Below, piece by piece: positions 1 through 64,000 of a stretch of DNA of 64,000 nucleotides (position 1 is its first letter; each line of letters opens with the position of its first letter). Made by a program: the position numbers and the translations under genes. Source of the DNA: Hyunsoonleella jejuensis (GTDB taxonomy: Bacteria > Bacteroidota > Bacteroidia > Flavobacteriales > Flavobacteriaceae); the NCBI RefSeq assembly GCF_900111025.1, contig NZ_FOFN01000003.1, positions 620,001 through 684,000 of the forward strand, written 5' to 3'. Under the pieces are notes generated by a model. It searched no databases and was not told where the DNA came from. It saw nothing but the letters and a program-made list of their open reading frames with translations.

Positions 1-1174
1 CTCTTGCTAAACGTGTAATAGAATCTAAAAGAATTACCACATCATGCCCACACTCTACCAAACGCTTTGCTTTTTCTAATACGATATCAGCAATTTTTAC
101 ATGTTCATGCGCTTCTTTATCAAATGTAGAAGCAATTACCTCACCGCGAACATTACGTTGCATATCGGTAACTTCTTCAGGGCGCTCATCAATTAATAAA
201 ATCATTTGATATACTTCAGGATGATTAGCTGCAATAGCATTGGCCACATCCTTAAGTAACATGGTTTTACCAGTTTTAGGTTGCGATACAATCATACCAC
301 GTTGGCCTTTTCCAATAGGAGCGAACAAGTCCATAATTCTGGTAGAAATAGTACTTTGGCGTTCTGCAATATTGAATTTTTCTTGAGGGAACAAAGGTGT
401 TAAATGCTCAAAAGCTACACGATCTCTCACCACATTAGGGTCCTGACCGTTAATTTTACTCACCTTGATTAAAGGGAAATATTTTTCACCTTCTTTTGGC
501 GGACGTACGTGCCCTAGAACTGTATCACCTTTTTTTAGCCCAAATAATCTAATTTGAGATTGCGATACATAAATATCATCAGGCGATGATAGGTAGTTGT
601 AATCTGAGGATCTCAAAAACCCATAGCCATCTTGCATAACATCTAAAACACCTTCACTTTCAATAATGGCATCAAATTCATAATCAGGCTCACGGTAACG
701 GTTTCTATTGTCCTTATTGCCGTTATTACCATGGCTTTTTTGATTTTTATGTTGGTGGCTATTGTCGCGTCGTTGGTTTTGATTTCGTTGCTTATTATCG
801 CGCGGTCCTCTATTTTGATTACCTGTGTTGGAAGATTTTGGATTGTTATCATTACCAGACGGTTTATTGCCACTTGTATCAGCAGCAGGTTTTTCCTTCG
901 GAGTACTATTAGAAGGTTTGCTATCGTCCTTATTAGTGACAGGTTTTGCATCTTTTTGTAACCGTTGTCTAGGCTTTTTAGCTGGTTGCTGTTCTTTTTT
1001 AGAAGCAACAGGTGCGATTTCTTTGGCAGCGCTTGGATCAGCAGCTTGCTTGTCTAATATTTGATATACCAAATCCAGTTTTTTCATAGAACGGAATTTG
1101 GGAATGCTTAATTGTTTTGCAATGTCTTGTAAATCAGTAAGTTTCTTTTCTTTGAGTTGTGAAATTTCAAACAT
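1..1174 (-). CDS. rho: Transcription termination factor Rho (3' end cut by window edge)
   Basis: Hexameric RNA helicase that ends transcription. The start codon and 391 codons are visible; the C-terminal part of the ATPase lies outside the left edge. Residues 1-45 look like the SAP-type Rho N-domain ([16 protein letters not shown]). About 46-155 is a low-complexity insert rich in N, Q, K, D and R. About 165-240 is the cold-shock-like RNA site. The RecA-type ATPase follows, with GKGQRG just before Walker A PKTGKT at 299-304 and Walker [12 protein letters not shown] at the very edge. The ATG at 1174 gives the complete N-domain. Long inserts at this place are known in Bacteroidota Rho proteins. 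Identification is secure from the motifs; the role of the insert cannot be read from sequence. Confidence 0.97.
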
Positions 1175-1345
1175 AAATGTTTAATTGAATGCTATTATAT
1201 TGGATATAAAATTTAAGTTTTTCCGAAAAAAAATAGATTTTTTATTCTGAAGAGTTAACAATCTGTACTGGCGATTGTTGTGAATTAATGATGCAATAAT
1301 ACAACTTTATTTTAATTTAAGCTGTCAAATTAATAAAGAAACTAC

Positions 1346-1353
1346 TATTTTTG
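1346..1353 (+). promoter_or_regulatory. Bacteroidota -7 box for the DUF4293 gene
   Basis: TATTTTTG matches the Bacteroidota -7 consensus TAnnTTTG and lies 21 bases before the ATG of the DUF4293 gene. No clear TTTG -33 element is seen. The 200-base gap with rho is divergent, so it should also hold the rho promoter, which I could not pinpoint. Confidence 0.55.
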
Positions 1354-1374
1354 CCTTCCAGAATATAAAATCAA

Positions 1375-1785
1375 ATGTTACAACGCATTCAAACCGTATA
1401 TTTAATACTAGCAGCAGGCAATGCACTTGGGCTTATATTTGTGTTTCACTTATGGATTACAAATGATGGTTCTACGGTTTTCGCAAAAGATGAATTACCT
1501 GTATTTGCAGCGTTTTTAGCATCGGGTATTTTGTCTATGATTACCATATTTTTATTTAAAAACAGGAAGCTCCAATTTGTTTTGGGGCGTCTTAACATCA
1601 TATTAAACTTTTTTTTACTAGGATTTTTCGTGTATCAATCTCTAAATTTATCTGGAGAAACTGAGGTTTCAGAGAAAGGTATTGGGATGTTTCTTCCTAT
1701 AATTTCTATCGTGTTTTTGGCCTTGGCCAATAAAGCCATTAAAAAGGATGAAGATCTTGTAAAATCTGTAGATCGATTACGTTAA
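1375..1785 (+). CDS. DUF4293 family membrane protein
   Basis: Small integral membrane protein of 136 residues with four hydrophobic segments (about 5-27, 44-62, 70-90, 100-118) and a charged C-terminal tail. The opening MLQRIQTVYL and the four-helix layout match the DUF4293 family, which is found in Bacteroidota and has no known function. It is monocistronic: its own -7 box lies upstream and a strong hairpin terminator follows 28 bases after the stop. It is divergent from rho, a neighbourhood I recall as common in flavobacteria, but that gives no functional clue. Confidence 0.85.
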   Translation: MLQRIQTVYLILAAGNALGLIFVFHLWITNDGSTVFAKDELPVFAAFLASGILSMITIFLFKNRKLQFVLGRLNIILNFFLLGFFVYQSLNLSGETEVSEKGIGMFLPIISIVFLALANKAIKKDEDLVKSVDRLR

Positions 1786-1813
1786 ACCTAACATCTTAGT
1801 AGTATTAGTGCGT

Positions 1814-1843
1814 AAGCCCAAGGTGAAGACCTTGGGCTTTTTT
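1814..1843 (+). terminator. Rho-independent terminator after DUF4293 gene
   Basis: Perfect 11-bp stem AAGCCCAAGGT / ACCTTGGGCTT with loop GAAG, followed by a T run. It ends the DUF4293 transcript. Confidence 0.9.
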
Positions 1844-1858
1844 ATTCATTTAAATCAC

Positions 1859-1890
1859 AAAAAAAAGCCTGAATTGTTTTTCAGGCTTTT
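1859..1890 (-). terminator. Terminator after the FKBP gene
   Basis: Perfect 11-bp stem AAAAGCCTGAA / TTCAGGCTTTT with a 6-base loop. Read on the minus strand it is followed by a T run, so it ends the FKBP transcript whose stop is at 1911; the A/T flanks would let it work in both directions. Confidence 0.88.
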
Positions 1891-1910
1891 CAAATTATTA
1901 ATCACAGTTT

Positions 1911-2339
1911 TTATTTTATTTCAATAAGTTCCAAATCAAAAGTTAGATCATGTCCAGCTAACGGATGGTTAGCATCCACAACAATATAATCTTCCTTAAC
2001 TTCAGCGATTCTAAATTGCATCTCTCTGCCATCTTCACCTCTAGAAGCTAATCCCATACCAACCTCAGGTGTCATATCTTGTGGAAGTTGTTCCTTCTTT
2101 ACATCATAGAACAATTCTTTTTGTACCTCTCCATAAGCCTCAGCAACTGGAATAGTAATTGTTTTTTTCTCGTTTACTTTCATAGTAACAATACCTTTTT
2201 CAAAACCAGGAATAAGTGCCCCTTGCCCAAGTGTAACCTCAAGTGGTTCCCTCTCTAGTGAGCTATCAAAAATCTGTCCATTGCTTAATTTTCCAGTATA
2301 ATGAACTCTTACAGTATCATTTTCTTTTACTTGACTCAT
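1911..2339 (-). CDS. SlyD-like FKBP peptidyl-prolyl isomerase
   Basis: Cytoplasmic FKBP-type prolyl cis-trans isomerase and probable chaperone, 142 residues. The FKBP core signature VHYTGKLSNGQIFDSS is at residues 12-27. The insert-in-flap chaperone domain covers about 70-125, and the closing strand NHPLAGHDLTFDLELIEI is typical of SlyD/FkpB proteins. It lacks the His/Cys-rich metal-binding tail of E. coli SlyD and has no signal peptide. Single gene with its own terminator downstream. The distinction between SlyD and FkpB (SlpA) is not secure, so no gene symbol is given. Confidence 0.92.
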   Translation of the reverse strand: MSQVKENDTVRVHYTGKLSNGQIFDSSLEREPLEVTLGQGALIPGFEKGIVTMKVNEKKTITIPVAEAYGEVQKELFYDVKKEQLPQDMTPEVGMGLASRGEDGREMQFRIAEVKEDYIVVDANHPLAGHDLTFDLELIEIK

Positions 2340-2531
2340 GCTAATATTATTTTCTGTTTTTAAATAAGTCTGCGAATTTACAACTAATCAATTGAAAATA
2401 AACACTTTTTTAGTTTTTGGTTGTTTACCTATTGGACAAACTGTACACATTGGTGCTCATTTTAAATTAATGGATAAGGGTATATAAATGTTTCACTACC
2501 CAAAAATTATTTATCGTTTTAATGAAGTAAA

Positions 2532-3026
2532 TTACCGTCTCTTAAACTCTACCACTTCCAAATTATCAATAGTTTTCCCATCAATAGTAAACCTAAGCAT
2601 GGTTCTTACTTTATGAAAACCATGTTTCCCTACTGCACCCGGATTCATGTGTATGAGGTTTAATTTCTTATCAGGCATTACCTTCAAAATATGCGAATGG
2701 CCACATATAAATAATCGTGGAGGATTTGCTTTTATAGCCTCTGCAACACGCATATTATACTTTGGCGGGTAACCCCCAATGTGCGTCATCCAAACATCGA
2801 CCTCTTCACAGGTAAACCTATTATGTTCTGGGAACTCACTGCGTATCTCGGTACTATCAATGTTACCATACACACCTCGCAGCGGTTTTAAGGCTTTAAT
2901 GGCATCAGTAACTTTTAAATCTCCAATATCGCCCGCATGCCACACTTCATCAGCTTGTTTTACGTATTTTAAGATGTCGTTATCTATGTAACCGTGGGTA
3001 TCAGAAAGGAGGAGGATTTTTGTCAT
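2532..3026 (-). CDS. YfcE/MJ0936-family metallophosphoesterase
   Basis: Calcineurin-like phosphodiesterase of the YfcE/MJ0936 family, 164 residues, which is full length. The di-metal site is complete: D9 and H11 in LSDTHG, D33 in HAGDIGD (30-36), GNID (54-57), H82 in THIGG, and GHSH (109-112), followed by NPGA (128-131). Family members hydrolyse phosphodiesters in vitro but the natural substrate is usually unknown. Monocistronic on the minus strand; the 192 bases between it and the FKBP gene hold no further feature I can identify. Confidence 0.9.
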   Translation of the reverse strand: MTKILLLSDTHGYIDNDILKYVKQADEVWHAGDIGDLKVTDAIKALKPLRGVYGNIDSTEIRSEFPEHNRFTCEEVDVWMTHIGGYPPKYNMRVAEAIKANPPRLFICGHSHILKVMPDKKLNLIHMNPGAVGKHGFHKVRTMLRFTIDGKTIDNLEVVEFKRR

Positions 3027-3175
3027 TATGTATTGCTGGTCTTTAGGGGTAAATTTATGTATTTAATTACTTTTATATTTCATAATGATACCAACAACAT
3101 TTGAAATTGTTAGTAAATACCATAAATTCGTGATAATGTAGTTGCTTTTTTTAGTTGAACGAATAATAGTTTTTC

Positions 3176-3979
3176 ATGAGTTCTGATTTTATCAATATAT
3201 ACAAAATATCAAAGCCTGTTACTAAAAAACCCAAGAATGGTATGCTTTATGTTTGTTGGATGCAAGACGGTATTGAGGGTTTAGAAATAGATGGGAAGTT
3301 CCATGAAAATGTTTCAAACTCGATTTCATTTATAAACTTAAATCATGATTGGAAAATATTTCGTAGTAATAAAGAGCAAAAATCTGGATATGTAATGTCT
3401 ATGAACCCCGAGGTCTTGAATAATCCAGTACTGAGTAAATTACATATCAACGAATTGAGGCTTTTTAATCTTGATGACATACCCTTAATAAATTTAAGCC
3501 CGGGAATAGCTAAACGAACAGAAGCTATCCTGGAAATGATAGATGAGTTGTTAGGCTCTGAACTCAACCATAAAAACGAGGCAATTCTCTCTTTGCTAAA
3601 TACTTTTTTTGTCTATTGCGATGGGCAATGCAATATAAAATCTAAAATTTCGGATAGTAGATCTAAAAACACAATAGTCTATAAGTTTAAAAAATTGGTC
3701 GATAAGTTTTGCTGTGAGTACCATGAGGTGGCAGATTATGCTCAGCTTTTAAGTATAACACCTAAATACTTAAACGAATGTGTAAAGGAAGTTTTGGGGT
3801 ATACGGCCAAAGGAATTATTGCGGAACAGCTGCTTATGAGGTCTAGGCATAAACTGAAATTTTCTAATCAATCTATAAAGGAAATTAGCTACGATTTAGG
3901 TTTTTCTTCTCCAGATTATTTTAGTTCTTTTTTTAAAAATCACACTGGAACTACGCCATCCTCCTTAAGAAAATATTAG
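3176..3979 (+). CDS. AraC-family transcriptional regulator
   Basis: 267 residues. The C-terminal third (about 160-267) is an AraC/XylS DNA-binding domain: a first helix-turn-helix with the phrase LLSITPKYLNECVKEVLGYT and a second with SIKEISYDLGFSSPDYFSSF followed by the GTTPSSLRKY end. The N-terminal part resembles the short cupin-like sensor of flavobacterial AraC proteins, with no recognisable ligand site. The gene sits 84 bases before the broken cupin gene on the same strand, so it may have controlled it. Function beyond DNA binding is not predictable. Confidence 0.9.
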   Translation: MSSDFINIYKISKPVTKKPKNGMLYVCWMQDGIEGLEIDGKFHENVSNSISFINLNHDWKIFRSNKEQKSGYVMSMNPEVLNNPVLSKLHINELRLFNLDDIPLINLSPGIAKRTEAILEMIDELLGSELNHKNEAILSLLNTFFVYCDGQCNIKSKISDSRSKNTIVYKFKKLVDKFCCEYHEVADYAQLLSITPKYLNECVKEVLGYTAKGIIAEQLLMRSRHKLKFSNQSIKEISYDLGFSSPDYFSSFFKNHTGTTPSSLRKY

Positions 3980-4063
3980 TTGTTCCGAATTTCTAAGGTA
4001 TAACCGAACTATTCTAGACAATAAAGATTTTTGTATGCATACATTTGACTAAACATCAATGTT

Positions 4064-4608
4064 ATGGACAGAAAAAAATTTATTAAATCAACTACTGCAA
4101 CAATTGGATTAGCATGTACACCAATCATTTCATTTGGGAAAACTATCGTAGCAACTACTACGTCATTTTTAGAAAAACGTCCAAAAATAATAAAAGCTGC
4201 TGAAGGCAATATTTTAAACGTTATTGGGGATATTCAAACGCATAAAATATCAGGAAAAGATACCAATAATCAAATTGTTGAGTGGGTTAATAACGTGGCT
4301 CAAGAGTTGGCATACCACCGCACGTTCATACAAAAGAAGATGAAATTTTTAGGATTATTAAAGGGAGCGTAGAGCTATCTGTTGGAGAAAAAACGGTTAT
4401 TTTAAAAGCGGGAGACATAGCCTTTGCACCAAGAAATGTTGCACATGCATGGAAAATAGTTGGCAATGAAAATGCTAGCATGAGTACTAGTGCTTTTCCT
4501 GCTGGAATTGAAATAATGTTTAAAGAATTAAGTGAATTACCTCCTGGACCTCCAGAATTCGATAAAGTTGCTGAAATTTGTTCAAAATACGGGATTTCAT
4601 TTGTGTAA
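4064..4608 (+). pseudogene. Frameshifted cupin-domain protein (exported)
   Basis: A secreted single-cupin protein split by a -1 frameshift. The first frame starts at 4064 with an N-terminal export signal (MDRKKFIKSTTATIG, twin-arginine-like but with RK rather than RR) and is in phase to about 4300. After this the cupin continues in another frame: VGIPPHVHTKEDEIFRIIKG, then a GD-containing second motif AGDIAFAPRNVAHAW, ending at the TAA at 4606-4608. One extra base near 4301 (CAAAGAG instead of CAAGAG) would restore one frame of about 182 residues. Both metal-binding cupin motifs (HxH...E and the later H) are intact, so the change is recent or a sequencing error. Without the repair, the product would be a 102-residue protein lacking the cupin. 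Confidence 0.8.
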
Positions 4609-4702
4609 CTATAACATCCCAAAAAGCTTGTGGCTATTTACATTTTTAGAAATTGGCTAGAGTAGTATTTACTTTTTATATTTTATTAAGAAGAGTCTTT
4701 TC

Positions 4703-4730
4703 TTTGAGTACTTAAATCTGTCTATCTTTG
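4703..4730 (+). promoter_or_regulatory. Promoter of truA
   Basis: TTTG (4703-4706) and TATCTTTG (4723-4730) match the Bacteroidota -33 and -7 elements with a 16-base spacer. The predicted start of transcription is about 20 bases before the TTG start codon of truA. Confidence 0.6.
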
Positions 4731-4755
4731 CAGTTTTTAAATACTAACAAAAGCA

Positions 4756-5499
4756 TTGCGATATTTTATAGAACTTTCATACAATGGTAGTGGCTACCAC
4801 GGGTGGCAAATACAACCAAAGGCATTAACGGTTCAGGAGGTTTTGGAAGATGCATTATCTACAGTACTAAATGATAAAATCTCCGTGGCGGGTGCTGGGA
4901 GAACTGACACTGGCGTACACGCTATCCAAATGTTTGCGCATTTTGATACAAACATGGAGTTGAATCCAAACGATTTAGTATACAAACTGAATTCGTTTTT
5001 ACCGTTCAATATCGCTATTGCTGATGTGTTTAAGGTAAAACCTGATGCACATGCGAGGTTTGATGCTGTAAGGCGCAGTTATCTGTATCGCATTAGTTTA
5101 AGAAAAAACGTATTTACCCACCGAAATGCGTATTACATAAAACAGCCGTTAGATTTAGAAAAGATGAATGCAGCAGCCAAAATTTTATTTGAGTATAAAG
5201 ATTTTCAATGCTTTTCTAAAACCCATACGGATGTAAAAACGTATTATTGTAATATTATGAAAGCCCGCTGGTTTACTAAGGATAACGAAATACAGTTTTC
5301 TATTACTGCCGACCGATTTTTACGCAATATGGTGCGTGCCATTGTAGGAACCATGATAAATGTAGGCTTGGGTAAAATTGAGGTGGCTGATTTACATAAC
5401 ATTATACAATCTAAAAGTAGGAGTGAAGCCGGTTATTCGGTGCCAGCGCACGGGCTATATTTAACAGATGTAGTGTACCCAGAAACGATAAAGTTATAG
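4756..5499 (+). CDS. truA: tRNA pseudouridine(38-40) synthase TruA
   Basis: Converts uridines 38-40 of the tRNA anticodon arm to pseudouridine. 247 residues, full length. The catalytic aspartate is D51 in AGRTDTGVHA; the C-terminal half carries FLRNMVRAIVG and the usual end. The reading frame opens with TTG at 4756; no in-phase ATG precedes it, and MRYFIELSYNGSGYHGWQ is the family's normal N-terminus, so TTG is the likely start. The stop codon TAG abuts the ATG of the following ABC exporter, so the two are co-transcribed. Confidence 0.96.
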   Translation: MRYFIELSYNGSGYHGWQIQPKALTVQEVLEDALSTVLNDKISVAGAGRTDTGVHAIQMFAHFDTNMELNPNDLVYKLNSFLPFNIAIADVFKVKPDAHARFDAVRRSYLYRISLRKNVFTHRNAYYIKQPLDLEKMNAAAKILFEYKDFQCFSKTHTDVKTYYCNIMKARWFTKDNEIQFSITADRFLRNMVRAIVGTMINVGLGKIEVADLHNIIQSKSRSEAGYSVPAHGLYLTDVVYPETIKL

Positions 5500-7269
5500 A
5501 TGGCGAAACAAAAAGAGAATATATTTGATGTTACATTATTTAAACGTTTGTTTAGGTTTATAAAACCTTATAAAACGACGTTTGCGGTAGTTTTTATTTC
5601 AGTTATTATTATAGCCGTTTTGGGCGTTGCTACGCCATATTTGTTACAGCAAGCTATTGATGAAAACTTAACGAATAAAGTGGCTAAGGGCTTTTTGTTT
5701 TTTGTCCTCATCATGGTTGGCCTGTTGTTTTTGGAGTTTTTGTTTCAACTAGTCTTTATCTATTATTCGGGTTGGTTGGGGCAAAATGTGGTAAAAGATG
5801 TTCGGGTGAAACTGTTCAATCATTTGTTACGTTTTAAAATGAAGTATTATGATAACTCTTCAGTTGGTGTATTAATTACACGTTCGGTAACCGATATGGA
5901 GCGTATTGCAGATATTTTTGGACAAGGGTTGTTTCAAATATTTAAAGATTTATTGACAATGATTGTGGTTTCTGGTGCTATGTTTTACATGAACTGGAAA
6001 CTAACATTGATTGTATTTGCCATGTTACCTGTGGTTTTGTACGCCACACGCTTGTTTCAAAAGTATATGAAAAAGGCGTTTGAGGAAGTACGGACTGAAG
6101 TTTCTAACTTAAATTCTTTTGTACAGGAGCGATTAACAGGCATGAAAATATTGCAACTGTTTGCGCGTGAAGACATCGAGAATGAAAAATTTAGACAAAT
6201 AAACGAGCGCCATAAAAAAGGTTGGTTAAAAACGATTTGGTATAACTCCATTTTCTTTCCTATTGCGGAATTATCATCGTCTATTACCATAGGTTTGGTG
6301 GTGTATTTTGGAGGTTTGGGTAATGCGTTAAGCGATACGGCTTCTCAAGGAGTTTTAGTGGCGTTTATTATGTTTATCCCCAAGTTATTTAGACCATTAC
6401 GACAGATTGCGGATAAGTTTAACACGCTACAAATGGGCATGGTTGCTGCCACAAGGGTATTTAAAGTGTTGGATACTACATCACAAATTGACGACCATGG
6501 CACCCATGAAGCGGCGCATTTTAAAGGTGATATCTCATTTAAAAACGTTTGGTTTAATTATGTGGATGACGAGCCTGTTTTAAAAGGCGTGTCTTTTGAT
6601 GTGAAAGCGGGACAAACCATTGCAATAGTAGGCGCAACAGGTGCAGGAAAATCTACGATTATCAATTTATTGAATCGGTTTTATGAGATTAAAGATGGTG
6701 TTATAGCCATTGATGCTATTGATATTAAAGAAGTGACTTTAGCATCATTACGCACGCAAATAGCCGTAGTATTGCAGGATGTATTTTTGTTTGCAGATAC
6801 TATTTTGAACAATATAACGCTTAATAATCCTGATGTGACTGAGGCCGAAGTTATAGAAGCCGCAAAATCCATCGGAGTTCATGAATTCATCAGTACATTG
6901 CCAAATGGCTATCATTATAACGTAAAAGAACGTGGCGTGATGTTATCCTCAGGTCAGCGCCAGTTAATTTCGTTTTTACGAGCTTATGTAACAAATCCAA
7001 GTATCTTGGTACTGGATGAAGCAACCTCTTCTGTAGATTCGTATTCTGAACAATTGATTCAGAATGCTACGGATAAAATAACAAAGGGCAGAACATCTAT
7101 TGTAATAGCACATCGTTTAGCCACTGTAAAAAAGGCGGACAAAATTCTAGTAATGGATTCAGGAAAAATTGTAGAACAAGGCACGCACGACGAACTTCTT
7201 AAAAAGAAAGATGGCTACTACAAGAACTTATATGAAGTGCAGTTTTTAAAGGAGAAAGAATTAGTTTAA
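5500..7269 (+). CDS. MsbA-like ABC exporter (fused permease and ATPase)
   Basis: Type IV ABC half-transporter, 589 residues, acting as a homo- or heterodimer in the inner membrane. Residues 1-330 form the six-helix transmembrane domain; 340-589 the nucleotide-binding domain with Walker A GATGAGKST (378-386), signature LSSGQ (482-486), Walker B ILVLDEA (502-508) and the switch histidine in IAHRL (538). All ATPase motifs are intact. The substrate cannot be told: lipids, peptides and drugs are all exported by this family. It starts directly after the truA stop codon and overlaps the end of the convergent DUF3667 gene by 4 bases. Confidence 0.93.
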   Translation: MAKQKENIFDVTLFKRLFRFIKPYKTTFAVVFISVIIIAVLGVATPYLLQQAIDENLTNKVAKGFLFFVLIMVGLLFLEFLFQLVFIYYSGWLGQNVVKDVRVKLFNHLLRFKMKYYDNSSVGVLITRSVTDMERIADIFGQGLFQIFKDLLTMIVVSGAMFYMNWKLTLIVFAMLPVVLYATRLFQKYMKKAFEEVRTEVSNLNSFVQERLTGMKILQLFAREDIENEKFRQINERHKKGWLKTIWYNSIFFPIAELSSSITIGLVVYFGGLGNALSDTASQGVLVAFIMFIPKLFRPLRQIADKFNTLQMGMVAATRVFKVLDTTSQIDDHGTHEAAHFKGDISFKNVWFNYVDDEPVLKGVSFDVKAGQTIAIVGATGAGKSTIINLLNRFYEIKDGVIAIDAIDIKEVTLASLRTQIAVVLQDVFLFADTILNNITLNNPDVTEAEVIEAAKSIGVHEFISTLPNGYHYNVKERGVMLSSGQRQLISFLRAYVTNPSILVLDEATSSVDSYSEQLIQNATDKITKGRTSIVIAHRLATVKKADKILVMDSGKIVEQGTHDELLKKKDGYYKNLYEVQFLKEKELV

Positions 7270-8090
7270 CCACCTTTTGCAGCTTTTTGGGCTTCTATCA
7301 TTTCTTGTAAGCTACCATCAAAGTAGGAAGTTATAAAAATAAAAATTGCCACTAGCATTGAAAATGCAACAAAAAGAAATGCTAAACAAATCAAGAATAG
7401 AAGAGTTTTAAGTAATAGTTCTCCAATGCTTAATTTAAAGAGACGCTTTAATAAAAAGCAATGATAAAATAATGCTACAACATACATAAACATCCCGAAA
7501 GCAAGGTAGAGATCTGGTTTAATTACTAATATTAGTAATCCAAAAATCACCGTAGATATGGAGTATAGAGACATGCTATACATGTATGTTACTAAATGCT
7601 CAGTATAGTTATAGCGTTTATTTAGAAATAGTACCCAAGACACGAGTGCGAATATTGGAATCATTACTGAGTAAATCAATGAACTATAATCTAATGAGAA
7701 GTCACTTGAAGACGCCATTATTTTTTGGGAAGCCTCATTAGAGTACATTTCGGAGTCTTGCATAAACTGTGAGGCGTCTAATACATTCTTATAAAATTTT
7801 CTGATAATGAAAATACTAAATCCAGTTAGCGTTAGAGATATCCCAAAGAAATTTATTGGGTTTATGTAGCGTTTTCGAATACCTTGTACGTAGCTATCTA
7901 TTACTAGTTCTGGCCGTTTTAATAGGTCAATAATGGTTTTTAGGAGTTTGTTGTCATAATTAAAGAATGTTTCTCCTACGTGTTGTAGCAAGTTTTTTAG
8001 AGTTAGCCTTTTTCTAATAACTTTTGCACCACATGTACTGCAAAAATCACTTTCAGATCGTAATTGTTCTTTACAGTTTTTACATTCCAT
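7266..8090 (-). CDS. DUF3667 protein: zinc ribbon plus membrane domain
   Basis: 274 residues. The N-terminus holds a zinc ribbon (C3xxC6 and C17xxC20), followed by the DUF3667 segment (RLTLKNLLQHVGETFFNYDN, then RYINPINFFGISLT) and about five hydrophobic helices. DUF3667 proteins are frequent in Bacteroidota and of unknown function. The start ATG shares its A with the stop of cdaA (TAATG), so translation is probably coupled and the two form one operon with folP upstream. That coupling to the c-di-AMP synthase is the only hint of function. Confidence 0.85.
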   Translation of the reverse strand: MECKNCKEQLRSESDFCSTCGAKVIRKRLTLKNLLQHVGETFFNYDNKLLKTIIDLLKRPELVIDSYVQGIRKRYINPINFFGISLTLTGFSIFIIRKFYKNVLDASQFMQDSEMYSNEASQKIMASSSDFSLDYSSLIYSVMIPIFALVSWVLFLNKRYNYTEHLVTYMYSMSLYSISTVIFGLLILVIKPDLYLAFGMFMYVVALFYHCFLLKRLFKLSIGELLLKTLLFLICLAFLFVAFSMLVAIFIFITSYFDGSLQEMIEAQKAAKGG

Positions 8091-8875
8091 TAGGTTAAAT
8101 CTTTCTTAATCATTCGTGCAAGTTCTGTAGTATCTTCAAACACCACAAATTCACCATCTTTAAAATAGGAAATATGCCCTGTTTCCTCACTAACGGCTAA
8201 AGCCAAGGCATCTGTTTTTTCAGTAACACCAATGGCGGCACGATGGCGCAAACCAAAACGCTGAGGAATATGTTTTTCATTATTTACAGGTAAAATAACT
8301 CGCGTTGCTTTTACTACGTTATTGCTTACAATAATGGCACCGTCATGTAATGGGCTGTTCTTAAAGAAGATACTTTCTATAATAGGTTGGGTTACTTTAA
8401 TATTCATTTCATCCCCAGATTCCGATAGGAAATCCAGATTGTTATTGCGTTCAAAAACAATTAATGCTCCAGTTTTAGACATGCTCATTTTATTGCATGC
8501 AGAAATAATGGCATCAACATTGGTTTCATCGGTAGTCTCAGTTTTAAGGAATTTTAGCTGTTGGAAAAACCTGCGACGTCTTCCAATATTTGTAGAACCA
8601 ATCATTAATAAAAACTTACGGATTTCAGGTTGAAACACTACGATTAATGCAATGATACCCACTTTCATGAAACCTCCAAAAATACCGTTCAGGAGTTCCA
8701 TATTTAGAAAGCCCGTTAGTTTCCAAGCCCCATAGATAATAATGATCCCCAAAAAAATGTTGATGGCAACCGTACCTTTAACTAATTTATATAGGTAGTA
8801 GAGTAGGAGTGCAACAAGCACAACATCCAGATAATCTATAAAACGAAGATTTAAAATGTCATCAAAGATGTTCAA
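8090..8875 (-). CDS. cdaA: Diadenylate cyclase CdaA
   Basis: Makes the second messenger cyclic di-AMP from two ATP. 261 residues: three N-terminal membrane helices (about 13-30, 38-55, 70-86), a short coiled linker, then the DAC/DisA_N catalytic domain with DGA at 178-180 (PLHDGAIIV) and RHRAAIG from 210. Both catalytic motifs are complete. It follows folP and a small lipoprotein gene on the minus strand and is translationally coupled to the DUF3667 gene. The closeness of folP and cdaA is a usual arrangement in this phylum. Confidence 0.95.
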   Translation of the reverse strand: MNIFDDILNLRFIDYLDVVLVALLLYYLYKLVKGTVAINIFLGIIIIYGAWKLTGFLNMELLNGIFGGFMKVGIIALIVVFQPEIRKFLLMIGSTNIGRRRRFFQQLKFLKTETTDETNVDAIISACNKMSMSKTGALIVFERNNNLDFLSESGDEMNIKVTQPIIESIFFKNSPLHDGAIIVSNNVVKATRVILPVNNEKHIPQRFGLRHRAAIGVTEKTDALALAVSEETGHISYFKDGEFVVFEDTTELARMIKKDLT

Positions 8876-8911
8876 TGGCTAATAGGTTTTGGTAAATTTA
8901 AGAAATTGCGG

Positions 8912-9598
8912 TTAATATATAAATTCGTGCTTAGAAATATCCACATTGGCTGAATGCATTTTATAAAGTTCAGATTTTACGGTGATATAATCTTGGAATG
9001 TCATTTTTTTATCAAAACTCAAAATAACATTAATTTTTTCTCGGAAACTACTTAGCTTAAAAGTAATATTATTTACTAACCCTTTTAAATTAGAATTCCA
9101 AGAATCAGTAGGTATATCCGAAAAGTAAAGTTCTATGTCGTTTTGTGAATAAATATTTACATGAAGTGCTTTTGAGTAATTAAAATTAGATTGTTTAGCA
9201 GTATATTCTAAATAAGTTCCTTCATAATATTCACAGTTGGTAAACTCCAGAAATCCCAAATTATTCTTACTCAAATCATGACAGGTAAAATAGTTTTTAG
9301 CTTTCTGGTTTTTATGACTCGAAGATTCTTTTTTGGATTGTAGAAACTTGATATGTGGGATAGCTTGTTTTAGTGTTAACCGTTTATCCACATTTACTAA
9401 CCAATTTGTGGTACTTATCAAATTTTTTCGGTTAAGATCTACACTGTCAGGTTTTGTTTCATCATAAAACAAATAGGCAGCTGAGACATCTTGTAATTCG
9501 GAAACTGGTGCCTTCTCAATTTGTGGGAGTTGTAATTCTCTTTCGTTTCCGCAGGAAAACAGACAGATAATTGTAAATAAAACTAATATACTTCTCAT
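8912..9598 (-). CDS. Uncharacterised lipoprotein
   Basis: 228 residues, starting with a lipoprotein signal peptide whose lipobox is LFSC (Cys16); the mature part begins GNERELQLP. I recognise no domain. It holds a mixed alpha/beta sequence with two cysteines close together (FTCHDLSKN and FTNCEYYEG), which may form a disulfide in the periplasm. It lies 20 bases downstream of folP and 36 bases upstream of cdaA on the same strand, so it is co-transcribed with them, but nothing in the sequence ties it to folate or c-di-AMP. Confidence 0.75.
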   Translation of the reverse strand: MRSILVLFTIICLFSCGNERELQLPQIEKAPVSELQDVSAAYLFYDETKPDSVDLNRKNLISTTNWLVNVDKRLTLKQAIPHIKFLQSKKESSSHKNQKAKNYFTCHDLSKNNLGFLEFTNCEYYEGTYLEYTAKQSNFNYSKALHVNIYSQNDIELYFSDIPTDSWNSNLKGLVNNITFKLSSFREKINVILSFDKKMTFQDYITVKSELYKMHSANVDISKHEFIY

Positions 9599-9618
9599 AA
9601 TTTAAGTGCTCTAAGCGG

Positions 9619-10443
9619 TTAACAATATAACGATTTAACCAATTTTACACATTCCACAGCTTCTTTAACATCATGCACACGTAAAATAGAAGCGCCTTTC
9701 TGTAAACCAATTGTATTTAAAACTGTAGTACCATTAAGTGCGTGTTTAGCTGTAGTTTCTAAGGTTTTATAAATCATAGACTTTCTCGAGACACCCACGA
9801 GTATAGGTTTTTCAATTATTTTAAATAATTCTAGTTTGTTCAGTAATTCAAAATTTTGATCTAAGGTTTTCGCAAAGCCAAAACCTGGGTCCACGATTAT
9901 ATCTATAATACCTAAATCTCTAGCTGCTGTAATCCTTTCAGAAAAATAAAATAAAATATCTTTTACTAAATCATCATACTCGGTTAAACTTTGCATAGTT
10001 TGAGGTGTTCCTCGCATATGCATCATTATGTAGGGTACTTGTAATTCTGCAATGGTCTCTAGCATATTGTCATCCAATTTGCCTGCAGAAATATCGTTTA
10101 TCAACACAGCGCCAGCTTTAATACAAGCGTTTGCAATCTTGCTTCTAAATGTGTCAATAGAAATTAAAGTTTCGGGAAACTTATCTAAAATTAAGTGTAT
10201 TATGGGTAAAATACGACGCAACTCTTCATCCTCCGAGACATGGTCGGCATTTGGTCTAGAACTGTACGCGCCAACATCAATAAAAGTAGCACCTTCACGA
10301 AGCATGCGTTCTACTTGTTTCAAAATAGAGCCCTCATTTGTATAGGTTCCACCATCATAAAATGAATCTGGAGTAACGTTCAAAACGCCCATAACTTTTG
10401 GGTTTGATAAATCAATAAGTTTGCCTTTGCAATTAATCGTCAT
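9619..10443 (-). CDS. folP: Dihydropteroate synthase
   Basis: Condenses p-aminobenzoate with dihydropterin pyrophosphate in folate synthesis; the target of sulfonamides. 274 residues, TIM barrel. Motifs in order: GVLNVTPDSFYDGG (19-32), DVGAYSSRP, SIDTFR, INDISA, MHMRGTP, DPGFGFAKT, GVSRKS and the closing RVHDV. All phosphate- and pterin-binding residues expected for the family are present; the family's usual GGESTRP appears as DVGAYSSRP, a common Bacteroidota variant. It is first in the folP-lipoprotein-cdaA-DUF3667 unit and divergent from the DUF1599 gene. Confidence 0.96.
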   Translation of the reverse strand: MTINCKGKLIDLSNPKVMGVLNVTPDSFYDGGTYTNEGSILKQVERMLREGATFIDVGAYSSRPNADHVSEDEELRRILPIIHLILDKFPETLISIDTFRSKIANACIKAGAVLINDISAGKLDDNMLETIAELQVPYIMMHMRGTPQTMQSLTEYDDLVKDILFYFSERITAARDLGIIDIIVDPGFGFAKTLDQNFELLNKLELFKIIEKPILVGVSRKSMIYKTLETTAKHALNGTTVLNTIGLQKGASILRVHDVKEAVECVKLVKSLYC

Positions 10444-10472
10444 TAATTAGGTTTTATAAGGTGTTTGTATGT

Positions 10473-10490
10473 GGTTTAAAACTTTAAACC
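10473..10490. repeat. Short palindrome between folP and DUF1599 gene
   Basis: GGTTTAAA-AC-TTTAAACC is a perfect 8-bp inverted repeat in the 105-base divergent gap. It leads into a telomere-like TTTAAACCTTAAACTTTGAAC run. It could be an operator or one of the simple AT repeats common in flavobacterial gaps; the latter is more likely. Confidence 0.4.
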
Positions 10491-10548
10491 TTAAACTTTG
10501 AACATTATGATTATTTATGCGAAATTTACGCAAAATTCAAATTTATTC

Positions 10549-11088
10549 ATGCAAGATACTTCAAAACAATATGATGCCGTAATAGATACCTGTGAAAGTT
10601 TATTTATAAAAAAAATGAGCGATTATGGTAGTGCGTGGCGCATTTTACGATTACCGTCGCTTACCGATCAAATTTTTATAAAAGCGCAACGCATTAGAGG
10701 TTTACAGGAAAACGAAGTACAGAAAGTTGAGGAAGGACAGGAAAGTGAATTTATAGGTATTATCAATTACTGTATTATGGCATTAATTCAGTTGGAAAAA
10801 GGAGTTGTAGAGCAACCAGATATGTCCACTGAAGAAGCTACCGAATTGTACGAAAAACATGTTGCCATCACCAAAAAATTGATGGAAGATAAAAACCATG
10901 ATTATGGTGAGGCATGGCGTGATATGCGGGTGAGTAGCCTAACAGATTTGATTTTACAGAAATTATTGCGTGTAAAACAAATAGAAGATAATCAAGGGAA
11001 AACTTTAGTAAGCGAAGGGATTGATGCGAATTATCAGGATATGATAAACTATGCGGTTTTCGCTTTAATTTTACTTAGTGAAAATTAA
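10549..11088 (+). CDS. DUF1599 protein with internal duplication
   Basis: About 179 residues from the chosen ATG at 10549 (MQDTSKQYDAVID). In-phase starts at 10498 (TTG) and 10507 (ATG) would add a stretch that does not look like the family. The protein is two copies of one helical unit: the first has DYGSAWRILRLPSLTDQI...INYCIMALIQLE, the second DYGEAWRDMRVSSLTDLI...INYAVFALILL, about 90 residues apart. DUF1599 is of unknown function; members resemble all-alpha NTP-pyrophosphatase-like folds, but I cannot confirm catalytic residues. It begins a plus-strand series running to tpiA. Confidence 0.85.
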   Translation: MQDTSKQYDAVIDTCESLFIKKMSDYGSAWRILRLPSLTDQIFIKAQRIRGLQENEVQKVEEGQESEFIGIINYCIMALIQLEKGVVEQPDMSTEEATELYEKHVAITKKLMEDKNHDYGEAWRDMRVSSLTDLILQKLLRVKQIEDNQGKTLVSEGIDANYQDMINYAVFALILLSEN

Positions 11089-11125
11089 AGCAAAAACAAT
11101 ATCAAAAACCAAACTCTAAATCCCA

Positions 11126-11485
11126 ATGGCTTCGGAAAAACAGAAAGTATATAATCTAGAAATTAGAACTTTTGAATTCGCCAGAGATTGTAGGTTTTTA
11201 GTCAAAGAATTAAAACGAACAATTTCAAATATTGAAGATGGAAAGCAATTAGTAAAATCTTCAGGTTCAGTAGGAGCCAATTACATTGAAGGCAATGAAA
11301 AGTTAGGTGACAAAGATTTGAAATTTAGACAAAAGATTTCAAGAAAAGAAGCAAAAGAAAGTGAGTATTGGTTAAAATTATTAAAAGAGCTGAATGAAGA
11401 ACAAAAGGATAGAATTGAAAAACTACAATTCGAAGCCAATGAACTTAGAAAAATACTATCGGCCATAATTAATAAATTGAAATAG
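11126..11485 (+). CDS. Four-helix-bundle protein (23S rRNA IVP / S23 family)
   Basis: 119 residues of the small all-helical family first noticed as open frames in 23S rRNA intervening sequences and later found as free-standing genes, especially in Bacteroidota. Typical features: LEIRTFEFARDCRFLVKEL, then QLVKSSGSVGANYIEGNE and SRKEAKESEYWLKLLKEL. It is acid/base-rich and cytoplasmic. No rRNA gene is nearby, so here it is an independent gene. Function is unknown; copies are often found next to repeat DNA, as here (tandem repeat directly downstream). Confidence 0.9.
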   Translation: MASEKQKVYNLEIRTFEFARDCRFLVKELKRTISNIEDGKQLVKSSGSVGANYIEGNEKLGDKDLKFRQKISRKEAKESEYWLKLLKELNEEQKDRIEKLQFEANELRKILSAIINKLK

Positions 11486-11520
11486 CAGTTTAAATTATTG
11501 AGCTTGAGTAAGTCTTGGAA

Positions 11521-11616
11521 TTTAGTACTTGTAATTTGGTATATTAAGCATGGTTAAGTTTTTGGCATTTTAGTATTTGTAATTTGGAATTTTAAACATG
11601 AGTAATTTTTTGAAAT
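11521..11616. repeat. Two tandem 48-bp AT-rich repeats
   Basis: Units 11521-11568 and 11569-11616 match at 39 of 48 positions; shared cores are TTTGTAATTTGG-type and TTAA(A/G)CATG. A third, more decayed copy seems to start near 11617. They fill the gap between the four-helix-bundle gene and the DoxX/BT_3928 gene. There is no coding potential. Confidence 0.75.
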
Positions 11617-11651
11617 TTAATATTTTGTTTTTTTTGGAAATTAAATAAGTT

Positions 11652-13001
11652 ATGAAAGCATTAGTAGCAATAAGTAGAATATTAGTTGGTGTATTATTTA
11701 TTTTCTCAGGGTTTATAAAGCTGAATGACCCCATCGGTTTTTCGTATAAACTACAAGAATATTTTAGCCCAGATGTATTAAACATTCCGTTTTTAGAACC
11801 CTATGCGCTTTTAATATCAGTGTTTGTAGTGGTGTTTGAAGTGGTTTTAGGGGTGTTTTTACTTATTGGCTATAAACCGAAATTCACAGTGTGGAGTTTA
11901 CTGTTGATGATTGTATTCTTTACATTTTTAACATTCTACGCGGCATATTTTGAAAAGGTAAAAGATTGCGGCTGTTTTGGGGATTTTATAAAACTAAAAC
12001 CTTGGGAAACCTTCTGGAAGGATGTTGCACTTCTCGTATTAATTTTAATATTATTTTTTGGCGTAAAATACATTAAACCCGTATTCACTAAACTACCTAC
12101 AACTATATTGGCGTTGCTAGGTTTTATTTTGAGTTTATGGTTTGGGTATCATGTATTAATGCATTTACCCACCATAGATTTTAGAGCATATGCTATTGGA
12201 AAAAATATAAAAGAAGGTATGACTATTCCAGAGGATGCGCCAAAGCCTGTTCAAGAATATAGTTGGAAATTTATGGTAAATGGCGAGGAAAAGGTAATCA
12301 CGACAAATGGTTCCTATCCTTCCGTTGAAGGTGAATTTGTGGGTGTTGATACTAAAGTTATTCAGGAGGGTTACACGCCGCCAGTAGTAGATTTTTCAAT
12401 TGAAAGTGCAGATGAAGATTTAACCGATTACTTTTTAAATCAAGACAATCTAATCGTAGTGGTTTCCTATAGCTTAGAAAAGATTGAAGCCGATGGGGCA
12501 TTGAAATTAAAATGGTTACAGGATGAAGCAAGAACGAATAATTATCAAATAATAGGGTTAACCGCATCCGGCGAATCTGCAAAAAAACGCATTAAGGATG
12601 CTTACAATATAGATTTTGAATGGTATTTGTGTGACGAAAAAGCTTTAAAGACGGTGGTGCGGTCAAATCCAGGAATCTTAGAATTAGATAAAGGAACGGT
12701 GATGCAAAAAGTACATTGGAATGATATTGACGATTTGGAGTTACCGGAGATTATAGGCAGAGATTTAAATGTGAAATTTGATGATACTTCAACTTTTGAG
12801 GAGAAAAATAAGGATAATATTCTTTATTTAATTGATGGTGAAGTCTCGAAAAAAGAAGATGTAGATCGTTTAGATAAAAGCAGTATAAGAGAGTTGAATT
12901 TTACCATAAGAAAGGAATTTTTAGATTCATTGAATAAAGCCAGAAGTAGTAATTACGTGGGTTTTGCAAAAGTTACTTTGAAAAAAGATACATTGAATTA
13001 A
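11652..13001 (+). CDS. BT_3928-type DoxX/MauE membrane protein with thioredoxin-like tail
   Basis: 449 residues. The first 145 form a four-helix DoxX/MauE membrane domain, including a KDCGCFGDF motif (two cysteines near the membrane face) as in MauE-type thiol-handling proteins. One further helix (about 150-172) leads to a large extracytoplasmic part of which about 250-370 resembles a thioredoxin/peroxiredoxin fold without a clear CxxC. Proteins of this type are annotated as the BT_3928 family in Bacteroidota. A role in periplasmic thiol redox is an inference, supported by a TlpA-like thioredoxin lipoprotein two genes on. Confidence 0.82.
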   Translation: MKALVAISRILVGVLFIFSGFIKLNDPIGFSYKLQEYFSPDVLNIPFLEPYALLISVFVVVFEVVLGVFLLIGYKPKFTVWSLLLMIVFFTFLTFYAAYFEKVKDCGCFGDFIKLKPWETFWKDVALLVLILILFFGVKYIKPVFTKLPTTILALLGFILSLWFGYHVLMHLPTIDFRAYAIGKNIKEGMTIPEDAPKPVQEYSWKFMVNGEEKVITTNGSYPSVEGEFVGVDTKVIQEGYTPPVVDFSIESADEDLTDYFLNQDNLIVVVSYSLEKIEADGALKLKWLQDEARTNNYQIIGLTASGESAKKRIKDAYNIDFEWYLCDEKALKTVVRSNPGILELDKGTVMQKVHWNDIDDLELPEIIGRDLNVKFDDTSTFEEKNKDNILYLIDGEVSKKEDVDRLDKSSIRELNFTIRKEFLDSLNKARSSNYVGFAKVTLKKDTLN

Positions 13002-13011
13002 ATAACTAAGT

Positions 13012-14088
13012 CTGATAAATTACTTCTTAAATAAAACCCTTTACGCAATACTCACACTATTTGGAGTAGTTACGGTTATTTTCTTTTTATTCAATGTGCT
13101 TCCGGGAGATCCTGCGCAAATGATGATGGGGCAGAACGAGGATAGTGAACAGTTGGCTAAGGTAAAAGCAAAATATGGTTTTGATAAACCAATTTTAACG
13201 CAATATGGGTATTACATCAACGATTTATTACCGATATCGTTTCACTCTAAAAACAAAGAAGATTATACCTTTTTATCAGAAAACAAGTATAGCGCAGCAC
13301 CTTTATTTTCCATAGGAAATACAACAGCAGTTTTAAAGTTTCCCTATCTACGGGAATCCTTTACCAAACAAGGTAAAAAAGTAACACAAGTTTTAGGAGA
13401 AACCTTGCCTAATACATTTGCGTTAGCTGTTTCAGCAATTGTAATCGCTATGATTTTAGGTGTGTTATTGGGGATAGTTTCAGCCTTGTATAAAGACCGA
13501 TGGTTAGATAAATCTATCCAAATTTTTAGTACCTTAGGCATGAGCGTTCCTTCATTTTTTAGTGCAATTCTATTCGCTTGGTTTTTTGGATATATATTAC
13601 ACGAATACACCAATTTAGAAATGACTGGGAGTCTGTACGAATTAGACGATTTTGGTGAGGATATACACATCAAATGGAAAAACCTCATTCTTCCAGCAAT
13701 AGTTTTAGGCATTCGTCCGCTAGCGGTAGTCATACAGTTAATGCGAAATTCATTGTTAGAAGTTTTTAATCAAGATTATATCAGAACAGCGAGAGCAAAA
13801 GGTTTAAGCGAGTTTCAAATCATAAAAAGACATGCTGTAAAAAACGCATTAAATCCTGTAGTAACGGCCATTTCTGGGTGGTTTGCCTCTATGTTGGCCG
13901 GCGCAGTTTTTGTAGAATTTATCTTTGGCTGGAACGGACTAGGTAAAGAAATAGTAAACTCACTAAACACTTTAGATTTACCTGTAATTATGGGTTCGGT
14001 TTTAGTAATCGCCACCTTATTTGTAATGATTAATATTTTAGTCGACTTAATTTATGTTTGGTTAGATCCAAAAGTAAAATTACAATAA
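13012..14088 (+). CDS. DppB/OppB-like ABC permease, probable CTG start
   Basis: Inner-membrane subunit of a peptide/nickel-type ABC importer. It has the usual VLPGDPAQ motif after helix 1, a large periplasmic loop, and the EAA loop EVFNQDYIRTARAKGLSEFQ that contacts the ATPase. The first ATG/GTG-type start (GTG 13096) would remove helix 1. Upstream, the same frame continues with NKTLYAILTLFGVVTVIFF back to a CTG at 13012, just after an in-frame TAA at 13003, so CTG (or the next codon, ATA) is the likely start. The product is then about 358 residues, near family length. No ATPase, binding protein or second permease gene lies beside it. Confidence 0.82.
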   Translation: MINYFLNKTLYAILTLFGVVTVIFFLFNVLPGDPAQMMMGQNEDSEQLAKVKAKYGFDKPILTQYGYYINDLLPISFHSKNKEDYTFLSENKYSAAPLFSIGNTTAVLKFPYLRESFTKQGKKVTQVLGETLPNTFALAVSAIVIAMILGVLLGIVSALYKDRWLDKSIQIFSTLGMSVPSFFSAILFAWFFGYILHEYTNLEMTGSLYELDDFGEDIHIKWKNLILPAIVLGIRPLAVVIQLMRNSLLEVFNQDYIRTARAKGLSEFQIIKRHAVKNALNPVVTAISGWFASMLAGAVFVEFIFGWNGLGKEIVNSLNTLDLPVIMGSVLVIATLFVMINILVDLIYVWLDPKVKLQ

Positions 14089-14095
14089 AAGAAGC

Positions 14096-14584
14096 ATGAA
14101 AAAATTAAGTTATTTGTTGTTAGCCCTATTCGGTTTTTTTAGTTGTGCAGAACCACCAACACAGTTTAGTGAAGCCGCTTTAAGCGATACGTTTACAACT
14201 TTAGAGGGCAATACTATATCATTAAAATCAATTTTAGAACACCATCAAGGAAAAAACATTATTATAGATATTTGGGCCTCATGGTGTGGCGATTGTATAA
14301 AAGGAATGCCCAAGGTAAAAGCGCTTCAGCAGAAATATCCAGAAGTATCATATTTATTTTTCTCCTTAGATAGAAACGAAGCATCATGGAAACGCGGTAT
14401 AGAAAAATACAATGTAGTAGGCGAGCATTTTTATTTACCTAAGGGCAAAAAAACGGCCTTTGGAGATTTTGTAGATATCGGTTGGATTCCTCGGTATATG
14501 GTGGTAAATGAAGCTGGCGAAATCGTTGTATTTGATGTTATTGAAGCTGATGATGAAAAGTTGATTGAAGCTCTAAAAAATTAA
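14096..14584 (+). CDS. TlpA-like thiol:disulfide lipoprotein
   Basis: 162 residues. Lipoprotein signal with lipobox FFSC (Cys17), then a thioredoxin fold with the active site WASWCGDCIKGMPK (CGDC, near residues 63-66) and a late cis-proline in GWIPRYMVV. A membrane-anchored periplasmic thioredoxin of the TlpA/ResA type, likely to reduce disulfides on apocytochromes or metal proteins. It follows the DppB-like gene by 7 bases and precedes tpiA, which has its own promoter. The D in the CGDC active site is unusual against the common CxPC, but frequent in Bacteroidota. Confidence 0.9.
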   Translation: MKKLSYLLLALFGFFSCAEPPTQFSEAALSDTFTTLEGNTISLKSILEHHQGKNIIIDIWASWCGDCIKGMPKVKALQQKYPEVSYLFFSLDRNEASWKRGIEKYNVVGEHFYLPKGKKTAFGDFVDIGWIPRYMVVNEAGEIVVFDVIEADDEKLIEALKN

Positions 14585-14593
14585 GTATTTTTG
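14565..14593 (+). promoter_or_regulatory. Promoter of tpiA
   Basis: TTG (14565-14567) and TATTTTTG (14586-14593) match the Bacteroidota -33/-7 elements with an 18-base spacer. The -7 box begins just after the stop codon of the TlpA-like gene, leaving a leader of about 50 bases before tpiA. Confidence 0.6.
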
Positions 14594-14648
14594 CACTACA
14601 TAAATCAATACTAAATTCCTTCTTAAAATAGAAGCACAAATCAATCTT

Positions 14649-15401
14649 ATGAGAAAACATATCGTAGCAGGAAACTGGAAGATGAATAACGATTTAGCGC
14701 AAACCGAAACGCTAATTTCAGAACTAAAACATCAAGTAAAAACATCAGATGCAGAGGTAATGATTGCGCCTACGGCAACTAACTTATGGCAAGCATATCA
14801 AACTCTAAAAGATAATACGGTTATAGAGGTAATAGCCCAAAACATGCATTTTGCTGAAAATGGAGCGTATACTGGCGAAATCAGCGCGTCTATGTTAAAA
14901 AGCGTAGGGGTAAAAACGGTAATTTTAGGCCATAGCGAACGTCGTGAGTATTTTAACGAAACCGATGCATCATTAGCCAAAAAAGTTGATACCGCTTTAG
15001 CACATAACATGCGTATTATTTTCTGTTTTGGAGAGGAATTGGCCGATAGAAAAGCAGGTAACGAAGAAACTGTAGTAGGAAATCAAATAAAAAACGCATT
15101 ATTTCATTTAGATGCTTCTGCTTTTAAAAATATCGTTTTAGCATATGAGCCTGTTTGGGCCATTGGTACAGGTGAAACTGCAAGTCCGGAACAAGCACAG
15201 GATATGCATGCATTTATAAGAAAAACCTTGGCGAATAACTATGGTAATGCAGTGGCAGATGAAGTGTCAATTCTCTATGGAGGTAGTGTAAAACCAGCCA
15301 ATGCACAAGAGATTTTCTCTAAGCCAGATGTAGATGGTGGCTTAATTGGCGGAGCGTCTTTAAACGCCGAAGATTTCTTTGCCATCGTAAACGCATTTTA
15401 A
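14649..15401 (+). CDS. tpiA: Triosephosphate isomerase
   Basis: Interconverts dihydroxyacetone phosphate and glyceraldehyde 3-phosphate in glycolysis. 250 residues, full length. Catalytic residues are all present: N9 and K11 (GNWKMN), H95 (LGHSERREYF) and E167 (AYEPVWAIGTG). The phosphate-binding GGSVKPAN and GGASL loops close the barrel. It has its own -7 box and is followed by a GC-rich repeat element before prmA. Confidence 0.97.
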   Translation: MRKHIVAGNWKMNNDLAQTETLISELKHQVKTSDAEVMIAPTATNLWQAYQTLKDNTVIEVIAQNMHFAENGAYTGEISASMLKSVGVKTVILGHSERREYFNETDASLAKKVDTALAHNMRIIFCFGEELADRKAGNEETVVGNQIKNALFHLDASAFKNIVLAYEPVWAIGTGETASPEQAQDMHAFIRKTLANNYGNAVADEVSILYGGSVKPANAQEIFSKPDVDGGLIGGASLNAEDFFAIVNAF

Positions 15402-15410
15402 AATAATTAT

Positions 15411-15503
15411 GGCGTTACCCCGCTTATGGCGGGGTCGCGCTTTACATTTCAAGTCCTCGCGTCGTGCCTCCGCTGCGGGCTTTCCTTTACAATCGCTAAC
15501 GCG
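15411..15503. repeat. GC-rich intergenic repeat element bounded by GCGTTA/TAACGC
   Basis: A 93-base island much richer in G and C than its surroundings, between tpiA and prmA. It starts with GGCGTTA and ends with CTAACGCG, so the ends are inverted copies of GCGTTA. Inside, ACCCCGC-TTATG-GCGGGGT (15417-15435) makes a perfect 7-bp hairpin, and CGCTGCGGGC follows further on. From memory, elements of this style (GCGTTACCCC...TAACGC) recur between genes in flavobacterial genomes; I cannot count copies here. Short open frames across it are not genes. Confidence 0.7.
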
Positions 15504-15534
15504 GGTATATGTGCCAATAACGTTTTAAAACTAT

Positions 15535-16371
15535 ATGTCTCATCTTATTTACCTAGGCTATTACTTCAAAGTGAGTCCGTTACAACCAGCAGTCGAAATT
15601 TTAATTGCAGAATTAGGATACGCCGGTTTTGAAAGTTTCGTAGAAACTGAAGATGGCGTAACCGCTTACATTCAAAAAGACGAATGGCGAGCAGATATTT
15701 TAGACGATATTCAAATTTTAAACCATAAGGAGTTTGAAATATCTTATACGTTTGAAGAGATAGCACAAACCAATTGGAATGCCGAATGGGAGAAAAATTT
15801 TAACCCTATTATTGTAGACGATATATGTGCCGTTAGGGCACCCTTTCATGAATCATTCAATACGCCATACGACATTATTATTGAACCAAAAATGAGTTTT
15901 GGCACAGGGCATCATGAAACCACACATATGATGATTCAGCATATTTTAAAAAATGATATTGAGGGAAAATCAGTTCTTGACATGGGTTGTGGTACAGGCG
16001 TTTTAGCAATTTTAGCCGAACTAAAAGGTGCAAAACCCATTGATGCCATAGATTACGATAATTGGTGCTATCTAAATAGTTTAGAAAACGTAGAACGTAA
16101 CAACTGTAAGCATATTACGGTGATAGAAGGGGATGCCTCTGTTTTGGGTAATAAAAAGTACGATATAATTATCGCAAACATTAATCGTAATATTTTAATG
16201 CAGGATATGGCTACTTATATATCTTGCTTGAACAAAAGTGGTGTATTGTTTTTAAGTGGTTTTTATGCAGATGATATTCCAATGATACAGCAAGAATGTG
16301 AAAAATATCTGTTAAAATTTGAAGAAAAACTAGAACGAAATAATTGGGTTTCGTTAAAATTTTTAAATTAG
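15535..16371 (+). CDS. prmA: Ribosomal protein L11 methyltransferase
   Basis: SAM-dependent enzyme that trimethylates ribosomal protein L11. 278 residues: an N-terminal L11-recognition domain (1-90), then the catalytic domain with SFGTGHHETT (121-130), motif I VLDMGCGTGVLA (147-158), IDYDNW and the catalytic IIANINRNIL (211-221). All the family's signature motifs are present. It is followed after 30 bases by clpS on the same strand. Confidence 0.95.
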   Translation: MSHLIYLGYYFKVSPLQPAVEILIAELGYAGFESFVETEDGVTAYIQKDEWRADILDDIQILNHKEFEISYTFEEIAQTNWNAEWEKNFNPIIVDDICAVRAPFHESFNTPYDIIIEPKMSFGTGHHETTHMMIQHILKNDIEGKSVLDMGCGTGVLAILAELKGAKPIDAIDYDNWCYLNSLENVERNNCKHITVIEGDASVLGNKKYDIIIANINRNILMQDMATYISCLNKSGVLFLSGFYADDIPMIQQECEKYLLKFEEKLERNNWVSLKFLN

Positions 16372-16401
16372 TAAAAGAATTGCTCCCAAAAAGATTTAAA
16401 A

Positions 16402-16677
16402 ATGAGTTCAAAAGAAAAACTTTCAGAAGAATTATTACTTAAGGAAGAGGTCTTAAAACAAAATGAAATTGTATTGTACAATGACGATGTTAATACGTTC
16501 GACCATGTAATAAATACGTTAATTAATGCTTGTGAACACACGGCAGAACAAGCAGAACAATGCTCTTTAATTGTGCATTACAAAGGGAAATGTACGGTAA
16601 AAACAGGAGAATATGACGATTTAAAACCGCGGTGCTCTAAGCTTTTAGAGGCAGGATTGAGTGCCGAAATTATTTAA
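16402..16677 (+). CDS. clpS: ATP-dependent Clp protease adaptor ClpS
   Basis: Delivers N-degron substrates to the ClpAP protease. 91 residues with the N-degron pocket sequence VLYNDDVNTFDHVI (NDD plus the conserved FDHV) and the closing CSKLLEAGLSAEI. The loop SLIVHYKGKCTVKTGEYDDL sits where other ClpS proteins have the HxxG-type turn. Likely co-transcribed with prmA and ended by the hairpin just downstream. Confidence 0.95.
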   Translation: MSSKEKLSEELLLKEEVLKQNEIVLYNDDVNTFDHVINTLINACEHTAEQAEQCSLIVHYKGKCTVKTGEYDDLKPRCSKLLEAGLSAEII

Positions 16678-16696
16678 TAGATTTTATAAAAACTTG

Positions 16697-16734
16697 AAAA
16701 GCCTATAGGAATCAATGCTTATAGGCTTTTTTTT
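16697..16734 (+). terminator. Terminator between clpS and the HMA gene (convergent)
   Basis: Stem AAAAGCCTATA / TATAGGCTTTT (11 bp, 12-base loop) followed by a T run. It ends the prmA-clpS transcript and, read the other way, may also end the long minus-strand series whose last stop codon touches it. Confidence 0.85.
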
Positions 16735-17002
16735 AACTATTAATCCTACCTATGGCGCAACTTACAAACGATTTAGCTTTGGTAGTAAGCGCATTTTTTT
16801 CTCCAACAACAGGGTAACCTATTTGGTTTAATACTGTTTTTACCTTCTCAAGAGCGTCATCACTTTCATATTTAAACGATACGGTATTATTATCGTTATT
16901 TACTTCTAACTGAGATATGTTTTCTACTTCAGAAACCTTTTTGGTTATCGTATTGGCACATCCACCACATTTAAGGTTTTGTATTTCAAGAGTTGCTTTC
17001 AT
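16733..17002 (-). CDS. HMA-domain metal-binding protein (CopZ-like)
   Basis: 89 residues: a ferredoxin-like heavy-metal-associated domain with the metal-binding motif C12GGC15 (LKCGGCANT), then a short tail with one more cysteine (SCAIGR). The family's typical motif is MxCxxC; here KCGGC replaces it, a variant frequent in Bacteroidota whose metal (Cu, Zn or other) is uncertain. It lies 3 bases after the stop of the CstB-like gene, so it is the last gene of that transcript. Being co-expressed with sulfide/persulfide enzymes, it may handle thiophilic metals or sulfane sulfur; this is inference. Confidence 0.85.
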   Translation of the reverse strand: MKATLEIQNLKCGGCANTITKKVSEVENISQLEVNNDNNTVSFKYESDDALEKVKTVLNQIGYPVVGEKNALTTKAKSFVSCAIGRINS

Positions 17003-17005
17003 AGT

Positions 17006-18418
17006 TTATAGGGTTGTTGGACAAACAAAGTCTGTAGTTGGTAAATCTGTTTTTTTAATTGCACCAAATCCTCCTGCAATATCTATTAAGTTATTAAAAC
17101 CTCTTGCTTTTAAAATAGATGCTGCTATAACCGAACGATAACCACCTGCACAATGCAGAAAATAGGTTTCGTTTTTATCAATGGTGTTCATGTTATCATT
17201 AATATAATCTAATGCAAAGTGCTGTACATTATCGCCCTGTAGGTGCTCAGATTTATATTCTCCATCTTTCCTAACATCCAAAACCTTAATATTTTGCTCT
17301 TTAAAACGCTTTGAAAACTCATTAACAGGAATAGATGTAACCGTTTCAATATCTTTTCCAGCTTCTTTCCAAGCGTCTATACCGCCTTCCAAATAACCAA
17401 GTGTATTATCATAACCAACGCGCGACAATCGGGTAACGGTTTCTTCTTCACGACCTTTCGGTACGACAAGTAAAATAGGTTGCTTTAAATCTGTAATTAA
17501 AGCACCAACCCAAGGCGCAAATCCTCCATTTAATCCAATAAAAATAGAATTGGGAATATGCCCTTCAACAAATTCTTTTTCTGTACGTACATCAAGCACT
17601 AAAGCGCCTTCATTGTTCGCAATAGCTTCAAACGTTTCAGGATTTAATGGTGTATCTCCTTTTTTTAATACAGTTTCAAAAGCATCGTAACCCACTTTAT
17701 TCATCATCGCATTTTTTGCAAAATATTGCGGCGGAGGTGTTATGCCATCCAACACTTCTTTAATAAACTCCTCTTTGGTCATGTCTTCACGCAATGCATA
17801 ATTGGTTTTCTTCTGGTCTCCCAAAATCCCAACCGTTTCTTTACTTAAATTCTTACCACAAGCAGAACCTGCGCCATGAGCGGGATATACAATAACATCA
17901 TCCGGCAATGTCATAATTTTATGTCGTAGCGAATCGTATAGCATACCAGCTAAATCTTCTTTGGTTAAGTCTGATTTTATGGCTAAATCTGGCCTGCCAA
18001 CGTCACCTAAAAACAGTGTGTCTCCTGAGAAAATAGCATGTTCTTTACCAGTTTCATCAAGTAGTAAATATGTCGTAGACTCTAAAGTGTGTCCAGGTGT
18101 GTGCAATACTTTAATTGTAATATTTCCCAGTTTAAAAGTTTCATTATCTTTTGCTTCGTGAATATCATATTCTGTTTTTGCTCCAGGGCCAAACACGATG
18201 GTAGCACCTGTTTTTTTGGCTAAATCTACATGACCTGAAACAAAATCCGCATGAAAATGCGTTTCAAAAATGTACTTTATTGTAGCGTTTCCACTTTCAG
18301 CTTTGTCTATATATTGTTGCGTTTCGCGTAACGGATCTATAATTGCAACCTCACCATCAGATTCAATGTAGTAGGCACCTTGAGCAAGACATCCCGTATA
18401 TATTTGTTCTATTTTCAT
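17006..18418 (-). CDS. CstB-like persulfide dioxygenase-rhodanese fusion
   Basis: 470 residues with the three-part layout of staphylococcal CstB. (1) ETHE1-type non-haem-iron metallo-beta-lactamase domain, 1-230: H54, H56, D58 (THFHAD), H110 (HTPGH), D133 (SGDTLF), H181 (YPAHG). (2) A central pseudo-rhodanese (about 255-360) without an active-site cysteine; its loop reads VVPKGREEE. (3) A C-terminal rhodanese with C423 in CAGGYRSV. CstB oxidises per- and polysulfides to thiosulfate and sulfite; the same role is likely here. A second cysteine lies five residues from the C-terminus (CPTTL). Neighbours (TauE, YeeE pair, Crp/Fnr) agree with sulfide detoxification. Confidence 0.9.
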   Translation of the reverse strand: MKIEQIYTGCLAQGAYYIESDGEVAIIDPLRETQQYIDKAESGNATIKYIFETHFHADFVSGHVDLAKKTGATIVFGPGAKTEYDIHEAKDNETFKLGNITIKVLHTPGHTLESTTYLLLDETGKEHAIFSGDTLFLGDVGRPDLAIKSDLTKEDLAGMLYDSLRHKIMTLPDDVIVYPAHGAGSACGKNLSKETVGILGDQKKTNYALREDMTKEEFIKEVLDGITPPPQYFAKNAMMNKVGYDAFETVLKKGDTPLNPETFEAIANNEGALVLDVRTEKEFVEGHIPNSIFIGLNGGFAPWVGALITDLKQPILLVVPKGREEETVTRLSRVGYDNTLGYLEGGIDAWKEAGKDIETVTSIPVNEFSKRFKEQNIKVLDVRKDGEYKSEHLQGDNVQHFALDYINDNMNTIDKNETYFLHCAGGYRSVIAASILKARGFNNLIDIAGGFGAIKKTDLPTTDFVCPTTL

Positions 18419-18434
18419 AACCTATAAATTTTAT

Positions 18435-18442
18435 CAAAATTA
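18435..18442 (-). promoter_or_regulatory. -7 box of the cstB-like gene
   Basis: On the minus strand this reads TAATTTTG, an exact TAnnTTTG match, 16 bases before the start codon. It is 29.5 bp from the centre of the GTAAC dyad at 18465, the same geometry as three other promoters in the window. Confidence 0.6.
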
Positions 18443-18464
18443 CAAAACCTCTTCGGTATGGTTT

Positions 18465-18478
18465 GTAACTAACATAAC
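18465..18478. promoter_or_regulatory. Degenerate GTAAC-N4-GTTAC operator upstream of cstB-like gene
   Basis: GTAAC-TAAC-ATAAC: the gene-proximal arm is perfect and the distal arm matches 3 of 5 positions. It lies 47 bases upstream of the start codon and at the same distance from the -7 box as the perfect copies at 27443, 28232 and 32312. By itself it would not be convincing; the shared position makes it a candidate Crp/Fnr-family site. Confidence 0.5.
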
Positions 18479-18486
18479 TTTTAAAA

Positions 18487-19278
18487 CTATTTTAACTCTT
18501 TATAAATGATATAAGTAGCCATTATTAAAATAAAGTAACCAAAGCTTTTCTTCAATTTTTTACCGCTTATAAATTTTGAAAGGAATACACCTAAAACAAT
18601 GCCTAATATAGAAATACCTGTAAAAATTAAAAGGAACCTCCATTCAATGTCCAGAGTTTGCACATCTCCCAAAAATCCAATCAAAGAATTTATGGTTACT
18701 ATGATTAACGATGTACCAACTGCTTTTTTCATGGGGATATTAGCCCATAACACAAGCGCGGGAACATACAAAAACCCGCCACCTGCACCGATAAGTCCAG
18801 TTACGGTTCCAATAATTAAACCTTGTACAAAGGTCTTATAATAAGGCTGGCTTTGAGATGTTTCAAGGTTTTCTCTTCTGTTTTTTATCATGGAGTAGGA
18901 GGCAACTATCATGATAATGGCAAAAAATATCATAATCCCCATAGCTTTAGTAAGGCTAAAACTACCAATACTAAAGAGTGTGTCTGGAATCCCTGGAACC
19001 AGGTAGCGTCGCGACAAGTACACAGCAACAAATGAAGGGAATGAAAATGCTAAACCTGTTTTAAAATCAACTAAGCCTTTTTTATATTTCTGGTATGTAC
19101 CAACCATAGAGGATGTGCCAACAACAAATAGGGAATATGCTGTTGCAATTACTGGGTTATATCCTAAAAGATAAACCAAAAGCGGCACTGTTAGAATAGA
19201 TCCCCCACCACCGATAAGGCCTAAGACTAAACCAACTATTAAAGCGCCAATATAGCCAAGTATCTCAATTGAATCCAT
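18487..19278 (-). CDS. TauE/SafE family sulfite or sulfonate exporter
   Basis: 263 residues, about eight membrane helices arranged as two repeats, each with the family's small-residue loops (LGLIGGGGSILTVPLLVYLLG near 18-38 and GTVTGLIGAGGGFLYVPALV near 157-176). TauE/SafE proteins move sulfite, sulfoacetate or other sulfur anions. Placed between the YeeE pair and the CstB-like gene, it probably exports sulfite or thiosulfate made by persulfide oxidation, as proposed for TauE in the staphylococcal cst locus. Its start codon directly follows the stop of the preceding gene. Confidence 0.9.
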   Translation of the reverse strand: MDSIEILGYIGALIVGLVLGLIGGGGSILTVPLLVYLLGYNPVIATAYSLFVVGTSSMVGTYQKYKKGLVDFKTGLAFSFPSFVAVYLSRRYLVPGIPDTLFSIGSFSLTKAMGIMIFFAIIMIVASYSMIKNRRENLETSQSQPYYKTFVQGLIIGTVTGLIGAGGGFLYVPALVLWANIPMKKAVGTSLIIVTINSLIGFLGDVQTLDIEWRFLLIFTGISILGIVLGVFLSKFISGKKLKKSFGYFILIMATYIIYKELK

Positions 19279-19692
19279 TTAATGCGGCAACTTATTTTTT
19301 AGGAGTCCATAAATAAATGTTCCAAAAATAGCAGCAACTATAACAATAACCATGCTCCAAACACCGGTACCTAAAAGAATATACATTGGGCCTGGACAAA
19401 CACCAACAAGCGCCCAACCAAGACCGAAAATTGTACCACCAATAATATATCGTATTAAACCATCTTCTTTCTTCGGAACATGTATTTTTGAACCGTTTAC
19501 ACTTTTTATTATACCTCTTTTTGCAAGTTGCACGAACAAAATACCCGAGGCTATAGCAGTACCTATGATACCATACATGTGAAAGGACTGAAAGCGAAAC
19601 ATCTCATAAATACGGTACCATGATACAGCTTCAGATTTCACTAAAACAATTCCAAAAAATATACCTACTAATAAAAATTTTAAAAACTTCAT
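19279..19692 (-). CDS. YeeE/YedE-type half-transporter (DUF6691-like)
   Basis: 137 residues with four hydrophobic helices. It carries the second-half signature of YeeE/YedE thiosulfate transporters, with the conserved cysteine in ALVGVCPGPMYILLG. In E. coli-type YeeE, both halves are one chain; here they are two adjacent genes, this one and the 185-residue partner 3 bases upstream, as is known for other Bacteroidota and Proteobacteria. The pair likely imports or exchanges thiosulfate or sulfane-sulfur species through cysteine relays. Direction of transport is not predictable. Confidence 0.87.
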   Translation of the reverse strand: MKFLKFLLVGIFFGIVLVKSEAVSWYRIYEMFRFQSFHMYGIIGTAIASGILFVQLAKRGIIKSVNGSKIHVPKKEDGLIRYIIGGTIFGLGWALVGVCPGPMYILLGTGVWSMVIVIVAAIFGTFIYGLLKNKLPH

Positions 19693-19695
19693 ATC

Positions 19696-20253
19696 TTAAA
19701 AAATTAAGGGTAAAATGAAATTAGCCATGATAAGGCCACCAATAAAAAAGCCAATAACCGCTATTAAGGAAGGCTTTTGAAAACTACTTAAGCCTGTAAT
19801 GGCATGACCAGATGTGCAACCACTAGCATAACGTGTACCAAAACCTACGAGTAATCCACCCACAACAAGGACTATCAAGGCCGTTGGTGATGCAAGAACG
19901 TCTAAACTAAAAATTTCGTTGGGCACCAATGTTTTCCCAGGATTGTTAAATCCTAAATTTTCAAGTTCGCTAACTGTGGTTGGATTTAAATTTGTTCCAG
20001 AATCATTAGATAAAAATTCAACTGCAAAAAATCCACCAATAATGGCACCGAGGACTACAGTTAAATTCCAAATTTGATCTCTCCATCTAAAATTGAAAAA
20101 GTCAACAAACTTTCCCGCGCCTGCAATAGTGCACATGGTTCTTAGGTTTGAAGACATGCCAAAGGTTTTACCAAAATAGAGTAAAATGGCCATTACTAAG
20201 GTTATTAGTGGGCCAGAAATGTACCAAGGCCAAGGGTCTAATATATGAGTCAT
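19696..20253 (-). CDS. YeeE/YedE-type half-transporter with GCTSGH motif
   Basis: 185 residues, about five hydrophobic segments. The diagnostic sequence is ASGCTSGHAITGLSSF (cysteine near residue 143), the sulfur-relay cysteine of YeeE/YedE thiosulfate transporters. It forms a two-gene transporter with the 137-residue gene 3 bases downstream. First gene of the transport set after the regulator; the 105-base gap to the regulator contains a TTTAGTTT...AAACTAAA inverted pair and two TTTGCGAA copies but no clear -7 box, so transcription may come from the regulator gene. Confidence 0.88.
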   Translation of the reverse strand: MTHILDPWPWYISGPLITLVMAILLYFGKTFGMSSNLRTMCTIAGAGKFVDFFNFRWRDQIWNLTVVLGAIIGGFFAVEFLSNDSGTNLNPTTVSELENLGFNNPGKTLVPNEIFSLDVLASPTALIVLVVGGLLVGFGTRYASGCTSGHAITGLSSFQKPSLIAVIGFFIGGLIMANFILPLIF

Positions 20254-20358
20254 ACTTTATTTGCGAATTTAGTTTGAAGTTTATGTTTTAAATAAGATTT
20301 GCGAAACTAAAACTTTTTATAATTTCAAATGGAAAAAATAGTAAGGTTGATTTTACAA

Positions 20359-20991
20359 CTATGATAATATTACAATTTTATTTCGTCCTAATTTTATTTT
20401 GCTTTCGTTTTCTAACTGTTTAAGAAGCCTAGATACAACCACGCGCGATGTATTTAAATCTTCAGCAATATCTTGATGTTTTATGGATATTGTATTGGTT
20501 TCATCGATCATAGCCATATTTTTTAAATATTTGTATAAGCGTTCATCCATTTTCATAAATGCCAGACTATCAATAGCTTCAAGCATTTCTTCAAAGCGAA
20601 TTTGATAGCTTTGAAGTATAAAATTTCTCCAACTGGCATTATTATCAAACCATGTTTGCATGTATTGCACAGGAATCATAATTAAACTGGAGTCTTTTTC
20701 AGCAATAGCCCTTACTTTACTTTTTGCTATACCTAGGCAGCAAGTTAATGACATGGTACAGGTTTCCCCAGCTTCTAGAAAATATATCAATATTTCATGG
20801 CCATCGTCATCTTCTCTAATAATTTTAATGTCGCCAACTAATAATAGGGGAATAAAATTTAGAGGTTGATCGATATCAATAATTATATCGTCTTTCTTGA
20901 AGTTTTTGAATATACCGTTTTCTGAAATTTCAGCAATTAAATCCTCATCAAAAACATGGGAAAATTTTTGTTGTAATAGATTTTGATTCAT
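20359..20991 (-). CDS. Crp/Fnr-family regulator with a C-x5-CC cluster
   Basis: 210 residues from ATG 20991; an upstream in-phase TTG at 21006 would overlap the -7 box TATTTTTG, so ATG is chosen and the mRNA would be nearly leaderless. Residues 1-120 form the cyclic-nucleotide-binding-type sensor; about 150-205 the winged helix-turn-helix (HQDIAEDLNTSRVVVSRLLK). Three cysteines, C78, C84 and C85 (ETCTMSLTCCLG), lie in the sensor where cAMP-type proteins have the phosphate-binding cassette, so ligand sensing by cysteine chemistry (sulfide, persulfide, metal or redox) is plausible. It sits in front of sulfur genes and is the best candidate to bind the shared GTAAC-N4-GTTAC sites. Confidence 0.88.
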   Translation of the reverse strand: MNQNLLQQKFSHVFDEDLIAEISENGIFKNFKKDDIIIDIDQPLNFIPLLLVGDIKIIREDDDGHEILIYFLEAGETCTMSLTCCLGIAKSKVRAIAEKDSSLIMIPVQYMQTWFDNNASWRNFILQSYQIRFEEMLEAIDSLAFMKMDERLYKYLKNMAMIDETNTISIKHQDIAEDLNTSRVVVSRLLKQLENESKIKLGRNKIVILS

Positions 20992-20994
20992 ACC

Positions 20995-21002
20995 CAAAAA
21001 TA
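20995..21002 (-). promoter_or_regulatory. -7 box of the Crp/Fnr gene, implying a leaderless mRNA
   Basis: Minus-strand TATTTTTG ends 4 bases before the ATG at 20991, so transcription should begin at or next to the start codon. An imperfect dyad, CCCAAAAATAA...TTATTTGGG, surrounds the box. Confidence 0.5.
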
Positions 21003-21040
21003 ACAATTTAAAATGTATTAAATTATTATTTGGGTTTACT

Positions 21041-21058
21041 AACCTATTAAATTAGGTT
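21041..21058. promoter_or_regulatory. AACCTA-N6-TAGGTT dyad upstream of the Crp/Fnr gene
   Basis: A 6+6+6 inverted repeat with the arm spacing of CRP-type sites (N6). It lies 50 bases upstream of the regulator start codon. It differs from the GTAAC-N4-GTTAC sites, although AACC-N10-GGTT also occurs upstream of the cstB-like gene at 18447-18464. Confidence 0.35.
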
Positions 21059-21071
21059 TTGAAGTAAAACG

Positions 21072-21257
21072 TTATTTTTTTACGCCTAGTTTTTGCAATA
21101 TAGTTTCTAACAAGCACCATTTTGTAAATGCCGATTGTATTAAGTTTACACCAATAAAAACGGTGAACCACATCCAATTTTGGTGCACGTAAAATGTGAG
21201 CACTACACTTAGTAATACCATCGTACCTACAATAACTCTGAAATATGTATTAAGCAT
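21072..21257 (-). CDS. DUF2892 (YgaP-type) membrane protein
   Basis: 61 residues, two membrane helices with the DUF2892 consensus: an R in the first turn (YFRVIVGTMVLLSV), then WMWFTVFIGVNLIQSAFTKWCLLE. In E. coli YgaP this segment is fused to a rhodanese and anchors it in the membrane; here it is free-standing next to sulfur-metabolism genes, so it may dock the CstB-like enzyme or YeeE transporters. The single cysteine in TKWCLLE is typical of the family. It lies 19 bases downstream of the P-II-like gene on the same strand. Confidence 0.87.
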   Translation of the reverse strand: MLNTYFRVIVGTMVLLSVVLTFYVHQNWMWFTVFIGVNLIQSAFTKWCLLETILQKLGVKK

Positions 21258-21276
21258 ATTATTTCAATTTTTAATA

Positions 21277-21582
21277 TTATATAAATTTTTCAATAGGAAC
21301 CATAATCGCTTTTACAGGATTATTGGTTTCAAGGTTTTTATTAAATTCTTTTATCAAGTCAAACAGTTTTTCAATATTTAAATCCTCAGCAAACGAAAAA
21401 AACATGCGAGACTCGTTACCGAATTTTTCACCAGGAAACCAACTTGAAGTCATTAGTAATGATGAGCTATTTTTATAACCATCAATATCCGAGCTACTAA
21501 AATTTTCAATATTGGCTTTTTTGAAGAGTTTTAAAACGTCTTTTTTAAATTCTTCTACAGCTGTGACTATTACTAATTTCAT
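21277..21582 (-). CDS. Small P-II-like (ferredoxin-fold) protein after the RND pump
   Basis: 101 residues, no membrane segment. MKLVIVTAVEEFKKDVLKLFKKANI is a beta-alpha opening like that of P-II/PII-like and CutA signalling proteins, and the end (NNPVKAIMVPIEKFI) gives a final beta strand. The middle has a GEKFGNESRMFFSF loop, shorter than the T-loop of GlnB, and no Tyr-51 uridylylation site is seen. It lies 6 bases after the RND pump gene and before the DUF2892 gene, so it is in that operon. I treat it as a probable PII-like regulator of the pump; the fold call is from pattern only. Confidence 0.6.
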   Translation of the reverse strand: MKLVIVTAVEEFKKDVLKLFKKANIENFSSSDIDGYKNSSSLLMTSSWFPGEKFGNESRMFFSFAEDLNIEKLFDLIKEFNKNLETNNPVKAIMVPIEKFI

Positions 21583-21588
21583 ATAGTT

Positions 21589-24500
21589 TTATTTAAAATT
21601 CTTCTTTTCTATCATGTAATACACTAATGGTACAACGAGCAATGTTAATACCGTAGATACTATAGTTCCTCCCATTAACGAGATGGCTAATCCTTGGAAT
21701 ATAGGGTCGAATAAGATTACGAATGCGCCAATTACTACCGTACCTGCAGTAAGTAAAATAGGAGTGGTACGTACAGCACCGGCTTCAATAGCTGCTTGTT
21801 TTAACGGAACGCCTTCTGCAGTTCTTAAGTTGATAAAATCGATTAATAATACCGAATTCCTCACCATAATTCCTGCTAGTGCAATCATGCCTATAAAGGA
21901 AGTTGCTGTGAAAAAGGCTCCCATAATCCAATGGCCTAGAATAATCCCTATTAGCGATAAAGGTATGGCCACCATCATAACTACTGGTGCTTTAAAGTTT
22001 TGAAACCACCCCACAATTAAGATGTAAATTAAGATAATGGCTCCTAAAAAGGCAATACCTAAATCCCTGAACACTTCTAGGGTAATTTGCCATTCTCCAT
22101 CCCATTTTACCGTATAGTCATCTTCAAATTCTGGCTGACCCAAGTACATTTCATTTATTTTAAAGCCTTTTGGTAACTGGATTTCTTTTAATTTTTCTTC
22201 CATACCAAGTATAGCGTAGGCAGGACTCTCTAACTCGCCGGCCATATCTGCCAAAACATAAACCACACGTTTTTGGTTTTTACGATAAATACTTTTAGCA
22301 GCTGTACTTTTATTAATGGTTACCACATCTGCGATAGGTACCATACTGCCTTGATTTGATTTTACTTTTAGCTGTGAAATATCTGTAATAGTAGATTTTT
22401 CTTGTTCATCCAATACCAATACCAGAGGGATTTGATTTACGGCATCTTCATCATAAAGATTTGTAATAGCTCTGTTGGAAAGTGCCATATTCATCGTGTA
22501 CGCAATTTGTTGTGGTGCAACACCATACAGCATCGCTTTTTCTTTATTGATTTCAAATTGGTATTCGGTTTGGTCTGCTTCCACCATCCAGTCAATATCC
22601 ACTACATCTGTAGTATGCTTTAAAATGGTTTGAATGTTGTTAGCAATACTCATCTGCTCATCATAATCTGGTCCGTAAACTTCAGCAACAATAGTAGATA
22701 ATACTGGTGGTCCAGGTGGCACTTCTACAAGCTTTACGTTGGCGTTGTATTTTGAAGCTATCTTCTGAATATCTGGACGCAACAATTTTGCAATACCATG
22801 GCTCTGTATGGAGCGGTCTGATTTATCCAATAGGTTTACTTGAATGTCGGCCATATTACTTCCACCACGCAAATCGTAATGACGTACTAAGCCATTGAAG
22901 GTAATTGGCGCTGAGGTGCCAATGTAATTTTGGTAATTCACCACTTCTGGTCTAGTAGATAAGTACTGAGAAATTTCTTTAGTAACTACAGCAGTACGTT
23001 CTAGCGTAGTGCCTTCAGGCATGTCTATAACCACCTGAAATTCGTTTTTATTATCAAATGGTAACATTTTTACAGCTACCGATTTGGTAAAAAACAGCAG
23101 CGTCGTTCCTATTAAAAGTGCAAAAGTTCCTCCTAAAAACAACCAACGTTTTCCTCTATTTTCTAACAAAGGTCTTTCAAATTTGTTATAAACCTTATAA
23201 ATCCTAGTGTCTTCAACGGCCTTCTCTGGTTTTTCTTTTGCTCCCTTTTTATCTTTTTCCCTTAAGAAAATATAGCCCAAATAAGGGGTAATGGTAAGAG
23301 CAACGAATAAGGATAATATCATGGCGATAGATGCTCCTATGGGCATTGGTGCCATATAGGGTCCCATTAACCCCGAGACGAAGGCCATAGGCAATACTGA
23401 TGCAATTACGGTAAAGGTGGCTAAAATAGTGGGGTTTCCTACTTCGTTAATGGCGTAAAGAGCTGCCTGTTTAAAAGGCAAACGCTTCATTTTAAAATGC
23501 CTGTGCATATTTTCGGCAATAATAATAGAATCGTCTACCACAATTCCTGTTACAAACACTAAAGCAAATAATGTAATTCTGTTAAGTGTATAATCTAGCA
23601 TAAAGTAGCTCAACAGCGTTAACGCAAAGGTGATTGGAACAGATAGAAATACTACCAAACCACCTCGCCAACCCATGGCAAGCATTACTACAATAGTTAC
23701 GGCTATAATTGAGCCTATAAGGTGAAGAAGTAATTCTGAAACTTTATGAGATGCGGTTTCACCATAGTTTCTGGTAACTTCAACATGAACTTCATCTGGA
23801 ATTAGAGAGGTTCGTAAATGCTCTATTTTATCGATGATAACTTCTGCTATTTTCATAGCATCTGCACCTTTTCTTTTAGCTACCGAAATGGTAACTGCAG
23901 GATATTCGGAATGGAATTCAGATGCTTTATCACTGCCTTTCCCAAAACCTAGACTCACATAATTTTGTGGCACTTCTGGTCCATCAATAATTTTAGCAAC
24001 TTGCTTAAGGTATATAGGTTGGTTTTGTTGCACACCAACTACTAGATTTTCAACATCTGTTGCCGATTCTAAAAATTTACCGGTATTTACTAAAAACTCT
24101 GTATCGTTCTTATCAAAACTGCCAGAATTTAATTGACTATTGTTTGCTTTAATCATCTCAGAAACCGACAGGAAATCCAATCCGCTTGCTGCTAATTTGT
24201 CTTTATCTAAAACTACACGTAGTTGACGGTTTCTACCACCAATTTTTTTTGTGATTGCTACATCTTTTACTTTCTTAATCTCAGTCTCTAACTCTTGTGC
24301 CATTTGGCTTAACTGATAATCGTCATAACTTTCGCTCCATAAAGTTAAGCCTAGTATGGGTACATCATCAATAGCACGTGTTTTTACCAGCGGAAATGTA
24401 ACACCTGCTGGCATTTGGTCCATATGTTTGTTTATTTCATTGTATAGTTTTACGAAACTTCGCTCAATATCTTCACCTACGTAAAATTGTACAATAACCA

Positions 24501-24783
24501 TCCCTTGCTCTTTCATGGATGTGGAATACACATATTCTACACCTTTAATGTTGGAGATTAATTGCTCTAGGGGTTTAATAACACGAGATTCCACTTCGGT
24601 AGGACTTGCACCAGGATACCCTACAAAAATATCGGCTATAGGCACATCAATTTGCGGTTCTTCTTCTCTTGGAATTAAGAATGAACTATACACGCCAACT
24701 ATCATAAATACAATCATTAACAACACAGTTAACTTAGATTGCATAAAGATTTTAGCAATTTTTCCTGCGATACCTTCTTTCAT
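21589..24783 (-). CDS. RND-family efflux pump, inner-membrane subunit
   Basis: 1064 residues, the AcrB/MexB/CusA superfamily: twelve membrane helices and two large periplasmic loops. The proton-relay pair D417-D418 lies in helix 4 (GIVVDDSIIIAEN), typical of the drug/hydrophobe (HAE-like) branch, and the CusA-type metal relay is not seen. The N-terminal end (SFLIPREEEPQIDVPIADI) and the C-terminal GIMVRNSVLLIDFI also match. It forms a tripartite pump with the adaptor and TolC genes just upstream. Substrate unknown; the operon continues into a P-II-like and a DUF2892 gene, which suggests a link to sulfur stress. Confidence 0.94.
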   Translation of the reverse strand: MKEGIAGKIAKIFMQSKLTVLLMIVFMIVGVYSSFLIPREEEPQIDVPIADIFVGYPGASPTEVESRVIKPLEQLISNIKGVEYVYSTSMKEQGMVIVQFYVGEDIERSFVKLYNEINKHMDQMPAGVTFPLVKTRAIDDVPILGLTLWSESYDDYQLSQMAQELETEIKKVKDVAITKKIGGRNRQLRVVLDKDKLAASGLDFLSVSEMIKANNSQLNSGSFDKNDTEFLVNTGKFLESATDVENLVVGVQQNQPIYLKQVAKIIDGPEVPQNYVSLGFGKGSDKASEFHSEYPAVTISVAKRKGADAMKIAEVIIDKIEHLRTSLIPDEVHVEVTRNYGETASHKVSELLLHLIGSIIAVTIVVMLAMGWRGGLVVFLSVPITFALTLLSYFMLDYTLNRITLFALVFVTGIVVDDSIIIAENMHRHFKMKRLPFKQAALYAINEVGNPTILATFTVIASVLPMAFVSGLMGPYMAPMPIGASIAMILSLFVALTITPYLGYIFLREKDKKGAKEKPEKAVEDTRIYKVYNKFERPLLENRGKRWLFLGGTFALLIGTTLLFFTKSVAVKMLPFDNKNEFQVVIDMPEGTTLERTAVVTKEISQYLSTRPEVVNYQNYIGTSAPITFNGLVRHYDLRGGSNMADIQVNLLDKSDRSIQSHGIAKLLRPDIQKIASKYNANVKLVEVPPGPPVLSTIVAEVYGPDYDEQMSIANNIQTILKHTTDVVDIDWMVEADQTEYQFEINKEKAMLYGVAPQQIAYTMNMALSNRAITNLYDEDAVNQIPLVLVLDEQEKSTITDISQLKVKSNQGSMVPIADVVTINKSTAAKSIYRKNQKRVVYVLADMAGELESPAYAILGMEEKLKEIQLPKGFKINEMYLGQPEFEDDYTVKWDGEWQITLEVFRDLGIAFLGAIILIYILIVGWFQNFKAPVVMMVAIPLSLIGIILGHWIMGAFFTATSFIGMIALAGIMVRNSVLLIDFINLRTAEGVPLKQAAIEAGAVRTTPILLTAGTVVIGAFVILFDPIFQGLAISLMGGTIVSTVLTLLVVPLVYYMIEKKNFK

Positions 24784-24787
24784 AATA

Positions 24788-24813
24788 AGCCCCCTTTAAT
24801 TCCCCCAAAGGGG
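24788..24813. repeat. CCCCTTT...AAAGGGG intergenic repeat
   Basis: Inverted repeat CCCCTTT / AAAGGGG with a 9-base loop AATTCCCCC, between the adaptor and the RND gene. A related string, TCCCCTTTGAGAAGGATTG, occurs at about 24876-24894 inside the 3' end of the adaptor gene. From memory such CCCC/GGGG strings are dispersed repeats in flavobacteria. Confidence 0.55.
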
Positions 24814-24833
24814 AAAAACTGAACGGGTAAATT

Positions 24834-25970
24834 TTAATTAGTACTTTTTTTTATGTTTGATTCCGTATTGGATTCTTCCCCTTTGAGAAGGATTGAGGAT
24901 GGGCTTATCTTTGCACCATTATATAATTTTCCTTCTGCAGAAACTATGTAAGCTTCATCTGCATTTAAACCTGACAATACCTCTACTTGATCTCCAAAAG
25001 TTCTGCCTAAACGCAACCAGCGTAAAATGGCTGTGTTACTTTGGCTTACCGTATAAACTCCAGATAATTGACCATTGGTTACAATGGCTTCATGAGGAAT
25101 TAGCACTATTGTTGATGCTCCATGTCTTTCCACTGGAAACTGAACCGTTGTAAACATACCAGATAGTATATTGGCATCAGTTTTTTCCAAATCTATTTTT
25201 ACTAAATATTGTCCTCCCGTATGTTTAGCAGAAGTGCTTACTTCCTTAACTTTTCCTTTAATGGATGTGGTAAGGGATTTTACCAAAACATTAACCGTTG
25301 TTCCAGTTTCTATTTCTGAAATCTCGGTTTCAGGAACCATGGCCATTACCTCAAAATCGTTAGGAGACTCTAATGATATTAAGGGTTGCCCAGGATTCGC
25401 CATATCACCTTCTTTAACAGTTTTTGAAGTAATTATTCCTGAAAACGGTGCGGTAATATTCGAGTATGTGAATTGAGCCGCAATCTCATTTTTCATTTGT
25501 TTAACAGCTTCTAATCGGGCTTTAGTCATTTCATAATTGGCGGTCATATCATCCATTTCCTTTTGTGATGCACTGTTATCGGCAAATAAGTTTTTAAAAC
25601 GATTATAATTCTTTTCAGCATTATTAAATGCTGCGGTGGCTTCTGTAATACTTGCATTAATCTGGGCCTGTTTTGCTTGTAAATCGCTATTGTTTATAGA
25701 GATTAATAATTGCCCTTTTTTTACCTTGTCGCCAACATTAACGTTTACCTTGCTAACGTGCCCCATTATTCTAGTGCTTAAGTCTGCACTATTTTTGGCT
25801 TGAACTTTTCCACTAACCGATAGTAATGTGTGGTTCCCATTAGTTTCTACCTGATTTACCTTTACAGAAACTATTGGCGCATTATCTGCTACAGTTTTTT
25901 TGCCTTCGCCGCCGCAACTTGCCAATAGTAATATCATAGAAATTGTTAGGATTGTATATTTATATTTCAT
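24834..25970 (-). CDS. RND efflux periplasmic adaptor (membrane-fusion protein)
   Basis: 378 residues. Lipoprotein signal with Cys19 (LLASCGG), then the adaptor layout: barrel-sandwich first half (KVNVNVGDKVKKGQLLISIN), a helical hairpin (about 85-155), second half (APFSGIITSKTVKEGDMANPG), beta-barrel and membrane-proximal domain (VLIPHEAIVTNGQLSGVYTV). It joins the RND pump to TolC. The last 25 or so residues (after GAKISPSSILLKGEESN) are encoded by what looks like an inserted dispersed repeat, so the C-terminus may differ from close relatives. Confidence 0.93.
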   Translation of the reverse strand: MKYKYTILTISMILLLASCGGEGKKTVADNAPIVSVKVNQVETNGNHTLLSVSGKVQAKNSADLSTRIMGHVSKVNVNVGDKVKKGQLLISINNSDLQAKQAQINASITEATAAFNNAEKNYNRFKNLFADNSASQKEMDDMTANYEMTKARLEAVKQMKNEIAAQFTYSNITAPFSGIITSKTVKEGDMANPGQPLISLESPNDFEVMAMVPETEISEIETGTTVNVLVKSLTTSIKGKVKEVSTSAKHTGGQYLVKIDLEKTDANILSGMFTTVQFPVERHGASTIVLIPHEAIVTNGQLSGVYTVSQSNTAILRWLRLGRTFGDQVEVLSGLNADEAYIVSAEGKLYNGAKISPSSILLKGEESNTESNIKKSTN

Positions 25971-26082
25971 GTTTATTAATTTGATGTTCTTATTTCATTA
26001 TATATTTCAACAAGCAGTTTGTTTATTGCGTTCTTATTAGAAAGACATTTGCCGAATACTGCAGTTGCTTACTGTGTGCTAT

Positions 26083-27393
26083 TTACTCCTTTGTTAAAAA
26101 TTTTAAATGCGCTTGCGCATAGTTGTACTCAAAAATGGTTTGATAATACTCTAGTTGTTTTTGTGCGTATTGTGTTTCAGCGAGCAACAATTCTGATGTC
26201 TTTTCTAAACCTTCTTTAAATCTATTAGAACGTATTCTCAATGATTCTTCCGATTGTTCTAATGCCAAAGCGGTAAGTTTTAATTTATTTTCAGCATCTA
26301 ATAAATTGCGTTTTGCTTTGTTTAATTCTAAATTGCTTTGTGATACATATTGGTCATATTCTAATTTAGATTTTTCAAATTCTGCTCTGCTTTTTTGGGC
26401 TTTCCCAAAGCGCTTGGACCCCTGAAAAATATTCCAGCTTAATTGTGCACCAAAAGTGTACCCATTGGCATCAGCTTGAAAAATCTGGTCGTCGTACAAT
26501 TCATAGCTTCCAAATGCATTAAGCCTTGGTAAAAAAGCCATTTTATCAGCTTTATTGTTAGCTTCAAACGCATTTGTTGCCAATTGCATCGCCTTAATAT
26601 CCGATCGGTTTTCTGATATTGCTGTATCTTCTAACGCAAAAGAGGAAACCGTCAGGTCATCCATTGGTTTGTACACCACATAGTTTTTGTCGTTCATTAA
26701 AAATGATATATAGTTTGATGCGTTTAACACATTACTTTTAGCCATTTGCAATTGGTTTTTTACTTCGGTTACTCTTACCTCAACACTTAGCACATCGGCA
26801 CGTTGCAAATACCCTTGTTTAAAATTATCATCAGCTATATTTTTGTTGGCGTTTGCGGCCTCTAGTGCCGTTTCTAAAACAGCAACGCCTTTGTAGGCAA
26901 GTTGTAATTGCATGTAAGCTTTATCAATTTCAAAAACTAAAAAATCCTGTGTACGTTGTGTTTTTAAAGACATGGCCTCCATTTTAGATTTAGCAGCTCT
27001 ACGTTGGTAAATGCCATCTATATTTATTAGAGGTTGCTGGATTTCTAGTTTGGTAGCGTAGTTTTCAATCTGCGAGGGATTGTTTAATAATGAAGGGTTG
27101 AAATCGTTTTGTGTTAAAATTTCCTGATTTAATTTAGCGCCAAACGCCATTAATGGGTTTGTTGTAGCCATAGCTGTATGGCTTGCAGTAATGTTTGGTA
27201 AGAATACCGCATTGGTTTGTCTATAATCTGCTCTTGCTAGTTTAAAGGCTTCTTCAGAAATTTTAATGCTTGTGTTATTTTCAAGTGCTCTAGATAAAAC
27301 ATCCGTTTTTGTAATGGGTTGTACTTCTTGCGCATTTAAGCATATATTTATTAATAGTAAAAGCAATATTGCAATGTGAAATTTGTTTTTCAT
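26083..27393 (-). CDS. TolC-family outer-membrane efflux protein
   Basis: 436 residues with a Sec signal peptide (cut after CLNAQ) and the two long coiled OEP repeats of TolC proteins (about 40-235 and 250-430). It is the outer-membrane exit duct of the tripartite pump. First gene of the efflux operon: a perfect GTAAC-N4-GTTAC site and a TATTTTTG -7 box lie directly upstream. The 112-base gap to the adaptor gene holds no identifiable feature. Confidence 0.93.
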   Translation of the reverse strand: MKNKFHIAILLLLLINICLNAQEVQPITKTDVLSRALENNTSIKISEEAFKLARADYRQTNAVFLPNITASHTAMATTNPLMAFGAKLNQEILTQNDFNPSLLNNPSQIENYATKLEIQQPLINIDGIYQRRAAKSKMEAMSLKTQRTQDFLVFEIDKAYMQLQLAYKGVAVLETALEAANANKNIADDNFKQGYLQRADVLSVEVRVTEVKNQLQMAKSNVLNASNYISFLMNDKNYVVYKPMDDLTVSSFALEDTAISENRSDIKAMQLATNAFEANNKADKMAFLPRLNAFGSYELYDDQIFQADANGYTFGAQLSWNIFQGSKRFGKAQKSRAEFEKSKLEYDQYVSQSNLELNKAKRNLLDAENKLKLTALALEQSEESLRIRSNRFKEGLEKTSELLLAETQYAQKQLEYYQTIFEYNYAQAHLKFLTKE

Positions 27394-27412
27394 AGACTAA
27401 TAGTTTGTAGTA

Positions 27413-27420
27413 CAAAAATA
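27413..27420 (-). promoter_or_regulatory. -7 box of the tolC-adaptor-RND operon
   Basis: Reads TATTTTTG on the minus strand, 20 bases before the tolC-like start codon and 29.5 bp downstream of the centre of the operator at 27443. A start of transcription near 27408 would put the operator at -41.5. Confidence 0.65.
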
Positions 27421-27442
27421 CATCTAGCTACTATTGAAATTT

Positions 27443-27456
27443 GTAACCTATGTTAC
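27443..27456. promoter_or_regulatory. GTAAC-N4-GTTAC operator, efflux operon
   Basis: Perfect 5+4+5 dyad GTAAC-CTAT-GTTAC, 50 bases upstream of the tolC-like gene. The spacing of the arms equals that of FNR-type sites (TTGAT-N4-ATCAA). The same dyad recurs at 28232 and 32312. Confidence 0.7.
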
Positions 27457-27480
27457 TTACCATAACAATAGTTATAATAA

Positions 27481-27508
27481 AAAAGCACTCCTTTTACAGA
27501 GTGCTTTT
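27481..27508 (-). terminator. Terminator of the DUF2202 gene
   Basis: Perfect 10-bp stem AAAAGCACTC / GAGTGCTTTT with an 8-base loop; a T run follows on the minus strand. It separates the DUF2202 transcript from the efflux operon promoter. Confidence 0.88.
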
Positions 27509-27534
27509 AATCAAACCAATTAATCCAACCAAAA

Positions 27535-28179
27535 TTAATTACATTTTTCTTTATTTGCTATTATGATACTAGTGTAAGCTTCTTGAGATAAAAATTGAGG
27601 GGTATAGGAGCTCCCATTTTTTTCAATAGCGGTTACAAAACTTCTTAAATGATTTCGAGAACCACACTTTAAACTTTCAAAAACTGATATTATCCTTTCG
27701 TTAGAACTTGCGTCGATATACACTTGCAGATCTACAATATCTAAATCCTCAATGGTGGCTCCAATTTTAAGTGCGTTTACATCGCTAGTAGCTCCATCAA
27801 TTATAAATTGATCATATAATGATTGTAATTCTTTATTTGCAAATTCGCCAGTGGGTAATATCTCGTATTCAATAGTGTATTGTTTTAGCAGGTTTTCTAT
27901 TGCATTCATATGGGTTTGTTCGCTATTTTTAATATTAGCGAATTGATTAATAGACCATAAATTATTTAAATATATGTATGTGTCTCTTGCTAATTTTTCT
28001 TCCTCCAACATAAATAGTAAAGCAGCTTTGTCTTTTTCTACGAATGTTTCACTTATGAAATCATTATTTATACCGTTATTTTCCATATCGTCATTGTTAT
28101 CACTACAGGTATTTAAAAATGTAAATGATACCGCTAATATTATAATAGTAACTAAGCGCTTTGTCAATAATTTTTTCAT
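27535..28179 (-). CDS. DUF2202 ferritin-like lipoprotein
   Basis: 214 residues. Lipoprotein signal (lipobox LNTC, Cys25) and a DUF2202 four-helix domain from about 50: FMLEEEKLARDTYIYL supplies Glu residues, SEQTHMNAIENLL a His, and KCGSRNHLRSFVTAIE a second His. These are where ferritin-like proteins bind a di-metal centre, but the family's metal and function are unknown. Its promoter carries a perfect GTAAC-N4-GTTAC site and the gene ends in a strong terminator, so it is monocistronic. It lies between the efflux operon and the divergent copper-receptor genes. Confidence 0.85.
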   Translation of the reverse strand: MKKLLTKRLVTIIILAVSFTFLNTCSDNNDDMENNGINNDFISETFVEKDKAALLFMLEEEKLARDTYIYLNNLWSINQFANIKNSEQTHMNAIENLLKQYTIEYEILPTGEFANKELQSLYDQFIIDGATSDVNALKIGATIEDLDIVDLQVYIDASSNERIISVFESLKCGSRNHLRSFVTAIEKNGSSYTPQFLSQEAYTSIIIANKEKCN

Positions 28180-28201
28180 GTCATTTAGGTTTAATCACAT
28201 A

Positions 28202-28209
28202 TAAATGTA
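28202..28209 (-). promoter_or_regulatory. -7-like box of the DUF2202 gene
   Basis: Minus-strand TACATTTA, one base from TAnnTTTG, 22 bases before the start codon. Its distance from the operator centre is again 29.5 bp. Confidence 0.5.
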
Positions 28210-28231
28210 CACAATAAGAATAGGGCTATCA

Positions 28232-28245
28232 GTAACTTATGTTAC
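28232..28245. promoter_or_regulatory. GTAAC-N4-GTTAC operator, DUF2202 gene
   Basis: Perfect dyad GTAAC-TTAT-GTTAC, 53 bases upstream of the DUF2202 start. It also lies in the divergent gap 125 bases before the Cys-rich peptide gene, but the spacing fits only the minus-strand gene. Confidence 0.7.
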
Positions 28246-28328
28246 ATATTAAAATAGAGAATGAGAACTTTTTAGACTAAATTAAAAGATTTGATTTGGT
28301 ATGTTTTTTTTTTAAAACATGATAAAAG

Positions 28329-28362
28329 TTTGTAAATAAAATATCTGGCTATTTTATATTTG
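28329..28362 (+). promoter_or_regulatory. Promoter of the Cys-rich peptide and copper-receptor genes
   Basis: TTTG (28329-28332) and TATATTTG (28355-28362), 22-base spacer. The -7 box ends 7 bases before the ATG at 28370, so the mRNA should be leaderless or have only a few leader bases. Confidence 0.65.
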
Positions 28363-28369
28363 CACGGTA

Positions 28370-28747
28370 ATGAAGATAAGCTCACATATAGCTCTTGTTT
28401 TATTAAGTGCTTTAATACTGGTTAATAGTATTAAAACATCCTTAACTTATGCTTATTTTGAATTAGACCCTATTGGTTTTATTGAGAACCTGTGTGAAAA
28501 CAAAGACCAGCCGGAACTTGAGTGCAACGGTAAGTGTCATTTAAAAAAACTCGCACAATCGGAAGATAAAAAACAAAGAACCCCAGAAAGTATTATTGAT
28601 TTCAAAGAAATCATCCTTTATCCAAATCAAGAAACAAACTTTTTGTTTTCCAAGCTAGCTTACAATAAAAAACTCGCTATTGTTGCTTATCAAAACTTAT
28701 ATTCTTTTGTGAATAGTTACGATTTTTTTCATCCCCCAAGAGCGTAA
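28370..28747 (+). CDS. Small exported Cys-containing protein upstream of copper-type receptor
   Basis: 125 residues: an N-terminal membrane or signal segment (about 5-25), then cysteines C42, C52 and C56 (LCENK...LECNGKCHLKKL) and a C-terminal half without recognised fold, ending HPPRA. I know no family name for it. The C-x9-CxxxC-H cluster could bind a soft metal. It is the first gene after a strong promoter and 66 bases before a TonB receptor with OprC-like copper ligands, so it probably works with that receptor. Short histidine/proline-ended exported proteins at this place recur in flavobacteria as far as I recall, but the function is not established. Confidence 0.7.
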   Translation: MKISSHIALVLLSALILVNSIKTSLTYAYFELDPIGFIENLCENKDQPELECNGKCHLKKLAQSEDKKQRTPESIIDFKEIILYPNQETNFLFSKLAYNKKLAIVAYQNLYSFVNSYDFFHPPRA

Positions 28748-28813
28748 TTAACTTCTATTACAGGTAGTAATCACTACATCAATTATTTAAGTTAAAAAAT
28801 TAAAATACTATAA

Positions 28814-30916
28814 ATGAAAATAATTTATAGTGTGCTTCTATGCATGCTAATTACCGCTGTATCTTATGGACAAAAAAACAAAGAAACCCAAAAGGATACC
28901 GCAAAACAAAAAACAATAGCGCTTAATGAGGTTATTGTAAAGGGAAATATAAAAACAGACCCAGTACTTACTGTTGTTGCCAATGAATACGAAGAAAAAA
29001 TTGTGCAACCTAAAAACGTGGCCGATTTATTTAATAACATTAATGGCTTTTCGGTTATAAAAAGAGGAAATTATGCTATCGATCCTTCGTTTAGAGCCGC
29101 ACAATATGAACAATTGAATATTCAGTATGATGGTGGCACCAAAGCAATGCATGCCTGCCCTAACAGAATGGACCCCATTACCACACATATTATTCCTGAA
29201 GAAATCTCGAAAATTGAAATTATTAAAGGCCCCTACACGGTAAGACATGGTGCCACGTTTGGAGGTATCGTTAATTTGGTAACTCAAAAGCCCGATTATG
29301 AAGATTATGGATTGCATGGAAAAGTTTCCGCTGGCTACGAAAGTAACGGCAACGCTTTGGTAAACTTAGCGCAAATACAGTACTTAGAGGAAAAATATGA
29401 TATCGTAGCCAATGCAGGCTACAGGGATTTTGGAAACTACAAAGATGGTGATGGCGTGGAAATTCCTTCATCATTTAAAAGTACAGACTACGGTATTAAA
29501 ATAGGCTATAATTTTTCTAGCGACCAACGTTTGCAAGCGCATTGGCGACAATCTTTTGGTCGCGATGTACTTCATGCTGCTTTGCCTATGGATACAGAAT
29601 ATGACAATAGCAGTATATTGGCATTAGATTACAAATTGGACAACATTGGCAAAACGCTAAAAACACTAACAGCAAAAGCGTATTATAGCTATGTAGATCA
29701 TTTAATGACCAACAACAATAGGCCTTCTTTTAGAATGATGGAAGCCGCATCTGCCGTTGATGCCACAACTCTTGGAGGTAAATTGGAACTAAACTGGAAG
29801 CCAACAGAAAGATTAAATCTGTTTTCTGGTATAGACGCAATGCATATTGCTAGAGATGGAGGCCGAACACGATTGGTAAAAATAATGAATGGTAATCCTT
29901 TACCGATGCCAATGGTGTTTAATGATAAAGTTTGGCAAGACTCTTACATTACAGATATTGGTGTATTTACGGAAGCAAAATATAATCTGAGTTCTAAAAC
30001 TATTTTTACTGCAGGGATACGTTATGATAATGTTATTTCAGACATACAAGATCCTGAAGATGACTTTGCCTCCTTGTACGATTTAAAAAAGCGTACAGAA
30101 CATAATGTTAGTGGTACTGTGTCTATTAAAAAAATAGTTTCAGATAAATTTACTTTAGAAGCTGCTTATGGCCGCGGTGTACGTTCTGCTAATATGATAG
30201 AGCGTTTTATTAATCATTTTAATGTTGGTCAAGACCCTTTTGAGTATATTGGAAACCCTAATTTAAAAGCCGAAGTTAATAATCAGTTTGAAATTGGATT
30301 TAAAGGAAGAGAACCGCTTAAAAATGGCTTTAATAGCTTTAAGTATGAAATGGCTTTTTACTATTCGTTTTTTGAAAACTATATAGTTGGTGTAGTAGAC
30401 AAAACATTGAGTAGAAAGTTTAATCCTATGGCGCAACCAAGAAACCCAAAAGTTTTTAGAAATCTTGATGAGGCTTATAAAACTGGTTTTGAAGCTACGG
30501 CGCAAGTTGACTTTTTAGATTATTATTATTTTAAAACTAAATGTTCTTACGTATATGCAAAAAACAAGGATTTAGCAGAATCACTGCCATTAACACCTCC
30601 GTTTACAACGCGACTTTCTTTAGGTATAGAAAGGGATAAATTTTGGGGGAATATTCAGTATAGTCTAGTCTCAAAACAAGACAATATTTCAAGAAGTTTT
30701 GGAGAAACTACAACGGATGGTTATCAAACTCTAGATGTGCGTTTAGGGGTAAAACCAATTAAAAATATTATGCTAGGTGTTGCTGTACTTAATGTTTTTG
30801 ATGAAGCCTATAACAACCATTTAAACTTCTCCTTTACAAACCAAGCAAATTTTGGAAGAACGCCAATAACAGAACCTGGACGAAATATTTCGGCTTTTTT
30901 ACAGTTTAAATTTTAA
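28814..30916 (+). CDS. TonB-dependent receptor with OprC-type copper-site residues
   Basis: 700 residues: Sec signal (cleaved near SYGQ), plug (about 35-160, with GPYTVRHGATFGGIVNLVTQ) and a 22-strand barrel ending FLQFKF. The plug carries C115-P-N-R-M119, i.e. CxxxM followed by D; the barrel has VDHLMTNN with H296-x-M298. In Pseudomonas OprC, the copper site is made by C143xxxM147 of the plug and H323xM325 of the barrel, so all four ligands appear conserved. Hence uptake of copper is likely, though related siderophore-like or chalkophore substrates are possible. No carboxypeptidase-like extension or SusD partner is present. Confidence 0.88.
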   Translation: MKIIYSVLLCMLITAVSYGQKNKETQKDTAKQKTIALNEVIVKGNIKTDPVLTVVANEYEEKIVQPKNVADLFNNINGFSVIKRGNYAIDPSFRAAQYEQLNIQYDGGTKAMHACPNRMDPITTHIIPEEISKIEIIKGPYTVRHGATFGGIVNLVTQKPDYEDYGLHGKVSAGYESNGNALVNLAQIQYLEEKYDIVANAGYRDFGNYKDGDGVEIPSSFKSTDYGIKIGYNFSSDQRLQAHWRQSFGRDVLHAALPMDTEYDNSSILALDYKLDNIGKTLKTLTAKAYYSYVDHLMTNNNRPSFRMMEAASAVDATTLGGKLELNWKPTERLNLFSGIDAMHIARDGGRTRLVKIMNGNPLPMPMVFNDKVWQDSYITDIGVFTEAKYNLSSKTIFTAGIRYDNVISDIQDPEDDFASLYDLKKRTEHNVSGTVSIKKIVSDKFTLEAAYGRGVRSANMIERFINHFNVGQDPFEYIGNPNLKAEVNNQFEIGFKGREPLKNGFNSFKYEMAFYYSFFENYIVGVVDKTLSRKFNPMAQPRNPKVFRNLDEAYKTGFEATAQVDFLDYYYFKTKCSYVYAKNKDLAESLPLTPPFTTRLSLGIERDKFWGNIQYSLVSKQDNISRSFGETTTDGYQTLDVRLGVKPIKNIMLGVAVLNVFDEAYNNHLNFSFTNQANFGRTPITEPGRNISAFLQFKF

Positions 30917-30936
30917 TATAAATATAAGTTTATTAC

Positions 30937-30969
30937 AACAAAGGAGCGCATTTTATGCGCTCCTTTGTT
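30937..30969 (+). terminator. Terminator-like hairpin after the receptor gene
   Basis: Perfect 15-bp stem AACAAAGGAGCGCAT / ATGCGCTCCTTTGTT with a TTT loop. There is no long T run after it, so it may act as an RNA 3' end, in both directions (also for the small gene at 30989). Confidence 0.75.
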
Positions 30970-30988
30970 ATTACGAATAAAGTTTTCA

Positions 30989-31138
30989 TTACTTGTCTTT
31001 AGGTTCATCGCTACGCTTGCCGCCGCTGGCCATGAATTTTATTAAGAAGCCAATAAGGAATAAACAAGCTAGTGCAAAAACTCCAATCATTATTACACCA
31101 TTGTTCCAATTGAATAATGCTATATTTTGAGTTATCAT
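30989..31138 (-). CDS. 49-residue single-span membrane protein
   Basis: MITQNIALFNWNNG precedes one hydrophobic helix (about 15-36, with GVIMIGVFALACLFLIGF) and a charged cytoplasmic tail GGKRSDEPKDK. It runs from ATG 31138 to TAA 30989, with a possible -7-like TACTTTTA at 31177-31170. Small proteins of this form occur near oxidase and cytochrome genes; here the cytochrome gene is 122 bases upstream on the same strand. No family name is known to me; coding is supported by the clean helix-plus-tail design and the hairpin after it. Confidence 0.6.
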   Translation of the reverse strand: MITQNIALFNWNNGVIMIGVFALACLFLIGFLIKFMASGGKRSDEPKDK

Positions 31139-31259
31139 AATTATATATTTTTCCCGTTTTTAACCAGACTAAAAGTATTAATAGTAAGTATTATGAAATA
31201 TGATATTTGTCAGTATGTAAAAACTTAGATAAAAGTTTATCTGAATTATCATTCATAAT

Positions 31260-32264
31260 TTACTTTACAAAACTAATGCTCCATATTCCTCTTACTTCAT
31301 TAATATCGTAACCAATTGCTTTATCATCTGGATATAACTTTCTCAACTTGTTAAGCGTAGCTGCTTCTAGAGTTTCGTTTGGTTTGCCATGACATTGTAA
31401 ACACATAGTATTTGTTACTATCGGGTAATAAACATGTACATTTTCATCGCTTTCTTTAACTATAGGTTTTGGTTCTTCATTTTTTGCAATTGTTTCATTA
31501 AAAAACTTTATATGCTCTAGTTCTTCAATATTGGCCTTATTTTTCTTGTTTCGTGGTCTATCGGAAACTCGTTTAATTTTTGCATTATATACGTCAGCCA
31601 TACTATCTGTTAACGGGTATGCCCGCTCATTACAGAATGCTATGGCTTCTAAAGTTCCTTTTTTTTGAATGGTACCTATTAAATTCTTACCAAGTACCAC
31701 TTTTGTAGATAAGGCATATTTTAAACCGCGTTCTGCATATGGTAAATCCTGAAAGTTTGTTTGTGCACGTTTTTTGCCCCTACCGGTTCCCATGGCATTT
31801 CCTTTGCCTTTACGCTTTGCTTTTTCGTCGTTAAAGTGGGCTTTAAACCAATCCGGTTGCTCAATGTTATTATCATACATGTAATCTGCAATTTGTCTTA
31901 TGGTTTCCTCAGGATATGGTGTTTTAGGCATGACACCAAATCGTCTTACAGCACCAAACATCTTAGCATCTTTTTCATTCGGGTTTTTTATCCAAGTTTG
32001 CATCGCCGTAATAAATTGGTCTTTAGTAGTAGCGTCATCAATGTAATGTTTCTTAATGGCTATCATTGGGGGTGCTATTCTGTTGTCATGGTCTGCCGAA
32101 GGGCTGTGGCATACATAGCAATTGGTTTCCATTAATTTTTTTCCCGGATGGTTGTTGTTATTGGTCTGTTTATCTTTAACAGAATAGTCTGATTTTTTAG
32201 AATTATTACAGCTTAAAAACAAAATAAGTGCGAGAAGGAGTAAAGGGAGTAAAAGATTTTTCAT
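31260..32264 (-). CDS. Lipoprotein c-type cytochrome fused to a DUF3365 domain
   Basis: 334 residues. Lipobox FLSC (Cys19); first haem site C49YVCH53 with the likely Met ligand in GVMPKTPYP; a basic, low-complexity linker (KAKRKGKGNAMGTGRGKKR, near 150-168); then a DUF3365/Tll0287-type domain with a second haem site C288LQCH292. A two-haem periplasmic protein on the outer face of the inner membrane or in the outer membrane, suited to electron transfer or haem-based sensing. Its promoter has the perfect GTAAC-N4-GTTAC site. Which partner it reduces is unknown. Confidence 0.87.
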   Translation of the reverse strand: MKNLLLPLLLLALILFLSCNNSKKSDYSVKDKQTNNNNHPGKKLMETNCYVCHSPSADHDNRIAPPMIAIKKHYIDDATTKDQFITAMQTWIKNPNEKDAKMFGAVRRFGVMPKTPYPEETIRQIADYMYDNNIEQPDWFKAHFNDEKAKRKGKGNAMGTGRGKKRAQTNFQDLPYAERGLKYALSTKVVLGKNLIGTIQKKGTLEAIAFCNERAYPLTDSMADVYNAKIKRVSDRPRNKKNKANIEELEHIKFFNETIAKNEEPKPIVKESDENVHVYYPIVTNTMCLQCHGKPNETLEAATLNKLRKLYPDDKAIGYDINEVRGIWSISFVK

Positions 32265-32281
32265 GCTTTCGTATTAAACCT

Positions 32282-32289
32282 TAAAATTA
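32282..32289 (-). promoter_or_regulatory. -7-like box of the cytochrome gene
   Basis: Minus-strand TAATTTTA (TAnnTTTA), 17 bases before the start codon and 29.5 bp from the operator centre, the same geometry as at the other three promoters. Confidence 0.5.
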
Positions 32290-32311
32290 CCTTGCAATCT
32301 GTAAATACATT

Positions 32312-32325
32312 GTAACTTAAGTTAC
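32312..32325. promoter_or_regulatory. GTAAC-N4-GTTAC operator, cytochrome gene
   Basis: Perfect dyad GTAAC-TTAA-GTTAC (fully palindromic including the centre), 48 bases upstream of the cytochrome start codon. Confidence 0.7.
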
Positions 32326-32388
32326 TTATAATTTGGTTCATTTAAGAAATGAGGTTATCCAAAAATTTATTTAAATAGAAAGAAATTG

Positions 32389-32421
32389 TTTGGTGGAGTT
32401 TTAATAAAAAATGTATATTTG
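32389..32421 (+). promoter_or_regulatory. Promoter of tRNA-Arg
   Basis: TTTG (32389-32392) and TATATTTG (32414-32421) with a 21-base spacer, exact matches to the Bacteroidota -33/-7 consensus, 14 bases before the tRNA. Confidence 0.75.
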
Positions 32422-32435
32422 CACCCACTTAAAAA

Positions 32436-32509
32436 GGCCACGTGGCGCAACTGAATAGCGCACTTGATTACGGCTCAAGAGGTTGCAGGTTTGAATCCTG
32501 CCGTGGTCA
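32436..32509 (+). tRNA. tRNA-Arg, anticodon ACG
   Basis: 74 bases fold as a cloverleaf: acceptor GGCCACG / CGTGGTC (one G-T pair) with discriminator A, D-arm around GCGCAACTGAATAGCGC, anticodon stem CTTGA / TCAAG with loop TTACGGC (ACG, read as ICG, reading CGN codons), and T-arm GCAGG-TTTGAAT-CCTGC. CCA is not encoded. It has its own promoter and a terminator. Confidence 0.95.
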
Positions 32510-32517
32510 CTGAAAAT

Positions 32518-32547
32518 AAGACTTCCTAAATGGAGGTCTTTTTTTTT
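32518..32547 (+). terminator. Terminator after tRNA-Arg
   Basis: Stem AAGACTTCC / GGAGGTCTT (one G-T pair), loop TAAAT, and a T run; the run also abuts the stop of the small minus-strand gene. Confidence 0.88.
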
Positions 32548-32551
32548 AAAA

Positions 32552-32713
32552 TTAATCTAGGGCATTTTTGGTAACATACCAGCGCCATCCAATAATTGCC
32601 ATTTGCAGTTTACTGGCTTTTGATAAATCTAAATTTTGTTTAGAATAGCTTGGTAAAATACTTTTATTAACCTTCGCCAAAAATTTAAAAACTTGTTTTT
32701 TCAATGTTTTCAT
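32552..32713 (-). CDS. 53-residue conserved-type small protein
   Basis: A basic, alpha-helical small protein: MKTLKKQVFKFLAKVNKSIL, a lysine/serine-rich centre, then AIIGWRWYVTKNALD, ending with aspartate. Similar 50-60-residue proteins, often mis-named SsrA-binding protein, occur in flavobacterial genomes from memory; no biochemical function is known to me. Runs from ATG 32713 to TAA 32552 on the minus strand, convergent with tRNA-Arg. The aromatic WRWY stretch might place it at the membrane surface. Confidence 0.65.
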   Translation of the reverse strand: MKTLKKQVFKFLAKVNKSILPSYSKQNLDLSKASKLQMAIIGWRWYVTKNALD

Positions 32714-33138
32714 AATTAAAACAAAAATAGTAAAACTTATTCTAGACTAAGTTTTACGTTCCTTTTTGTTTAAATACTAGATATAATAAATAAAATTACA
32801 TCAACTAGAAATTTGGCAAGCGTTATCATTTGTTTTGGTTTTTAAGGTTAATACTATCATTGTTTTTTCAATATATATATTAGCCATATAGTCTGCCAAA
32901 CGTTTTTTTAAAAATCGATGAATTTGAATAGTGATTTGTAAGCAAAAAAATAGAATTGATTTCAGTATTTATGTGACCGTCTTCTGTTAAGTTAATGTTT
33001 GAAACTATATGATTTTATTTGTATTTCATTTTGAAACAAATCAAGGGGGTTTTTGAGGTATTTTTTCAAAGCCAAGGGAAGATTGATTAGTAGATGACCA
33101 ATTTTCACCCATTTTATCATTTTATTAAATGAATTATT
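32714..33138. other. Gene-free gap between small gene and BlaR1-type gene
   Basis: 425 bases, very AT-rich, with stops in all frames and no conserved-looking frame. It contains a far-spaced inverted pair TTTGGCA (32812-32818) and TGCCAAA (32894-32900) and several T runs, and presumably the promoter of the 53-residue gene. Nothing else recognised. Confidence 0.6.
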
Positions 33139-33170
33139 AAAAAAAAAAGACACTCAATCTTGAGTGTCTT
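33139..33170 (-). terminator. Terminator of the BlaI-BlaR1 operon
   Basis: Perfect 10-bp stem AAGACACTCA / TGAGTGTCTT, loop ATCT; the long A run at 33139-33148 is a T run on the minus strand. Confidence 0.9.
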
Positions 33171-33196
33171 AAATTATATTATGAGTTTGCTGTTTT

Positions 33197-34891
33197 CTAT
33201 TTTTTCTTTTTGGTATGAATTTCTACAACTCCATTTTTTCCTTTGTCACCATATGCTTCAATAGCACCATCACCTTTAAGTACATTTATGCTTTCTATAG
33301 TGTTAGGATTTATTTTTTCTAACTTCTTTTGCTTTACTTCTTTGCCATCAATAATATATATTGGATTTTGAGTATCGGACGTTTTAATTATAACTTCGCT
33401 TTCTTCATTATTCTTAATTATTACTTTTTTATTTTCAGCAGCGTTAGTTTCTGTGATAGTGATAACCTCTTCAATTACATCGTCTTCAGAGTCGCCCTTT
33501 TCCTCTCTAATCTCTTCAACAATTACTAGATTTTTATTTTTCCCAGCAGAAATTACTTTCTTTTTCCCATCTGAAGACACAAAAGCATAATTATTAGAAT
33601 ATTTGGCATTTCCTATGGAGATAGAGTTGTCGTCAGAATCGTACTGAATTATAATGGATTTTATAGGATTATCACTATTAACGCTATAATTAGCGTTAGA
33701 TGCTGCTGTTTTAGCTATAATGTTAATGGCTGTTATTTCTCCATCCTTATTACGTTGCACGCCGCTAATATTTAAGGTAATTCCATTTTCTTTTTGGGAT
33801 GCAGCAATAGTATTGAGTTCATCATCGCTAGTATTTTTAGTTATAATTATAATCTCATCAGGTTTTTTATCTTGAGCAGTAATAGTTGCCTTAGGTTCTG
33901 CTTTTACAGCTACTTTTTTACTTACTAGTTTATTGGTAGCAGCTATTTTGGGAATAGACGTTTTTTCAGCAGGTTTAATAGCATCCATATTTGGTACATC
34001 AAGCTCTGCTTCTGTTGAAATGTTGTATACGGGAGTAGTCTCTTTTTGTATAAAAACTGCTTCAGTATTAAAGCTCATTAAAAAAATGGCTAAAACTGGC
34101 GCAATGAGTAAAAATTTTAAGTGATTTGTCTTTTTTGATTGTGATTTGTGTAACATAACGATTCGTTTTTTGATTAATGAATTATAAAAATTATTGCTCA
34201 GTACCAATTGATAGGTTGGAACGCTTGCTTTAAGCAATGTGTATTGATATGATGTTTTGCATTTGGATTGTTTAATAGCACTATGGTCTGCAAGAAATTC
34301 TAAATTTTGCTTTAAGCTTTTTGCATATAGCCATACAAAAGGATTAAACCAAAGCAGAATACAAAACATTTGGCTTAGTAACACATCAATAGAATGGTAT
34401 TGGTCTGCATGCATCCTTTCATGTGTTAATATTTGCTCTAGTTCAGGATTGTTAAATCCGTTAGGGTTATAAACAATCCAATTAAAGAATGAAAAAGGCA
34501 AAACTTGTTTTTTTGTTTCTACATAAATATATTTCCCAATGCGTTTCTGTTTGCTATTCCAGATAATAGTCATAAGTGAAAAAAACTGAAATATAAAGTG
34601 AACAAGAAAGCATACAACACCACTTAAATATAGTAGAGCTAAAAATTCTTCCGTACCTAAACTTGGGTTAGTATTATTGATTTCTGAAGCCTCAAGAACA
34701 AAATTTGAAGTATCTATAGGTGTGTATTCCACATAAACAGGTATAATTATATCAGGTAATACTGCAGCCAATACTAAACCACCTATCAAGAAAAGTCTAT
34801 TCCACTTAAAAAACGTTTCTTTTTTAAGAAACACTAAATAGAACAAGTAAAAAATAACAACTATACCGCAAGTTTTTAATAGATATTCCAT
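33197..34891 (-). CDS. BlaR1-type M56 metallopeptidase with TonB-plug-like C-terminus
   Basis: 564 residues. Helices in the first 110 residues and near 270-285 frame a cytosolic M56 peptidase domain with H157ERMH161 (HExxH). From about 290 an extracytoplasmic Lys/Thr-rich region follows, ending in an approximately 60-residue module (PIYIIDGKEVKQKKLEKI, then NTIESINVLKGDGAIEAYG and GKNGVVEIHTKKK) that resembles the plug segment of TonB receptors, not the penicillin-binding sensor of BlaR1. It follows the BlaI-type gene by 2 bases. Signal sensed by the C-terminus is unknown; beta-lactam sensing is not indicated by any motif. Confidence 0.88.
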   Translation of the reverse strand: MEYLLKTCGIVVIFYLFYLVFLKKETFFKWNRLFLIGGLVLAAVLPDIIIPVYVEYTPIDTSNFVLEASEINNTNPSLGTEEFLALLYLSGVVCFLVHFIFQFFSLMTIIWNSKQKRIGKYIYVETKKQVLPFSFFNWIVYNPNGFNNPELEQILTHERMHADQYHSIDVLLSQMFCILLWFNPFVWLYAKSLKQNLEFLADHSAIKQSKCKTSYQYTLLKASVPTYQLVLSNNFYNSLIKKRIVMLHKSQSKKTNHLKFLLIAPVLAIFLMSFNTEAVFIQKETTPVYNISTEAELDVPNMDAIKPAEKTSIPKIAATNKLVSKKVAVKAEPKATITAQDKKPDEIIIITKNTSDDELNTIAASQKENGITLNISGVQRNKDGEITAINIIAKTAASNANYSVNSDNPIKSIIIQYDSDDNSISIGNAKYSNNYAFVSSDGKKKVISAGKNKNLVIVEEIREEKGDSEDDVIEEVITITETNAAENKKVIIKNNEESEVIIKTSDTQNPIYIIDGKEVKQKKLEKINPNTIESINVLKGDGAIEAYGDKGKNGVVEIHTKKKK

Positions 34892-34893
34892 GG

Positions 34894-35253
34894 CTATTTT
34901 TGTTTTTCTATAAGTGAAATTATTTCCTTTAAATCCTCAACACTTATTTTTTCTTCCTTTGCAAAAAACGACACTACGTTCTTGTAAGAGTTATTAAAAT
35001 AGTTGTCAATTGCTACCGTCATAAACTTTTTTCTGTAATCTTCCTTTTTTACAATAGGGTAGTACTGGTGTGTTTTACCATAGGCATTATGAGCTACGTA
35101 ACCTTTTTCTTCTAAATTTCTAATGATAGTAGAAAGTGTATTATAATGCGGTTTCTCTTCTTGAATTTCGTTGAGTACATCTTTTACGAAAGCTTTTTCA
35201 AGCTTCCATAAAATATGCATGATTTCTTCCTCTTTATTAGTTAACTTTTGCAT
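34894..35253 (-). CDS. BlaI/MecI/CopY-family repressor
   Basis: 119 residues, winged-helix repressor: LTNKEEEIMHILWKLEKAFV, then PHYNTLSTIIRNLEEKGYVAH (recognition helix) and a C-terminal dimer helix. In BlaI-BlaR1 pairs, signal-driven proteolysis of BlaI relieves repression; the adjacent M56 gene is the likely protease. The two dyads upstream are its probable operators. No CxCx4CxC copper motif of CopY is present, so it belongs with BlaI/MecI rather than CopY. Confidence 0.92.
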   Translation of the reverse strand: MQKLTNKEEEIMHILWKLEKAFVKDVLNEIQEEKPHYNTLSTIIRNLEEKGYVAHNAYGKTHQYYPIVKKEDYRKKFMTVAIDNYFNNSYKNVVSFFAKEEKISVEDLKEIISLIEKQK

Positions 35254-35273
35254 TATTTAAATTTTGTACGATG

Positions 35274-35281
35274 TAAATATA
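35274..35281 (-). promoter_or_regulatory. -7-like box of the blaI-type gene
   Basis: Minus-strand TATATTTA (TAnnTTTA), overlapping the first operator dyad by three bases, so repressor binding would block the promoter. Confidence 0.5.
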
Positions 35282-35316
35282 ACTATTTTTATAGTTATAA
35301 AACTATAATTGTAGTT
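35279..35316. promoter_or_regulatory. Paired operator dyads of the BlaI-type repressor
   Basis: Dyad 1: ATAACTAT-TTTT-ATAGTTAT (35279-35298, perfect 8-bp arms). Dyad 2: AACTATAATTGTAGTT (35301-35316, one mismatched pair). Both contain AACTA...TAGTT, and their centres are 20 bp apart, two DNA turns, which would seat two repressor dimers on one face. Confidence 0.65.
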
Positions 35317-35414
35317 ATTTAACGAAATTTTTAGTTTTAAGGGCTGTTTATAATTCCTAAATCAAAAATTGTAAATCGTAAATTCTTAATATTATCTTCG
35401 CCAAAAAATAGTGT

Positions 35415-36365
35415 ATGAGCATCCTTTGGGTAATTCTTGGTTTTACGTTATTAGTTATAGGAGGAGAGTATTTAGTGCGTTCATCCGTGGCGCTTTCTTT
35501 TAAGTTTAGTATTTCTAAAATGGTAATAGGTATGACGGTGGTATCTTTCGCAACCTCCGCTCCAGAACTATTGGTAAGCTTACAAGCTGCATTGTCAGGT
35601 TCGCCCGCTATAGCTATAAACAATGTAGTAGGCTCTAACATTGCCAATATTGGTTTGGTTTTGGGAGTAACGGCTTTGGTTGGTTCTATTGCTGTAGATG
35701 CATCGTTTTATAAGCTGAATTGGCCTGTTATGATGATGTTTTCGTTAGTGTTGTATTACTTCTTGAAAAATGATGGCGTATTAACAGCCATTGAAGGGGG
35801 GATCTTATTTTTAGGGCTAATAGCATTTTTGTTCATATTGATTAAAAACACTAAAAAGGAAGTTATTGCAGAAGAAGTTGATGGTACTTTAGCTACAGTT
35901 TCCAACTTTAAAATCATACTATGGCTATTTATTGGGGGCGTTGCATTATATTTTGGTAGCGAATGGTTAGTGGAGGGCTCAAAAGATATTGCCCGTTCCA
36001 TTGGCGTTAGTGAAGCAGTTATTGGTGTATCATTAATAGCCATTGGTACCAGTGTGCCAGAATTGGCAGCTTCGGTTATTGCTGCTGCAAAACAAGAAAA
36101 AGCTATTTCTCTGGGAAATTTAATAGGGTCTAATATTTTTAATATTGGTTCTGTATTAGGTTTAACATCGCTAGTGAAACCCATTGCAGTTACCGAACCA
36201 CAAATATTAAGCAGTGATATTTTTTGGATGCTTGGTTTTGCAGCGGTTTTATTGCCAATGATTTTTATTCCGAAGCGTATGCAAATTAGCAGATTTAAAG
36301 GCTTCTTTTTAGTGCTTGGTTATAGTATCTTTATGGTTTTTGTGTTTATGAATAGCAATGCCTAA
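35415..36365 (+). CDS. Calcium/sodium antiporter (CaCA family, YrbG-like)
   Basis: 316 residues, about ten membrane helices in two inverted repeats. Each repeat has the ion-binding alpha motif: SFATSAPELLVSLQ in the first half and AIGTSVPELAASV in the second, followed by GSNIANIGLVLG and GSNIFNIGSVLG respectively. These match bacterial NCX homologues (NCX_Mj, YrbG). It is divergent from the BlaI-type gene; a near-consensus -7 box TATCTTCG (35393-35400) lies 14 bases upstream of the ATG. Confidence 0.93.
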   Translation: MSILWVILGFTLLVIGGEYLVRSSVALSFKFSISKMVIGMTVVSFATSAPELLVSLQAALSGSPAIAINNVVGSNIANIGLVLGVTALVGSIAVDASFYKLNWPVMMMFSLVLYYFLKNDGVLTAIEGGILFLGLIAFLFILIKNTKKEVIAEEVDGTLATVSNFKIILWLFIGGVALYFGSEWLVEGSKDIARSIGVSEAVIGVSLIAIGTSVPELAASVIAAAKQEKAISLGNLIGSNIFNIGSVLGLTSLVKPIAVTEPQILSSDIFWMLGFAAVLLPMIFIPKRMQISRFKGFFLVLGYSIFMVFVFMNSNA

Positions 36366-36412
36366 ATTCTATTAATAGGTATTTAAGGTATTTAAGGCAT
36401 TTAAGACTTAAT

Positions 36413-37153
36413 ATGATGAGATTTTTTTTAGTTATAGCCTTTGGTTTACTTATTTCTTGTAATGCCTTCAACAAAGCGCTAACAGCACAAGATATTATTG
36501 ATAAGGCAATAGCCGCACATTGTAGTGGTAATTGCGAAAAAAGCACTATTACATTCACTTTTAGAGGCAAAACCTATAAGTCTATTAAAAACGGTGGCAC
36601 ATATGAGTACGAGCGCATTATAACAAAAGGGGATAAAACAATCCGAGATGTTTTAAGTAATACTGGGTTTGAACGATACGTAAACGATTCATTGCAGAAT
36701 ATCAAAAAAAATATTGCTGTTAAAATTAGTAATAGTGTTAATAGCGTGCATTATTTTGCACAATTGCCATATGGGTTAAACTCCCCAGCTGTTAAAAAAG
36801 AGCTTTTGGGAGAGGCTAATATAAACGGAAAACCTTATTATGAAATTGGTGTAACATTTAAAAAAGATGGCGGAGGTACAGACTTTGAGGATAAATTTGT
36901 GTATTGGATTAATAAAAACGATTTTTCACTTGGTTATTTAGCATATAGTTATGCTGTTAATGGAGGAGGTATTCGTTTTAGGGAAGCTTATAATAAACGT
37001 ATTATAAATGGTATTACCTTTTTAGACTACAATAATTATAAGCCTGAAATGCTTGATTTAGATTTGAAAGATTTGGATAAACTATTTCAAGAAGGTAAAT
37101 TAGAGCTGCTGTCTAAAATTGAAACTGAAAATGTAGAGGTGATTTTAAATTAA
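36413..37153 (+). CDS. DUF6503-type lipoprotein
   Basis: 246 residues; signal with lipobox LISC (Cys16). The mature part begins with DIIDKAIAAHCSGNCEKSTITFTFRG and continues as a beta-rich fold similar to LolA/outer-membrane lipoprotein carriers; I associate it with DUF6503, of unknown function. The two nearby cysteines (C37, C41) could form a disulfide. It follows the antiporter gene by 47 bases, with a strong bidirectional terminator after it. Confidence 0.75.
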   Translation: MMRFFLVIAFGLLISCNAFNKALTAQDIIDKAIAAHCSGNCEKSTITFTFRGKTYKSIKNGGTYEYERIITKGDKTIRDVLSNTGFERYVNDSLQNIKKNIAVKISNSVNSVHYFAQLPYGLNSPAVKKELLGEANINGKPYYEIGVTFKKDGGGTDFEDKFVYWINKNDFSLGYLAYSYAVNGGGIRFREAYNKRIINGITFLDYNNYKPEMLDLDLKDLDKLFQEGKLELLSKIETENVEVILN

Positions 37154-37170
37154 TACCTTTAATTATACTG

Positions 37171-37204
37171 AAAAAAAAGAGCTATCATCGATAGCTCTTT
37201 TTTT
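37171..37204. terminator. Bidirectional terminator between DUF6503 gene and purA
   Basis: Perfect 11-bp stem AAAGAGCTATC / GATAGCTCTTT with loop ATC, an A run before and a T run after, so it serves both convergent transcripts. Confidence 0.92.
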
Positions 37205-37224
37205 GTTTGAGATTGTAAAAACGT

Positions 37225-38499
37225 TTATTTCCTAAAAATAGTCTGCTTCCTATCAGGACCAACCGAAACTATAGTAATAGGTGTTTCTAGTTCTTTTTCT
37301 AAGAATTCTATGTAGTCATTTAGTTCCTTTGGAAGTTCTGAATCTTCAGACATTTCAGTTAAGTCTTCACTCCAGCCTTTAAACTCTGTGTAAATCGGTG
37401 TTACGTTTTCTGGCTCTATGTTATAAGGCAAATGTTTAATTACTTCACCTTTATAGTTGTAAGCGGTACATACTTTAAGGGTTTTAAACCCAGAAAGCAC
37501 ATCGCCTTTCATCATATTTAATTGTGTGACACCATTTACTTGAACAGCATATTTTAAAGCCACTAAATCTAACCAGCCACAACGTCTAGGACGACCTGTG
37601 GTTGCACCAAATTCGTGTCCTACACGTGCCATAGTTTCCCCATCCTCATCAAATAATTCTGTTGGAAACGGCCCCGAACCAACTCTCGTCGTATACGCCT
37701 TAAAAATTCCAAAAACCTCACCTATTTGATTTGGAGCAACACCTAATCCAGTACAGGCACCAGCAGCAGTAGTATTGCTTGAGGTAACAAATGGATACGT
37801 TCCAAAATCAATATCCAATAAAGAACCTTGTGCACCTTCTGCAAGTATCGTTTTGCCTTCTCTTTGTGCTTGATATACATATTCTTCAGAATCTATAAAC
37901 TTTAAAGATTTTAAAACTTTTACAGCTTCAAAAAATTCAGTTTCTAATTCTGCTAAGTCATATTCTATAGAAGCATCGTAATAGTCAATCATAGATTCGT
38001 GCTTATCTGCTAGAGCTCTATAGCGTTCTTTCCAGTCGCTTAATTCTAAATCGCCAACACGAATACCGTTTCTTCCGGTTTTATCCATGTAAGTTGGCCC
38101 AATACCTTTTAAGGTTGAACCAATTTTAGCTTTTCCTTTTGAAGCTTCACTGGCAGCATCTAATAAACGATGTGTTGGCAGAATAATATGGGCTTTCCTT
38201 GAAATTAACAATGACTTTCTATAATCAATATTTTGCTCTTCAAGCTTATCTAACTCTTTTTTGAAAATAACAGGGTCTATAACTACGCCATTGCCTACTA
38301 AATTGGTGGCGTCATCATGAAAAATCCCAGATGGAATGGTATGCAATACATGTTTCTTACCATTAAACACCAAAGTATGTCCTGCATTTGGGCCACCTTG
38401 AAAACGTGCAATAATATTGTAGTTTTTAGTTAATACGTCAACAATTTTTCCTTTGCCTTCGTCTCCCCATTGTAATCCTAGTAGTAAATCTACTGCCAT
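37225..38499 (-). CDS. purA: Adenylosuccinate synthetase
   Basis: GTP-dependent first step from IMP to AMP. 424 residues. The P-loop-like G12DEGKGK18 is at the N-terminus, then GPNAGHTL with the catalytic histidine, GSTLKGIGPTY, TRVGSGPFPTEL and TTGRPRRCGWLDL. All characteristic motifs are present. It follows the Fur-family gene by 15 bases on the same strand, both downstream of rel. Confidence 0.97.
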   Translation of the reverse strand: MAVDLLLGLQWGDEGKGKIVDVLTKNYNIIARFQGGPNAGHTLVFNGKKHVLHTIPSGIFHDDATNLVGNGVVIDPVIFKKELDKLEEQNIDYRKSLLISRKAHIILPTHRLLDAASEASKGKAKIGSTLKGIGPTYMDKTGRNGIRVGDLELSDWKERYRALADKHESMIDYYDASIEYDLAELETEFFEAVKVLKSLKFIDSEEYVYQAQREGKTILAEGAQGSLLDIDFGTYPFVTSSNTTAAGACTGLGVAPNQIGEVFGIFKAYTTRVGSGPFPTELFDEDGETMARVGHEFGATTGRPRRCGWLDLVALKYAVQVNGVTQLNMMKGDVLSGFKTLKVCTAYNYKGEVIKHLPYNIEPENVTPIYTEFKGWSEDLTEMSEDSELPKELNDYIEFLEKELETPITIVSVGPDRKQTIFRK

Positions 38500-38514
38500 T
38501 GTAAAATAAATTAG

Positions 38515-38982
38515 TTAGTTATCCTGAGTATCTTCAGGGGTTTTTCTATTTCCGTAAAAATAAAGTGAGTGGTTATTAATTTCTATATTAAAAACTTCTT
38601 CAATAGTTTTTTTGATAGATTGAATTCTTGGATCGCAAAACTCTATGACTTCTCCCGTATCCGTTAATATAACATGGTCATGTTGTCTATCAAAATAGGA
38701 CTTCTCGTAATGTGCTTGGTTCTGGCCAAATTGATGCTTTCTTACCAATTTACATTCCAGTAACAGTTCAATCGTGTTATATAGTGTAGCACGCGAAACC
38801 CGGTAATTTTTATTTTTCATATTGAGGTATAGGGACTCAATATCAAAATGCTCCTGGTTGTTATAAATTTCTTGAAGTATGGCGTATCGTTCAGGTGTTT
38901 TTCTATGCCCGTTTTCTTCGAGGAAGTTTGTAAAAACACTTTTTACAATTTCTTGATTTTTACTATCTGTATTCGAATTCAT
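38515..38982 (-). CDS. Fur-family transcriptional regulator
   Basis: 155 residues: winged helix (residues 10-85, with [13 protein letters not shown] and [12 protein letters not shown]) and a short dimer domain with [17 protein letters not shown]. Regulatory-metal residues ([11 protein letters not shown], and the two late histidines near the end) are there, but the two CxxC pairs of zinc-binding Fur proteins are missing, so it has no structural zinc site. Which metal (Fe, Zn, Mn) or peroxide it senses cannot be decided. Between rel (22 bases upstream) and purA on one strand. Confidence 0.88.
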
Positions 38983-39004
38983 AATTGCGCTGCAAATTTA
39001 CACT

Positions 39005-41224
39005 TTAAACTCTGGAAACCTTATCGATACCATTAATTTTTTTAAGATTATCCAATATTTTTTTCAACAATGCTTTGTTCTTAACTACAAGTTTTATTTT
39101 TCCCGAGAAAACACCGTCATCTGTCTCAAAGCTTAAACTTTTCATGTTCACATGTAGATTGTTGGAAATTACTTTTGTAATATCGTTTACCAACCCTAGG
39201 TGATCGATGCCTGAAACTCTGATTTCTGTGGCATATTCTTGTTGACTAGAATCTATCCATTTTGCGGGCATAATTCTATAGGCATAGTTGGATTGTAAAC
39301 TAAGCGCATTTGGGCAATTGTGCTTATGTACTTTTATGCCTTCAGAAACGGTTAGAAATCCAAATACGTCATCTCCAGGAATAGGGTTACAGCAATTTGA
39401 TAATTTATAATCTAGTTTTTCCCCTTCTTTTCCAAAAACCAAAGAATCATAGTTGGATGTAATTTCATCTTTTTCTATCTGCTCTTTTGAAATGCTCTGC
39501 TTGCGGGAAATTTTATTTTTAATAAAACTAACTAAAGCATTACTTCGTGAAGCAGCAAAGTCTTTAAGCATGCTATTATCAATAGATCCAATACCTACGC
39601 GATAAAACAAGTCTAAACTGGTTTTGAGGTTAAAATGACGCACCAAATCGTTAACCGAAGATTCATTGAGCGTTATTTTAAGCTGTTTAAGTTTACGCCT
39701 TAGTACTTCTTTGCCTTCTTCAGCTATAACTTTTCGGTCTTCTCTTAAGGCAGATTTTATTTTTGCTCTCGCTCTAGCAGTGCTAGTATAATTTAACCAG
39801 TTAGCATTTGGTTTTGAACTCTCTGAAGTAATTATTTCTACCTGGTCGCCACTTTTTAATTCATGGCTGAGAGGTACAAGCTTTCCATTAACGCGTGCGC
39901 CTCTCGTTTTCATTCCAACCTCTGTATGTATATGAAACGCAAAATCTAAAGAGGTAGCACCTTTTGGTAATGATTTTAATTCGCCAGCAGGCGTAAATAC
40001 AAATATTTCTTGAGCATATAAATTCAATTTAAATTGCTCAACAAAATCAACAGCATTTAAACTAGGATTCTCTAGAGCTTCTTGTAATCTATTAATCCAA
40101 TTCTCTAAGTTATCTTCTTTTTCACCTCCTTGCTTGTATTTATAATGGGCTGCATATCCTTTTTCGGCAATTTCATTCATGCGCTCACTGCGTATCTGAA
40201 CTTCCACCCAATTCCCTTTTGGGCCCATAACTGTAATATGTAAGGCTTCATACCCAGTGCTTTTAGGAGACGAAATCCAATCACGTAGCCTAAGTGGGTT
40301 AGGTCTAAAATGATCGGTAACAATAGAGTAAATTTTCCAAGCTAAAAACTTTTCATTTTCCTCGTCACTTTTGTAGATAATTCTTATGGCAAATTTGTCG
40401 TAAACTTCTTCAAAAGCTACACCCTGTTTTACCATTTTCTTGCGAATGGAAAATATAGATTTTGGTCTGCCCTTGATCGTGTACTCAAAATTTTCTTTAT
40501 CCAAAGATTTTTTAATAACAGCGCTAAACTGCTCAATATATTTATCTTGTTCTTCTTTGCTCTCTTTTATTTTATTGAGAATGTCATTATATACTTCTGG
40601 TTCGGTATACTTAAGAGCTAAATCCTCTAATTCAGTTTTTACATTATATAACCCAATTCTATGTGCCAGTGGCGCGTAAATGTAAAGCGTTTCAGAAGCA
40701 ATTTTCACCTGTTTATCGGGTCGCATAGAATCCATGGTTTGCATATTGTGCAAACGATCTGCTATTTTAATAATGATGACACGAACATCATCATTTAATG
40801 TCAATAGCATTTTCCTAAAATTTTCTGCTTGTAAGGAAACATCCATGTCCTGTTCCTTACTTAAAGAGGATATCTTGGTAAGCCCATCAACAATTCGGGC
40901 AATGGTTTCGCCAAACAATTGTTCTATATCGTCAATGGAGTAGTCATCGGAATCTTCTACAACATCATGAAGAAGCGCAGCAGCAATAGATGTAGCGTCC
41001 AAACCAATTTCTTGAGCTACAATGCGTGCCACGGCTAGTGGATGAAAAATATAGGCTTCACCAGATTTTCTCCGCTGATCTTTATGGCCATCCAAAGCTA
41101 TCTCAAAAGCTTTTCTGATAAGTTTCTTGTCCTCATCAGACAAGGTAGTGTAACTTACCTTTAAAAGCTTTTTATAGGCTTTAGTGATTTCCTTGTTTTC
41201 TTTTTCGATCTCTTCTTCAGACAT
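39005..41224 (-). CDS. rel: Bifunctional (p)ppGpp synthetase/hydrolase Rel
   Basis: 739 residues. HD hydrolase domain with H61, H86-D87 and E90-D91 (LLHDVVEDSD); synthetase domain with RPKSIFSIRKKM, STGYEALH and VEVQIRS; TGS domain (VFTPAGELKSLPKGATSLDFAFHIH), conserved-cysteine region (LSNCCNPIPGDDV) and a C-terminal ACT domain. Both catalytic sites look intact, so it is likely bifunctional. It makes and degrades the stringent-response alarmone; the first of a rel-fur-purA unit, which is interesting since PurA is inhibited by ppGpp. Confidence 0.96.
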   Translation of the reverse strand: MSEEEIEKENKEITKAYKKLLKVSYTTLSDEDKKLIRKAFEIALDGHKDQRRKSGEAYIFHPLAVARIVAQEIGLDATSIAAALLHDVVEDSDDYSIDDIEQLFGETIARIVDGLTKISSLSKEQDMDVSLQAENFRKMLLTLNDDVRVIIIKIADRLHNMQTMDSMRPDKQVKIASETLYIYAPLAHRIGLYNVKTELEDLALKYTEPEVYNDILNKIKESKEEQDKYIEQFSAVIKKSLDKENFEYTIKGRPKSIFSIRKKMVKQGVAFEEVYDKFAIRIIYKSDEENEKFLAWKIYSIVTDHFRPNPLRLRDWISSPKSTGYEALHITVMGPKGNWVEVQIRSERMNEIAEKGYAAHYKYKQGGEKEDNLENWINRLQEALENPSLNAVDFVEQFKLNLYAQEIFVFTPAGELKSLPKGATSLDFAFHIHTEVGMKTRGARVNGKLVPLSHELKSGDQVEIITSESSKPNANWLNYTSTARARAKIKSALREDRKVIAEEGKEVLRRKLKQLKITLNESSVNDLVRHFNLKTSLDLFYRVGIGSIDNSMLKDFAASRSNALVSFIKNKISRKQSISKEQIEKDEITSNYDSLVFGKEGEKLDYKLSNCCNPIPGDDVFGFLTVSEGIKVHKHNCPNALSLQSNYAYRIMPAKWIDSSQQEYATEIRVSGIDHLGLVNDITKVISNNLHVNMKSLSFETDDGVFSGKIKLVVKNKALLKKILDNLKKINGIDKVSRV

Positions 41225-41269
41225 CGAATAAAAATAGTATAATCAAGCCGAATAGCCAATAATGATTTT

Positions 41270-41860
41270 CTATTTTTTTAAAGAAATTTTACCTAAAAAC
41301 TCTACCAACTGCTTGGTAGCCTTTCCACGGTGTCCTATTTGGTTTTTCAACGATAAATCCATTTCAGCGAATGTTTGTTCATAACCGTTTGGTTTAAAAA
41401 TGGGGTCGTAGCCAAAACCTTTATGGCCATATTTTGCAGTAGTAACTTCTCCTTTGCAAACCCCTTCAAACGTAGTAAGTGCGTTGTTTAGGTGCAGCGC
41501 AATAATCGTTTTAAACTGGGCACTTCTGTTAGATTTAGATTCTAGATTTTGAAGCAGCAAATTCGTATTATCATTGGCATTTCGTTGAGGGCCAGCGTAC
41601 CGTGCAGAAAATACCCCGGGTTCACCGTTTAAAGCCTCTACTTCTAAACCTGTATCGTCTGCAAAACAATCATAGCCATAATTATTTTTTACATATTCTG
41701 CCTTTTGAATGGCATTGCCCTCTATTGTTTTCTGATTTTCAGGAATATCTTCAAAACATCCAATATCTTTTAAGCTTAAAAGCTTTATGTTTTTAGGAAT
41801 TAAAACTTGTACTTCCCTCAATTTGTTATGGTTGTTCGTTGCAAATACTAAATGTATCAT
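41270..41860 (-). CDS. rdgB: Non-canonical purine NTP pyrophosphatase (RdgB/HAM1)
   Basis: Hydrolyses dITP, dXTP and ITP to keep them out of nucleic acids. About 196 residues from ATG 41860 (MIHLVFATNNHNKLREV); an earlier in-phase ATG at 41884 would prepend eight hydrophobic residues foreign to the family. Motifs: ATNNHNK, TIEGNAIQKA, FADDTGLEVEAL, PGVFSARYAG, GKGFGYDP-like (HKGFGYDPIF) and the end HRGKA. Complete. It lies 45 bases upstream of rel on the same strand. Confidence 0.95.
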   Translation of the reverse strand: MIHLVFATNNHNKLREVQVLIPKNIKLLSLKDIGCFEDIPENQKTIEGNAIQKAEYVKNNYGYDCFADDTGLEVEALNGEPGVFSARYAGPQRNANDNTNLLLQNLESKSNRSAQFKTIIALHLNNALTTFEGVCKGEVTTAKYGHKGFGYDPIFKPNGYEQTFAEMDLSLKNQIGHRGKATKQLVEFLGKISLKK

Positions 41861-42299
41861 TATTTTCAGTAGCTTTATAAGCAATAAAACAAATCAAAAT
41901 TTATTAGATATAAAAAAAAATGTTGTTAACTATTCAGCATAGTTTTGCTTTGTTTTTCATTCGCTCAAAGTCAAACTGTTAAGTTATAGGCGAGTAAGTT
42001 TAAATGTAAAAATATAATTTGTAGAACTCTTATGGGAAACTACATCTTCTTTTCTAGTGGACAGAATAGTTATTCCAAAAGAAGCAAAGCTAAGGGATGT
42101 GCAAAGTATACCTGTGGAAAGGTTTAAGGAAAACAAGTAGATAATACCGCCGAGTTTCCTCAGGAATTTAATAACCATTGAAGAACATTTAGAACAGATT
42201 GTAAGATAGATATTGATTGAAAAAATTACTATAATGTCGGTGGAAAGCAGTACTACCATGTCTTCAACGGAATTGCGCACTAATAAAATCATAATATAA
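41861..42299. other. Gap with decayed coding-like fragments
   Basis: 439 bases. On the plus strand one frame reads like protein from about 42032 (ETTSSFLVDRIVIPKEAK, then LRDVQSIPVERFKENK) up to a stop near 42140; a second fragment (SFLRNLITIEEHLEQIV) follows after stops. These could be a broken gene. The 15-mer TGAAAAAATTACTAT occurs at 42218-42232 and again at 42301-42315, the latter spanning the start of the next gene. No other feature recognised; the minus-strand frame at 41984-42292 looks like a shadow. Confidence 0.35.
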
Positions 42300-43874
42300 A
42301 TGAAAAAATTACTATGTATTATATGTTCAATATTAGTTTTTGGGTGTAAATCTGATAAAACTAAAGTTGACTATTTAGGTATTGTAAATCTTGATGTTAC
42401 TGGGCACAAGGATGCTATCCCTATGTTTGAAAAAGGCCTATTGCTCCTGCATAGTTTTGAATATGACGATGCTAGAGAAGCTTTTAAGGAAGCTCAAAAA
42501 ATTGACCCTAATATGCCGATGGCCTATTGGGGTGAAGCCATGACATACAATCATAGCTTATGGAGAAATCAAAATTATGAAGAAGGGTTTGCTGCAATTC
42601 AAAAAACGAAGTACTTAAATAGATTGAAGGATATAACACCGTTAGAAAATGATTTATTAAAAGCGGCAGAGGTTCTCTATAAACCTAAAACACCCAAGAA
42701 CCACAGAGACTATGATTATATGGAATATTTGCAGAGTCTGAACGAAAAATATCCTGATAATCATGAGGTTGGTGCATTTTATGCGTTATCGTTATTAGGT
42801 TCTGTTTCTGAAGGTAGAAATGATTCCATATATGGTTTGGGAGCAAAAATTGCCGAAAAGATTTTAAAGGAAAATGCTAAGCATCCAGGAGCTTTACATT
42901 ATTTAATTCATTCTTATGATGATGCGAACCATGCGGAATTAGCTTTTGAAGCTGCAAATTCTTATGCTAAGGTTGCACCAGACGCAAGCCACGCTTTACA
43001 TATGCCATCTCATATTTTTGTGGCTCTAGGCATGTGGGATAGGGTTATTGCATCTAATATAGATTCTTATGAAGCAAGTATAAATAGAATGCACGAAAAA
43101 GGATTGGATAATGATGCACGTGGTTACCATGCCTATCATTGGCTTGAGTATGGATACCTTCAAAAACAAGAGCTAGAGAAAGCTGAAAAAATGGTTTGGG
43201 ATATGCAGAAATATTGTACGGAAACACCTTCTAAAAGGGCTAGGGGGCATCTCTTGTTTTTAAAGGGAACGTTTTTGGTAGAGACGGATAATTGGAATCA
43301 TGATATTGCAAATATTGATGTTGATGTTTCTGATTTAAATGTATCACTAAAAGCTCAGAATTATTTTGTGAATGGTATGAAAGCTTTTAAACATAAAAAT
43401 GAAGAGGAGCTTAAAACTATTATTAAAGATTTTGATGAAGAACTGAAAAAAGAAGCTCTTTTGGTACAAAACCTTAGTAATGGTTTTTCGGTTTGTGCAT
43501 CGGTGAACAGGTCTATGCCCGATCAAACAGATTTAGATGAATCTGACGTCATGAAAACACAATTAAATGCAATGCTGTCCTGGTTAAATAATGATATAGA
43601 AACCACAGAAGCACTATTAAAAGAATCTGTAAAACTAGAAGATAAATTGAGCTACAGTTATGGGCCACCTTTTATAAAGAAACCTACTAAAGAGTTATAT
43701 GCCTCTTTTTTAGTATCCCAAAAGCGTTATTATGAGGCCGTTGCCATGTACAGAAGCGCTTTAAAAAGAGGGCCCAAAAGGTTGGTTGCTCTTAAGGGAA
43801 TAAAAGAATCGGCTATTTTAATGAATGACAATAACTTATTGAAAGAAATTAATAGAGTTTTAAGTGATATTTAA
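42300..43874 (+). CDS. TPR-repeat lipoprotein
   Basis: 524 residues. Lipobox VFGC (Cys16). Tetratricopeptide-type helix pairs: residues about 40-105 (FEYDDAREAFKEAQKIDPNM...AYWGEAMTYN), 175-235 (IAEKILKENAKHPGALHYLIH, AFEAANSYAKVAPDASHALH) and 470-515 (RYYEAVAMYRSALKRGPKRL). The HxxH-rich phrases GALHYLIHSYDDANH and HALHMPSHIF are typical of this exported TPR family, known in Bacteroidota and Proteobacteria but without assigned function. Its stop region overlaps the convergent DCC gene by 4 bases. Confidence 0.85.
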   Translation: MKKLLCIICSILVFGCKSDKTKVDYLGIVNLDVTGHKDAIPMFEKGLLLLHSFEYDDAREAFKEAQKIDPNMPMAYWGEAMTYNHSLWRNQNYEEGFAAIQKTKYLNRLKDITPLENDLLKAAEVLYKPKTPKNHRDYDYMEYLQSLNEKYPDNHEVGAFYALSLLGSVSEGRNDSIYGLGAKIAEKILKENAKHPGALHYLIHSYDDANHAELAFEAANSYAKVAPDASHALHMPSHIFVALGMWDRVIASNIDSYEASINRMHEKGLDNDARGYHAYHWLEYGYLQKQELEKAEKMVWDMQKYCTETPSKRARGHLLFLKGTFLVETDNWNHDIANIDVDVSDLNVSLKAQNYFVNGMKAFKHKNEEELKTIIKDFDEELKKEALLVQNLSNGFSVCASVNRSMPDQTDLDESDVMKTQLNAMLSWLNNDIETTEALLKESVKLEDKLSYSYGPPFIKKPTKELYASFLVSQKRYYEAVAMYRSALKRGPKRLVALKGIKESAILMNDNNLLKEINRVLSDI

Positions 43875-44254
43875 AAATTAATAGTGCAAGTTTTAGATCT
43901 ACCAAACCATTTTATTCTATTTCTAGATGCGATTTTGTAAATGCCGTCACGAATCAATTTTGGAATAAAGGCTAACACTGCTGCGACATACCGATACTTA
44001 GGGATTTTAGAAACAATTTTTAAGAACCCATCAGAATGCGTTTTAGGGCCATCAGCATCAATGAGAATTACAGTATCTAATTCCGATGTAGGAAAACCAT
44101 ATGCTTTCAAAAGTTGTTGCCCAATTGGTGATTGAAACGGTGTAAAATGAAACAAATTTTGAGGTGCAAATTTCAAAAGCCAACCCACAACACCATTACA
44201 TAAATTACATTCGCCATCAAAAATTATAATATCTGTAATTGTCTCTTTTTCCAT
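43871..44254 (-). CDS. DCC-family thiol-disulfide oxidoreductase (DUF393)
   Basis: 127 residues. Signature DGECNLCNGVVGWLL near residues 13-27 (D-x-x-C-x-x-C), giving the family its name, followed by FHFTPFQSPIGQQLL and a YRYVAAVLAFIPKLIRD segment with one likely membrane-facing helix. DCC proteins are predicted thioredoxin-like oxidoreductases with unknown substrates. Single gene on the minus strand. Confidence 0.9.
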   Translation of the reverse strand: MEKETITDIIIFDGECNLCNGVVGWLLKFAPQNLFHFTPFQSPIGQQLLKAYGFPTSELDTVILIDADGPKTHSDGFLKIVSKIPKYRYVAAVLAFIPKLIRDGIYKIASRNRIKWFGRSKTCTINF

Positions 44255-44406
44255 AAATTATTGATTTATATAGTTATAGACGCAATGTGGTAGTTTAACT
44301 TTCAAGAAAATGAGATTTTTAGATTTTTTTTATGATTTTAGTCATTCATGATGCTGGTTAAAATTTGTATATTAGATAAGAATTAACCGATAAAAGCAAA
44401 CGGATT

Positions 44407-44706
44407 ATGACAGTAAATTTTCAGTATGTAGATGTGGATGTAAGTGAAACACTTTCAAAATTCACAGAGGAGAAATTGGATAAATTATTTAATAAGTATG
44501 AGTTTTTAATTAGTGCTATGGTGTATTTTAAGCAAGATGAAAAAGACCATAATGCGGGTAAAATTTGCAACATAGAGTTAAGTTTACCCGGGCCAAGACT
44601 TTATGCAACATCTAATGAGCATAATTTTGAAGTTGCGGTGAGAGAAACTATTAGTGATTTGGAACGCCAATTGAAAAAGCGAAAGCAAGTTTTTAAAACA
44701 CACTAA
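44407..44706 (+). CDS. Ribosome hibernation-promoting factor, short form (HPF/RaiA family)
   Basis: 99 residues with the single S30AE/HPF domain: VNFQYVDVDVSETLSKFTEEKLDK, then a beta strand CNIELSLPGPRLYATSNEHNFEVAVRETISDLERQLKKRK. The long-form C-terminal dimerisation domain is missing. It binds the 30S decoding centre and stops translation in stationary phase. The next gene, rlmH, is convergent, and its stop codon directly abuts this one. Confidence 0.9.
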   Translation: MTVNFQYVDVDVSETLSKFTEEKLDKLFNKYEFLISAMVYFKQDEKDHNAGKICNIELSLPGPRLYATSNEHNFEVAVRETISDLERQLKKRKQVFKTH

Positions 44707-45180
44707 TTAACGATGGTGATAAGGCTCATTTTTTAGTATAGTGAAGCCGCGATACAATTGTTCAATAAAAAATAAGCGTACCATTTGATGGGAAAATGTC
44801 ATTTTAGATAATGATATTTTCCCATTAGCTTTTTTATACAAATCCTGAGAAAAACCATAAGGTCCACCAATAACAAATACTAACTGTTTAATGCCCGAGT
44901 TCATATGCTTCTGCAGATAATCTGAAAACGCTACAGAATTAAATTGTTTACCATTTTCATCTAATAGTATTAAGGCATCAGTTGGGATTAACTTATTTAG
45001 AATTAGCTCGCCTTCTTTTTGTTTCTGCTCGTTTTCACTAAGGTGTTTTACTTTCTTTAAGTCGGGAATTACTTCAAATTCAAACTTAATATAATGTTTT
45101 AGTCTATTGCTATAAATGTCTATTAAAGCGTTAAGGTCTTCGTTATCAGTTTTGCCAATGGCGAGTAGTTTTATTGTCAT
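44707..45180 (-). CDS. rlmH: 23S rRNA (pseudouridine1915-N3)-methyltransferase RlmH
   Basis: 157 residues, SPOUT methyltransferase. Motifs: LLAIGKTDNEDLNALI, LLDENGKQFNSVAFSDYLQ, the SAM-binding FVIGGPYGF and the end MTFSHQMVRLFFIEQLYRGFTI...EPYHH. Full length, all typical residues present. Methylates position N3 of pseudouridine 1915 in the 70S ribosome. Confidence 0.97.
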   Translation of the reverse strand: MTIKLLAIGKTDNEDLNALIDIYSNRLKHYIKFEFEVIPDLKKVKHLSENEQKQKEGELILNKLIPTDALILLDENGKQFNSVAFSDYLQKHMNSGIKQLVFVIGGPYGFSQDLYKKANGKISLSKMTFSHQMVRLFFIEQLYRGFTILKNEPYHHR

Positions 45181-45268
45181 GTTTCTAAATTACATATTCT
45201 TAATATTTATCATATTAATATTTTACAGCAATAAAACTAAAAAATTCGTAATTTCATATTCCATTTAT

Positions 45269-45276
45269 TATTTTTG
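45269..45276 (+). promoter_or_regulatory. -7 box of nadC
   Basis: TATTTTTG, exact TAnnTTTG match, ending 14 bases before the nadC ATG; no clear -33 element. Confidence 0.55.
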
Positions 45277-45290
45277 TCCAAATTCCTAAT

Positions 45291-46151
45291 ATGATCACAA
45301 AAGAGTATTTTGAAAAAGAGGTAGCATACATTATAGAAAATGCTATTAGAGAAGACGTTGGCGATGGCGACCACAGCTCGTTAGCTTGCATTCCAGAAAA
45401 CGCAAGAGGTAGAGCAAAACTTTTGGTTAAAGATAAAGGGGTGATTGCTGGTGTAAACTTTGCAAAACGCGTTTTTGAGTATGTAGATAAGCGTCTTAGG
45501 GTTGAAGTAAAAATTGAAGATGGTACGCCCGTATCATTTGGTGATATCGTACTTTATGTTGAAGGGCCTTCACAATCTATTTTAAAAGCAGAACGTACAC
45601 TTTTAAATGCTATGCAGCGCATGAGCGCCATTGCAACAAAAACTAGAAGTTTTGTGGAATTGCTTAAAGGGACAAAAACCCAAATTTTAGATACACGTAA
45701 AACTACTCCTGGTATTAGGGTTTTGGAAAAATGGGCAGTTCAAATTGGTGGAGGAAAAAACCATAGGTTTGCACTTTATGATATGATTATGCTAAAAGAT
45801 AATCATATAGATTTTGCCGGTGGAATTACGAAAGCCATTGATATGACTAAGGCTTATTTAGCCGAAACTGGTAAAAATCTACAAATTATGGTCGAGGCAA
45901 GAGATTTAACAGAGGTTAAGGAAATTTTACAGAGCGATGGCATTTATCGTATTTTATTAGATAATTTTGATTACGAAGATACTAGGAAAGCTGTTGAAAT
46001 GATAGGGGACAAGTGCCTTACAGAATCTTCTGGTAATATTAATGAAACAACTATTAGGCATTATGCAGAATGCGGCGTAGATTATATTTCTTGTGGTGCA
46101 TTGACACATTCTGTACATAATATGGATTTAAGCTTGAAAGCAGTTAAGTAG
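45291..46151 (+). CDS. nadC: Nicotinate-nucleotide diphosphorylase (carboxylating)
   Basis: Makes nicotinate mononucleotide from quinolinate and PRPP in de novo NAD synthesis. 286 residues. Motifs: AIREDVGDGDHSS, RTLLNAMQRMSAIAT, TQILDTRKTTPGIRVLEKWA, GGGKNHRFALYDMIMLKDNH and LLDNFDYED, with the closing CGVDYISCGALTHS. Complete. No nadA or nadB is in the window. It is followed by the YihY gene. Confidence 0.96.
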   Translation: MITKEYFEKEVAYIIENAIREDVGDGDHSSLACIPENARGRAKLLVKDKGVIAGVNFAKRVFEYVDKRLRVEVKIEDGTPVSFGDIVLYVEGPSQSILKAERTLLNAMQRMSAIATKTRSFVELLKGTKTQILDTRKTTPGIRVLEKWAVQIGGGKNHRFALYDMIMLKDNHIDFAGGITKAIDMTKAYLAETGKNLQIMVEARDLTEVKEILQSDGIYRILLDNFDYEDTRKAVEMIGDKCLTESSGNINETTIRHYAECGVDYISCGALTHSVHNMDLSLKAVK

Positions 46152-46251
46152 TTTAAATTTTCTTTTTATTTCTGAAACAATCATTAAGGTTAGTGCTGCT
46201 ATTTTTTTAACTTGCATCAAAAGTAAGTTATGCTTAAAATAATGGTGATTA

Positions 46252-47205
46252 ATGACGAAACTTATTGAGGACAAACTAGATAAAATTCCAGTAATAAATA
46301 TCTTAGTTAAGTTTTTAAAACAAATTAAACTTCCAGGTTTTGAAGGGTTGTCTATTTACGACCTATTGGAGCTTTATATGATGGGTATAGTGAAAGGGGC
46401 ACTTACAACAAGAGCTAGTGCAATCGCTTTTAGTTTTTTCACTGCTATTTTCCCTTTTCTGCTCTTTGTTATTATTCTTATTCCTTATGTACCTATTGAT
46501 AATTTTCAAAATGAATTTTTAGATTTCTTAAATTCATTTCTACCACCACAAACTTCCGATTTCTTTTTTTCAAATATTTTTGAAAATATAAGTGGAGGAA
46601 GCGCTGGGGCGGGCTTAATATCTTCGGTGTTTTTACTTTCAATGCTCTTAATGGCAAATGGTGTTAATGCTGTTTTTTCTGGTTTTGAAAATTCCTATCA
46701 TGAACAATTAACTCGAAATGTATTTCAGCAGTATATGTACGCATTGGGTATTGCATTAATACTGGCCGTTCTAGTGATGCTTACTGTAGCTGTTTTTGGT
46801 TATTTTCAGATTTATATATTAGGGCCTATTTATGAAAGTTTTAGTGGTGAAGTATTAGCTGATGAAAAAGGTTTGGGATGGATTATCTTTGCAAAGTACA
46901 TGTTCTTTATTATCATGGTGTATCTCGCAACCGCAACACTTTACTATTTTGGAACCAAAGAGGGTAAGAATGCACGTTTCTTTTCTATTGGAGCCTTACT
47001 CACCACATTGTTAATTATTCTAACCTCTTATTTGTTCGGTATTTATATCGATAATTTTTCAAAATATAATGAACTATATGGTTCTATAGGCGCCTTGTTA
47101 ATTCTTTTATTATATCTATGGCTAAATGCAAATATTTTATTATTAGGTTATGAATTAAATGCCTCTTTAATTTTTTTAAGAAAATTTAGAAATAATGAAG
47201 AATAG
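46252..47205 (+). CDS. YihY/BrkB-family membrane protein
   Basis: 317 residues, about six membrane helices: FKGALTTRASAIAFSFFTAIFPFLLFVII opening with the family's R-A-S-A-I-A-F-SFF... motif, then GLISSVFLLSMLLMANGVNAVFSGF, and a C-terminal GSIGALLILLLYLWLNANILLLG. YihY/UPF0761 proteins were once confused with RNase BN; function is unknown and a role in envelope processes is suspected. The DUF2147 gene overlaps its end by 11 bases. Confidence 0.92.
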   Translation: MTKLIEDKLDKIPVINILVKFLKQIKLPGFEGLSIYDLLELYMMGIVKGALTTRASAIAFSFFTAIFPFLLFVIILIPYVPIDNFQNEFLDFLNSFLPPQTSDFFFSNIFENISGGSAGAGLISSVFLLSMLLMANGVNAVFSGFENSYHEQLTRNVFQQYMYALGIALILAVLVMLTVAVFGYFQIYILGPIYESFSGEVLADEKGLGWIIFAKYMFFIIMVYLATATLYYFGTKEGKNARFFSIGALLTTLLIILTSYLFGIYIDNFSKYNELYGSIGALLILLLYLWLNANILLLGYELNASLIFLRKFRNNEE

Positions 47206-47623
47206 ATTATTTATCATGGTATTGTTTTTAGTGTGTTACAGTGTTGATGCTCAAGACATTTTTGGCAAATGGAAAACCATTGATGATGAAACAGGAGAGG
47301 CAAAATCCATCGTTAATATTTATAAAGAAAATGGTAAGGTGTTCGGTAAAATAGTTGATATTGTAAATCCTGAACGTAAAGATGCCATTTGCGATAAATG
47401 TGAAGGCGAGGATAAAAACAAGCCCATTATCGGTTTTGTGTTAATTAGAAACTTACAGAAAGATGGTCGCTATTATGAAGGCGGTACTATTTTCGATCCT
47501 CAAAAAGGAAAACAATATAAATGCCGAATAGGTCTAGATGCTGATAATGAAGATTTACTTCAAGTTAGAGGTTATGTGGCCTTTTTCTATGCTACGCAAT
47601 ATTGGGAACGTATTAAAGGATAA
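47195..47623 (+). CDS. DUF2147 exported protein
   Basis: 142 residues with a Sec signal (cleaved after SVDAQ). DUF2147: GKWKTIDDETGEAKSIVNIY, a C-x-x-C pair in DAICDKCEGEDKN, EGGTIFDPQKGKQYKCRIGL and the end LQVRGYVAFFYATQYWERI. Beta-barrel-like small periplasmic protein, lipocalin-like in fold, with no known function. The 11-base overlap with the YihY gene suggests translational coupling. Confidence 0.92.
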   Translation: MKNRLFIMVLFLVCYSVDAQDIFGKWKTIDDETGEAKSIVNIYKENGKVFGKIVDIVNPERKDAICDKCEGEDKNKPIIGFVLIRNLQKDGRYYEGGTIFDPQKGKQYKCRIGLDADNEDLLQVRGYVAFFYATQYWERIKG

Positions 47624-47643
47624 CTAAAACATAACGCCTCAAT

Positions 47644-50094
47644 TTGTCGCACTTTATCGATGTCATATTACCAATTCCACTTCAGAAACTATTCACGTAT
47701 AGTATAACTTCTGCTGAAGCTGAGTTTCTGAAAGCCGGAATGCGCGTTTCTGTACCTTTTGGAAAAACAAAAATATATACAGGAATTGTTTATAGGATTC
47801 ATAATGAAAACCCATTGATCTATGAGGCCAAAGACATTCATCAAATTTTAGATGAAGCGCCTCTGGTAACCTCTATTCAGTTGAAATTTTGGGAATGGCT
47901 TGCTAAGTATTATATGTGCACCTTAGGAGACGTCATGCGAGCGGCGCTGCCAAATGCGTTTATTTTGGAAAGTGAAACTATATTGACCAAAACAACTCAA
48001 CAACTTAATGATGAAGATTTAAAGGATGATGAGTTTTTAGTATATGAGGCGTTGCACCATCAATCTTCTTTAAAGGTGCAGGATGTGATAAGTATTTTGG
48101 ACAAGAAAAGCGTGCTTCCGGTTATTAAACGATTAATTGATAAAAATGCTATTTCAGTTCAAGAAGAGGTTTTTGAAAAGTATAAACCAAAGTTGGTGCG
48201 TTATGTAAAATTGAATTCAAACTATACTTCAGAAGAGCGTTTACAACATCTATTGGAAGATTTGAGCAGAGCACCAAAACAGCGGCAAGTGGTGATGACC
48301 TTGTTCATGCTATCCTCAAAACATAAAAAACCTATAAAAGTTTCAGAATTACAATCGGAAAGTGATGCGTCTTCGCCTATTATAAAAGCTTTAATTGATA
48401 AGGAGATTTTAGAAGAATACCATATTCAAACAGATAGGGTAGTGTATTCAGGTGCAGCGAATGAAGCTTCAAAACGGTTAAATGAGTATCAAGACAAAGC
48501 GCTTTCAGAAATAAAATCAGAATTTAAAACCCATCATACTACTTTATTGCATGGGGTGACATCCTCCGGAAAAACAGAAATTTACGTAAAGCTTATTGAA
48601 GATGCGCTAGATAAGGGAAAACAAGTGCTTTATTTGTTGCCTGAGATTGCTTTAACCACACAATTAGTTTCTAGGTTGCAAAATTACTTCGGGGAAAAAG
48701 TGTCTATATTCCATTCCAAATATTCCTCTCATGAGCGCGTTGAGGTATGGAATAATGTTTTGAACAACTCCCATAAAGCCCAAATTGTACTTGGGGCTCG
48801 TTCTTCAGTGTTGTTGCCATTTACAAACCTTGGATTAATTATTGTCGACGAAGAGCACGAACAGTCCTTCAAACAATTTGATCCTGCCCCGCGGTATCAT
48901 GCAAGAGACGCTGCAATTGTTTTGGCGCACATGCATAATGCTAAGACGTTACTAGGTTCTGCTACACCTAGTTTAGAAAGCTATTTTAATGCACAACAAC
49001 ATCGCTATGGTTTTGTAGAATTAAAGCATAGGTACAATAATGTATTAATGCCAGAAATTGAGTTGGTAGATATAAAGGATAAGCACAAGCGCAAACATAT
49101 GAAAGGCCATTTTAGCGACAGATTAATCGAGGAAATGGAAGAGACACTTTCAGAAGGACATCAAATTATATTGTTTCAAAACCGACGCGGATTTTCGCCG
49201 ATTATCGAGTGTAATACGTGTGGGCATGCACCGCAGTGTCCTAATTGCGATGTCAGCTTAACGTACCATCAATATAGAAATCAGTTGCGCTGTCATTATT
49301 GTGGTTACAATACGGCGATGCATAAAACATGTAATGCTTGCGGAAGTCCAGAGTTAGATAATAAGGGTTTTGGTACAGAGCAAATAGAAGAGGAGGTAAA
49401 AGTATTGTTCCCAGAGCATAATGTAGCGCGTATGGATTTGGATACTACCCGTGGGAAATATGGTTACGAAAAAATAATTACGGCCTTAGAACAACAAGAG
49501 ATTGATATTTTGGTGGGTACACAAATGCTTACAAAAGGACTAGACTTTAGAAATGTAAAATTGGTAGGGGTAATGAATGCGGACAATATGCTGAATTTCC
49601 CAGATTTTAGAGCACACGAACGTAGTTTTCAATTAATTATGCAAGTTTCTGGTAGAGCAGGAAGAACGGATAAGCGCGGAAAGGTTTTGGTACAAACCTA
49701 TAATCCGTATCATAATATTTTGCAGCAAGTATCTTCTAACAATTATGAAGCGATGTTTAAAGAGCAAATGGATGAACGGTTTAATTATAAATATCCGCCA
49801 GTTTACAAACAGATAAAAATCACCTTAAAACACAAGGATTATAATAGGGTAGAGCAGGCTTCTATTTGGTTAGGCAAGTCATTACGGCAAGTGTTTGCAC
49901 ATAATGTCTTAGGACCAGAGTCGCCACCTGTATCAAGAATTCGTAATCAGTTTTATAAAAATATCTTGGTAAAAATCCCTAAGAAGCAATCCTTATCAAA
50001 AACAAAAGAAGCTATCATTAAAATAAACAATAGCTTCTATAGTATAAAAGATTTTCGGTCGGTTAAAATAATTTTAAATGTCGATAATTATTAG
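47644..50094 (+). CDS. priA: Primosomal protein N' (replication restart helicase PriA)
   Basis: 816 residues. N-terminal DNA-binding domain (FIDVILPIPLQKLFTYS, SVPFGKTKIYTGIVY), helicase with Walker A GVTSSGKT (304-311) and DEEH (402-405), then the zinc domain with eight cysteines (CNTCGHAPQCPNCDVS and CHYCGY, CNACGSPE) and motifs ILVGTQMLTKGLDFRNV and QVSGRAGR. The start is TTG at 47644 (MSHFIDVILPIPL), 20 bases after the DUF2147 stop; no ATG is available at this place. It ends 1 base before the convergent LytTR regulator. Confidence 0.96.
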   Translation: MSHFIDVILPIPLQKLFTYSITSAEAEFLKAGMRVSVPFGKTKIYTGIVYRIHNENPLIYEAKDIHQILDEAPLVTSIQLKFWEWLAKYYMCTLGDVMRAALPNAFILESETILTKTTQQLNDEDLKDDEFLVYEALHHQSSLKVQDVISILDKKSVLPVIKRLIDKNAISVQEEVFEKYKPKLVRYVKLNSNYTSEERLQHLLEDLSRAPKQRQVVMTLFMLSSKHKKPIKVSELQSESDASSPIIKALIDKEILEEYHIQTDRVVYSGAANEASKRLNEYQDKALSEIKSEFKTHHTTLLHGVTSSGKTEIYVKLIEDALDKGKQVLYLLPEIALTTQLVSRLQNYFGEKVSIFHSKYSSHERVEVWNNVLNNSHKAQIVLGARSSVLLPFTNLGLIIVDEEHEQSFKQFDPAPRYHARDAAIVLAHMHNAKTLLGSATPSLESYFNAQQHRYGFVELKHRYNNVLMPEIELVDIKDKHKRKHMKGHFSDRLIEEMEETLSEGHQIILFQNRRGFSPIIECNTCGHAPQCPNCDVSLTYHQYRNQLRCHYCGYNTAMHKTCNACGSPELDNKGFGTEQIEEEVKVLFPEHNVARMDLDTTRGKYGYEKIITALEQQEIDILVGTQMLTKGLDFRNVKLVGVMNADNMLNFPDFRAHERSFQLIMQVSGRAGRTDKRGKVLVQTYNPYHNILQQVSSNNYEAMFKEQMDERFNYKYPPVYKQIKITLKHKDYNRVEQASIWLGKSLRQVFAHNVLGPESPPVSRIRNQFYKNILVKIPKKQSLSKTKEAIIKINNSFYSIKDFRSVKIILNVDNY

Positions 50095-50095
50095 T

Positions 50096-50791
50096 TTAAA
50101 TGTTATTTAACGCATCTACCAATTGTGTCTTTTTGTTTCGGCTTAACGGAATTTCGTAAGCACCAACCTCCACATTCTTACTGTTAAATCTGTCAATTTT
50201 ATCAAGATTTACAATATACGATTTATGGATTCTTAAAAATTTGTTTTCTGGCAATTCTGCCTCAAAAGCTTTCATTGTAGATAATACAACCAAGCTTGTT
50301 TCTTCGGTAACTAATTTTACATAATCACCAAGAGCTTCTATCCACTTAATGTCCTTAATGTAAACTTTACGTTTTTTAAGATTACTCTTTACAAAAATAT
50401 GCTCACCTTCTTCCTCATGGAAATCTAGTGTTAATTTATGTTGTTCTAGAGCTTTTTCAACAGAAGTGTTAAAACGTTCTTTGGTAATTGGTTTGTGTAA
50501 ATAATCGGTAGCATCGTAATTAAATGCTTTAAAAGCATATTCGGTTTTACCGGTTACAAAAATAATTTGGGGTTTTTTGTTCAATACGTCTAGAAGTTCA
50601 AAACCATTTAGCACTGGCATTTCAATGTCTAAAAAGATTAAGTCTACTTGATGCGTATTTAAACCATTTTTTGTTTCGAGTGCGCTACTGTACTCAGCTA
50701 TTAAGTTTAGTGAAGGGTGATTTTCTACTAACTTAACAATGGAGAGACGTTGTATCGCTGAATCGTCTACTACTACACAGTTTAAAGTCAT
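50096..50791 (-). CDS. LytTR-family response regulator
   Basis: 231 residues: receiver domain with acidic D9-D10, phospho-acceptor D55 (LIFLDIEMPVLNGFEL) and a lysine in LHKPIT; then a LytTR DNA-binding domain from about 130 (SNLKKRKVYIKDIKWIEALGDYVKLV and RIHKSYIVNLDKIDRF). The histidine kinase partner is not adjacent. Single gene, convergent with priA. Confidence 0.94.
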   Translation of the reverse strand: MTLNCVVVDDSAIQRLSIVKLVENHPSLNLIAEYSSALETKNGLNTHQVDLIFLDIEMPVLNGFELLDVLNKKPQIIFVTGKTEYAFKAFNYDATDYLHKPITKERFNTSVEKALEQHKLTLDFHEEEGEHIFVKSNLKKRKVYIKDIKWIEALGDYVKLVTEETSLVVLSTMKAFEAELPENKFLRIHKSYIVNLDKIDRFNSKNVEVGAYEIPLSRNKKTQLVDALNNI

Positions 50792-50930
50792 AACATTTTA
50801 TATTATTTCGGTTAAGATATCGACAATAGTACGATAAATTCCGCTAAAAACCAAAAATCATCGGTAAAATACATATTTTAACACAATATTAACAACTTGA
50901 ACTTACTGTTAATTTAATCTTGAGAAAGTG

Positions 50931-50960
50931 TTGTAATATAGTAAAAAATGGTTATTTTTG
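50931..50960 (+). promoter_or_regulatory. Promoter of the rpsF-rpsR-rplI operon
   Basis: TTG (50931-50933) and TATTTTTG (50953-50960), 19-base spacer, 31 bases before the rpsF ATG. A clear Bacteroidota-type promoter. Confidence 0.7.
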
Positions 50961-50991
50961 CAGCCAATTTTTAACAATAAAATAGATTTTT

Positions 50992-51330
50992 ATGAATCAT
51001 TATGAAACTGTTTTCATCTTAAATCCCGTTTTATCTGATGATCAGATAAAGGAAACAGTAAAGAAGTACGAAGATTTTCTCGTTTCTAACGGTGCTAAGA
51101 TGATATCCAAAGAAGATTGGGGGCTTAAGAAATTGGCATACCCTATCCAAAACAAAAAAAGTGGTTTTTATCACTTATTTGAGTACCAAGTTGCCGGTGA
51201 GGTAATTGATGCACTAGAAGTTGAGTTTAGACGTGATGAGCGTTTTATGCGTTACTTAACTGTGAAATTAGACAAGCACGCTGTTGCTTGGGCTGAAAGA
51301 AGAAGAGAAAAACTTAAAGCAAAAGCATAA
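50992..51330 (+). CDS. rpsF: Ribosomal protein bS6
   Basis: 112 residues, full length. [18 protein letters not shown], a [22 protein letters not shown] strand and a [14 protein letters not shown] end. Part of the 30S subunit, where it binds bS18. First gene of the conserved rpsF-rpsR-rplI unit, 2 bases before rpsR. Confidence 0.97.
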
Positions 51331-51332
51331 TT

Positions 51333-51629
51333 ATGGCAACTATTGAACAACAATCAAAAGGCAAAAAAGACGGAGAAATCAGGTATTTAACTCCGCTTAA
51401 TATAGAGACAAATAAGCAAAAGAAATATTGCCGTTTTAAAAAGTCTGGTATCAAGTATGTAGATTATAAAGATCCAGATTGGTTATTGAGTTTCGTCAAC
51501 GAGCAAGGTAAAATTTTACCAAGACGTTTAACTGGTACATCTTTAAAGTACCAACGTAAGGTGTCTGTTGCTGTAAAAAGAGCACGTCACTTAGCTTTAA
51601 TGCCATACGTAGCAGATTTATTAAAATAA
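51333..51629 (+). CDS. rpsR: Ribosomal protein bS18
   Basis: 98 residues; bS18 core [21 protein letters not shown], then [32 protein letters not shown]. The N-terminal extension [20 protein letters not shown] is normal for Bacteroidota. Forms a heterodimer with bS6 in the 30S platform. 13 bases before rplI. Confidence 0.98.
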
Positions 51630-51642
51630 AACAATCATAACA

Positions 51643-52104
51643 ATGGAACTTATATTAAAACAAGACGTTGAAAATTTAGGATTTAAAGACGATGTTGTAA
51701 CGGTTAAGAACGGTTATGGTAGAAATTATTTAATTCCTCAAGGCCATGCAGTTATTGCTACGCCTTCAGCTAAAAAGGTATTGGCAGAAAACCTAAGACA
51801 AAGAGCATTTAAAGATAAAAAATTAATTGAAGATGCTAATAAAACTGCTGAGGCTATAAAAGCTTTAGATATTAAAATAACAGCTAAGGCTACAGAAGGT
51901 GCTTCGGCTGGCGATAAATTATTTGGTTCTGTAACTAAGTTAGATTTAATTGAAGCTTTTGAAAAAGAAGGACACTCAATTGATAAAAAGTTTGTAACAA
52001 TAGTTGGTGGAAACATTAAGCGTTTAGGACAGTATAATGCTGTTGTACGTTTGCATCGTGAAGTAACTTTCGAATTTCCTTTTGAAGTTATAGCACAGGC
52101 TTAA
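51643..52104 (+). CDS. rplI: Ribosomal protein bL9
   Basis: 153 residues. Two-domain bL9: N-terminal MELILKQDVENLGFKDDVVTVKNGYGRNYLIPQGHA, a long connecting helix, and a C-terminal domain with GDKLFGSVTKLDLIEAF. Full length. Last gene of the operon, ended by the hairpin just downstream. Confidence 0.98.
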   Translation: MELILKQDVENLGFKDDVVTVKNGYGRNYLIPQGHAVIATPSAKKVLAENLRQRAFKDKKLIEDANKTAEAIKALDIKITAKATEGASAGDKLFGSVTKLDLIEAFEKEGHSIDKKFVTIVGGNIKRLGQYNAVVRLHREVTFEFPFEVIAQA

Positions 52105-52127
52105 ATAAGTTATCACAATAGTTTTAT

Positions 52128-52159
52128 AAACCGTTTAGATATTTTCTAAACGGTTTTTT
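52128..52159 (+). terminator. Terminator of the rpsF operon
   Basis: Perfect 12-bp stem AAACCGTTTAGA / TCTAAACGGTTT, loop TATTT, followed by a T run. The GDPD lipoprotein gene starts 16 bases later, so its promoter must be tiny or lie within this region. Confidence 0.92.
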
Positions 52160-52174
52160 AATTTAACACGCACT

Positions 52175-53062
52175 ATGCAAAAGCTACTTTTAGTTCTAAT
52201 GTTGTTTATTTCCGTTTCTTGTAAACAGAACGATAAACAAGATGCTCGAAACGAGTTAAAAATAGAAGAAACAAAAACTTCTGCACTTATAGAACGTTTT
52301 AAGTACAACCCTAACGACATGCCTTTAATTAGTGTGCATAGGGGAGGAAAAGGATTAAAGGGTTATCCAGAAAATTGTTTGGAGACCTTAAAGTATATCA
52401 ACGATAGTATTGATGCTATTTTTGAAATAGATATTGCAAAAACTAAAGACGATGTTTTGGTATTGATGCACGACAATACTTTAGAAAGAACATCAACAGG
52501 TGAGGGTAAAATTACTGATTATACGTTTGAAGAATTGCAAATCTTTAACTTGGAAGATGATTTCGGCAACGTAACCAAGTTCAAAATTCCGCTCTTTAAG
52601 GATGTTTTAGTTTGGGCAAAAAAGAATGCTGTTGTTTTAACACTAGATATTAAACGCGGGGTTGATGTTGAGCGTATTGTAGAGCTGATTAGAGCTGTGG
52701 AAGCTGAAGATGTTTCAGTAATTATAACTTACGATTTAAAGCAGGCGGAACACGCCAATGCTATTGCACCAGAATTATTATTATCGGTTTCTGCCAGAAA
52801 CAACCAAGAATTTGAATGGTTGCTGCATTCTGGGATTCCAACAGAAAATATGATAGCATTTACAGGTACACGGCTGTCCGCAGATTCGCTTTATACAAAA
52901 ATACATGGTTACGGTGTAAAAACGATGTTAGGCGCTTTAGGTAACCTAGATAAACAGGCTGAAGCCAAAAGTGATTCACTTTACAGAGTTTGGGTGAATA
53001 AAGGTATAGACGTAATTGCTACCGACAGACCTTTTGCAGTGGCAGCGGCTATTCATAATTAA
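52175..53062 (+). CDS. Glycerophosphodiester phosphodiesterase-family lipoprotein
   Basis: 295 residues. Lipobox SVSC (Cys16). GDPD TIM barrel with the catalytic set: H55-R56 (ISVHRGG), E84 and D86 (FEIDIAKT) and H99 (LMHDNTLERTS). Hydrolyses glycerophosphodiesters to an alcohol and glycerol 3-phosphate, probably in the periplasm or at the surface. All residues are present. Likely monocistronic. Confidence 0.93.
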   Translation: MQKLLLVLMLFISVSCKQNDKQDARNELKIEETKTSALIERFKYNPNDMPLISVHRGGKGLKGYPENCLETLKYINDSIDAIFEIDIAKTKDDVLVLMHDNTLERTSTGEGKITDYTFEELQIFNLEDDFGNVTKFKIPLFKDVLVWAKKNAVVLTLDIKRGVDVERIVELIRAVEAEDVSVIITYDLKQAEHANAIAPELLLSVSARNNQEFEWLLHSGIPTENMIAFTGTRLSADSLYTKIHGYGVKTMLGALGNLDKQAEAKSDSLYRVWVNKGIDVIATDRPFAVAAAIHN

Positions 53063-53097
53063 AACATTATTTTTACGAGGCAATTAATTTAAAAAGA

Positions 53098-53115
53098 TTC
53101 CCGCTTTCATGGGAA
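53098..53115. repeat. TTCCC...GGGAA dispersed-repeat copy
   Basis: TTCCC-GCTTTCAT-GGGAA, just before the ATG at 53122. It resembles the ATTCCTG...CAGGAAT palindrome at 53601 in layout and position, as in flavobacterial dispersed palindromes. Confidence 0.45.
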
Positions 53116-53121
53116 GTTGGC

Positions 53122-53592
53122 ATGAAATATTCAAGACTTACAAAGGAGCAATTTGAAGAATTACATCAAGAATTTATTAACTTTTTAGCAACACAATCCA
53201 TTACTGCTGATGAGTGGACAAACTTAAAAGCAAACAAACCTGAAGTCGCTGAAATGGAATTGGATGTATTTAGCGATTTAATTTGGGAAGGCGTGTTGAA
53301 CAAAGCAGAATATTTAGAGCACTTTGCACCACAGCACATGTACCTGTTTCACTTAGATGAAGACAACATGCATGCCATTGTGGTAAACGTAAAGTACGAA
53401 GAGGTAGATATCACCACAAAAGAAGGCTATAACTGGCTTCGTGAAAATTTAATGGATGAACGTGTGGAATTTTTACAAGCAGATAAAGCATATACGGAAG
53501 ATAAAAACCTAGACAAATTTAAGATGATTGAGCAAGGTGCTTCTATTACTAAAGGAGACTTATATCGTTATTTTTATAATTTAATAAATTAA
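53122..53592 (+). CDS. DUF6495-type protein
   Basis: 156 residues, no signal peptide, acidic and mostly helical: MKYSRLTKEQFEELHQEFIN, ITADEWTNLKANKP, FSDLIWEGVLNKAEYLEHFAP, and an ending ASITKGDLYRYFYNLIN. I associate it with DUF6495, a Bacteroidota family of unknown function; length fits. It stands alone between the GDPD gene and hisS, flanked by dispersed-repeat palindromes on both sides. Confidence 0.8.
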   Translation: MKYSRLTKEQFEELHQEFINFLATQSITADEWTNLKANKPEVAEMELDVFSDLIWEGVLNKAEYLEHFAPQHMYLFHLDEDNMHAIVVNVKYEEVDITTKEGYNWLRENLMDERVEFLQADKAYTEDKNLDKFKMIEQGASITKGDLYRYFYNLIN

Positions 53593-53600
53593 GTACGTTC

Positions 53601-53620
53601 ATTCCTGCGTAGACAGGAAT
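53601..53620. repeat. ATTCCTG...CAGGAAT dispersed palindrome
   Basis: ATTCCTG-CGTAGA-CAGGAAT, a perfect 7-bp palindrome with a 6-base loop, between the DUF6495 gene and hisS. From memory ATTCCTGC...GCAGGAAT units are widespread in flavobacterial gaps. Confidence 0.55.
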
Positions 53621-53640
53621 CTATTTTAGTAATAATCCTT

Positions 53641-53648
53641 TATTTTTG
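53641..53648 (+). promoter_or_regulatory. -7 box of hisS
   Basis: TATTTTTG, exact consensus; the leader to the hisS ATG would be about 65 bases, longer than usual here. Confidence 0.5.
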
Positions 53649-53718
53649 TTATTCCCAAATTAATGCGGAATCCATTATTTCAAACTAAAAATAACCTCTG
53701 CGTTGGCAGGTATATAAT

Positions 53719-55098
53719 ATGGCTCAAAAACCAAGCACACCAAAAGGTACAAGAGATTTTAACCCAGAACAGGTAGCAAAACGTAACTACATTTTTAATA
53801 CCATTCGCAATACGTTTGATACTTTTGGCTTTCAACCCATTGAAACTCCAAGTTTTGAAAATTCCGAAACGTTAATAGGAAAATATGGTGATGAAGGTGA
53901 CCGTTTGATTTTTAAGATTTTAAATTCTGGTGATTATTTAGCTAAAGCAAATCAACAAGCGTATTCTGAAAAAGACTCAAATAAGTTAACTTCAAGTATT
54001 TCAGAAAAAGCGCTTCGTTACGACCTTACTGTACCATTTGCAAGATACGTAGTACAGCACCAAAATGAGATAGAATTCCCTTTTAAGCGTTACCAGATAC
54101 AACCGGTTTGGCGTGCTGATAGACCCCAAAAAGGACGTTTTAGAGAGTTTTATCAGTGCGATGCCGATGTGGTTGGAAGTGATTCGCTATGGCAAGAAGT
54201 AGAATTTATTCAATTGTACGACAATGTATTTTCAGCTTTAAAACTAGATGGTATTACTATTAAAATAAACAATCGTAAAATATTGTCTGGAATAGCTGAA
54301 GTGATTGGTGCAAGTGATAAATTGATTGATTTTACAGTAGCGCTTGATAAATTAGATAAAATAGGAGAGGAGAAGGTGAAACAGGAAATGCTAGATAAAG
54401 GTATTCCACAATCAGGTATCGAAAAATTACAACCTTTATTTTCATTATCTGGTAATTTTGAATCCCAAATTGAAAGTTTAAAAACCATTTTATCTACTTC
54501 TGATGAAGGACAAAAGGGTATTGAGGAATTGAGCTTTATAAATAATGCAATTTCAGAATTAGGTTTATCTACTACAAAACTACAGTTGGATGTAACTTTG
54601 GCTCGAGGTTTAAACTATTACACGGGTGCTATATTTGAAGTTGCTGCTCCTGAAAATGTGAAGATAGGTTCTATTGGTGGTGGCGGTCGTTACGACGATT
54701 TAACAGGCATTTTTGGCATGAAAAATATGAGCGGTGTTGGCATTAGTTTTGGTTTGGACCGTATTTATTTAGTACTTGAAGAATTAGATTTATTCCCAGA
54801 AACTGTTTCAAAAAACATTGAAGTGCTATTTATTAATTTTGGTGATAAAGAAGCATTATTTAGCTTAAAAGCTATTAAAAAATTAAGAACAGCAGGCATT
54901 AATGCGGAACTTTATCCAGATGCTGCTAAAATGAAAAAACAGATGACACATGCTGACAGACGCAATATTCCATTTGTAGTTTTGGTAGGTGAACATGAAA
55001 TTAGTTCAAATACCTATACTTTAAAGCACATGAAAACTGGAATGCAGGAAAATGTTACGCTAGAGTCCTTAATATCTGAAATAAAAAAGAAGTCCTGA
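53719..55098 (+). CDS. hisS: Histidyl-tRNA synthetase
   Basis: Class II aminoacyl-tRNA synthetase, 459 residues. [10 protein letters not shown] (start), motif 2 [25 protein letters not shown], the histidine-specific [15 protein letters not shown], motif 3 GGGGRYDDL...GISFGLDR, and the C-terminal anticodon-binding domain. Complete. It has its own -7 box. Confidence 0.97.
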
Positions 55099-55115
55099 AG
55101 ATCAATTCAGGACTT
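55083..55115 (-). terminator. Terminator shared at the hisS / T9SS-protein convergent junction
   Basis: Perfect 10-bp stem AAGTCCTGAA / TTCAGGACTT, loop GATCAA. A T run follows on the minus strand (AAAAAA at 55083-55088), so it mainly ends the T9SS protein gene; it overlaps the last bases of hisS. Confidence 0.8.
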
Positions 55116-55154
55116 GAAATAGTAGATTTGCGATATTGTGACTAACTCAAATAA

Positions 55155-58100
55155 CTATTGTATCGATACTTTTTTTGCTATTTCCCCTAATTCGGTTTCT
55201 AGCTTTATGATATAATTTCCAGTAATATTTCTCGGTACTTTGTATGCAATTGTTTGTTTTGAAGAATTCGTCTGTAGCTTAAACAATGATTGCCCCAGAA
55301 TGTTAAATAATTCAACGGACTTAACGGTTTGCAATGATTCGTTTTTAATAATAATGCTATGCTTTTCATTGGAAAAGAATACATCTAAATCATTGATAGA
55401 CCTTTGGTTTTTATTACTTAGCGTTTGGGGTTTGGAAAACGTAATTTCAAATCTATCTGTATATTCTCCAGCTTCTAGGTATGCTTCGTATTTCGATTGT
55501 TTTAGGTCGTGATAGCGATTTAATTCTTTATCATGTAAATAAATTTTTAGATTTTGGGTAGGGTTTTCTATTTCATCAATACAAATGCTATTTAAACCTG
55601 TTTTGTCAGTATGTAAGCCCAAGGGTATTGTTGTAGTCTCATTTATAGTTTCAACAGCTTGAATTAAGTATTTCTCATTGTTAAGCATCCAGTACATATC
55701 GTCAATTTGAGTGTCAATGTATTTGGAATCGTACCCCCAATCTATTCCAGAAGTTGCATTTTCATCGACAGTTATAAGCAGTTGCCTCTTTAGTGCGTTT
55801 ACAGAATTAAAACCAATTCTAAGTTTCATTCTAGTATCTTGGTCGGTAACAATCTTACTTTTATCATAAGTATTATTCTTACTGATTTGTGTACTTTTAG
55901 TTGAACTATCTAAATGGAAAATACGCTGCCCATTATTAAAGTTTATAATACCATCGGTTTCTGAAGTTATATAAAAGCCTTGACCTGCTGGGATATATCT
56001 ATTTGGTATTTCTATTGAGTTTTCATTTGGGAATATATCAATATTATCGTTCCCTTGGGTTGCTGCAGGTAATCCGCCAGATAGCGAGAAGGTAGCATAA
56101 CCGCCTTGATAATCACTAGCTACATGCGAACCGCCGCCCCAATGTTTCCAAAAATATAATGTGCCATTGGTTACACCTAAACCGTCTGTTCCTGATTTGT
56201 TGTCTAAAAGAAATTGTACAGCATCAATGGCGGACGGATATGGGTTTCCTAACAAATAGTCGTTTCCAGCGTTTACTGTTAAGTTTATCTCTCCATTATT
56301 TGGTTTCCCTTTTAGAACGTAATTTTGTTTGTCATTAATATTACCAGTTCCTGGACCTTTCATGGTGAAGCCTTCTCCTGGAGAAATCTCTCCTGTACTT
56401 CTTATATGTTGCCATGACGCATAATTATCACTTAATTTATTACTGAATTTCCATATCCAATAATCGGCTATTCCTAATGGTATTTCTGATCCATCATAGC
56501 CACTTGTTAAAAACGCAATATCCGCAAACACATCATTAACAGTATAATTATTGTTATTTGAAATATTATTTTGTGTACTCACTGGAGACGACCAGTAATC
56601 ATAGGTGTATTTATCGGCAGTACCGGTTACATCTTTTTCTAAAACCCCTGTACTATGTGCGTCTAAGGTGCTGTTTTTGGTCTGTATAAGCTGGGAATCT
56701 CCTTCTAATTTTAATTTTCCATCAAGTTTGAGGTAATAGGTATTGACCAATGCAGAACTATTTTTTACTGTTAGTGCTTTACCTTCATTTATAATAAGAC
56801 CAACAATATTCGTGCTCTGTTCTACTTCTAAATTACCCTGAACATCTACTATGGCATAGTCTGAATTTGTACTGGGGATATCCCAAATGTTACCATATTT
56901 CCAACTGGTAGGGTTATTCCAATTCCCATTGGTTGTATTAGTAATGTAAGGTAACGGTGCCGTAGTTTCCTGATAAGTATTCGCAATCATATTATGCAAT
57001 ACACCATCTCTGTTATACTTTGAACTATCAGGGGTATGACCTGTATTATTAATATCCATTTTGTAATACAGTAATACATCTTCCCATAGTAAATCGCTTA
57101 TAGTTTTGGGAATTAGGGCGCCTTTTATAGTTCCATTATCATTCTCAATTTGTTGATTTATTTGAGCATATATTTGCTCTAGATTAAGTGCTTTATTAAA
57201 AACCCTAACTTCATTTATGGAGCCTTTATAATAATTGTTTTTATATTGTGCATTTCTGCCTATTTGAAAACTATAATTGTCATTCCATTCAGAAGTATTG
57301 ATAATAGTCGTATTAGAGATTGAATCGTCATTAAAACTCCAAATTTTATTTCCGTTTAAATACAATTCACATACTCCTATTTTACCATTGTAAAGAAATG
57401 CTATGTGTTGCCAAATTTCTTTTTTTATTTTACTTTCATCGGTATTTGGAGTGACAATACTTAAGCCTGTATTGGTTTTTAAGAATCCTGTAAGTCTATT
57501 GTTTTCGTCAATAGAAAGCTTAAAATTGGGTTGCCCCATAATGTCTCCGCCTGCAAAGTTCTCATCAATCTTAATCCAAGACATCATAGTCACTTCATTT
57601 CTGCCTCCAAGAAAAGAAGGAGTGCTTATGTAATCGTCTTCACCATCAAAATCTAATGTTTGCGGTGTACAAAAGCTAAAATCACCTATTCCTGTAGCAT
57701 GTGGCTTATTTGGTTCGCAAGCTTCACAATCTTCCCAAAGAATTGTGATACTGGTAATAAAATTATCGTCTAAAAAATTAACGCCAACTATTGGGTTTTC
57801 TTCAGAGGTTAAATTAGAAACCGCATTCACAGTTCCTGTTGTATTATCTGTGGTGTAAGACGGTGAAGGAGAATTTGTAAAATTAGGATAAATAGTATTT
57901 CCTAAAGTGTTTTTAGCGGTAATTAAATATTTATCACCGTTTTCATTATACATGTTTACATGATGAATATCAAAGGATAAAGCATATATAGGTTTGCTGA
58001 ATGTTACGGTGCATGTAATTCCTTCGTTAGTAAATCCATTGGTTAATAAGTCTATACCTTTATAGAGATAACTTGATTGTGTACCTATTTTAGGAGTTTG

Positions 58101-58358
58101 TCCAGCCCAAAACCCTAAAGTACTAGTCTCTCCAGTAAATGCAATGCTAATATCTACATCAGAGTTGTCTACATTCGTGAATGTGTTTGAAAGGGATCCT
58201 GCAGTCCAGCCATATTCGTTTGTAGTTTGAGGGTAAGTAGACCATTTTAAAACGAAATTATTGCCGCACTCGGGTGTATTATGAAGTTGAGCAAACGCTT
58301 TTGTGGTATAAAAGCTGAGAGAGGATACCATCAAAAGAATAAGAGCAAAATGCTTCAT
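55155..58358 (-). CDS. Secreted LamG-domain protein with T9SS type A sorting signal
   Basis: 1067 residues. Sec signal (cleaved near KAFAQ). An N-terminal beta region (25-230), a LamG/concanavalin-like domain (about 232-400: LDFDGEDDYISTPSF...MMSWIKI, NGSINEVRVFNKAL), a middle region shared with its neighbour ([28 protein letters not shown]) and a C-terminal type IX secretion (type A) domain (about 985-1067: LFNILGQSLFKLQTN...ITGNYIIKLETELGEIAKKVSIQ). Exported through T9SS and either attached to the surface or released. Ligand unknown. Confidence 0.88.
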   Translation of the reverse strand: MKHFALILLMVSSLSFYTTKAFAQLHNTPECGNNFVLKWSTYPQTTNEYGWTAGSLSNTFTNVDNSDVDISIAFTGETSTLGFWAGQTPKIGTQSSYLYKGIDLLTNGFTNEGITCTVTFSKPIYALSFDIHHVNMYNENGDKYLITAKNTLGNTIYPNFTNSPSPSYTTDNTTGTVNAVSNLTSEENPIVGVNFLDDNFITSITILWEDCEACEPNKPHATGIGDFSFCTPQTLDFDGEDDYISTPSFLGGRNEVTMMSWIKIDENFAGGDIMGQPNFKLSIDENNRLTGFLKTNTGLSIVTPNTDESKIKKEIWQHIAFLYNGKIGVCELYLNGNKIWSFNDDSISNTTIINTSEWNDNYSFQIGRNAQYKNNYYKGSINEVRVFNKALNLEQIYAQINQQIENDNGTIKGALIPKTISDLLWEDVLLYYKMDINNTGHTPDSSKYNRDGVLHNMIANTYQETTAPLPYITNTTNGNWNNPTSWKYGNIWDIPSTNSDYAIVDVQGNLEVEQSTNIVGLIINEGKALTVKNSSALVNTYYLKLDGKLKLEGDSQLIQTKNSTLDAHSTGVLEKDVTGTADKYTYDYWSSPVSTQNNISNNNNYTVNDVFADIAFLTSGYDGSEIPLGIADYWIWKFSNKLSDNYASWQHIRSTGEISPGEGFTMKGPGTGNINDKQNYVLKGKPNNGEINLTVNAGNDYLLGNPYPSAIDAVQFLLDNKSGTDGLGVTNGTLYFWKHWGGGSHVASDYQGGYATFSLSGGLPAATQGNDNIDIFPNENSIEIPNRYIPAGQGFYITSETDGIINFNNGQRIFHLDSSTKSTQISKNNTYDKSKIVTDQDTRMKLRIGFNSVNALKRQLLITVDENATSGIDWGYDSKYIDTQIDDMYWMLNNEKYLIQAVETINETTTIPLGLHTDKTGLNSICIDEIENPTQNLKIYLHDKELNRYHDLKQSKYEAYLEAGEYTDRFEITFSKPQTLSNKNQRSINDLDVFFSNEKHSIIIKNESLQTVKSVELFNILGQSLFKLQTNSSKQTIAYKVPRNITGNYIIKLETELGEIAKKVSIQ

Positions 58359-58492
58359 GGTTTGGTTGTTTCGTTGGGTATATACCTTTTGTAAATTAAT
58401 ACTATCCTTGACTTAATAGCGGTGTTTATTTTATTTTTAACGATGAAACGTATAAAAAATCGATAAAAAACACTAGAGCAATACGTTTTATT

Positions 58493-58532
58493 AAAAAAAG
58501 TTGGAACAGTTTTGCCATATGCTCCAACTTTT
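58493..58532 (-). terminator. Terminator of the giant T9SS protein gene
   Basis: Stem AAAAGTTGGA / TCCAACTTTT (10 bp, 17-base loop), with a T run on the minus strand. The next gene, downstream on the same strand, is separated by about 130 bases and presumably has its own promoter. Confidence 0.8.
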
Positions 58533-58554
58533 ATGTTTTTCAATAATAGCTTTA

Positions 58555-61500
58555 TTACTCAACTATAATTTTATGAGATATTGATTTTTCGTCATTCAAA
58601 TAAGTTTTTACCACATATACTCCAGTGGAAAAGTTTTCTATTTTGTGCTTAATTACGCTGTCGTTAGCATTAATATCGAAACTTTTTAATGACTGACTTA
58701 ACAAATTGAAGATTTCAATTTTCCTTACAAATCGTTGTTTAGGATTTTTAATTACCACGTCACTGTCGTTGTTGTGGTAAACTACCTGCACATCTTCAAA
58801 TTCAACATCTTCTGTACTTAGTATTGCACTAGTGCCAAATGTAATTTCAAATCTATCTTTATACGCTCCGGGTTGTAGGTTGATTGAATAATCACTTTGT
58901 TTTAAATCATGATAAGTATTTAATATTTTATCGTGTAAATAAATGTTTGTTTCGTTATCAATATTTATTAGTTCATTAATTCTGATAGTTGCATCGCCTG
59001 CTTTAGAGACTTTTACTCCTAAAGGTAATACTTGGTTCTCGTCAAAATTAGTAATTGCTTGAATTATAAGTGGAACGTCATTAAAATTCCAGTACATATC
59101 TTCAGAACCAACATCAAGTAGGAGCGCATCGTATCCTAGATCAAAGTTACTCGACGCATTAGTATCAGCACCTAGAAGTAATTCGCGATGATACCCATCT
59201 GGAGAATCAAACATCAACCTTACTTTCTGTCTCTCATCCTTTGTTTCAGAAGTATTATTTTTTGCTTTTGAACTTGCGTTTTTCATGAAAATGGAGCCTG
59301 TATTGGTACCAGTAACAGCTTCACGTTGAAAAACTCTTTGACTATTTTTAAATAGTATATCTCCACCAATAATTGGTTGTGATAAACCAGTTAAACCCGG
59401 ATCATTCACTGCAGAAACAAAGAAACCTTGCCCAACAGGAATGTAGCGCTCTGGTCGTTTAGTACCCGACACATAAGTTGCATTAATTCTGGCATCACTT
59501 GATATTGCTAGAGTACCACCAAGTAAAGTATATACTGCATAACCACCTTCATATTGCCCTAAATTATGGGTATTATCAGAGAAATGATCCCAAAAATAAA
59601 GAGCACCATTTATTACATTGCCGTTTGTGTTTCTTCCGCCTGCACCCAATTCAAGATTACTTAAGTTATCTCGGATGAATTCATCTGCATCAATAGCTGA
59701 TGGATAAGGATTACCTATTAAATAATCATTATCCACAGATATTTCTAAACTAAAATCTCCATTATTTGGTTGTCCAACAAACTCATAGTTTTGTTCTGTA
59801 GTGGCAACACCTGGACCTTTCATCGTAAATCCTTCACCTACTGATATCATCGTTGTACTTCTAGCATGTTGCCATTGCGAATAATCGTCGTCCGGTAAAT
59901 CTGTGTATGTCCAAATCCAGTAATCTGCATTTTGAACTGGAGATGCGGTACCATTGTAGCCAGAGGTTATAAAACCGACGTTATTGAATATGCTTGCTAC
60001 TGCATAATCGGCATTACTAGTAGTTGATACTGGCGAACTCCAATAATTATAAATATAAGTACTTGCTACACCTTGTTGGTCACGTTCTAGTGTTCCTGCA
60101 CTAGTATTATCAAAATCACTTCTGTCAGTTTGTACTAATTGCGACTCACCTTCTAAATCTAGTGTACCATCAATTTTCAAGTAGTGCGTTACGGTTAACC
60201 CTATACCTTCGTTAGCAGCTGTATCTCCATTTACTTGTAAATCACCGCTATTAATTATTAGTGCTTCTACAGCACAATCTCTAGTTCTTGCTGCTGTAGG
60301 GGAGGCTCCAAGGTAAGTATCATGATTAATTTCTACAATATTCCAGTCTATCGGTGTAGTGCCATCTACTATAGATAAGGCATTTGGTAAGTCTATAACC
60401 GCATTGTTTAACCAAGTACCAGCAGCGTCCCATGATCCTGAAGCCTGAGTTCTGTAGGGTAGAGGGGCAGTTTGAAAGTCTACTGTATTTAGGTTTCTAA
60501 GTGCGCCTTGAATGTTGTTACCAGACATATCATCGGTGTTAGTGTAAGTATAAACAGACATCGGGTAATATCCTGCTAAATCTGTCCATGGAATAGCGCT
60601 AATTTCATTATTTGTTATTGTAGTAGGAATAACGTCTCCGTATTCTAACGCCAAGGTGCTATCGTCAATAATTTCTTGGTTCATAATATACCTTAATTGC
60701 GATACTGAAAGAGCCGTATTCCAAACTCTTACTTCGTCTATGTTTCCAGCAAAATAGTCGGTTGTATTTGGATCAAAACCATCTGCAGCAGCAACTAGAA
60801 ACTTTTGTGATGTTGCCACTGGTGCAGGTAATGCAGCTGAAGTGTCTTCAACACCGTCAATATACAGAGTTGCAGTGCCTCCGGAATAAATTATTGCTAC
60901 ATGGTGCCATTTGTTTTCTGGTATTGCAACTGACGATGTTACCGTCGCTGCAGCACCATTAACTGTAAATGCTAATCGCCCTGAGCCGTTAATTCGTAAA
61001 TCATACCCTTCGGTATTTGCCGCATTTCTTTTTGATATGATAGAAGCATTTGTAGTACCCGCATCTCTTTTAATCCAAGCAGACATGGTAAACTCAGTAG
61101 GATTTAAGTCTAAATTATTTTCCATATCCATATAATCCACAACACCATCAAAATATACTGAGCGTTCTACCACAATTTGTGGGGCATAGCCAAATGTTAT
61201 GTATTTTGTACCATTAAAGTTATAGTCTGTTTCAAGATTACCACTACCATCTGGAGTCATTACTCGGTAGTCTGCAGTGGGGTCGAAAACGCCCGTATTA
61301 GAGATAAACATGTAGTAACTTCCTGGAGGAGTTATATTTCTTATGGCATTTTGAGGAATTCTCACTTTGCATGAAGGAATATCACCACCAGTTTCAACTA
61401 CCTTCCAAGTACGTTGCATTGAAACAAATGATACCGGCGTTGATAAACCGCTAATTCCTGAACTCATATCTACAGCAATAGCAGTGGCTGCTAAGTTTAA

Positions 61501-64000
61501 ATCAGCCCCATTACTACCCCACATTAAAAATTCTCTATCATTAAAATTGGTGGCATTGCTCGTTATATTATCACTATTGGTATCGTAAATATCTGTTAAA
61601 CCAATAGTTAACACGCCTTCAATTGGCCCTGTACCATCTGTGGCATCGTTACTGCTACTAGATTGTTTCTGGGTTAATTCTGATGCGTCATCTCTTCCAA
61701 TTCCCGCTACATCGTAATTGTAACCACTATTAGCGCTAGTGTCCCATATTACGGTATTTTGAGAATCAATGTAATCTCTGTCGTTTAGGTTTACCGCTGT
61801 AGCACTACCAGTATCATGAAGTGTGATGCCGTATTTTATACAAAGTGCTGATAAAATTTTATGTTGATCTACTGAAGAATTAGCCTGAGAATAACTTAAT
61901 ACTTCAGCTATTTTTCCATCAAAGAAAGTATCAAAAGGATGTCCGTTGATTGAAATTCTACCACTTCCTAAACAGAAATAAGAATTTAGATATTCTATAA
62001 ATGGAAGTGGATCATATGGGGAACTTGATACTTCACCGGTAGCATTATCAATTCTAATACCATTTTTATAAATTTCTGTTGAAGTGTTAGTTGCATTGTT
62101 TTTTATATTGAATATAATAACTTCATTATCATAAGAGTCTGTCGCACTAGAGTATGTTCTACCCCAAGACCCATCCGTACCTAAACCAGCTAAACTTGTA
62201 GGTACAGTACTTACCATATGGTTAACCATAGAATTATAATTCTGAAATCTTTGTGATCCAGCACCAAAATAAAGACCACTACCATCACTATGCATCGTTT
62301 GAGTGGCATGTCTTCCTGAAATTGGGGATTGAGTATTAGATACTTGATAATCAATTACGCCATCAGTTTGTATTACGATAAAATATTCTCTAGCGTAATA
62401 ACCACCCTTACCCTTCATTACATCTTGATTTGCTTTAACAAAATCTACGTAAGGGTTAAAGTTGATATTATTTGTAGTACTATTGTAAAAAACAGGACTA
62501 TTTGTAGTAACACTCTCCGCGTGGTTATCTTGTGCCTGATCTGTCCATGTAGCAATATCAGCACCATCAGCAGTTGTTCCAATTTCTGAATCTGCTTTTA
62601 ACCATAGTTTTAAATTGTTTGTTACACCACCAGGCGCATAAGTTGGATCTGCAAATGGCGTGTAGGGGTCACCCTGAATAAATACGTTATCAAAACAAAA
62701 TCCATCTCCGTTTGATGTTTGGGATGCAAAATACACTCTAAATTGAACAGTTGGTTGGTTGTCTAAGGCAGAAGGTAGAGCAATACTACCTTGATAGAAG
62801 TTGTTTCTTCCAGCTACAGCAGTAGTAATATCACCATTTCCACTCCATCCATCAACACTTCCTAAGGCATTAACACCCGTTGCATTATACCAGTTATAAC
62901 CAGAACCTGACGCTCCTAAGGTTGTCCAAGTTGAACCATTGGTAGAATACTGAATTAAGGCACCGTCATTGCTATCTGTATTAAATCTTACATCAATTTT
63001 AAACTCGAGGTTATAGTATCCTGTAAGGTCGATTACTGGACTCGTTGCGTAAGTTGCTGTATTATTAGCGTAATTATTATAACTGTTAGTATACCAATAA
63101 TTGGCTTCTCCCACTTCCGTAGCATTAGTGCCATATGCAAAAGTAGAACCACTGCCAGCATTACTCATTGTCCAACCTCCATTGTCATTATCAAAGTTCT
63201 CATAATAAATGGTGTACGTTGGTGGACCAGTTATACCAGTTCCTTGAATATCAAACGTATATGGGTTTTCATCACTATCGTTATTAGCAATACTTACAGT
63301 TGCAGTTCTAAGTCCAAGTGCTGTAGGGTCAAATGTGATTTCAAAACTTGTACTACTGCTTCCTGCGATAGTAGATGAAGGAATTGCAGTTAATGTGAAA
63401 TCCCCTGGATGAGCCCCACCAATTGTTACGTATGGAGAAGCTCCCGTAAGGCTTAAACTGGATACTGTACCTAAGTTTTGAATGGTAAACGTATTTACAT
63501 TATTACCACTAGCAACTAAAACACTACCAAAATCTGTATCATCACTTATGTCAGGTGTAGTGTCACCATCCGCAATATCTACTCCGTTTCCTTGAATATT
63601 TATCTCTTGTAGAGTTGTAATTCCCGTACCCTGAATATTAAAATTGTACGGGTTTTCGTCTGAGTCATCATTAGCTATACTTACGGTAGCGGTTCTTAAA
63701 CCTGTTGCACTTGGGTTAAACGTTATGGTAAATGTAGTCGTTCCAGATGCGGTTACTGTCGCTGAAGGATTTGCGGTTAATGTAAAATCAGCTGCGTGGG
63801 TACCCCCTATAGTAATATAAGGAGAAGGATCGGTTAAATTTAATGTACCTGTGCCTGTATTTTGAATAGTGAACGTATTAGCGTTTGTGCCAACTGTTAC
63901 ATCAACATTACCAAAGTCAGTATCGTCCAAGGTACTTGGTGTTATATCATCATCAATAATAGTATTACTGTTTCCAACAATATTAATTTCAGGTGCAGCT
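58555..64000 (-). CDS. Giant secreted protein: choice-of-anchor-D-like repeats, LamG, T9SS type A (5' end cut by window edge)
   Basis: At least 1815 residues; the frame is open to the right edge (it reads [18 protein letters not shown] beyond 63930, so the TTG there is not a start). From the visible N-side: two ash-type/choice-of-anchor-D repeats of about 115 residues ([47 protein letters not shown]), a fibronectin-like jelly-roll region ([11 protein letters not shown]), a DUF8202-like domain ([12 protein letters not shown]...TWTDQAQDN), a LamG domain ([14 protein letters not shown]...SAWIKRD), the [22 protein letters not shown] region and a type A T9SS C-terminal domain. Surface or secreted; paralogous to the 1067-residue neighbour. 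Confidence 0.85.

Follow-up and report, generated by a model that had tools for sequence, protein, structure and literature searches.

What signal is read by a Crp/Fnr regulator that carries closely spaced cysteines in its sensor domain and stands in front of genes for sulfur transport and oxidation? This question is raised by a 64,000-nucleotide stretch of DNA from Hyunsoonleella jejuensis (hereafter the window), in which a 210-residue regulator is encoded on the minus strand at 20359 to 20991, stop codon included (translation and Pfam). An initial annotation had described the protein as a possible thiol or metal sensor, with vicinal cysteines as the reactive group. We now think it reasonably likely that the regulator is an activator of the Crp/Fnr type, that it controls a reactive-sulfur regulon and that it senses persulfide or polysulfide through C78 and C84. 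The parts of this reading differ in strength: the operator and target genes are well supported by comparisons of sequence, the regulator probably acts as an activator, and we infer persulfide or polysulfide at C78–C84 as the effector and its chemistry.

The regulator and its former cyclic nucleotide site

The protein has both the sensor domain and the HTH_Crp domain of the Crp/Fnr superfamily. Pfam finds cNMP_binding at residues 29-117 and HTH_Crp_2 at residues 150-209, both above the gathering cut-off, and an AlphaFold model matches CRP/FNR chains. Translation confirms that the only cysteines are the three first described, C78 (20758-20760), C84 (20740-20742) and C85 (20737-20739), whose codons span 20737-20760 on the minus strand and whose segment reads GETCTMSLTCCLG. 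In CRP, a glutamate and an arginine of the phosphate-binding cassette contact the cyclic nucleotide. When the regulator is aligned with 11 gammaproteobacterial CRP-like proteins using MAFFT, M80 stands in the column of the FGE glutamate and S91 in the column of the RSA arginine, and each of these residues is retained in 110 of 112 relatives. With both residues replaced, the regulator is not a CRP of the cAMP type and cAMP sensing can be ruled out, which bears out the earlier view that the cyclic nucleotide site is lost. Regulators of the FNR [4Fe-4S] type have an N-terminal cysteine cluster together with one internal cysteine. No cysteine lies N-terminal of residue 78 in the regulator, so this type of cluster is also ruled out, and the initial annotation was correct on this point as well.

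Conservation of the cysteines

Relatives were gathered through a pattern-based scan, giving 75 loci, and through searches of 149 family and 395 phylum genomes, giving the remainder. Among 145 extracted Crp proteins, 133 were distinct and 112 were kept as a near set, the conditions being that C78 was present, that identity was at least 44% and that Asn84 paralogues were left out. In this near set, part of which was fetched by peptide patterns (one containing C78), C78 is found in 112 of 112 proteins as a condition of inclusion, C84 in 110 and C85 in 108, and exactly three cysteines are found in 103. No residue other than Cys occupies position 78 in any aligned protein of at least 44% identity; below that level it is Ser in L060_1 and L139_1 and Phe in CRP-like rows. 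The relatives L060 and L139, which lack C84 and C85, carry a Cys in place of Ser91, as if the partner thiol had shifted within the cassette, and each adjoins a second, more distant Crp gene.

Freedom from the C78 pattern bias can be obtained with whole-protein or profile searches, which were used to find 100 phylum-wide loci (40 from the family and 60 from the phylum, hand-picked among the ranked matches listed). Here C78 is present in 100/100, C84 in 67/100 and C85 in 61/100, so that the expectation of three invariant cysteines in orthologues, nearly borne out in the near set, does not extend to the phylum. By class, 55 loci have all three cysteines, 12 have C78 and C84, 6 have C78 and C85, and 27 have C78 alone, which in 23 cases is the sole Cys of the modelled columns. 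A tree from which the motif columns were left out calls for at least 4 changes in the C84 trait and at least 7 in the C85 trait. The classes indicate that C78 is the family hallmark, C84 its usual partner and C85 an addition.

Relatives are also found on plasmid records beyond the phylum, in Ruegeria, Paracoccus, Thioclava, Chelativorans, Azospirillum, Thiothrix and others (protein searches). In 17 proteobacterial loci, hand-picked from the plasmid matches (24 + 37 records), the regulators have a CX5C motif (C78, C84) and lack C85 in 17/17, and these two are the only cysteines in 14/17. The initial annotation had put the chemistry in a reaction of the vicinal pair C84–C85. This core must be rejected, because C85 is the most variable of the three: it is missing in 12 of the 67 phylum relatives that retain C84 and in all 17 proteobacterial relatives examined. 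The idea of a thiol sensor holds in part, with C78–C84 the more likely thiol pair and, judging from these alignments, the pair most constrained across phyla.

Other plasmids give a mixed picture. Among Bacteroidota, Spirosoma (C78, C85) and Pontibacter (C78, C84) have plasmids with crp-TauE-PDO-YeeE clusters (PDO, persulfide dioxygenase), DUF81 being read as TauE, and a Persicobacter plasmid whose regulator has all three cysteines holds no such cluster. Neither a clostridial plasmid (L280; C78, C84) nor a Paenibacillus locus (L279; C78) shows YeeE or TauE genes in the part covered, so sulfur loci are not the only setting of the motif; L279 does have an MBL hydrolase upstream. Crp/Fnr matches near metal genes on Lactiplantibacillus and Leuconostoc plasmids were not counted as family, two of them aligning without the motif.

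Some members can do without a dithiol. C84 is missing while C78 is still there in 33/100 phylum loci, 27 loci have C78 alone (10 of them beside sulfur genes), and in one of these (L146) operators of the kind described below precede two genes of its cluster. Members with C78 alone would be accounted for if the pocket bound a low-molecular-weight thiol or persulfide non-covalently, with C78 merely contacting the ligand, for which PrfA with glutathione is a precedent (cited in PMC7315123). Such binding leaves the co-conserved C84 unexplained, and we give it the smallest chance of all the readings considered.

The predicted sensor and the case for heme

In the AlphaFold model of the regulator (mean pLDDT 89.1), C84 and C85 fall within a short helix (82-86) that follows the C78-bearing loop, in the model's least confident part: the cassette, with a mean pLDDT of 67 for residues 81-90. 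The closest solved sequence is 3DV8 (E 6e-21), where the places of C78 and C84 are both occupied by Cys. This structure also ranks first by Foldseek E-value with the regulator model, and it is absent from the best 50 matches of VIA-align, where Vfr and CRP chains come first.

The likeness to 3DV8 brings in a heme-based sensor, in which C78 and/or M80 would hold heme and the signal would be a gas, heme-bound sulfide or the redox state. PgRsp, for which 3DV8 served as the modelling template, is a heme-binding Crp/Fnr protein with Cys76, Met78 and His85 (PMC6955866); C78 and M80 are near invariant in the near set, and the predicted regulon includes a c-type cytochrome. The CooA heme ligands are Pro2 and Cys75/His77 (PMC6955866). 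A hand alignment puts C78 at the Cys75 place, and the regulator is not a CooA of the R. rubrum type, since residue 2 is not Pro (MNQ...) and Met80 stands where His77 would fall. Single Ala changes of Cys76, Met78 and His85 in PgRsp kept the heme spectrum, with the data not shown there (PMC6955866). Heme would also leave C84/C85, and a CX5C that supplies the only cysteines of 14/17 proteobacterial relatives, unexplained, and the predicted targets are mostly sulfur genes. We consider heme unlikely, if still the first of the alternatives.

Gene neighbourhood

The sulfur and persulfide neighbours named in the initial annotation are confirmed by Pfam. On the same strand, the regulator is followed by a YeeE/YedE pair, with one half at 19696-20253 (Sulf_transp, PF04143) and its partner at 19279-19692 (DUF6691/Sulf_transp; PF20398, PF04143), then by a TauE/SafE family exporter (18487-19278, PF01925) and an MBL-fold protein with two rhodanese domains (17006-18418; PF00753, with PF00581 on two stretches), named as PDO type from its domain make-up. 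An HMA-domain protein (16733-17002, PF00403) ends the cluster. Directly upstream, also on the minus strand, lie genes for a small YgaP-like/DUF2892 membrane protein (21072-21257, ends set by hand; PF11127 on 21081-21260), a PG0541-like transporter-associated protein (21277-21582; NCBIfam NF045581 at 20.6 bits, below the cut-off of 45), an RND pump (21589-24783, ACR_tran), a membrane-fusion protein (24834-25970, HlyD_D23) and an outer-membrane efflux protein (26083-27393, OEP). Further up the same strand are two predicted regulon members, a DUF2202 protein (27535-28179, PF09968) and a c-type cytochrome with a Tll0287 domain (31260-32264; PF11845, PF00034).

A tRNA-Arg(ACG) gene lies directly beside or upstream of crp in 5 of 7 relatives scanned with ARAGORN. 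The window has its tRNA-Arg(ACG) at 32436-32510, so that crp and the tRNA are separated by about 11 kb (20992-32510), which include three of the four predicted promoters. This insert contains the efflux genes, DUF2202, a TonB receptor and the cytochrome; on its plus strand, a small protein and the TonB-dependent receptor (28370-30916) diverge from the DUF2202 gene.

The sulfur context recurs among relatives, and orthologues beside the same genes retain the three cysteines, in keeping with the initial annotation. Within the fetched stretch, mostly about 5 kb either side of the regulator, a YeeE, TauE, PDO or rhodanese gene is found in 44/55 three-cysteine loci versus 0/15 gammaproteobacterial CRP loci, a weak control because these come from a different phylum and the profiles used to scan them were flavobacterial. 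The remaining 11/55 have none of these genes within that stretch, and the other classes have one in 7/12 (C78 and C84), 4/6 (C78 and C85) and 10/27 (C78 alone). Of the 75 pattern-found loci, 60 (L005-L064) hold the YeeE half and its partner in 59 cases each, PDO in 58 and TauE in 57; the other 15 are the distant gammaproteobacterial CRP loci taken as controls. In the proteobacterial loci, an MBL hydrolase follows on the same strand in 12/17 and YeeE or DUF6691 in 9/17, often with DUF2892, a sulfurtransferase or a sulfate permease added downstream. Two Azospirillum loci and the Thiothrix locus have DUF2892 and neither an MBL hydrolase nor YeeE/DUF6691 in the stretch shown.

The own genome (3.48 Mb) has four PF04143 matches, which make up two YeeE pairs, each by one of two close family members. 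The second pair lies about 5 kb from a 46%-identical paralogue (C78, Asn84, C85). This paralogue's locus (272-10676 in L261, C4:598000-614000) also holds, besides the YeeE pair, four rhodanese proteins, a porin, and molybdopterin, 4Fe-4S and NrfD-like (polysulfide-reductase-like) genes named from sequence.

A metal sensor, in which three thiolates bind Cu(I), Zn or an Fe-S cluster, would suit the three close cysteines, the HMA protein of 10/55 three-cysteine loci, the RND efflux genes near some loci, the three promoters in which the operator precedes HMA, and the metal ATPase and cueR upstream of crp in Ruegeria B32. A third cysteine is missing from the CX5C of 14/17 proteobacterial relatives, however, no HMA gene is seen in 45/55 three-cysteine loci within the stretch covered, and genes for sulfur transport and oxidation predominate. 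This reading is very improbable, ranking only above non-covalent binding.

Operator and promoter layout

Bioinformatics can also reveal where such a regulator may bind. Across relatives, an operator GTAAC-N4-GTTAC, 22 nt before a TAnnTTTG promoter box, precedes yeeE, tauE and PDO genes. In the crp-yeeE gap the palindrome, for instance TAAGTAACATTTATTACAAA, occurs in 56 of 75 distinct gap sequences. The strict form GTAA-N6-TTAC occurs in 44/75, against a mean of 0.35 and a maximum of 3 in 200 shuffles that preserve base composition only, as do all the gap, window and proteobacterial shuffles used here. These gaps have 4.17 palindromes per kb, the rest of the same loci 0.05. Spacing is just as regular: among 509 site flanks, with both strands counted for each site, the box lies at 22 nt in 99; spacings of 21 and 23 nt account for 14 and 4, and no other value exceeds 2. 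Promoters of the Bacteroidota are of the -7/-33 type, and class II Crp/Fnr activators sit at about -41. The centre of the 14-bp palindrome is about 33 bp before the box centre, which would be near -41 relative to the predicted start points, a position that would fit the class II activator layout.

With one box mismatch allowed, 207 distinct promoters were collected, of which 193 have a gene. These genes are 61 YeeE, 59 PDO, 26 TauE, 8 OEP and 7 cytochromes of the window's type, then 3 each of DUF2202, HMA, DUF983-like, SQR-like and crp itself, 2 each of three further kinds, and 11 singletons; the SQR-like and DUF983-like labels come from cluster membership and sequence. Care must be taken in reading this mix, which is partly expected because the loci were chosen by their regulator; the fixed spacing is not expected on that account.

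The same mix bears on a general thiol redox switch, in which a plain C78–C84 disulfide would form on peroxide or oxygen and the sulfur genes would belong to an oxidative-stress regulon. OsmC and peroxiredoxin genes do lie near some relatives, and single predicted promoters precede thioredoxin- and peroxiredoxin-like genes (named from sequence). Against this, YeeE, PDO and TauE make up 146/193 predicted promoters, a share partly expected from the choice of loci. We regard a general redox switch as improbable, placing it between the heme and metal readings.

In the window, a weight matrix built from 93 promoters, own genome excluded, was applied at a threshold of 12 bits over all 64 kb. It gives four matches, versus a mean of 0.05 in 20 windows shuffled in 200-base blocks (best shuffled score 12.1 bits). 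All four are on the minus strand. One predicted operator, with one imperfect half-site, lies before the PDO gene (18465-18478, 21.4 bits; box TAATTTTG at 18435-18442, 22 nt downstream). The strongest, GTAACATAGGTTAC at 27443-27456 (34.1 bits; box TATTTTTG at 27413-27420), lies before the OEP-MFP-RND genes, with the outer-membrane efflux protein first. Another, between the DUF2202 gene and the divergent receptor genes, faces DUF2202 (28232-28245, 27.1 bits; box TACATTTA, one mismatch, at 28202-28209), and the last precedes the Tll0287-type cytochrome gene (32312-32325, 22.9 bits; box TAATTTTA, one mismatch, at 32282-32289). In the window's own crp-yeeE gap, neither a palindrome search nor the weight matrix finds a site; yeeE may here be transcribed from upstream genes or from a diverged promoter.

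The motif by itself is weak evidence, and promoter spacing carries the argument: the exact palindrome occurs at 9 sites in the own genome versus 7 for a reversed control and is not clearly enriched. Of these 9 sites, 4 fall in the window or the paralogue's cluster. Loose matching is uninformative, since GTAAC-N4-GTTAC with two mismatches has 38 window matches versus 29 expected.

Two further candidates were set aside. A site in the paralogue's cluster, GTAACAAATGTTAC (C4:604668; about 6669 in L261), has no TAnnTTTG box 22 nt towards the rhodanese gene, and scores 18.1 bits on the other strand, where it faces no gene start. CTTGA-N7-TCAAG, seen upstream of crp in 53/88 loci and considered as a second operator, is part of tRNA-Arg, found there in the 5 of 7 relatives noted above. 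Elsewhere in the own genome (L266, C2:642818), a GTAAC-N4-GTTAC site with a near box at 22 nt precedes a sulfite-oxidase-like gene (named by sequence), which is a possible further member of the regulon.

A probable operator code

Variation in the operator can be used to connect it with the regulator. In the recognition helix, 67 loci carry Val at residue 184, 32 carry Glu and one carries Ala. Among loci with scored class II sites, Val184 loci have at operator base 3 A in 33, G in none and a tie in 2, and Glu184 loci have G in 8, A in 1 and a tie in 4. The residue thus fits the base (Val-A, Glu-G) in 41/42 untied loci, with 6 of 48 tied (Fisher p 7.6e-8, ties dropped and kinship ignored). By half-site, Val184 goes with 90 A and 5 G of 102, and Glu184 with 27 G and 9 A of 36. 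Changes of CRP Glu181 to Val alter the preference at this base, as the older CRP literature records. Kinship limits these statistics: independent pairs number 2 on supported branches and 3 on all branches; in the two supported contrasts the operator changes the same way in 1.8 and the opposite way in 0.0 on average, ties being scored G. In CRP of E. coli, the residues that read this G:C base pair are Glu181 and Arg185 (PMC11253593). The match of residue and base ties the operator sites to this Crp/Fnr family.

The proteobacterial relatives extend the pattern. Those aligned have Glu at the 184 place, and GTGA-N5-TCAC is found in 14/17 of their gaps versus a shuffle mean of 0.036; for the unannotated L289, the 110 bases that follow crp were taken as the gap. 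The motif was noticed in the first loci (4/8) and then met in 10/10 new loci.

Taken across both groups, we lean, if only slightly, towards an apparently undescribed cross-phylum Crp/Fnr family in which a CX5C thiol switch for sulfane sulfur (often CX5CC in Bacteroidota) replaces the cyclic-nucleotide pocket. It would be the activator counterpart, in Bacteroidota and Rhodobacterales, of the ArsR- and CsoR-type persulfide repressors, with an operator code, Val to GTAA and Glu to GTGA, that can be read from sequence.

A proposed mechanism

For the preferred reading, a persulfide- or polysulfide-responsive activator, the following steps can be proposed. The regulator, presumably dimeric like its superfamily, would bind GTAAC-N4-GTTAC near -41, at sites predicted by comparative sequence, and would activate the promoters of YeeE/YedE, TauE and PDO-rhodanese genes, and here also those of the RND-efflux, DUF2202 and cytochrome genes. 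The former cAMP pocket would have been converted to a thiol site. On a build-up of persulfide or polysulfide, a link of the di-, tri- or tetrasulfide type would join C78 to C84 across what was once the phosphate-binding cassette, and this link would switch the dimer to its DNA-binding form. C85 may serve as an accessory or resolving thiol. The induced enzymes would then clear the sulfur, the link would be reduced, and the response would be switched off.

If true, use of the Crp/Fnr fold for reactive sulfur would be a new sensing chemistry in this superfamily. The operator allows direct tests of the regulon, of the effector and of what each cysteine does, and Paracoccus and Ruegeria offer a second case.

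Comparison with known systems

Among the matches listed in searches of the open-access literature, no Crp/Fnr persulfide sensor was found and no dedicated persulfide sensor was named for Bacteroidota. Dithiol persulfide sensors are known in other folds: CstR, SqrR and BigR use Cys pairs (PMC9774590), and Crp/Fnr proteins are absent from the sensors in section 6 of that article. The pattern of such sensors, a conserved Cys pair in a regulator encoded beside persulfide-detoxifying genes, is found here as C78–C84 in the window's group and in 17/17 proteobacterial relatives, the C78-alone members being exceptions. BigR and SqrR come close in having two conserved cysteines that react with sulfane sulfur (PMC7315123, PMC9774590), and BigR, of ArsR type, controls a yeeE-yedE-pdo2 operon in Acinetobacter (PMC7315123). 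Both, however, are ArsR-family repressors of another fold, whereas the regulator described here has the Crp/Fnr fold and an activator-type site position. Hyphomicrobium has two ArsR-type repressors in this role (PMC12423496). FisR is an activator with three conserved cysteines that form disulfide and tetrasulfide links (PMC9774590), but belongs to the Fis family, with a fold unrelated to Crp/Fnr.

Within the Crp/Fnr superfamily itself, A1S_1182 of Acinetobacter baumannii is a Crp-type regulator persulfidated in sulfide-exposed cells (PMC7315123). It differs in being 50% identical to E. coli Crp, with its Cys opposite the ligand pocket, and the parts of PMC7315123 that describe it draw no tie to the yeeE/pdo operon. 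HcpR uses Met68 (PMC12750200). The nearest studied protein by motif, and set beside the regulator by motif alone, is PgRsp of Porphyromonas gingivalis, a Bacteroidota Crp/Fnr protein outside the known families and modelled on 3DV8, whose Cys76-x-Met78 resembles C78-x-M80 (PMC6955866). PgRsp differs in binding heme and in acting on heme uptake and oxidative-stress genes (PMC6955866). 3DV8 itself, a Eubacterium rectale Crp/Fnr protein from structural genomics, shares Cys at the C78 and C84 places but has none at the C85 place. E. coli CRP shares the fold and the GTnA half-site, with Glu181 at the Val184 place, and differs in the cassette, where the Glu and Arg seen in the aligned gammaproteobacterial CRP-like proteins are replaced in the regulator by M80 and S91.
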